A stretch of DNA of 33,230 nt from Bacteroidales bacterium (GTDB lineage: Bacteria > Bacteroidota > Bacteroidia > Bacteroidales > JAEINX01): assembly GCA_016342645.1 (NCBI GenBank), contig JAEINX010000040.1, positions 1 to 33,230 on the forward strand, read 5' to 3'. A program made the translations under genes and the position numbers. This document shows, one piece after another, positions 1 to 33,230 of this stretch. The notes under the pieces were generated by a model. That model ran no database searches. It was given only the letters and a program-made list of their open reading frames with translations, and was not told the origin of the DNA. Positions within the stretch are counted from its first letter, which is position 1. Each line of letters starts with the position of its first letter.

Positions 1-4
1 ATTG

Positions 5-79
5 TCGGGGTGAGAGGATTCGAACCTCCGACCTCGTCGTCCCGAACGACGCGCGCTAACCGGGCTGCGCTACACCCCG
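5..79 (-). tRNA. tRNA-Pro (anticodon CGG)
   Basis: The reverse complement folds as a full cloverleaf. The 7-bp acceptor stem is CGGGGTG/CACCCCG with discriminator A, the D arm contains AGCCCGGTTA, the anticodon stem is CGTCG/CGACG around loop TTCGGGA, and the T arm is GGAGG-TTCGAAT-CCTCT. The loop places CGG at positions 34-36, which reads CCG (proline), and G37 is the base usual in tRNA-Pro. CCA is not encoded, since the bases after the discriminator are CAAT. The gene is 75 nt long and complete. Confidence 0.95.
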
Positions 80-168
80 TAAACAAATTTATTCGTGCAA
101 ATATACCATTGTTTATAATTTTGCGTTAGTTTTTTTTCTAACAAAAAATGAATTTTCGATTTTCTTTT

Positions 169-176
169 TATATTTG
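169..176 (+). promoter_or_regulatory. Putative -7 promoter element (TATATTTG)
   Basis: TATATTTG fits the Bacteroidota housekeeping -7 consensus TAnnTTTG and lies 42 bases before the start codon of the TPR gene at 219. I see no clear TTTG -33 element at the usual spacing, so the assignment rests on the -7 box and its position alone. Confidence 0.4.
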
Positions 177-218
177 CGAACGAAAAATAAATAATAAATA
201 TCTAAATAAGTAAAAATT

Positions 219-1187
219 ATGAAATTATTAACTAAGAATTCTTTAAAATTTTTTTTAACGGCACTATTTTTCAGCCTGTTTTTTATGGGATTTTCACAAT
301 CTTTAAGCGAAGCCGCAGAATATTATAACTCGGGAAACGATCAGTTCTCGGCAAAAGATTATGCTACCTCTATAGACTCTTATAATAACTGTATAGATGC
401 TTGCTTAATGCTTGGTGCGCAGGGTAATGACCTTAGAGCAAAAGCTGAAAAACAACTTGCCAATGCATATTACAAACATGCTATAAATTTATATAAAGGA
501 AAGAAATTCGATCAAGCAATAAATACTTTTAAAAAAGCCGGTGAGCAAGCTAAGACGTTAGGTGATACAAAATTACAGAAAAAAGCTTTGGCTTATGTTC
601 CCAAGGTTTATACTTCGGTTGGCCTGGGATTAATTAAAAAGAAAGACTATCCAAATGCAATGGAAAAGTTTAATAAAGCACTCCTATTAAACCCAAAATA
701 TAATAAAGCCTACTACGGGCAAGGTTTGGTTTACAAGGAAAAGGGTGAAACTGAAAATTTTAAAAAAGCCTTTGACAAAGTTATTGAAATTGGTCCAGAA
801 GAAGATAAAACTGTTATTAATTCCAAAGAAATTGCGCAAAACTATTTTATTTCAGAAGGCGGAATGGCTGTCCAGAAAGAACATTATGACAAAGCAATTG
901 ATTTATTAAATTCGTCGTTTTCTTATGGTGATAAAGATGCAAACGCATATTATTTTATTGCTTTAGCTTACAATGGGAAAAAACAATGGGCAAAAGCAGT
1001 TGAAGCCGGAAATAAAGCTCTTGAATTTGAAAAAAATAATAAAACCAATATTTATTTTGTTCTCGGTAATGCCTACCAAGGCACAGGAGATAAACTAGCA
1101 GCTTGCAATGCTTATAAAAATGTTACTTCAGGCCCAAATGTTGATGCTGCAAAACATCAAATGAAAGAAGTATTAAAATGTAATTAG
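219..1187 (+). CDS. Secreted tetratricopeptide repeat (TPR) protein
   Basis: This is a 322-residue protein with a signal peptide at about residues 1-26 (basic MKLLTKNSLK, hydrophobic core, ending GFSQ), so it is exported. The rest is alpha-helical with repeated TPR signatures: paired helices with A/Y/G at TPR positions around residues 30-65, 85-115, 135-165 (DYPNAMEKFNKALLLNP), 167-195 (AYYGQGLVYKEKGE), 215-235, 240-270 (WAKAVEAGNKALEFE) and 275-300 (YFVLGNAYQGTGD). TPR arrays are protein-interaction scaffolds, and no catalytic domain is visible. The partner is unknown. The ATG at 219 is supported by the signal peptide and an upstream -7 box. The gene stands alone, with a terminator about 125 bases downstream. 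Family placement is sure; the specific role is not. Confidence 0.85.
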   Translation: MKLLTKNSLKFFLTALFFSLFFMGFSQSLSEAAEYYNSGNDQFSAKDYATSIDSYNNCIDACLMLGAQGNDLRAKAEKQLANAYYKHAINLYKGKKFDQAINTFKKAGEQAKTLGDTKLQKKALAYVPKVYTSVGLGLIKKKDYPNAMEKFNKALLLNPKYNKAYYGQGLVYKEKGETENFKKAFDKVIEIGPEEDKTVINSKEIAQNYFISEGGMAVQKEHYDKAIDLLNSSFSYGDKDANAYYFIALAYNGKKQWAKAVEAGNKALEFEKNNKTNIYFVLGNAYQGTGDKLAACNAYKNVTSGPNVDAAKHQMKEVLKCN

Positions 1188-1310
1188 TGGTTGCTGATAA
1201 TGTTCGTTTTTTTTATTATCGAAAATGAACATAATGCATTAAATACTGACTTTATGGACAAACACTTATTAAAAGTCTGAATCCAAAAGAAAGAAAAAAT
1301 TCTTATTATA

Positions 1311-1344
1311 AAAATGTCAAACCAAAAAGGTTTGGCATTTTTTT
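1311..1344 (+). terminator. Rho-independent terminator upstream of dnaG
   Basis: An 11-bp stem (AATGTCAAACC paired with GGTTTGGCATT, one G-U pair) with a 5-base A loop is followed by a run of seven T. It lies 124 bases past the TPR stop codon and before dnaG, so it probably ends the TPR transcript. In the stretch between, GTTCGTTTT (1202-1210) and AAAATGAAC (1222-1230) form another weak hairpin without a T run. Confidence 0.8.
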
Positions 1345-1457
1345 GTTGCATTTAAATAACTCTCTATGTTTTTTTATAATTTTCCAATCTATAAAAAAAC
1401 ATTGATGGTAGAAAACCTCGATTTTATTATTTAATTTCGCTTTAAATTTTATGTATC

Positions 1458-3407
1458 TTGATAAAACCCGAAACAATACAAACCATATTTGAAACAGCAC
1501 GGATTGACGAGGTTGTCGGAGATTTTGTTAATCTGAAAAAGCGGGGTGTGAACATGATTGGATTATGTCCTTTTCATGATGAAAAAACACCTTCGTTTAC
1601 TGTTTCGCCGGCAAAAGGAATATACAAATGCTTCGGTTGTGGCAAAGGAGGTAATGCTGTTAATTTCATAATGGAACACGAGCATTATTCCTATCCTGAA
1701 GCCTTAAAATATCTTGCCAAAAAGTATGGAATTGAAATTATTGAGGAAAAACAAACTGCCGAACAATTACAAGCCTTAGACGAAAAAGAAAGCCTTTTTA
1801 ATGTTACGGCTTTTGCACAGAAATATTTTTCAGATAATTTATTTAATAAAGACGAAGGAAAAGCCATCGGCTTATCATATTTTAAAAGCAAACGAAATTA
1901 TAATGAAGCCACAATAAAAAAGTTTGAACTTGGATATTGTATCGATAAATGGGCTGATTTTACTGAACATGCCACAAAAAATGCTTACAAACTAAAACAT
2001 CTGGTAAAAAGCGGTTTAACTGTTGCAAAAAATGATAATCATTTCGACAGATTTGCTGCAAGGGTTATGTTCCCAATTCACAACCTGACCGGAAAAGTGA
2101 TTGGTTTTGGTGGCAGAATTTTATCTTCTGAGAAAAGTAAGGCAAAATATGTTAATTCTCCTGAGTCCGAAATTTATAATAAAAGCAAGGTTCTTTATGG
2201 TATTTATTTTTCAAAAAATTCAATAATAAATAAAGATAATTGTCTTCTTGTTGAGGGATATACCGATGTAATTTCTTTGTACCAGGCAGGTATCGAAAAC
2301 GTAGTTTCGTCTTCCGGCACTTCTCTTACCAAAGATCAAATCAAACTGATTAAAAGATATTCGAAAAACATTACGATTTTATATGATGGTGATCCTGCCG
2401 GAATTAAGGCTTCTTTTCGTGGGATAGATATGATACTCGAAGAGGGTTTAAATGTTAGAATTGTACTTTTCCCGGATGGTGAAGACCCTGATTCTTATTC
2501 AATGAATCACAGTTCATCGGAAGTTGAAAAATTTTTAAATGATAATGCTGTTGATTTTATTACATTTAAAACAAATTTGCTTTTAGAAGAAACCAAAAAC
2601 GATCCTATTAAAAAAGCCGGATTGATAAAAGAAATCGTAAACACGATTGCTTTAATTCCTGATGGGATTTTTCGTGCCACTTATGTGAAAGAATGCAGTA
2701 GTTTGATGGACACACCCGAACAAACTTTAATGAATGAACTAAACAAGATCATTCGCAAAAGATTTTCGGATAAAAACAAATTTGTCAGGGAGGTGATAGT
2801 TCCCGAACAGGATGTTATTTCTATTGAGGCCAAAACACTTGAATTTGAAAATATTCTTGAAAATCAGGAGAGGGAACTTATTAGAATGCTTTTAATGTAT
2901 GGAACAAAAGATATATTTTTCACGGAAATTAATGAGGATAATAGGAATGTTGAAGTTGCAATAAAAGTTGCCGAATACATCACCTCGGATATTAAAAATG
3001 ATGAATTAAGTTTTAACAACCCTGATTATCAGATAATATTTGATGAAATTGCTTCGGATATTGATAAAGGAGTTTTTCACGATGACCGATATTTTATTAA
3101 TCATCATAATGAAAATATTTTAAAAATTGCTGTTGACATTTTAAGTTCCCGATACGAATTAAGCGAAAATTGGAAAAAGCATCGCATTTTAGTAAAAACG
3201 GAAACTAATATGCTGAAATATGCCATAACTTCAACATTATTTTCTTTAAAGGCAAAAAAGCTTGACTTGCTGATCACTGAAAACCAAAAAGAAATGAAAG
3301 CAGCTACGACAGAAGAAGATTTATTAATTCTCCAGAAAAAACATATTGAGTTAAAGAAAACAAGTTTGTTAATTAATAAGGAGTTGAGCAGGATTATTAT
3401 TAAATAA
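1458..3407 (+). CDS. dnaG: DNA primase DnaG
   Basis: DnaG synthesises the short RNA primers for Okazaki fragments and works with the replicative helicase DnaB. The 649-residue protein has an N-terminal CHC2 zinc-binding domain (C37-x2-H40, C58-x2-C61, with CPFHDEKTPSF and KCFGCGKGG). A primase core follows (about 120-250), then a Toprim fold with VEGYTD (E266) and YDGDPAG (D310, D312). The C-terminal helicase-interaction region (about 470-649) is diverged. The start is the TTG at 1458: it gives MIKPETIQ, matching the usual Bacteroidota DnaG N-terminus, while the nearby ATG at 1451 is out of frame and ends quickly. TAATTTCG at 1432-1439 resembles a -7 box. The gene is monocistronic, and no terminator is evident after it. 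Confidence 0.96.
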   Translation: MIKPETIQTIFETARIDEVVGDFVNLKKRGVNMIGLCPFHDEKTPSFTVSPAKGIYKCFGCGKGGNAVNFIMEHEHYSYPEALKYLAKKYGIEIIEEKQTAEQLQALDEKESLFNVTAFAQKYFSDNLFNKDEGKAIGLSYFKSKRNYNEATIKKFELGYCIDKWADFTEHATKNAYKLKHLVKSGLTVAKNDNHFDRFAARVMFPIHNLTGKVIGFGGRILSSEKSKAKYVNSPESEIYNKSKVLYGIYFSKNSIINKDNCLLVEGYTDVISLYQAGIENVVSSSGTSLTKDQIKLIKRYSKNITILYDGDPAGIKASFRGIDMILEEGLNVRIVLFPDGEDPDSYSMNHSSSEVEKFLNDNAVDFITFKTNLLLEETKNDPIKKAGLIKEIVNTIALIPDGIFRATYVKECSSLMDTPEQTLMNELNKIIRKRFSDKNKFVREVIVPEQDVISIEAKTLEFENILENQERELIRMLLMYGTKDIFFTEINEDNRNVEVAIKVAEYITSDIKNDELSFNNPDYQIIFDEIASDIDKGVFHDDRYFINHHNENILKIAVDILSSRYELSENWKKHRILVKTETNMLKYAITSTLFSLKAKKLDLLITENQKEMKAATTEEDLLILQKKHIELKKTSLLINKELSRIIIK

Positions 3408-3457
3408 AACTATTACTTTTAAAATGAAACGAATATAAAAAATATAAACTCCGACAT

Positions 3458-3562
3458 TTATTTAATGTTTTTCACTTTTATCGGATTTTGCCTTGTATCA
3501 AAAACATCTGAAATTTCAACTCGATTCTTATTAATATTTGTCCAATAAATTCCTAACTCCAT
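3458..3562 (-). pseudogene. Remnant of a ParE/RelE-family toxin (internal deletion)
   Basis: A 34-residue frame starts MELGIYWTNINKN and ends with VFDTRQNP plus a short basic tail. ParE/RelE-superfamily toxins of Bacteroidota are about 95-105 residues. They commonly begin ME-x-x-IYW and end with a strand such as IYW-x-N-x-x-KNRVEI followed by VFDTRQNP. Here the beginning and end are joined and the middle (helices and central sheet) is missing. Because both ends of the parent carry an IYW segment, deletion between short repeats is a plausible cause (inference). It lies directly after a small antitoxin-like gene on the same strand, in toxin position. It cannot encode an active toxin. The family assignment rests on recall of the motif, not on a search. 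Confidence 0.6.
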
Positions 3563-3578
3563 TTTTCAATTTCTGATA

Positions 3579-3797
3579 TTAACTTTTTGACTCTGTTAAT
3601 CTTCCTTTTTTTGAGTCCTCTAATGAGATGTCTATCCTTTTGTTGAATTCTTCCAGAGTCATAGGATATATCTTTGGGGAGGAAGTCTTTTTCCCTCCTT
3701 TCTTCAGTAACTGTTCAAGTTGAGAAATTATTTCTTCATTCTGCAATTTAAGAAATTCTATAATAAATGATATTTTTCTTGTTTGTATATCCATCAT
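3579..3797 (-). CDS. Small antitoxin-like protein with frameshifted C-terminus
   Basis: This 72-residue protein (MMDIQTRK start) has a helical N-terminus with hydrophobic spacing (ISFIIEFLKLQNEEIISQL) and an acidic middle containing MTLEEFNKRIDISLEDS. That is the layout of small antitoxin or addiction-module components paired with ParE/RelE toxins in Bacteroidota. The C-terminus looks frameshifted. Directly after the present stop (3579-3581), the next frame reads LISEIEKWS and stops at 3553, where it would overlap the toxin start at 3562 by 10 bases. That is a classic antitoxin/toxin overlap. One missing base near 3581-3587 would explain it. The start could be either of two adjacent ATG codons. 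A promoter candidate lies just upstream. If expressed, it would be an orphan antitoxin. Confidence 0.6.
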   Translation of the reverse strand: MMDIQTRKISFIIEFLKLQNEEIISQLEQLLKKGGKKTSSPKIYPMTLEEFNKRIDISLEDSKKGRLTESKS

Positions 3798-3811
3798 TTA
3801 TTGATTTTAAT

Positions 3812-3840
3812 CAAAAGTACAAATTATTTTTAAAAACAAA
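3812..3840 (-). promoter_or_regulatory. Putative promoter of the antitoxin-like gene
   Basis: On the minus strand TTTG (3837-3840) and TACTTTTG (3812-3819, fitting TAnnTTTG) are separated by 17 bases, within the range described for Bacteroidota promoters. The -7 box is 14 bases from the start codon at 3797, so the leader would be very short. Confidence 0.5.
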
Positions 3841-3871
3841 GGATTATCTTGTGATTGTTTCTAAAACTTTT

Positions 3872-4852
3872 TTAATTCATAAATTCCACAATCTTTTCTT
3901 CATCAATCAGATTCATACATTTAAAATGTTTTTTGGGGCATTTTTTAAACCCAATTTTACTGCAAGGCCGGCAATTCAAATTTTTGACTTCAACAATTAA
4001 AGAGTTTTCTTTTACTACTTCCGGCAAATAAGGATACATTCCAAAAGCCGGGACAGTATTCCCCCAAACCGATACAATTTTCTTTTTATAAGCTGCTGCA
4101 ATATGCATTAAACCTGTGTCGTTTGTGATAACTTTTTCGGATAGAAAAATTAACGAAGCCGATTGATTTATAGAATATTTACCACATGAATTATAAACTT
4201 TATCGCCAAAATTCTTTTGTATTATTTCTCCTTTTTCAAAATCTTCGGGGCCACCGAGCAAGATAATCGGTTTATCTATTTTTTTACAAATAGAAATAAT
4301 CTTATCCTCGGGAAGCATTTTTGTTGAATGCTTCCCACCAATTACAAAGCCAACAAATCCATTTCTGTGTGTTTCCGGTAATTGCGATCTTTCAATTTTA
4401 TTATTTTCATCAATAAAAAAATCAAGTCCTTTATTATCGTTTTTTATTCCGAGAGATTTTATCGCCTGAAAATATCGATCAACAATGTGAATATCGGGAA
4501 GAAAATTTCTTTTAAAATTTACTAAAATCCATTTCTGAATATTCAATTTATTAAACGAAGCTGAAGGTTTTTTAAGTTTTTTCTTAACAAGATAAGTCCT
4601 TATATTATTATGAAGATCAACCACAAAATCAAAGCCTTCTTTGTAAAGTTGAGGGATTATTTCGTTAACATCTTTTTCGATTGAATGTACTTTGTCAATG
4701 TTCGGATTGTTTTCCACAATTGAAACAAAAGCTTTTTTTGTCAAAAAATGAAGCTCACAATCCATTATTTGATTCTTCAAACAACGAACTATAGGTGATG
4801 TTAAAACAATATCACCAATTGAACTGAATCGTATGACAAGTATTTTTTTCAA
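3872..4852 (-). CDS. Glycosyltransferase family 9 (heptosyltransferase-like)
   Basis: GT9 enzymes transfer sugars such as ADP-heptose to lipopolysaccharide or other surface glycans at the cytoplasmic face of the inner membrane. The 326-residue protein has the GT9 (GT-B fold) signatures. The N-terminal strand and loop is KILVIRFSSIGDIVLTSP, with D13. There is a Rossmann strand at KPIILLGGPED (about 194-204), and the donor-site motif TNDTGLMHIAAA (243-254) is followed by VSVWGNT. No signal peptide is present. The C-terminus carries four cysteines (294, 297, 305, 312) in CRPC...C...C spacing. The gene is last in a minus-strand operon, 4 bases after the sugar MFS transporter, and is the only biosynthetic gene there. 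The substrate is unknown; the heptosyltransferase label is by family only. Confidence 0.85.
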   Translation of the reverse strand: MKKILVIRFSSIGDIVLTSPIVRCLKNQIMDCELHFLTKKAFVSIVENNPNIDKVHSIEKDVNEIIPQLYKEGFDFVVDLHNNIRTYLVKKKLKKPSASFNKLNIQKWILVNFKRNFLPDIHIVDRYFQAIKSLGIKNDNKGLDFFIDENNKIERSQLPETHRNGFVGFVIGGKHSTKMLPEDKIISICKKIDKPIILLGGPEDFEKGEIIQKNFGDKVYNSCGKYSINQSASLIFLSEKVITNDTGLMHIAAAYKKKIVSVWGNTVPAFGMYPYLPEVVKENSLIVEVKNLNCRPCSKIGFKKCPKKHFKCMNLIDEEKIVEFMN

Positions 4853-4856
4853 TTCT

Positions 4857-6152
4857 TTATTTTTTCCTTTTCCACGATTTCAATTTATGACCTTTGGTGG
4901 CGAAATATAAAATATAAATATAACAAGGAACCATAATCCAATAAGCTTGTTGCGAACCTATAGAGTCAACATCGGAGAGATACCCATAAAGCAAAGGTAA
5001 AATTGCCCCTCCGGCAATACCCATTATCAACAATGCTGAACCTGTTTTCATAAATTTACCTAAACCATCAATAGCGAGAGGCCAAATTGCAGGCCACATT
5101 ATTGAATTAGCAAAACCTAAAGCAGCTATCATTAAAATTGAAGTGTATCCGTTTGTAAGAATTGCTATTATCGAAAAAATCACACCAAGTATTGCAAAGT
5201 ATTTCAACGCTTTCGATTGAGAAATAAAATGAGGTATTGCTATGATACCGACAAAATACCCGACAATCATAGCTCCGAGAGTGAAAGAGGCAAAAAATTT
5301 GGCTTCGGAAAAATCGAAACCCAAAAAATTGCCATAACTTATTAAAGTATCAACGGCTATAACTTCAACACCTACATAAAGAAAAATACACAAAACACCT
5401 AACCATAAATAAGGGAATTGAGCTAAACTTGTTTTTTCATTCTTAGATTTATTATCATTTTCTTCAATTTCATCATCCACGTCCGGCAAAGGCGAAAGCC
5501 TGACTAAACCTCCTAAAACAACCAAAACAACCGCCATAATTACATAAGGTAAAATTGCTTTTGTTGCCAGAGCATCCAACTCAATTGTTTTTGAAACAGA
5601 ATCCAAGTCAGCCAGTTTTATTACCAGATCATCGATACCTTCTAAAACTACCGCGCCAAGAATTATAGGACTGAGTATTCCGGCAAATTTATTTGCAACT
5701 CCCATAATACTAATTCGTTTTGCTGCACTTTCAATGGGTCCGATAATAGTTACATACGGATTAGATGCGGTTTGTAAAATTGCCAAACCCGCTCCCTGAA
5801 CAAAAAGTCCGGTAAGAAATAAACCGTAAGTGCGAGTCATTGCAGCGGGTATAAAAATAAGTGCTCCAACAGCCATAGTTATCAAACCTAAGGACATACC
5901 GTTTTTAAATCCGGTCTTTTTTAATACTGCACTTGAAGGCAAAGCCATTACAAAATATGAAATATAAAATGCAAAGGTTACCCAAAATGATTCAAAATTT
6001 GTTAGTTCACACGAGATTCTTAAATAAGGAATTAATGTAGCATTCAACCAGGTAACAAATCCGAAAATAAAAAACAGAATTCCTATTATTGTTATAGATA
6101 AAATATAACTTCCGTTATTTTTATTATTTGATTTTAATTTGCTTTTTGACAT
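4857..6152 (-). CDS. Sugar MFS transporter, FucP/GluP family
   Basis: This inner-membrane proton-coupled symporter imports a monosaccharide; family members carry fucose, glucose/galactose or GlcNAc. The 431-residue protein has 12 hydrophobic segments and a short charged loop (about residues 230-242, DDEIEENDNKSKNEK) in the middle. Family signatures include FIFGFVTWLN (28-37) and QTASNPYVTIIGP (127-139). It lies downstream of GH2 beta-galactosidase and GH20 hexosaminidase genes, so galactose, glucose or GlcNAc are the likely cargoes (inference from context). A 125-base gap with an inverted repeat separates it from the GH2 gene, and only 4 bases separate it from the GT9 gene. Confidence 0.88.
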   Translation of the reverse strand: MSKSKLKSNNKNNGSYILSITIIGILFFIFGFVTWLNATLIPYLRISCELTNFESFWVTFAFYISYFVMALPSSAVLKKTGFKNGMSLGLITMAVGALIFIPAAMTRTYGLFLTGLFVQGAGLAILQTASNPYVTIIGPIESAAKRISIMGVANKFAGILSPIILGAVVLEGIDDLVIKLADLDSVSKTIELDALATKAILPYVIMAVVLVVLGGLVRLSPLPDVDDEIEENDNKSKNEKTSLAQFPYLWLGVLCIFLYVGVEVIAVDTLISYGNFLGFDFSEAKFFASFTLGAMIVGYFVGIIAIPHFISQSKALKYFAILGVIFSIIAILTNGYTSILMIAALGFANSIMWPAIWPLAIDGLGKFMKTGSALLIMGIAGGAILPLLYGYLSDVDSIGSQQAYWIMVPCYIYILYFATKGHKLKSWKRKK

Positions 6153-6207
6153 ATTTGATTAATTATTAGATTTTTATTTGCTTTTGAAGGTGAGTATAGA
6201 GGTAAAA

Positions 6208-6258
6208 GGGAAATAAGGGTATAAGGTTTTGGTGTGGCCCCTATTTCCCTTATTTCCC
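6208..6258. repeat. Intergenic inverted repeat between GH2 and MFS genes
   Basis: GGGAAATAAGGG (6208-6219) pairs perfectly with CCCTTATTTCCC (6247-6258), giving a 12-bp stem with a 27-base loop. No T run follows on the minus strand, so it is not a typical terminator. It could act as an RNA stability element or partial terminator between the two operon genes. A similar polypyrimidine tract containing CCTTTATAC occurs near 14541-14570. Confidence 0.6.
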
Positions 6259-6277
6259 TATCTCCTTTATACATCAT

Positions 6278-9469
<3,192 letters not shown>

Positions 9470-11845
9470 TTATTCAATGATAATTTCGTCTGCAAAAATC
9501 CATGCCTTATTTCCTGCAGCAGAATGCTTTTGAGGACAATTTCCAATATTTTTTGCAATAATTTTAATATATTTTGCTTCGATTTTTTCATTCAAATCTA
9601 TCACAAAATCTTCAATAAATGCCATTTCTTTCATTGGTGAAATATCGTTTTCGATTTTTCCTATGCTTTTAAAGTTTTTACCGTCGTCAGAAATAAAGTA
9701 TTCCACTGAAGCCGGAAGAAATATCCATTTTCTTTGGATTTGCAGAAAACTACAAGAAATTTTGCTAAGCACCGAAGAGCTTTTAAGATCAATTACAGCA
9801 ATTAAATCATCTCCCTGAAATCCCTGCCAGCAATTATCATCGTGATTTAGGCTACCATTAACTCCATCAAGGAGGCTGTTTTCACCCTGTGCTTTATATT
9901 TAAAACTGTATTTATTTTTTAGTTCAAGATTTTTTCCTAATCCCTTATGAATAGATATTGTTTTTTCAGAAATTTTTTCAACTAATTTTCCATCCTTAAA
10001 AAAACCTGCTTTAATATTTGTAGTCGAATCGATATCAAAAGTTTTTGAATAAAGCAAGGAATTAACATCGGGATCAGAACCGTCGGTTGTGTAGTGAATT
10101 TCGGGTTTGTAAATTTCACTTTCAAGGCAAGCAGATACTTTTCCGGAAGTATCGGTAATAGTTTTTATATCTATTTCAAATGAACCCTCGCAATAGTTAA
10201 CATTTAATTTTTCTAGTCTTTTAAAATGATTATTTAATCGTTTAATAAATCTTTCCCAGTTTTGTCTTTTCTTTGGTGTCCAAGCTACCTCAGCCAAAGC
10301 TATCATTCTCGGGAAAGCCATATACTCGGCATGTTCGAGAGTTGATATATATTCGGTCCAAATATTACCCTGTACTCCAAGGATATGTTTTTGTTCTTCA
10401 TCATTCAAAACAGGTGGTGTAGGATCGAAAGAATATACTTTTTTTAGCGAAGTCAAACCACCGATTGCTTTAGGTTGAAAATTAGGATCGGCCTGATAAT
10501 AATCAAAATAACAATGTGATGTTGGTGTCATAATTACATCATGCCCTTGCTGTGCCGCTTCTATTCCACCATCAAGGCCTCGCCATGACATTACAGTAGC
10601 TTCAGGTGCAAGTCCACCGTCAAGAATTTCGTCCCACCCGATTAGCTTTTTATTTTTTGAATTAAGAAATTTTTCTATTCTTTTAATAAAATAACTTTGT
10701 AATTCTTCTTCATTTTGAAGTCCTTCGTCTTTAATTCTTTTCTGGCATTTTTTACAGGCTTTCCATCTTGTTTTGTCGACTTCGTCTCCACCGATGTGAA
10801 TATAATCAGAAGGGAAAAGTTCGGCGACTTCGCTTAAAACATTTTCTAAAAACTCAAAAGTTTTTTCGTTTCCGGCACATAAAACATCAATATTTGGCCA
10901 ATAGCTACCTGTTTGCACTTCCATTTTTTTTCCGCGACACGATAATTCAGGGAAGGCTGCAAAAATTTCGCTGCTATGCCCCGGCATTTCTATTTCGGGA
11001 ATAATTTCAATGTTTCTTTCTTTTGCAAACTCAATGATTTCTTTGATGTCTTCTTGTGTATAAAATCCACCATAAGTCGCTTTTTCGCCGGGTTTTCCAA
11101 GTTCACGATTTCTCCATGCTTGATCTTCATGATCGACTCTCCATGCACAAATATCAGTTAGCTCAGGATATTTTTTAATTTCAATTCGCCAACCGTTGTC
11201 GTCTGTCAGATGCCAATGAAAAACATTCATTTTATACATTGCCATCAAATCAATAAATTTCTTAATAAATTCTTTAGGAAAAAAATGCCGTGATACATCA
11301 AGATGCATTCCACGGTAAGAATATTGCGGTTTGTCGTAAATACGAAGACATGGAATTTTCCAGTCTATTCCTTGTTCTTCATTTTTTTTATCAAGAACTT
11401 CATTTGGCAAGAGTTGTAAAAGCGATTGAATACCATAGAATACTCCTGAAGGTTCATTAGATTGTATGGTGATCTTTGTAAGGTCAACTTGTAATTTATA
11501 TCCTTCATCACCAAGCTTATTATCAGAAAGATTTGAGGAAAGAATCATTACATTATCAATTGATTTCGCTTCTGAAATATCGGAAACACTTATGTTGAAA
11601 TCTGTTGCATTATTAATGATTTTTGCAAGATATTCGCCGAGTTTTTGCATTTCCGCATTTCCATCTTCAGTTAGAATGGCCGTTTCTGAATTTAATTCAA
11701 ATTCAAACTCACCCTCCCATACCGACATTCTATCAGGACACGGAATAATATTTATTTGATGAATCTTTTTTGAATTATTACATGAAAACAACGACATCGC
11801 TGCGATAATAATAATAATTTTAATTTTTGTGCTAAGTTTTTTCAC
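9470..11845 (-). CDS. GH20 beta-N-acetylhexosaminidase lipoprotein
   Basis: It removes terminal GlcNAc or GalNAc from glycans by substrate-assisted catalysis. The 791-residue protein has a lipoprotein signal peptide (lipobox ending at C22, AAMSLFSC), so it is anchored to a membrane. A GH20 N-terminal domain (about 30-165) precedes the TIM barrel (about 170-520), which has YRGMHLDVSRHFFP, FHWHLTDDNGWR and the catalytic pair D354-E355 in HIGGDEVDKT. After the barrel come a chitobiase-type C-terminal domain (about 565-640, with YTTDGSDP) and a discoidin-like/F5-8C-type carbohydrate-binding domain (about 650-791). The gene is second in the minus-strand operon, between the esterase (17-base gap) and the GH2 beta-galactosidase. 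That pairing fits sequential removal of Gal and GlcNAc from LacNAc-type glycans. Confidence 0.93.
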   Translation of the reverse strand: MKKLSTKIKIIIIIAAMSLFSCNNSKKIHQINIIPCPDRMSVWEGEFEFELNSETAILTEDGNAEMQKLGEYLAKIINNATDFNISVSDISEAKSIDNVMILSSNLSDNKLGDEGYKLQVDLTKITIQSNEPSGVFYGIQSLLQLLPNEVLDKKNEEQGIDWKIPCLRIYDKPQYSYRGMHLDVSRHFFPKEFIKKFIDLMAMYKMNVFHWHLTDDNGWRIEIKKYPELTDICAWRVDHEDQAWRNRELGKPGEKATYGGFYTQEDIKEIIEFAKERNIEIIPEIEMPGHSSEIFAAFPELSCRGKKMEVQTGSYWPNIDVLCAGNEKTFEFLENVLSEVAELFPSDYIHIGGDEVDKTRWKACKKCQKRIKDEGLQNEEELQSYFIKRIEKFLNSKNKKLIGWDEILDGGLAPEATVMSWRGLDGGIEAAQQGHDVIMTPTSHCYFDYYQADPNFQPKAIGGLTSLKKVYSFDPTPPVLNDEEQKHILGVQGNIWTEYISTLEHAEYMAFPRMIALAEVAWTPKKRQNWERFIKRLNNHFKRLEKLNVNYCEGSFEIDIKTITDTSGKVSACLESEIYKPEIHYTTDGSDPDVNSLLYSKTFDIDSTTNIKAGFFKDGKLVEKISEKTISIHKGLGKNLELKNKYSFKYKAQGENSLLDGVNGSLNHDDNCWQGFQGDDLIAVIDLKSSSVLSKISCSFLQIQRKWIFLPASVEYFISDDGKNFKSIGKIENDISPMKEMAFIEDFVIDLNEKIEAKYIKIIAKNIGNCPQKHSAAGNKAWIFADEIIIE

Positions 11846-11862
11846 AATTCTTATGTTAGATT

Positions 11863-12603
11863 TTAAATGATTTCCTTTATTTCGGGAAGAATGATTTTAA
11901 ATATTGCCTGAGCAATCATTGCTTGTCCTTTTGAATTTGGGTGGCAGCCGTCAACAAGCAATTTTTCGATGTTTTGTCCTTTTTCTATTATATTTTGCCA
12001 AATGGAGTAATTATCAACAAAAAGAAGCTTTTCTTCAAGAGCAATTTTTTGACAAACCTCAACGTAATTTTGCAATAAAAAATTTGGTCCATTGCTTAAA
12101 TACGGTTCATAATCATAATCGAAAAAATGACCCAAGGGGGGAGGTGTCATCAATATTGGTTGAATGCCTTTATTTTGAAGTTTTTTAATAATTGCTCTGA
12201 TATTTTGTTCGTATTCAAAAGTACTCAATTGAGTATCTTCACCTTCGGAAAAAATCCAGGCATCATTAGTACCATACATTATAGTCACAAAATCGGGATT
12301 AAGATTTATAACTTCATTAATCCTGTTTAAAGCAAAATCACTTTTCTCGCCCGGTAACCCTAAATTAAACATTGTGCTGTTAATGTCTTTATTGTTAAGC
12401 AATTTACTTAATTTCTCAGGAAAAGTATTATACTTGGAAACACCACAGCATACTCCATCTGTAATTGAATCACCAAGGCAAGCTATAGTAACTGATTTTT
12501 TGTTTTTCTTAATATCCATACATCCATTAATAATAACCAAAAAAAACAATAAAAGTAATTTTAAAAAAGATTTGTTTCTTAAATATGTTTTTAAAGTGAA
12601 CAT
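11863..12603 (-). CDS. GDSL/SGNH-family esterase lipoprotein
   Basis: SGNH hydrolases of this kind remove acetyl or other acyl groups from carbohydrates or lipids. The 246-residue protein has a lipoprotein signal (hydrophobic stretch, C28 in VIINGC). SGNH block I is CLGDSITDG with nucleophile S46, block II has the glycine in LGLPGEKS, block III has the asparagine in YGTNDAW (N113), and block V gives D218 and H221 in LVDGCHPNSKG. All catalytic residues are present. It is the first gene of the operon with GH20 and GH2, which suggests deacetylation of a substituted glycan before exo-glycosidases act (inference). The exact acyl substrate cannot be read from the sequence. Confidence 0.87.
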   Translation of the reverse strand: MFTLKTYLRNKSFLKLLLLFFLVIINGCMDIKKNKKSVTIACLGDSITDGVCCGVSKYNTFPEKLSKLLNNKDINSTMFNLGLPGEKSDFALNRINEVINLNPDFVTIMYGTNDAWIFSEGEDTQLSTFEYEQNIRAIIKKLQNKGIQPILMTPPPLGHFFDYDYEPYLSNGPNFLLQNYVEVCQKIALEEKLLFVDNYSIWQNIIEKGQNIEKLLVDGCHPNSKGQAMIAQAIFKIILPEIKEII

Positions 12604-12932
12604 TTCCAGTTTTATAAGAAATAATATTTTTAAAAATCTTCAATTTTTAAAAATGAGCTAATATAGCAAAGTTTTAACAGAGAAAACCTCTAAAAAAAGA
12701 TAAAACATGTATTGTTTAATTTAGCAGCAATTATTCAATCCCTTTGGTTTGGACTGTTTAAAAGCCCAAGGTTTGAAGTCAATTACAAAAATATTTAACT
12801 TTTTAAGCCATAAACGCTTATCAATTAACCTTTTTACAATTTATCCATGTGGATTTATCTTTATTAAGAAATTATTGTTTAATATTGTGCTCGTAATTTG
12901 ATATTGATTTTATTATAAAATTTTCAAAACTT
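12604..12932. other. Divergent intergenic region (esterase operon / MFS gene)
   Basis: This 329-base AT-rich region lies between the minus-strand esterase operon and the plus-strand MFS gene and should hold both promoters. CAAAAATA at 12786-12793 reads TATTTTTG on the minus strand and fits the -7 consensus, but would leave a 5' leader of about 180 bases. On the plus strand only a shortened TAATTTG near 12892-12898 is seen. No LacI-type palindrome, terminator or small gene was recognised. Confidence 0.5.
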
Positions 12933-14462
12933 ATGAAAAGGAAACCACATCTTAGTTTTTGGCAAATATGGAATATGAGCTTTGGCTTCTTGGGGATTCA
13001 ATTTGGCTTTGCTCTACAAAATGCAAATGTCAGCCGAATATTTGAAACTCTTGGTGCAAAAGTTGATGAAATACCGATCTTATGGATAGCTGCACCCGTA
13101 ACGGGTTTAATTATGCAGCCGATAATTGGCCACATGAGCGATAAAACATGGGGGAGATTAGGCCGTCGCCGCCCATACTTTTTAGTAGGTGCAATTCTTG
13201 CTTCATTGGCTTTAATAATTATGCCAAATTCTCCTTTTTTATGGGTAGCTGCCGGTATGTTATGGATAATGGATGCTTCAATAAATATTTCCATGGAGCC
13301 TTTCCGTGCGTTTGTTGGAGATATGTTGCCTTCCGAACAACGAACCAAAGGCTTTGCAATGCAAAGTTTTTTTATTGGAACAGGTGCAGTTGTTGCCTCA
13401 GCTCTTCCTTATATTATGACAAACTGGTTTGGAATTGCCAATACCGCTCCTGAAGGTGAAATTCCACCTTCGGTTAGGTTTTCCTTTTACATTGGAGCTG
13501 CGGTATTCTTATTAGCTGTACTATGGACTGTTATCAAATCGAAGGAGTATTCTCCCGAACAACTTGAAGAATTCAACGAAACAGAGAATCAAGAAAAAAA
13601 TGGTAATAAATCCAATTATACCGAAGAACCTCTTCCATATAAAAGATTTCTTAAGAGTAGTTTTTTCTGGATCATTGGCGGATTGGTTTTAAGCTATTTA
13701 ATATATTTTTATAAACTCGAAGCTGAATTATATATTCTTACGGTGGGATGCTTTGCTTTTGGAATAATTCAACTAATAACAGGATTATTTACAAAAAGCG
13801 GAAAAACGAAAAATGGTTTGGTTATAGTTATAAACGATTTATTTAAAATGCCGAAAACAATGGCACAACTGGCAATTGTTCAGTTTTTTTCATGGTTTGC
13901 GCTTTTTGCTATGTGGATATACACAACATCTGCTGTAACATCCCATGTTTATGGGACAGATGACACTTCTTCCGTTTTATATAATACCGGTGCTGATTGG
14001 GTGGGAATATTATTTGCTGTTTATAACGGTTTTGCGGCGATAGTTGCATTTTTATTGCCTGTTTTAGCAAAAGTAACAAACAGGAAAATCACACACATGA
14101 TTTCTTTAATTGCCGGAGGTCTCGGCTTGATCTCTATTTATTTCTTTTCAGACCCAAATCTTCTCATAATTTCGATGTTTGGAGTAGGCTTGGCCTGGGC
14201 AAGTATTTTATCAATGCCTTATGCCATTTTAACAGGTTCGCTGCCAATCCATAAATTAGGAACTTATATGGGTATTTTTAATTTTTTTATTGTAATTCCT
14301 CAAATTCTGGCGGCAAGTCTTCTCGGGTTTTTTACAAAACATCTGTTTAACGATCAGGCAATTTATGCATTGGTGCTTGGAGGTGCTTCAATGTTTGTAG
14401 GTGCAGTTATGGTGTTGTTTGTAAAAGATGTTGATGCTCCCTCAAAAAAGGCTAAGGGCTAA
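12933..14462 (+). CDS. MFS transporter, SLC45/GPH-like (probable maltose/glucoside carrier)
   Basis: This inner-membrane cation-coupled sugar carrier has 509 residues and 12 hydrophobic segments. The cytoplasmic loop 2-3 motif is [17 protein letters not shown] (66-82), typical of plant sucrose carriers and SLC45-type proteins and of the bacterial maltose transporters found in Bacteroidota and Shewanella maltodextrin loci. A hydrophilic loop at about 200-230 separates the halves. The C-terminal charged tail is [12 protein letters not shown]. It is the plus-strand gene next to the alpha-amylase and starch-binding genes, which supports maltose or short maltodextrin import after periplasmic digestion. 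Substrate assignment is inference from family and context. It is convergent with the downstream GH13 gene. Confidence 0.88.
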
Positions 14463-14512
14463 AGTGAAAAGTAAAAAATAAAAAATATTTTAAGTGTCCA
14501 ATATTAAAGAAA

Positions 14513-14546
14513 AAGGGGAATTCTTTTTAAAACCATTATTCCCCTT
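14513..14546. terminator. Possible terminator between convergent MFS and GH13 genes
   Basis: AAGGGGAAT (14513-14521) and ATTCCCCTT (14538-14546) form a 9-bp stem with a 16-base loop between two converging genes. No clean T run follows on either strand (plus side continues ATACCTTTATACC), so termination strength is uncertain. Confidence 0.4.
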
Positions 14547-14572
14547 ATACCTTTATACCTTTGTTTCCCAGC

Positions 14573-17413
14573 TTACTCCTTGTTCAATATTAATTTATGA
14601 ACCTCTGAAAAATCTCCGATTTGAATTATACAAAAATAAAGTCCGGATTTTACTTTTGAATTATTAATACTCATTGCATCCCATATAAAAGAATGAGAGC
14701 CGGGATATAATTTTGAATCTGTTATTGCTTTAACTTCTTCTCCGAGTAAATTCAAAATACGAATTGAAACTTGATTTGTTTTCGATAAATTAAAATCAAT
14801 ATTAAAATTATTATTTGAAGGATTAGGATAAATATTGCCGATAAGATTTAAATCCGGTTTGGAATAATCATCATCTATACCTGTACCAATATCCGGAGTC
14901 GCAAGTTTTTTATCAGTATAAATTCTGTATTCACCGGGTTGAAGTTGAACAGATTGAGTTGTGTTTGTAACATTTAAAGAATCGCCTGAAAAATAATCAT
15001 ACCATTTGCCTGTATGATAAAAATCAGGTAAAATAGTTCCTTCAATTACATTGAAATTCCCAATAACAATAACGCTCATCTCCGAATTATAGATTCTAAT
15101 TTTCTTTAATTCACCGTTCACAGATAAATTAAAATTAGTACTTTCGAATGCATCATTATTTATTCTGAGATCAATTAAGCTTGAATAAACATCATAAAGA
15201 TGTTTCCTTCTGAAGTCAGTATAATAATCCCAACGAATTGGTTTTTCGCCTAAGCGTCCGTTAAAATTAATTGAATAATCATAGCCCATTTCTTCAAACT
15301 GCCAGATCATTTTCGGGCCGGGAATCGTAAAGAAAAAGCAAGCATTCAGTTCAATACGCTTTAGTGCAGTTGTTGTATCTTTAATTGAATAATCTCCTGA
15401 AGAATTTCCCCATGTATAAAGCCTGTTAGGGATTCTGTCTTCATCGTGGCTTTCCATATATCCGACAACATTTGGGTTATTCCAATTTCTTTCTTTATAA
15501 GAAATCCATGAAAAATCAGATTTATTGTTTGAAAACCAACCGCATGCTGAATTGTAGTAACTATAAGTAATGTTTCCCCAAAGAAGAATATTATAATTTG
15601 CGAGAACTTTTTCTTCCGAATTATCAGCAAGATGCTCAAAAATCACATAGGCATTCTGATTTACTTCCCAAATTTCATCAGACATCCTTTTTAACAATGC
15701 AATTCTATCTGCATCATAAGAACCGCCCCATGGATCACTTGAACCTTTAATGTTATTTCCAAATCCTTTGGTAAAATCAAACCTGAAGCCATCAATTTTA
15801 TATTCGCTCATCCAATAATGATTAATACTATCAACAAGAGCCTGAGTTGCCTCACTTTCATGATTAAAATCGTTTCCCCACTGAGCATCGGGATTAGTAA
15901 AATTATGATTTACATTATACCATGGGTTTTCAGATGTAGGCTTATCTCCATCAAAATACATCTGAACAAAGGGAGATTGGTCATAAGAATGATTTAAAAC
16001 TAAGTCTATTAAAACAGCAATTCCTCGACTATGGCATTCATCAACAAATTTCTTTAAATCATTTTTTGGCCCGTAATATTTATCCGGTGCAAAATAAAAT
16101 GAAGGATTATATCCCCAGCTCAAATTTCCTTCAAATTCATTTATTGGCATCAATTCAATTGCATTTACTCCTAAACGCTCTAAGTATCCGATGGTATCAA
16201 TCAAGGATTGATAAGAATGTTTTGAAGTAAAATCCCTGATCAGCAATTCATAAATTATCAGGTCAGTATTTTTAGCGGGTACAAAATTCGTTGTTTCCCA
16301 CTGAAATTCTTCCTGATTAGTTTGTAAAACAGCCGCAATTCCTTCTGTTTTACCAATGGGATATTCAATAAGATTTGGATAAGTAATATTGGAAATATAT
16401 TTATCGTTCCACGGATCACTTATTTTATCGGTATATGGATCAGCAATTTTAATTTCACCATCAATATAATATTGAAAAATATATTCTTTCCCCGGAACAA
16501 GATTGGTAATTTCAAGCCAGAACCTATCATTTTCAGGTGTAATTTTCATATAGTACGCCGAATCTATTTGCCAGTCATTAAAATCTCCTATCACATAAAT
16601 AAATTCTTTGTAAGGAGCATAAATAGAGAGAACAACTGTTGATTCATCAATGTAATTAATTCCATCACGAACACCTTCGGGCAGAGCTTCAATAGTAACC
16701 GGCCTCCTAACATGATAATAAAAAGAGTCGGCTACCGATTCATTTGCTGTTGAAGCAATTGCTTTAACAAAATATTTACCGTAATCGGTAGCAAATAGAG
16801 AATCTGTAAAAGATGTTCCTTCCACTTCCTTAACTAATACTTCATCGACATAAAGTGAAATTGATGTAGCTTCGTTTGCATAGATTTCAACAGGAAGAGT
16901 ATCGTTAAGTGATAAAATAACATTAAACTGTTCGGGATTAATAATATTTATATTCAACCCTGATTCATAAACATCGACAAAGATGTCTCCTCCGGTTTCA
17001 GTTTTTCCCTCGAGATAACTACCTCCTACAGCAACATCACTTCTAAAAACCAATGCTATTTGTAAAATTTGTTCGCTATCGGGAACACCATAATATTCGC
17101 GAATACTTGGTGAAATATTTAATTGGTAAAGATCTTGTCCAATTTTTTCCAGTTTAGTTTCATCAGTATTTTCTCCCCAGCCGGTTTTCACATATTTCCA
17201 ATCCGAACCTGATGAACTATTATTTGTAATTACCCCCGTATGAGCATAAACATCTCCATCATAGCCTGCCAATCCTCCGCTTCCGAGGGCAGCATTGAAA
17301 GTAATAAGCACCGGTAAGTTTGTAAGTGGAACCTCGGGTTCGGTAGTTACTAATTGCCCAAAAGAAATATTAAATATTGCTGTAAGAATTAGTATTATAA
17401 ATGATTTTTTCAT
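14573..17413 (-). CDS. T9SS-secreted GH13 alpha-amylase
   Basis: This extracellular amylase cleaves alpha-1,4-glucans. I place the start at 17413 (MKKSFIILILTAIFNISFGQ, a clear signal peptide) rather than at an in-frame ATG 25 codons upstream, giving 946 residues. From the N-terminus there is a 130-residue beta-sandwich also found in the neighbouring binding protein, then a linker beta-domain. A CBM48/E-set-like domain follows (about 250-340, with VIGDFNDWQ). The GH13 barrel has region I LIDLVLNH, region II GFRFDF (nucleophile D546), region III VIFEHL (acid/base E593) and region IV SHDEDR (D657). The last ~85 residues (IYPNPSNN ... SGLYFCIIQIG ... LILNKE) are a type A T9SS sorting domain, so the protein crosses the outer membrane. 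An intrinsic terminator lies upstream. Confidence 0.92.
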   Translation of the reverse strand: MKKSFIILILTAIFNISFGQLVTTEPEVPLTNLPVLITFNAALGSGGLAGYDGDVYAHTGVITNNSSSGSDWKYVKTGWGENTDETKLEKIGQDLYQLNISPSIREYYGVPDSEQILQIALVFRSDVAVGGSYLEGKTETGGDIFVDVYESGLNINIINPEQFNVILSLNDTLPVEIYANEATSISLYVDEVLVKEVEGTSFTDSLFATDYGKYFVKAIASTANESVADSFYYHVRRPVTIEALPEGVRDGINYIDESTVVLSIYAPYKEFIYVIGDFNDWQIDSAYYMKITPENDRFWLEITNLVPGKEYIFQYYIDGEIKIADPYTDKISDPWNDKYISNITYPNLIEYPIGKTEGIAAVLQTNQEEFQWETTNFVPAKNTDLIIYELLIRDFTSKHSYQSLIDTIGYLERLGVNAIELMPINEFEGNLSWGYNPSFYFAPDKYYGPKNDLKKFVDECHSRGIAVLIDLVLNHSYDQSPFVQMYFDGDKPTSENPWYNVNHNFTNPDAQWGNDFNHESEATQALVDSINHYWMSEYKIDGFRFDFTKGFGNNIKGSSDPWGGSYDADRIALLKRMSDEIWEVNQNAYVIFEHLADNSEEKVLANYNILLWGNITYSYYNSACGWFSNNKSDFSWISYKERNWNNPNVVGYMESHDEDRIPNRLYTWGNSSGDYSIKDTTTALKRIELNACFFFTIPGPKMIWQFEEMGYDYSINFNGRLGEKPIRWDYYTDFRRKHLYDVYSSLIDLRINNDAFESTNFNLSVNGELKKIRIYNSEMSVIVIGNFNVIEGTILPDFYHTGKWYDYFSGDSLNVTNTTQSVQLQPGEYRIYTDKKLATPDIGTGIDDDYSKPDLNLIGNIYPNPSNNNFNIDFNLSKTNQVSIRILNLLGEEVKAITDSKLYPGSHSFIWDAMSINNSKVKSGLYFCIIQIGDFSEVHKLILNKE

Positions 17414-17484
17414 TTTTTTTAAATTTAATTTTTTATATAAGTGCAAACAATTTAATTGTACAAGATTGATACCATTTTTGTAAA

Positions 17485-17516
17485 ACAAAAAAGACCCGAC
17501 AAAATGTCGGGTCTTA
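17485..17516 (-). terminator. Strong intrinsic terminator between binding-protein and amylase genes
   Basis: On the minus strand AAGACCCGACA and TGTCGGGTCTT form a perfect stem with a short T loop, followed by a T run (17485-17492). It lies 20 bases after the stop of the starch-binding protein gene and about 70 bases before the amylase start. It should end or attenuate the upstream transcript. Confidence 0.9.
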
Positions 17517-17535
17517 AGTTTTATTTAAAAAATAA

Positions 17536-19536
17536 TTATTTTTTAATAATCTTCATTGACCTCTGGCTATCATTGTTCTTAATAACAACAAAATAAATGC
17601 CTTGATGAATTTCTGAAGTACTAATATTAACATTATCGGAACCATAATTATTAACTGAAATAATTTTTTGTCCGACAATATTATAGATACTAATTTGCGA
17701 TATTTCGCTAACATTTTCTATAAATAGAATATCGTTAACCGGATTTGGGAAAATCCTGATGCCGGCTAATTCATTATCATCGATACCACTGGCACCAACT
17801 TTATAAGCAGAAATTGCTGTTTGAGGATCACCAATTGAAGGGTCACCGGCTGATGCGACAGGAATTACTTCAAAAACAAGATATTTATCCATATCTTCCT
17901 CAACAATTGAATAAGTTAAGGCAGTTGCACCGGAAATTTCAACTTTATCACTTCCATCAGGTTGTGTTGCAACATACCATTTGAATAATGAGGTTCCTTC
18001 AGGCTCACCATTAGGATCGAAATAAATGTAAGATCCGGTTGCATCATTTCCAGGTTCAAGAGTACCTTCAACTTTTACATTATAAGCATAAGGAGCGTAA
18101 GGAGTATCAATTATATTATAAGTACATTCGTAAAAATTTTGAACACCTCCTAAAGTATCTTGAATTTCAATTTTTCTGTTTGGCCCGCCTGATGGGAATT
18201 CCGAAGTATCCCAGTTACCATTAATTCGGAATTTAAAACTTTGTTCCATGCCAATTTTTTCTCGGCTAATAAATAGTTCAACAGTATAAATGTTCTCTCC
18301 ATTATTGAAGCAAACATCATAACCACCCCAACCATTAAAATCACCTGCAATATCAAGATAATCGGTATCAGGATTAAATTGTTCAGCAGTAATTTCATCA
18401 TTCATATTACATTCAAAAGTAACAGGAACGGTTGAAGTATTGTAGTTGTCATAAAAGTAATTAATCGTTTTTGATTCATGAGGTCCGAGAACTTTTCTGT
18501 TTGGTCCGCCACCGGGAAACTCAGATGTATCCCAGCTTGCATTTACTCTAAACTTGAAATCATAAACAACTCCTGCTTCAAGGCTTAAGTCAATTGAGTA
18601 GGTAGTGTCACCAAGGTCGGTTAAAGGCCCTGAGCCGGGATCGCCCCAACCATTAAACGAACCTGCAACATCGACAAAGTCATTATCGGGATCAAAATTG
18701 CCGAGTTCTACCTGATAACGCATATCAACAATCATAGTTGTAACAGAAGGAGGAATAATAGGATCATCGTTCCACCAAACATTAACTGTTACAGTTCCGC
18801 CAATTGCAGTAAAATTCCTTTGAATTTCTTCATAAGTTGCATCATTAATTCGGAATTTGTAAGTGTATCCCTGATCAACAACAAGTCCTTCATCAACTGT
18901 TGCATTATAAATCCCATCTGCTTCAAGGTCTAACAATTCAGTAGCACCCAGTCCATCAATATCAACATACAAAATATCGTTAATAGGGTCAAAGTGCTCC
19001 TCATTGATCATTTTAGTCATGTTGCAATTGACAACAAGAACAGGATCTCCAGATACAAAGCTTAATGGGATATTGAAATCACCACATCCGCCTTCAATAA
19101 AATCTTTACCTTCAGCATCCCAGGAACCATTATTAAATACAGCTGTAATTTTTGTAATTACAGTTCCTTCAGGAAAACCGTAAAAGTCGTAGGGGTTGTA
19201 AGTAATAGAATAAGTATCATCTCCATTTGCAGTCAAAATTGGAGACTGGCCATTAGCTCCCATTGCATCAAAGTCAACTCCATAATTACCCCAACCGTCA
19301 GGTTGTCCAAGTTCAAAGGCAGCAGAGTGCATATAAATTTCTTGAAGGCCTAACAAATCTTGTTTGCCATCCGGAGTACATGATAAAGTTGCATTAAAAG
19401 TTAACGTAATCTCGTCATAAGCTGTAGCATCTTCGGGTGAAATCGAAATTGCTGCAGGCATTTGGGCATAAATACTTGCTGAGAATAAAAAGACAGCAAC
19501 TAAAGATAAAATTTTTCTAAAAGTAAATTTTTTCAT
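17536..19536 (-). CDS. T9SS-secreted multi-module starch-binding-like protein
   Basis: No catalytic motif is present in these 666 residues. A signal peptide (1-24, ending SIYA) is followed by a beta-sandwich (about 27-160) similar to the N-terminus of the neighbouring amylase. Three tandem CBM-like modules follow (about 166-255, 266-365, 371-475). Modules 2 and 3 contain G-x-FNGWG, FKFR(V/I)N and WDTSEFP-x-GGPNRK; module 1 keeps only the scaffold. An Ig-like domain follows (about 485-580). The end (IRIFPNPVNDILFIENV ... GIYFVVIKNN ... MKIIKK) is a type A T9SS sorting domain, so the protein is delivered to the surface or medium. FNGW modules resemble CBM20/CBM48-type starch-binding folds. It sits where SusE/SusF usually would, divergent from susC, and is probably a glucan-capture protein. 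Confidence 0.82.
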   Translation of the reverse strand: MKKFTFRKILSLVAVFLFSASIYAQMPAAISISPEDATAYDEITLTFNATLSCTPDGKQDLLGLQEIYMHSAAFELGQPDGWGNYGVDFDAMGANGQSPILTANGDDTYSITYNPYDFYGFPEGTVITKITAVFNNGSWDAEGKDFIEGGCGDFNIPLSFVSGDPVLVVNCNMTKMINEEHFDPINDILYVDIDGLGATELLDLEADGIYNATVDEGLVVDQGYTYKFRINDATYEEIQRNFTAIGGTVTVNVWWNDDPIIPPSVTTMIVDMRYQVELGNFDPDNDFVDVAGSFNGWGDPGSGPLTDLGDTTYSIDLSLEAGVVYDFKFRVNASWDTSEFPGGGPNRKVLGPHESKTINYFYDNYNTSTVPVTFECNMNDEITAEQFNPDTDYLDIAGDFNGWGGYDVCFNNGENIYTVELFISREKIGMEQSFKFRINGNWDTSEFPSGGPNRKIEIQDTLGGVQNFYECTYNIIDTPYAPYAYNVKVEGTLEPGNDATGSYIYFDPNGEPEGTSLFKWYVATQPDGSDKVEISGATALTYSIVEEDMDKYLVFEVIPVASAGDPSIGDPQTAISAYKVGASGIDDNELAGIRIFPNPVNDILFIENVSEISQISIYNIVGQKIISVNNYGSDNVNISTSEIHQGIYFVVIKNNDSQRSMKIIKK
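18112..19041 (-). repeat. Three tandem ~100-residue binding-module repeats
   Basis: Within the binding-protein gene, protein residues about 166-255, 266-365 and 371-475 are copies of one module starting with F(D/N)P-x-x-D-x-(L/V)-x-(V/I)-x-G. Copies 2 and 3 are clearly close (FNGWG; WDTSEFP). Copy 1 is shorter and lacks FNGWG and the GGPNRK ending. Boundaries are approximate. Confidence 0.75.
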
Positions 19537-19697
19537 AAGCGTTTAAATTTTAATTATTAATAAGTTCAGTTTCTAATTTTTTAGTTTTATATTAAAAAAA
19601 AAGTAAAATTCGTAATTTTTTAATACAACTCCAAGAAAATTGTCTTTTTTTTTAAAAAAAAATAAAAAATTCTACTATTTACATTGAAACAAGCTGA

Positions 19698-19711
19698 TGC
19701 AAACGATTGCA
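19698..19711. promoter_or_regulatory. LacI-family-type operator, site 1 (one mismatch)
   Basis: TGCAAACGATTGCA is a 14-bp near-palindrome centred on CG with one mismatched pair. The central CG and A/T-rich half-sites match operators of LacI/GalR-family sugar regulators. It lies about 162 bases upstream of the binding-protein start on the minus strand, so it could control that gene. Confidence 0.6.
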
Positions 19712-20136
19712 AGAAAATTTTATAATGATTTTTTTCTAACAAAAAAGTTATGAAAATTCATCAAATAATATGAAAACTTTATAATTTCATCATGAATTTG
19801 ATTTTCTTTTGTCCAAAAATATTATAAGAATTTCATTAAATATTTTTTTAAATTATATTTCTTTCCAGATAATTCGACAAACTTTTATAAAAACTGTTGA
19901 TAATAGAATTTTTGCGTAAATAGTTCAAAATTTTATCTTTATTATTTAAAATAAAAGTTTCTAATTCGAACTTTTTTATTAATTACCGATAAAATTATTG
20001 TCTATAGCATTGACAATGTGCAATCTAATATTATTATGCTTTTTTTAAAAATAATAATACCAGATTAAGAAAAAATTGAAAAAAACTAAATATTGCTTTA
20101 GATTTTATTTAAAGTATTTCAATTGCAATCGAAACC

Positions 20137-20148
20137 GCAAACGTTTGC
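20137..20148. promoter_or_regulatory. LacI-family-type operator, site 2 (perfect palindrome)
   Basis: GCAAACGTTTGC is a perfect 12-bp palindrome centred on CG, and shares its GCAAACG half with site 1. It lies about 140 bases upstream of susC. A further partial half-site (GCAATCG) occurs at 20125-20131. LacI-type regulators are known for maltodextrin loci of Flavobacteria, whereas Bacteroides uses SusR. No regulator gene is in this window. Confidence 0.7.
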
Positions 20149-20285
20149 AATAAAAAAACTTAAAAAAAACTCTTAAAATATTTTAAATCATAATTTTTAT
20201 TACTAATTTTACCTTCGTTAATTGTAAAAAAAATTATATAAACACTTAAAAAGTAAAAAATAATTATTCACAAAACATTAATGCT

Positions 20286-23200
20286 ATGATAAAATTTTTA
20301 CACTTTAAAATGTTTGTCTTTTTAGCTTTAATTCTATTTGGGGTTTCTGCTTTAGGACAAAATGGAAAGATTGTTGGAACCGTATCTGATAAAGATTCGG
20401 GGGAAACGCTTCCAGGCGCCAACATTATGATTAAGGGGACAAATATCGGTATGTCAACTGATATTAATGGTGTATATTCCATTAATAATGCTCCCTTAGA
20501 TAAAATTACTTTAGTTTGTAGTTATGTTGGCTATCTTAATTTATCCAAAGATGTTACAATTGTTTCGGGGCAGACACTTACTGTTGATTTCGCACTACAG
20601 GAAGATAATATGATGCTTGACGAAATTGTTGTTATCGGTTTTGGAACAAAAAGAAAGCGTGACATAACTACTTCAATTTCAAAAGTAAAAGCTGAAGAAA
20701 TTGAAGGTATTCCTGTCGCTAACTTTGCTAAAAGCTTGCAAGGCCGTGCTCCGGGTGTTCAAGTTACTTCCGACAATGGTATTGCCGGCGGTGCCATAAC
20801 TATGAGAATTCGTGGAACATCCTCATTAAAAGCCAGCAGTGAGCCTCTTTATGTTGTCGATGGTGTACCGGTAATTACTGGTAGTTTTACCACTTCTGAT
20901 GGTTTCCCCGATAAATCTAATGCACTCTCTCAAATCAATCCTTCAGATATTGCTTCATATGAAATTCTAAAAGATGCTTCTGCTGCTGCAGTTTATGGCT
21001 CTCGGGGTACAAACGGTGTTGTTTTGATAACCACGAAAAGTGGTAGTCTGCAAAAAGGGAAAGGTTTGGAAAAAACCAATTTTTCCTTTAATTATTCTGC
21101 CGGTATTCTGGATGTTACAAATAGAATGAAAATTCTTGACGGGCCACAATATTTAGCTCTTTCACAAGAAGCTTATTGGAATTCTGTTCACACAGAAGAA
21201 ACTTCACCCTTATATAAACCGGAACTTTCGTATGATGAAGCTATGGCTAATTATTATAATCAATTACCTTATGGCATTACGGAAGAAATTGCAAAAAAAA
21301 CAAATACAAATTGGGTTGATGAAGCACTACGCCAAGGTTTTGTTCAAGAAGCCAATCTTTCAGCTTCCGGCGGAAACACAAAATCAACTTATTATCTTGG
21401 TGGAGGATACTTTGAGGAAAAAGGTATTTTGATCGATAATAAATTTAAAAGAATAAACGGACGTATAAATTTCACACATAATGCAACCGAAAAATTATCT
21501 TTTGGGGCTAATACAAGTATATCATATACAATTGATAACAGAGTACCTACAGGTTGGCAAGGGGGATTAGGAACTGCACAAAGCCGTTCCATACCAATAA
21601 TGCCAATTTACGATTCCACAGGAGGGTACTATGCTGCAAAAACCAGCGGGCATTCAAATATTAGAGCCGAAATTAATAATCTTGATTATGAAGCCAGAAT
21701 TTTGGGACTAATTAGCAATGTTTTCGGCCAATACAGAATTACACCTTTTTTATCTTTCAAAACCGAATTTGGATTAAATAACCTTGCATTAAGAGAGTCA
21801 AAATATGAAGGTTTGATAACACAAGAAGATCAGGTTGCACAAGACAGGAGAGTTCTGGTTAATAATTGGATAGCTACACAAAGCCTTAATTATTTTAAGA
21901 CTTTTAACGGTGTACACAATGTTACCGGTTTATTAAGTTATGTTGTTCAAGAAAGCAAGCAAAATGATGTTTGGTTTACGGGAAAAGATTTTCCAAGCCC
22001 ATCATTAACTAACCCAAACAGTGGGGCTATTAGAACTGCCGGTGACTTTGCAACTGCCTTTGGATATGCCTCTTATGTTGGAAGATTTACTTATAATTAT
22101 TCGGGGAAATATTATGCAACTTTCAGCCTCAGAGCTGATGGTTCTTCCCGATTTGGTAAAGACAATAAATGGGGATATTTCCCAGCCGGATCAATAGGAT
22201 GGTCTATCTCAGAAGAGAAATTTATGCAAAATGTTGATTTTCTTAGCTTCCTGAAATTGAGAATAAGTTATGGAATTACCGGAAACTCTGAAATTGATAA
22301 CTTTGGCTATTACGGATCATATAACACTAATGAACAATATTATGGCAGTGCGGGCATTACTCCAAATAATGTTGGAAATAAAGAACTCGGATGGGAAAAA
22401 ACTAGCCAAATTGATATTGGTATTGACTTTGGATTTTTTGATGGTAGAATTCATGGAGGAATGGATTACTATAATAAACTAACAAGCGACCTTTTAATTG
22501 AGGTAAATGTACCACAAACAAGCGGTTTTTCCAAAGCAATAACTAATATCGGTAAACTTGAAAATAAAGGTTTTGAGTTTTTTATTACTTCTTATAACTT
22601 AACGCAAGGAAAAATAAAATGGAATACTGATTTCAATATTAGTTATAATAAAAATGAAATAACTGAGCTTCCAAATAATCAAAAAATATCAGGTATTTCA
22701 CTTGGTGGTAATTACGGTAACAATTATGCTGTTGTAGGCTATCCGGCAGGGGTTTGGGAATTAGTTGATTTTGCGGGTGTTGATCCGGAAACAGGAAAAC
22801 CATTATTTATAAATCAGGAAACTGGTGAAGCAACTACCGAATACAATTATGATAGAGATGCAATTTTAACCGGTAATCCTTATCCCGAATGGATTGGAGG
22901 ACTAAACAATACAATTACTTATGATAATTTCGATTTAGGTATTTTATTTACATGGTCTTTAGGCCACAATGTTTATCGTGATGATGGAAAATTTTTAGAA
23001 GGCGGAAAAATCGGTGAAAACTGGAATCAAATGCAGATAATAGAAGACAGGTGGCAAAAACCCGGCGATATTACCGATATTCCAAAATTAATATATGATG
23101 GTACATATTCAACTTATAATACTACTCAATATCTTGACGATGCATCATATGTTAGGTTAAAAACTTTTCAACTCGGATATACTTTACCCAATAAAATTAC

Positions 23201-23393
23201 TCAAAAAATCCACATGACTAATGTAAGGTTTTACTTTAATGCAAACAATCTGCTCACATTTACAAAATACAAAGGTTGGGATCCTGAAGTAAACCGTGAT
23301 TATGGATCAAACAATAATGTTACGCAAGGTGTTACCTACCTTAGTCCTCCTCAGGTAAAATCGTTTACATTTGGAGTTAATATGAATTTTTAA
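20286..23393 (+). CDS. susC: SusC/RagA-family TonB-dependent outer-membrane transporter
   Basis: It imports alpha-gluco-oligosaccharides across the outer membrane with TonB energy, as a complex with the SusD lid. The 1035-residue protein has a signal peptide (about 1-24, ending ALGQ) and a carboxypeptidase-regulatory-like beta-sandwich (27-108, with GTVSDKDSGETLPGANI and CSYVGYLN). The SusC signature LDEIVVIGFGTKRKRDIT (111-128) follows. The plug domain (about 125-255) carries LQGRAPGVQV, IRGTSS, PLYVVDGVPV and YGSRGTNGVVLITTK. A 22-strand barrel ends in VNMNF, with terminal Phe. Starch specificity is inferred from the GH13 and GH31 neighbours. A second ATG at residue 9 would leave a shorter signal peptide. 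susD follows after 18 bases. Confidence 0.95.
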   Translation: MIKFLHFKMFVFLALILFGVSALGQNGKIVGTVSDKDSGETLPGANIMIKGTNIGMSTDINGVYSINNAPLDKITLVCSYVGYLNLSKDVTIVSGQTLTVDFALQEDNMMLDEIVVIGFGTKRKRDITTSISKVKAEEIEGIPVANFAKSLQGRAPGVQVTSDNGIAGGAITMRIRGTSSLKASSEPLYVVDGVPVITGSFTTSDGFPDKSNALSQINPSDIASYEILKDASAAAVYGSRGTNGVVLITTKSGSLQKGKGLEKTNFSFNYSAGILDVTNRMKILDGPQYLALSQEAYWNSVHTEETSPLYKPELSYDEAMANYYNQLPYGITEEIAKKTNTNWVDEALRQGFVQEANLSASGGNTKSTYYLGGGYFEEKGILIDNKFKRINGRINFTHNATEKLSFGANTSISYTIDNRVPTGWQGGLGTAQSRSIPIMPIYDSTGGYYAAKTSGHSNIRAEINNLDYEARILGLISNVFGQYRITPFLSFKTEFGLNNLALRESKYEGLITQEDQVAQDRRVLVNNWIATQSLNYFKTFNGVHNVTGLLSYVVQESKQNDVWFTGKDFPSPSLTNPNSGAIRTAGDFATAFGYASYVGRFTYNYSGKYYATFSLRADGSSRFGKDNKWGYFPAGSIGWSISEEKFMQNVDFLSFLKLRISYGITGNSEIDNFGYYGSYNTNEQYYGSAGITPNNVGNKELGWEKTSQIDIGIDFGFFDGRIHGGMDYYNKLTSDLLIEVNVPQTSGFSKAITNIGKLENKGFEFFITSYNLTQGKIKWNTDFNISYNKNEITELPNNQKISGISLGGNYGNNYAVVGYPAGVWELVDFAGVDPETGKPLFINQETGEATTEYNYDRDAILTGNPYPEWIGGLNNTITYDNFDLGILFTWSLGHNVYRDDGKFLEGGKIGENWNQMQIIEDRWQKPGDITDIPKLIYDGTYSTYNTTQYLDDASYVRLKTFQLGYTLPNKITQKIHMTNVRFYFNANNLLTFTKYKGWDPEVNRDYGSNNNVTQGVTYLSPPQVKSFTFGVNMNF

Positions 23394-23411
23394 TCCTTAA
23401 AACTAAAAAAA

Positions 23412-24752
23412 ATGAAAAAGATATCATATAAATATTTATTAGTATTACTTTCAGGAGTATTGGTTTTTGTTTCTTGCCAGAAAGTTCTCGACCCTGAACC
23501 TGAAATGGTTCTTTCCGATCAAATCGCCCTAACAACAACAGTAGGTATCCAATCTGCCGTAATAGGTTGTTATCATAAAATGCAAAGTGGTGATTTGTAT
23601 GGTGGTAATGTTTGGGCAGGAGGTGAAATGCTTGCCAATAATGTAAAAAAATCCGGTGAAGGTAATATCGTATTCGAAGAAACACAATTGTTAGAAAAAA
23701 ACATGTCGGATGAAAACAGAATTGTTACCTCGTTATGGAGCAATTCTTTCTCTCTCATTCATTCTGTTAATAGTATTATTAAAGCTGTTCCCGAAGTAAC
23801 AGACCCTGATATTGAGAAAGAAAAAGATAGATTAATCGGCGAAGCTAAATTTATTCGCGGAATGATGTATTTCGATATGATTAGATATTATGGAAATCCG
23901 AATGACGGAAATGGTGTACCATTGCTTACGGAACCATTAACAATTTTTGACCAACCCGCACGGGCAACAACAGAAGCTGTTTACCAACAAGTAATAGCGG
24001 ATTTAACTGATGCAGCAAATTTACTTCCGGAAAATAATAACGATCGTGCTACGAAATGGGCTGCCAAAGCTATTTTATCAAGAGTTTATTTTTATAAAAA
24101 AGAATATCAAAATGCTGCTGATATTGCAACGGAAGTTATTAATAGTGGTAAATTTGCTCTTGTTGACAGTATGCCATTAAATTATGCTGAAGGCTCACCT
24201 TCCGAGGAAGTAATTTTTGCGATGATGAGTACCTTGACAGATGCAAGTTGCGGAACCTTAAACGGTTATTTTCGACAAGCTCAGGGTGCAAAATTCTCTC
24301 CATCCAACACTTTAGCCAAAATATTTTTATTCTCAGGCGGAATGGATGATAAAAGATATACCCAATTATTTAAAATTGTCAGCGATAAATTGTTCTGTGC
24401 CAAATTTGATCAAAGATATATGAATGTACCTATCATCAGGCTGGCAGAATTATATCTAACAAGAGGCGAATCTATTTTCAATGGTGCAACTGTTTCAGGA
24501 ATAACCGCTTTAGGCGATATTAATATTATCAGGTTAAGAGCGGGATTAACTCCTTTGGAAACCTTGAATTCCACAAGCATATATTATGAAAGAACTAAGG
24601 AACTTGCATTAGAAGGGGATAATTTCTTTAATCAAAAACGTCTTGAAAAAGATAAAATCTCAGATTATGAGCTTCCATGGAATAATCGAAAATTGCTTTA
24701 TTTAATTCCAAAAAGTGAGTTGGAAGTAAATCCAAATCTTGTTCAGAATTAA
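23412..24752 (+). CDS. susD: SusD/RagB-family glycan-binding surface lipoprotein
   Basis: It captures glucan at the cell surface and closes over SusC. The 446-residue protein has a lipoprotein signal peptide with C22 (LVFVSCQK). The all-helical TPR-like SusD core is recognisable from ATKWAAKAILSRVYFYKKEYQNAADIA (split here: ATKWAAKAILSR, then KEYQNAADIA), the C-terminal IRLAELYLTRGE, the ERTKELALEGDNFFNQKRL segment, and the usual ending LIPKSELEVNPNLVQN. It is shorter than B. thetaiotaomicron SusD (551 residues, established), so some surface loops are reduced. It is co-transcribed with susC and followed after about 15 bases by a strong terminator. Instead of susE/susF, the next gene lies on the opposite strand. 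Confidence 0.93.
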   Translation: MKKISYKYLLVLLSGVLVFVSCQKVLDPEPEMVLSDQIALTTTVGIQSAVIGCYHKMQSGDLYGGNVWAGGEMLANNVKKSGEGNIVFEETQLLEKNMSDENRIVTSLWSNSFSLIHSVNSIIKAVPEVTDPDIEKEKDRLIGEAKFIRGMMYFDMIRYYGNPNDGNGVPLLTEPLTIFDQPARATTEAVYQQVIADLTDAANLLPENNNDRATKWAAKAILSRVYFYKKEYQNAADIATEVINSGKFALVDSMPLNYAEGSPSEEVIFAMMSTLTDASCGTLNGYFRQAQGAKFSPSNTLAKIFLFSGGMDDKRYTQLFKIVSDKLFCAKFDQRYMNVPIIRLAELYLTRGESIFNGATVSGITALGDINIIRLRAGLTPLETLNSTSIYYERTKELALEGDNFFNQKRLEKDKISDYELPWNNRKLLYLIPKSELEVNPNLVQN

Positions 24753-24765
24753 TTTTAATAAAACG

Positions 24766-24799
24766 AAAAAAAAGACGGCTTTTTTGCCGTCTTTTTTTT
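24766..24799. terminator. Bidirectional intrinsic terminator after susD
   Basis: AAAGACGGC and GCCGTCTTT form a stem with a T loop, flanked by an A run before and a T run after, so it works on both strands. It ends susCD on the plus strand and the four-gene hydrolase operon on the minus strand (last stop at 24840). Confidence 0.92.
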
Positions 24800-24839
24800 A
24801 TTAATCCCAATTCTATTAGGAAATTATCAGTTTGGAATT

Positions 24840-26237
24840 TTATTGCTTTTCAAAAACAAAATACCCCCAAGGCCCAATCTCAATTTCTTCATTCGCTGAA
24901 AAATTTCTTTTATTACCTGAAAACACATCCTGATAATTTCCTGTAAAACTTTCCACTGATAAAACTACATTTTGTTCTTCACCCGTAAAATTAAAAATTG
25001 CAAATATTTTATCACCGTCTTTTTCTCTTGTAAAGGCAAAAATGGCTTCATCGTTTGATGTTGGAATTCTTATCATTTTCCCACCATAAGAACCATTCCA
25101 TAAGGCTTTATTATTTTTTTTAAGAGTCAGAAGTTTTTTATAAAAATCATTAAGCTGAAATTTATCCCAGTCAATTTGATCTTTTTCAAAAAACTCAAGT
25201 CTTCGATTGAATGCTGCTTCTTGTCCGCTATAAATAAGTGGCATTCCGGGAATTGTTGCTGAAAATGCAGCAAAAGCCAAGGCTCCGTCTCCCATTCTTT
25301 CATATTCGGTTCCATTCCATGAATTTTCATCATGGTTTGAAGTAAAATTCATACGGTATGCATCTTCCATAAATAGTGAGTCGTTTTCGACAAAATATGC
25401 AGCAATATCATTGGAATTTTTTTCACCTTTTGCAACATCGTTTAAAATATGATGAAGATCCCATGCATAGGACATATCGTAAGCTTCTTTGTGATGAGGG
25501 GGTTCTTCGGCTTCGGCAAGCATAAAAACAGGCTTGATCTGATCAAGTTCCTTCCTTGCTTCATTCCAAAAATCAAGGGGAACCATACCTGCCACATCGC
25601 AACGATAACCATCAATATCTGTTTCTACAACCCAGAATTTCAATGCATCTATCATATGTCTCCTCATTTCTTTGTTATCATAATTTAAATCAACAACATC
25701 GGTCCAGTCAAAAGGTGAAACAAAATTTCCGGCTGAGTCTTTTGTGTACCAATCGGGATGATCTTCAATCATTTTATTGTCCCATGCACTATGGTTTGCT
25801 ACCCAATCTATAATAACATGCAATCCAAGCTCGTGCGCTTTTCCAACAAGTTCTTTAAAATCTTTCATTGTACCGAATTCGGGATTGACTGCCATGTAAT
25901 CTTTTATAGAATAATAACTTCCAAGAGTTCCTTTCCGGTTTTTCTCTCCAATCGGTTGAATTGGCATTAGCCAAATCATATCAACACCCATTTGTTTTAG
26001 TCGCGGTAAATGTTTTTCGAAAGCTTTTAAAGTACCTTCGGGAGTATATTGACGAATATTTACTTCGTATATGTTGGTGTTTTTACTCCATTCAGGATGA
26101 ATCAGTTTCTTAGTTGTTTGTTTTTTTTCTTTCATCTTTTTATTTTCGTTATTGCAGGAAGTTTGCAAAAGTATAATAAATAATATCAGGATGATTGGAA
26201 AAATTGTTAAACAAGAAATTTTACTAAATTTTTTCAT
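24840..26237 (-). CDS. GH13 alpha-amylase-family lipoprotein
   Basis: This is a 465-residue lipoprotein (signal with C28 in LLQTSC). After a short charged linker, the GH13 barrel starts at NIYEVNIRQYTPEGT (55-69). Region I is IDWVANHS (about 143-150), region II is DGYRCDVAG (nucleophile D214), region III is MLAEAEE (acid/base E242) and region IV is TSNHDENS (D301). A C-terminal beta-domain (about 380-465) ends the protein, and there is no CBM. All catalytic residues are present. It is last in the hydrolase operon, 10 bases after the GH31 gene. It could be the SusG analogue (surface amylase lipoprotein) or face the periplasm; the sequence after the Cys (NNENKK) does not decide this. Substrate is alpha-1,4-glucan or maltodextrin by family. 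Confidence 0.9.
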   Translation of the reverse strand: MKKFSKISCLTIFPIILILFIILLQTSCNNENKKMKEKKQTTKKLIHPEWSKNTNIYEVNIRQYTPEGTLKAFEKHLPRLKQMGVDMIWLMPIQPIGEKNRKGTLGSYYSIKDYMAVNPEFGTMKDFKELVGKAHELGLHVIIDWVANHSAWDNKMIEDHPDWYTKDSAGNFVSPFDWTDVVDLNYDNKEMRRHMIDALKFWVVETDIDGYRCDVAGMVPLDFWNEARKELDQIKPVFMLAEAEEPPHHKEAYDMSYAWDLHHILNDVAKGEKNSNDIAAYFVENDSLFMEDAYRMNFTSNHDENSWNGTEYERMGDGALAFAAFSATIPGMPLIYSGQEAAFNRRLEFFEKDQIDWDKFQLNDFYKKLLTLKKNNKALWNGSYGGKMIRIPTSNDEAIFAFTREKDGDKIFAIFNFTGEEQNVVLSVESFTGNYQDVFSGNKRNFSANEEIEIGPWGYFVFEKQ

Positions 26238-26247
26238 GATTTAATTT

Positions 26248-28680
26248 TTAGAATTTGATTTGAATTTTGTTTTCTATATTTTCAATGATAAAATATTTTA
26301 CAGCTATATTCCGGGTTTGTTTATAAATTTGGTTCCCGGGATATGAATTTTCGATTTTACAATTTACAAAACTATTATTTACGAGCATCCGTTTTTTAGA
26401 ATTCTCAAATTTTATTAAAATAATTTTCAAAAACTTAAATTTACTATCAAAGAAACCTTCTTTTTGGCCAAAAGTAATTTGTTTTTCTTCAGGTGAAAAC
26501 GAAATTTTTCTTTTATAAAAATCACCTTTTTCAAATTCATAAGTGCAACCGTCATCTTCATAATAAACAAATGAATTATCTGTTTTTCCATTAAAAATAA
26601 AAACCTGCAAAGTATCCGAAGGTTTCTCGCCAAGATTTTGAACAGGCGATTGAACAGGTATTATGCTGCTCTCTTTAATGAAAACAGGGAGTTCATTTTG
26701 TGGACAATCCACATAGATTTCACTATTTCCAGCTTGTAAATTGCCTGTTGAAATATCGTACCAATTATTTATAGGAAGATATACTTTTGTTATTTCCTTA
26801 TCGCTTTCAACCGGAATAATAAGAAAAGAAGGCCCGAATAAATATTGATTTTGATATTTATACCAAAAAACTTTTTCATCAAAAGTATTATCAATTGCAA
26901 GGCTGCGAGCAACGGGTAGTCCGGATTTATGTGCTTCGTAGAAAACAGAATAAATATAAGGCATTAAATTGTAGCGAAATTGAATATAATTTCTTGCAAT
27001 TTCTTCTGTTTCCTCCCCGAAAGCCCATGGTTCGGCGTCTTTCGAATTATAATGAGTATGCCCTCTGAAAAATGGAGAAAACGCCCCAATAGTTAACCAA
27101 CGAGTAAATAATTGTGCAGAAGGATCACCCATAAATCCTCCAACATCATAACCACAAAAAGGAATTCCACTTAAACCAAGGCTGTTAACCAATCTGACTC
27201 CGAGCATCATGTGCTCATTACTTGCAGTATTATCACCTGTCCAAATGGCTGTAAATCTTTGAAGTCCTGCAAATCCTGCACGTGTAAGTATTAAAGGGCG
27301 TTTTCCGTTTAAAAGCTTCTTGGTTCCTTCAAAAGTACTTCTTGCCATTTCCAGACCATAAACATTTTTTGCTTGCAGGTAAGTTGCATTTTTTCCTTCC
27401 CAATCAAATTCAACCAAATAAGGAGTGGTTCCACCCCATGAAGCAATTTCATTCATATCATTCCAAAACCCATCTATTCCCAAATCAACATAATCCCTGA
27501 ATTTATTACCCCACCATTTTCTGGTTGTCGGATTTGTAAAATCCGGAAAATGACACCATCCCGGCCAGACTTGCGCTGTGTAAATTGTGTTGTCGGGATA
27601 TTTTATAAATAAATCCTTTTCTATACCCTCATTATAAGCATCGTAATTATTTTCAATTTTAATACCCGGATCAACAATCACAGTTGTGTGAAATCCCATT
27701 TCTTTTAATTCATTAAGCATTTTCTCAGGTGTAGGAAACCTTTCGGGATGCCATGTGAAAATTTTATAGGCATCCATATAATGAATATCAAGATAAATTA
27801 CATCGGCTGGAATTTTCTTCTCACGAAAGGTTTTTGCTACATTTAGAACCTCGCTATCAGGATAATAACTCCATCTACACTGCTGATAACCAAGGCTCCA
27901 GATTGGTGGCATTTGCATAAAACCGGTCAAAAATGAATACGATTTTAATATATCTGCAATATTATTATGATAGATAAAATAATAATCCATCTCGCCATCC
28001 TCTGCAGAAAAATATGAAAATCTATTGTTTGACGCTCCAAAGTTGAAATGGGTTTTATAGGAATTGTCAAGGAAAATACCGTAATTAAATTTATTATGAA
28101 TTCCGATATAAAATGGAATAGATGCATATAAAGGATCATCGTAAGCTCCGTGTCTGGGATTATCGGTGTTCCAGTTAGTATAAGCCGACCCCCGCCTGTC
28201 GAGATTACCGGTTTTTTCTCCTAATCCAATAAATTTTTCTTTAGGCTGCAGCTTTTTATAGGTTGTGACTTCCGTGCCTATCCATGAAGTACCAAACGCA
28301 GGATCATCTTCATTGATTAATTCCCTTTCAAGAGTTAAAAACTGAAAACGTACAGGATTTTTTGTTATTTTTAGAATTAAAGAATCTGTACATATTTCTA
28401 TATACTCCTCAAATTCATTAACTTTTGCGACGCACTTCTCCGGTTTGGCAATAACAGAATATGAAAAATCTTCGTTAAACTCTTTTAAAACAACTCTTAT
28501 CCTTAAAATATTAGGTGAAAAAACACTAATCCCTGCTTTTCCAAAATCAGTTACTATGTTTATGGTTTGTTCGTCTCTCGAAAAAGAAATCAAATTACCT
28601 AAACTTTTATTCATATTTTGCTGTGAATAAGAATTTGTTATCATTGAAAAAATGATCATTGAGAAAATTATTCTTTTCAT
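26248..28680 (-). CDS. GH31 alpha-glucosidase, secreted
   Basis: It releases glucose from the non-reducing ends of maltodextrins. The 810-residue protein has a signal peptide (about 1-19, ending NSYS) and no lipobox, so it is likely periplasmic. An N-terminal galactose-mutarotase-like sandwich (about 25-250, with FIGLGEKTGNLDRRG) precedes the GH31 barrel (about 255-600). The nucleophile is D408 in GFWNDMNE and the acid/base is D483 in WTGDNTAS, with GYQQCRWSYYP and FCGYDVGGF nearby. Proximal and distal C-terminal beta-domains follow. The gene is third in the minus-strand operon. It fills the role of the GH97 SusB in Bacteroides (inference). GH31 also includes alpha-xylosidases and transglycosidases, but the neighbours argue for alpha-glucosidase. 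Confidence 0.92.
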   Translation of the reverse strand: MKRIIFSMIIFSMITNSYSQQNMNKSLGNLISFSRDEQTINIVTDFGKAGISVFSPNILRIRVVLKEFNEDFSYSVIAKPEKCVAKVNEFEEYIEICTDSLILKITKNPVRFQFLTLERELINEDDPAFGTSWIGTEVTTYKKLQPKEKFIGLGEKTGNLDRRGSAYTNWNTDNPRHGAYDDPLYASIPFYIGIHNKFNYGIFLDNSYKTHFNFGASNNRFSYFSAEDGEMDYYFIYHNNIADILKSYSFLTGFMQMPPIWSLGYQQCRWSYYPDSEVLNVAKTFREKKIPADVIYLDIHYMDAYKIFTWHPERFPTPEKMLNELKEMGFHTTVIVDPGIKIENNYDAYNEGIEKDLFIKYPDNTIYTAQVWPGWCHFPDFTNPTTRKWWGNKFRDYVDLGIDGFWNDMNEIASWGGTTPYLVEFDWEGKNATYLQAKNVYGLEMARSTFEGTKKLLNGKRPLILTRAGFAGLQRFTAIWTGDNTASNEHMMLGVRLVNSLGLSGIPFCGYDVGGFMGDPSAQLFTRWLTIGAFSPFFRGHTHYNSKDAEPWAFGEETEEIARNYIQFRYNLMPYIYSVFYEAHKSGLPVARSLAIDNTFDEKVFWYKYQNQYLFGPSFLIIPVESDKEITKVYLPINNWYDISTGNLQAGNSEIYVDCPQNELPVFIKESSIIPVQSPVQNLGEKPSDTLQVFIFNGKTDNSFVYYEDDGCTYEFEKGDFYKRKISFSPEEKQITFGQKEGFFDSKFKFLKIILIKFENSKKRMLVNNSFVNCKIENSYPGNQIYKQTRNIAVKYFIIENIENKIQIKF

Positions 28681-28685
28681 TCTTT

Positions 28686-28697
28686 CAGATTAATCTG
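28686..28697. promoter_or_regulatory. Palindrome CAGATTAATCTG in the GH31 5' region
   Basis: A perfect 12-bp palindrome lies 6 bases upstream of the GH31 start codon within the 40-base gap after the preceding GH13 gene. It could be a protein-binding site or, in RNA, a small hairpin next to the ribosome binding region. It may also be part of a dispersed intergenic repeat. The function is unknown. Confidence 0.35.
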
Positions 28698-28720
28698 TGG
28701 CTTTATAAATTCTTTAAACA

Positions 28721-31099
28721 TTATTTAGAGCTTATAATTTCAAATGAATTTGCAGGAAGTTTAACATTTAATTCTGTTCCGCTAAATGTAAATTCCGAAT
28801 TGAAATTCGTTTTGAAATTTGTTTTTTCAAATCTTTCAGGAATTTTAATAGTAACTGATTTTTCATTATTGCTATTATTAAAAACAACAACAGAAATGTC
28901 TGTAAAATAGGTTCTTGCAAACGCATAATTATTCTCAGAAACAAATAATGTTTCAAAATCACCAAAGATAAATTCCAAATTATTTTTTCTGATTTTAATT
29001 AATTTTGTTGCAATATCTTTTACCTTTTTTTCTTCTTTTTTAAGATTCTCGAAACGCATCATTCGTCTATTATCAGGGTCATTTCCACCCGGATCGCCAA
29101 TTTCATCACCGAAATAAATAACCGGAACGCCGGGGATTGTCATTAAGAAAGCTGTCAAACTTGAAAGTTTTTTGTATCCCACCGGATTTCCAACACCAAT
29201 TTCTCTTGTCCAACCTGCAAGCTTGCTGTCTTCATTAAACGAAAGATCGCCGCCTGCGAGAGAAATAAATCTTGGACGGTCTTGATTCCCTGTTATATAA
29301 CCCATAAGGTTATGATTTCCATAATATTTAAAGCTTTCTTCAAGTGAGGTGTTCAATCTATTGAACGATTCGTTATCACGTGCAAAAACTGCAATTGCAT
29401 CATCATAAACATTAAAATCGAATTGCGCATTCAGCTCACCCGAATTTACATAACTGCTAATTAATTCGGGATTTCCGTAAGTTTCACCAATTTGATAAAG
29501 AATTTTATTCTGAGGAATAATAATTTGATTTTTAATCTTTTTAGTTAATGTTCGCCAGAAAATTTCAGGAATATGCTTAGTTGCATCATGGCGAAAGCCG
29601 TCAAGATTATATTCTTCTAACCAAAAAACAGCCGAATCGGTAAGCATTTCAACTACTTCGGGTTTTGAAAGGTCCAAGGTTGGGAGAAAAACATCAAACC
29701 AGGTTGTCAAACGATGTTCGTCCCATTTTTCGGTATTTAATGAACCGTCAGGGAGATATAGATTTGTTGCCCAATCGTTATGCTCCTGATAAACCGGATG
29801 CTCTTGATGAACATGATTCGCCACAAAATCCAGCAAAACATTCAAACCGTGTTGGTGAGCAGTTTCTACCAATTCTTTTAATTCGTTTGAAGTTCCATAT
29901 CTATAGTCGATTTTGGTAAATGAAACCGGCCAATATCCATGATATCCCGAGAATTTTGTACGCGGTTCTGGCCATAAACCAAAAGCATCTTTCGGGTTTT
30001 GAACAAGCGGTGAAACCCATATTGTATTAATCCCAAGATCATTAAAATAACCATCTTTGATTTTTTGAGTTATCCCAACAATATCTCCACCGAGATAATT
30101 TGCCGGAGGAAGTATTTCAGGATCATCAACAGGCTCATCATTTTTTGTGTCTCCATTATAAAACCTGTCAACGAAAGCATTATATAAAATATTTGAATGA
30201 TGATCGAAACGATTTAATGTTTCGGCTTTTAAAATTACTTCTCCATTTTTCAATGGAATTAATATATCATTAGAAATGCCGATTTTATTAAAAGCCCAAA
30301 CCCGAATATATGATCGTTCTAATTCTTTTGCTTGTTCAGGAATATTTATTAAAACATTATTATCATTTACATTGTAAAAATCTGGTGGAAGTTTAAAATT
30401 CTGCCAAAAAATCATGAAGTTCTCTACTTGATTTTTGTATCCGATTTTTACTTTTCTTTTCAAAACCTTTTCGGTAAACAAAATTGGAGTTTTGTCAATA
30501 TTTTTTTCACCAACAATTAGCAAAGAATTGAACCCTCCAACATTATTATCAATTGAATCGGGATTATTTGGATCAAGTATCCAATTTTCATCTACAACAA
30601 ATTGATATTGATAAGTTCCGGGATTTAGCAAAAATTCTGCCTGCCAAATATTTCCCAAATTTTTCATATTGCCACTACTTGGATTCCAGCCATTCATTTC
30701 GCCGGCAAATTGTACGGTTTTAAACTTTTTGCCTTTTGGATTAAAAGATAATTTAACTTTTTCTTTCTCCGATTTTTTTGCCAGCAATGAATAGGGAATC
30801 CCATTTATCCAACAACTTATGTTAATCAATTTCGGCAAATCATTATTAGAAATTATTGTAAGTATTTCATTATTATCTGATAGGCTTATGTTCTCATTTT
30901 TTTCACATGTTATCGAATCAATTTTTTCAACATTATTAAAAAAATCAGTGAGAAAAACACTCGTTGTGTCAATATTCAAATCAATCGGGCTTGCTAACCC
31001 TAATATTTCAGATTCATCTGAATATTTTAAATCAAATTTATTGTCATTACACCCGAAAATGGAAATTGTAATTATTAATGTTGTGAAAATTCGTTTCAT
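28721..31099 (-). CDS. GH13 lipoprotein with E-set domain and altered region IV
   Basis: I place the start at 31099 (MKRIFTTLIITISIFGCNDN, a lipoprotein signal with C17) rather than at an in-frame ATG 16 codons upstream, giving 792 residues. After an N-terminal beta-domain, an E-set/CBM48-like module (about 115-195, with FAGEMNGWNP and GTYQYQFVVDENW) precedes the GH13 barrel. Region I is LLDFVANH, region II is GFRHDATKH (nucleophile D505) and region III is IGETYG (acid/base E539). Region IV reads GNQDRPRF, so the near-invariant His before D607 is Gln606. The barrel also has an extended loop with FGLWPEPRTKFSGYHGYWP. Substrate is probably an alpha-glucan or a branched or cyclic maltodextrin. 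It is second in the operon. Confidence 0.87.
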   Translation of the reverse strand: MKRIFTTLIITISIFGCNDNKFDLKYSDESEILGLASPIDLNIDTTSVFLTDFFNNVEKIDSITCEKNENISLSDNNEILTIISNNDLPKLINISCWINGIPYSLLAKKSEKEKVKLSFNPKGKKFKTVQFAGEMNGWNPSSGNMKNLGNIWQAEFLLNPGTYQYQFVVDENWILDPNNPDSIDNNVGGFNSLLIVGEKNIDKTPILFTEKVLKRKVKIGYKNQVENFMIFWQNFKLPPDFYNVNDNNVLINIPEQAKELERSYIRVWAFNKIGISNDILIPLKNGEVILKAETLNRFDHHSNILYNAFVDRFYNGDTKNDEPVDDPEILPPANYLGGDIVGITQKIKDGYFNDLGINTIWVSPLVQNPKDAFGLWPEPRTKFSGYHGYWPVSFTKIDYRYGTSNELKELVETAHQHGLNVLLDFVANHVHQEHPVYQEHNDWATNLYLPDGSLNTEKWDEHRLTTWFDVFLPTLDLSKPEVVEMLTDSAVFWLEEYNLDGFRHDATKHIPEIFWRTLTKKIKNQIIIPQNKILYQIGETYGNPELISSYVNSGELNAQFDFNVYDDAIAVFARDNESFNRLNTSLEESFKYYGNHNLMGYITGNQDRPRFISLAGGDLSFNEDSKLAGWTREIGVGNPVGYKKLSSLTAFLMTIPGVPVIYFGDEIGDPGGNDPDNRRMMRFENLKKEEKKVKDIATKLIKIRKNNLEFIFGDFETLFVSENNYAFARTYFTDISVVVFNNSNNEKSVTIKIPERFEKTNFKTNFNSEFTFSGTELNVKLPANSFEIISSK

Positions 31100-31128
31100 A
31101 ATTTTAAATTTATATGTACTTTGTGTTT

Positions 31129-31192
31129 TAAACCGCAAAAAACGCAAAAAAACGCAAAAAATTTTGCGTCTCTTTGCGGCCTTTGCGGTTTA
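31129..31192. repeat. Nested CGCAAA hairpin repeat
   Basis: The gap between two GH13 genes is almost filled by nested inverted repeats. The outer arms TAAACCGCAAA (31129-31139) and TTTGCGGTTTA (31182-31192) form an 11-bp stem. CGCAAA (31143-31148) and TTTGCG (31173-31178) form a middle stem, and ACGCAAAA/TTTTGCGT (31152-31169) forms the tip. The outer arm overlaps the stop codon of the SusA-like gene. CGCAAAG-type intergenic repeats are familiar from several Bacteroidota genomes (recall). It could be a mobile REP-like element or an RNA processing/attenuation hairpin. Confidence 0.75.
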
Positions 31193-33061
31193 TTTATTAA
31201 CAAGTTCAACAATCATTGCTGATTTCGCCGGAATAAGAATTTCACTTAAGTTCTCAATCCTTTTACCAGAAATGATATCTTTTCCAGAATTAAAACCATT
31301 CAAATTTTCTGCAAATCTTTCAGTTGTAAATACTTGTTCTTTCTCCGAATTATTTAAAATCACCATAACTGATTCATCGTCATCGTATCTAAAATAAACA
31401 TAAACACCATTTTCGGGAATAAAATGCTTTAATTTCCCTTTATGGATAACTTCTTTATTTTTTCTCCAATTCAGTAAATTGCTAAGATAATCAAAAGCTT
31501 CATTTTGTTCTGTTGTTCTTCCTTCTTTTACAAAAGCATCGGTTTTATCACCTTCCCAACCTCCCGGAAAATCTTTTCTAATATCTCCGTGTCCTCGGTT
31601 TTCGTGCCCTGTCATCAGAATTTCTGTTCCATAATAAATCTCTGGAATTCCACGTGTTGTTGTTAGAAAAGCCATTGCAAGCTTATAATTATCAATATTT
31701 TCATTAACTTTTGTATAAAAACGATCACAATCATGATTATCAGGAAAAACCACCAAATTTTCAGGATTTCCATATAAAAAATCCTTACCTAAGGCATCAT
31801 ACAATTTTACAACACCGTTATTCCAACTATCTTTTTCGTTGAATGCAGCACTCATTGCATACATCAAAGGAAAATCAAATACATTTTTCAGATGCGATTC
31901 ATAGCCATCTTCATTATTTGATCCTTGTTGCCAGTAAGCTACGCTAGCAGGATCGGGCAACCACGATTCTCCAACAACATTAAAATCAGGATATTCTAAG
32001 TTTATTCGCTCCATCCATTTGGCCATAAATTCTTTAAATGAATATGGATAAGTGTCCATACGAATACCATCAAGATCAGCGTATTCTATCCACCAAATAC
32101 TATTTTGGATCAAATAATCTGCAAGAAATTTATTATTTTGGTTTAAATCGGCCATTGTAACATCAAACCAACCTTTTAGCATCTTATTCTTATCGAATTC
32201 AGAAGCATAAGGATCGGTTACTGTGCCACCTCTGTAATTTGAACGAGTAAATTCCGGCCATTGATTGTACCAATCGGTCATTGGTAAATCATTTTCCCAC
32301 CAATATCCTGTACCGCAATGATTAAATACCATATCCATAATTACTTTAATATCTGTTTTATGGGCATTTTTTATAAGATTCACATAATCTGTATTGCTGC
32401 CAAAACGAGGATCAATTTTATAATAATCAGTAATTGCATATCCGTGATAAGAATATTTTGGCATATTGTTTTCAAAAACAGGATTTATCCAAATTGCGGT
32501 AATTCCCAAATTTTTCAGATAGTTCAAATGATCCTCAATTCCTTTTAAGTCGCCACCATGACGGCCATTGGGATTACTTCTGGAAGTCTTTTCTTTCATT
32601 CCCGAAACATCGTCATTCGAAATATCGCCGTTTGCAAAACGGTCGGGCATAAGCAAATAAATCACATCCGAAGAATTAAATCCTTGCCGTTTTTCTGAAT
32701 ATTTTCTTCGTTGTTTTAATTCATAATTATAGGTTTGAGTACTTTTTTCACCTTTCATGAATTTAATTTCAAATGTTCCTGGAACGGCTTCTTTATGAAT
32801 TTCAATGTTTAGAAAAAGATAATTCGGATTTTCAACAGGAATGTTTTCTATTAATTTAACTCCTAAATAATTAATTACAGGCATTGTTTCCGAAATATTT
32901 TCCCCATAAATCATCAATTGAAGTTTATCACACTTCATACCTGTCCACCAAAAAGGAGGTTCAACTCTTTCTAACTTAATTTCTGCTGCTTGTGAAAAAT
33001 TCAACAAAATAAGAGCAGAAAAAAGTAAAAGGATTTTTGAAAATAAATCTGTTTTTCTCAT
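31190..33061 (-). CDS. susA: SusA-like GH13 neopullulanase/cyclomaltodextrinase
   Basis: This periplasmic enzyme cleaves maltodextrins, cyclodextrins or pullulan. The 623-residue protein has a signal peptide (about 1-26, ending FSQAA). A cyclomaltodextrinase N-terminal beta-domain (27-115, with RVEPPFWWTGM) precedes the GH13 barrel (about 130-520), with YLLMPDRFANGD and region I MDMVFNHCG. Region II is DGIRMDTYPY (nucleophile D336), region III is VVGESWL (acid/base E365) and region IV is PDNHDCDR (H443-D444). A C-terminal beta-domain follows. Length and domain order match B. thetaiotaomicron SusA. It is the first gene of the operon visible here, 90 bases before the next GH13; an earlier gene could lie beyond the window. 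Confidence 0.92.
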   Translation of the reverse strand: MRKTDLFSKILLLFSALILLNFSQAAEIKLERVEPPFWWTGMKCDKLQLMIYGENISETMPVINYLGVKLIENIPVENPNYLFLNIEIHKEAVPGTFEIKFMKGEKSTQTYNYELKQRRKYSEKRQGFNSSDVIYLLMPDRFANGDISNDDVSGMKEKTSRSNPNGRHGGDLKGIEDHLNYLKNLGITAIWINPVFENNMPKYSYHGYAITDYYKIDPRFGSNTDYVNLIKNAHKTDIKVIMDMVFNHCGTGYWWENDLPMTDWYNQWPEFTRSNYRGGTVTDPYASEFDKNKMLKGWFDVTMADLNQNNKFLADYLIQNSIWWIEYADLDGIRMDTYPYSFKEFMAKWMERINLEYPDFNVVGESWLPDPASVAYWQQGSNNEDGYESHLKNVFDFPLMYAMSAAFNEKDSWNNGVVKLYDALGKDFLYGNPENLVVFPDNHDCDRFYTKVNENIDNYKLAMAFLTTTRGIPEIYYGTEILMTGHENRGHGDIRKDFPGGWEGDKTDAFVKEGRTTEQNEAFDYLSNLLNWRKNKEVIHKGKLKHFIPENGVYVYFRYDDDESVMVILNNSEKEQVFTTERFAENLNGFNSGKDIISGKRIENLSEILIPAKSAMIVELVNK

Positions 33062-33230
33062 AATCTTTTGAATTATTATTTATTAATTTTTATAGTGTTT
33101 TTTAATTTATAAAAATACAACATTTTTTTGAATTTTAGGATTAATGAATTAATAAAATTGGCTAAAATTTATTTTGAGGGTCTGGAAAGAAAAAAAGAAC
33201 TACTTTAGTAGAACAAATAATTTCAAAACA
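33062..33230. other. Upstream region of the hydrolase operon (window edge)
   Basis: This AT-rich stretch contains no recognised gene. CTACTTTAGTAG (33200-33211) is a short palindrome. On the minus strand it is followed within 3 bases by a T run, so it may be the end of a terminator for a gene outside the window. No LacI-type GCAAACG site and no clear -7/-33 pair was found. Confidence 0.35.

Follow-up and report, generated by a model that had tools for sequence, protein, structure and literature searches.

The window analyzed here, a whole stretch of 33,230 nucleotides of Bacteroidales DNA, carries an alpha-glucan locus in which, to judge from its sequence, the starch-capture role of SusE and SusF has probably moved to a cargo protein of the type IX secretion system (T9SS). 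For the capture of glycans by Bacteroidota, the model case is that of starch, which is held by the lipoproteins SusE and SusF. The proposed T9SS-delivered counterpart is P0002, a putative noncatalytic binder of 666 amino acids (positions 17536 to 19536, minus strand), a role suggested by its domain composition and its clade-wide conservation. P0002 would be exported by Sec and T9SS and would hold starch or maltooligosaccharides outside the cell through its CBM98-like module together with two X25/CBM20-like modules that are intact and in each of which a pair of Trp residues is conserved; a third X25 module is degenerate, and an Ig domain would serve as a spacer. The glucan held by P0002 would be cleaved by the amylase P0001, also a T9SS cargo; the products would be imported by SusC with a short SusD, and the remaining GH13 and GH31 enzymes would complete the breakdown. 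A LacI protein encoded on another contig, P0019, would control the binder-amylase unit and susCD via GCAAACGNTTGC operators, and also a second T9SS unit, in which P0020 would be a binder with four X25 modules and P0018 a GH57-like protein. More tentatively, we propose that a Bacteroidales lineage may have rebuilt its starch system, with dedicated surface alpha-glucan binding and cutting entrusted to T9SS cargos that belong to a single LacI regulon and with SusE/F-type modules shifted from lipoproteins to a T9SS-exported scaffold.

The order of domains in P0002 was a CBM98-like module, a degenerate X25 module, two further X25 modules, an AIR9-type Ig domain and a sorting domain, thus more than the three modules counted in an earlier interpretation of this DNA (the sequence-only reading). 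The N terminus, MKKFTFRKILSLVAVFLFSASIYAQ, appeared by eye to be a type I signal peptide with no lipobox Cys. The N-terminal CBM98-like (DUF4961-like) module (19054 to 19458; this and all the following domains on the minus strand) matched the CBM98-like modules of amylases with 96% probability in hhalign; PF16328 scored 20.9 bits, under its cut-off, and the A1 profile gave no direct match to PDB sequences at an E value of ≤1. CBM98 is a binder of maltooligosaccharides (PMC11633381). The degenerate module (18751 to 19041), which has no paired Trp, was detected with an X25 profile (E value, 2e-5) and, in the AF2 model, repeated the strand-helix-strand pattern. Module 1 (18439 to 18741; W297 and W335 invariant) reached 25.3 bits with the X25 family PF22058, for which the cut-off is 27, so that both the X25 and the DUF4961 scores of P0002 are below the Pfam cut-offs. 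Module 2 (18124 to 18429; W403 and W442 invariant) was recognized with the X25 profile and by alignments. The Ig spacer (17842 to 18081) matched PF23197 with 32.0 bits, and the type A sorting domain (17539 to 17754; 17545 to 17754 in the genome-wide match) was above the curated cut-offs of both PF18962 (46.3 bits; cut-off, 27) and TIGR04183 (49.5 bits; cut-off, 23).

Our own X25 profile, which includes P0002 itself, detected X25 modules in all of the binders of the class I genomes described below. Independent support for X25 in P0002 came from the SusE profile (2e-4), from hhalign (90% over 46 columns) and from the fold. Thus, the full AF2 model was of low confidence (pLDDT, 62), but one X25 module (module 1) modeled alone gave a pLDDT of 86, and Foldseek found it to resemble the CBM20 domains of cyclodextrin glycosyltransferases (CGTases) and STBD1 as well as the AMPK glycogen-binding domain. 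Foldseek with the full-length protein rendered largely Ig-like noise, with BoGH13ASus (8dl2) and CGTases as the only informative matches. No Pfam match to PF14292 or PF16411 was obtained in P0002. Taken together, P0002 is predicted to carry tandem X25/CBM20-like modules, the module type of SusE and SusF, with a CBM98-like module at its N terminus; SusE has two copies of X25 and SusF has three (PMC9112005). The sequence-only reading had proposed a binder with modules different from those of SusE/F, which the X25 evidence from P0002 (profile, hhalign and fold) shows to be wrong: the modules are of the same kind, and it is the delivery system that is another. P0002, a putative binder of starch or maltooligosaccharides, has the conserved Trp pairs W297/W335 and W403/W442.

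The genome (4.17 Mb, 198 contigs, 93.5% complete) contained no match to SusE (PF14292) or SusF_SusE (PF16411) in a Pfam profile search of its whole length, and a more sensitive SusE profile specific to the order also found no SusE in it. These searches thus gave no sign of a concealed or divergent SusE and confirm the absence of susE and susF claimed from the window. The module part of the order-specific profile matched only two proteins of this genome, both T9SS proteins, namely, P0020 (1.7e-6) and P0002 (2e-4). The absence is unlikely to be due to an assembly gap, because all eight class I genomes are without SusE. By itself it is not new, since marine Flavobacteriia are known to have alpha-glucan polysaccharide utilization loci (PULs) of a kind for which no SusE is noted (PMC11093988).

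Across the order, 295 genomes were sampled; for the comparison of loci, membership of the class I clade was set by SusC alone in 79 genomes that have a P0001-type amylase. In the SusC tree, the SusC of the window fell in a clade with 100/100 support, alongside members from several other families, and SusE was absent from the locus in 7/7 members. A T9SS binder with CBM98 and X25 was present in all eight class I genomes but in only 2 of the 71 other amylase-bearing genomes, whereas SusE was found in none of the 8 and in 44 of the 71 (Fisher p values of about 2e-9 for the binder and 9e-4 for SusE, class I versus the rest, with kinship not corrected for). The class I pattern may reflect one event only. 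The two types occur in G320 and G235, which are genomes of the same genus, so that the swap between SusE and the binder may be recent or mobile.

Other sus loci of the order kept SusE beside SusD, and several also had T9SS binders. T9SS binder and SusE occurred together in the related loci L093 to L097, L099 and L103, with binder-amylase T9SS pairs alongside SusE in L093 to L095 and L103, and genome G255 had a window-type binder with SusE elsewhere in the genome. This coexistence rules out strict mutual exclusion, and T9SS binders are therefore not obligatory replacements of SusE. The CBM98-bearing binders of SusE-bearing loci had no X25, whereas all class I binders had two or three copies, a contrast that is not absolute, as L096, L097, L099 and L119 combine X25-bearing T9SS proteins with SusE-like genes. 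We also observed small T9SS proteins made up solely of two or three X25-like modules (L096:8662-9633, L099:7114-8082 and L106:2336-3928), two of which adjoin SusE. Locus L098 encodes, between SusC and the amylase, a T9SS cargo of 1,101 amino acids (3463 to 6768) with SusF_SusE (PF16411), CBM48-like and CBM9 modules, which by its predicted domains is an independent case of SusF-type modules on a T9SS protein. To go by the title of Foley 2018 (a reference in PMC11093988), SusE of Bacteroides thetaiotaomicron has a further action that does not depend on starch binding, a role that P0002 need not replace. The hybrid Sus/T9SS system proposed in the sequence-only reading thus stands in part: the genome has no SusE/F, the sus locus has a T9SS-tagged putative glucan binder, and the swap is conserved in 8/8 class I genomes, whereas binder modules unlike those of SusE/F and an obligatory replacement do not hold.

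P0001 (14573 to 17413, minus strand, in an open reading frame of 14573 to 17488; the Met at 17413 agrees with the start given earlier) is a putative secreted alpha-amylase, GH13_47 like and BoSusG like, as indicated by Pfam/NCBIfam and by phmmer matches to 8dge and to a further alpha-amylase, 8xx9. Its modules, all on the minus strand, were an N-terminal CBM98-like module (16961 to 17356; aligned with residues 33 to 124 of BoGH13ASus, 8dge, i-E value 7e-8), a CBM48-like module (16433 to 16663; PF02922 at 19.5 bits, slightly below the cut-off, and aligned with 8dge and 8xx9), the GH13 catalytic domain (15278 to 16210; PF00128, E value 5e-22) and a type A sorting domain (14588 to 14833), above the cut-offs of Por_Secre_tail PF18962 (44.9 bits; cut-off, 27) and TIGR04183 (33.3 bits; cut-off, 23). 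By eye, the N terminus was a type I signal peptide without a lipobox, and the catalytic motifs DGFRFDFTKG, VIFEHLAD and MESHDED were present. The phmmer match to 8dge had an E value of 4e-119 over 274 to 859. Since the alignment with BoGH13ASus/BoSusG (8dge and 8dl1) spans nearly all of P0001 upstream of the tail, CBM98 module included, P0001 is the predicted SusG counterpart, of the GH13_47 type like BoSusG. A CBM98-like module was also seen at the N terminus of a GH31-like protein of another locus (L049:5549-8392).

The sorting domains place the claim that both P0001 and P0002 end as T9SS cargos on firm ground, and T9SS sortase PorU was present in the genome in two full-length copies above the cut-off. 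Nothing special attaches to the tails themselves, as the genome contains about 150 T9SS sorting-tail cargos and homologues of the catalytic part of P0001 (E value of ≤1e-100) were found in 148 of the 295 genomes. The GH13_47 homologues carried T9SS tails in most of the loci that were read, with or without SusE; a T9SS-tagged GH13_47 amylase by itself is common, occurring in half of the 295 genomes. Delivery of P0002 and P0001 to the cell surface and their anchoring there are predicted. Type A sorting domains are classically tied to surface attachment, as in Porphyromonas gingivalis. This, and the retention of a noncatalytic multimodule protein in 8/8 class I genomes, precisely where there is no SusE, argue against the rather unlikely reading that both cargos are soluble, the amylase digesting starch off the cell and the binder concentrating the enzyme on granules, with uptake of the products by the short SusD alone, so that the surface role of SusE/F is left unfilled. 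In its favor, T9-secreted amylase activity of Flavobacterium johnsoniae is measured in the culture supernatant (PMC11885536), so that surface retention of a T9SS amylase is not given, and ChiA is fully secreted (PMC5127042); marine open-type SusD alpha-glucan PULs are described with few genes, and it is for the looped-SusD type that a SusE-like protein is named (PMC11093988).

SusC of the class I clade (20286 to 23393, plus strand; TIGR04056, 810.6 bits) is followed by a short SusD of 446 amino acids (23412 to 24752, plus strand; PF14322 and PF07980), with a lipobox present by eye. As had been read from the sequence, susD is followed at once by a terminator and an opposite-strand gene: a hairpin with a 14-bp stem (24766 to 24799; local fold z = -3.1) and a convergent GH13 gene (24840 to 26237, minus strand) with a SusG_C-like end and, by eye, a lipoprotein signal. 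Profile searches identified, further along the minus strand, a GH31 alpha-glucosidase-like enzyme (26248 to 28680), a GH13 enzyme with an AMPK1_CBM/CBM48-like module and a lipoprotein signal by eye (28721 to 31147) and a GH13 cyclomaltodextrinase-like enzyme (31190 to 33061). On the other side, a sugar transporter of the MFS type (12933 to 14462, plus strand) has a close homologue within related sus loci. The hairpin search also found a strong, bidirectional terminator-like hairpin with an 11-bp stem (17491 to 17515) between the binder and amylase genes, which would let the cell make more binder than amylase. Adjoining the starch locus, the window contains another glycan cluster (4857 to 12603; by eye), with a GH2-like beta-galactosidase, a GH20-like hexosaminidase, an SGNH-like hydrolase and a fucose-permease-like MFS gene.

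A motif search revealed two operator-like sites between the binder gene and susC, namely, the near-palindrome GCAAACGATTGC (19699 to 19710), 163 bp upstream of P0002, and the palindrome GCAAACGTTTGC (20137 to 20148), 149 bp upstream of susC. The exact GCAAACGNTTGC occurred in five places in the 4.17-Mb genome (expected, about 0.7 to 1.3; reversed control, 0): these two, a further pair on contig C65 and a single copy within a uvrA-like gene (C36:3153). The last, being within a gene, was set aside as chance; the four others were intergenic, all in the window locus and the C65 locus. The C65 pair flanks the LacI gene P0019, in a region (about 47.2 to 55.8 kb; L037:5195-13799) in which the genes on either side of P0019 encode P0020, of 832 amino acids, with four X25/CBM20-like modules (X25 Pfam, 77.7 bits, which passes the cut-off) and a T9SS tail, and P0018, of 1,576 amino acids, with a weak GH57 match and a T9SS tail. 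The only other genes with the intergenic operator of the window were thus two T9SS cargos and LacI; SusE/F homologues co-regulated from elsewhere in the genome, which would have refuted the sequence-only reading, were not found. P0019 was 50% identical to the LacI located within the related locus L031, and in many relatives the motif (≤1 mismatch) lay about 100 to 215 bp upstream of the binder or susC. The sharing of GCAAACGNTTGC suggests that both loci belong to one regulon; the natural reading would be a single LacI regulon of four T9SS cargos and susCD, of which the C65 locus is probably the second part. It is improbable that P0002 is just an accessory starch-particle adhesin, one of the many T9SS-exported CBM proteins, with the loss of SusE reflecting only the history of the SusC clade: the numerous T9SS cargos and the binder-amylase pairs beside SusE would agree with this, but the operators common to the binder and susCD tie them together, and the X25 contrast between class I and SusE-bearing loci, with its four exceptions, also speaks against it.

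If the replacement of SusE/F by P0002 is true, what defines the surface-binder slot in a PUL would be the modules and not the anchoring, and PUL annotation via PF14292/PF16411 misses T9SS-borne binders; the class I clade makes SusCD uptake with nonlipoprotein binders testable. SusE and SusF of B. thetaiotaomicron, like P0002, have tandem X25-type modules (PMC9112005) and no catalytic domain and are encoded with SusC/D, whereas P0002 starts with a type I signal peptide, ends in a T9SS sorting domain, lacks both a lipobox and PF14292 and carries an extra CBM98-like module, and its gene is divergent from susC instead of downstream of susD. BoGH13ASus (BoSusG) of Bacteroides ovatus, a GH13_47 enzyme, shares with P0001 the order CBM98, CBM48 and GH13 but is an outer membrane-anchored enzyme (PMC11633381), whereas P0001 has a T9SS sorting domain instead. 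In the T9SS amylases and the chitin locus ChiA of F. johnsoniae, a T9SS-exported endo-enzyme feeds SusC/D-like importers (PMC11885536 and PMC5127042), as proposed here; the passages of these papers that were consulted describe no separate T9SS-exported starch binder of the P0002 make-up. Sas20 and Sca5 of the Ruminococcus bromii amylosome, like P0002, display tandem X25 on a noncatalytic extracellular starch binder (PMC9112005), although in a Firmicute with a sortase/cohesin system and no SusC/D. The marine Flavobacteriia PULs with open-type SusD are, like the window, SusC/D alpha-glucan loci of a type not noted for SusE, but they encode few enzymes and T9SS is not mentioned for them (PMC11093988). 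The repeated combination of an X25 binder on a T9SS cargo, a T9SS amylase and SusC/D, without SusE/F, was not described in the open-licence literature searched; its parts are known singly.
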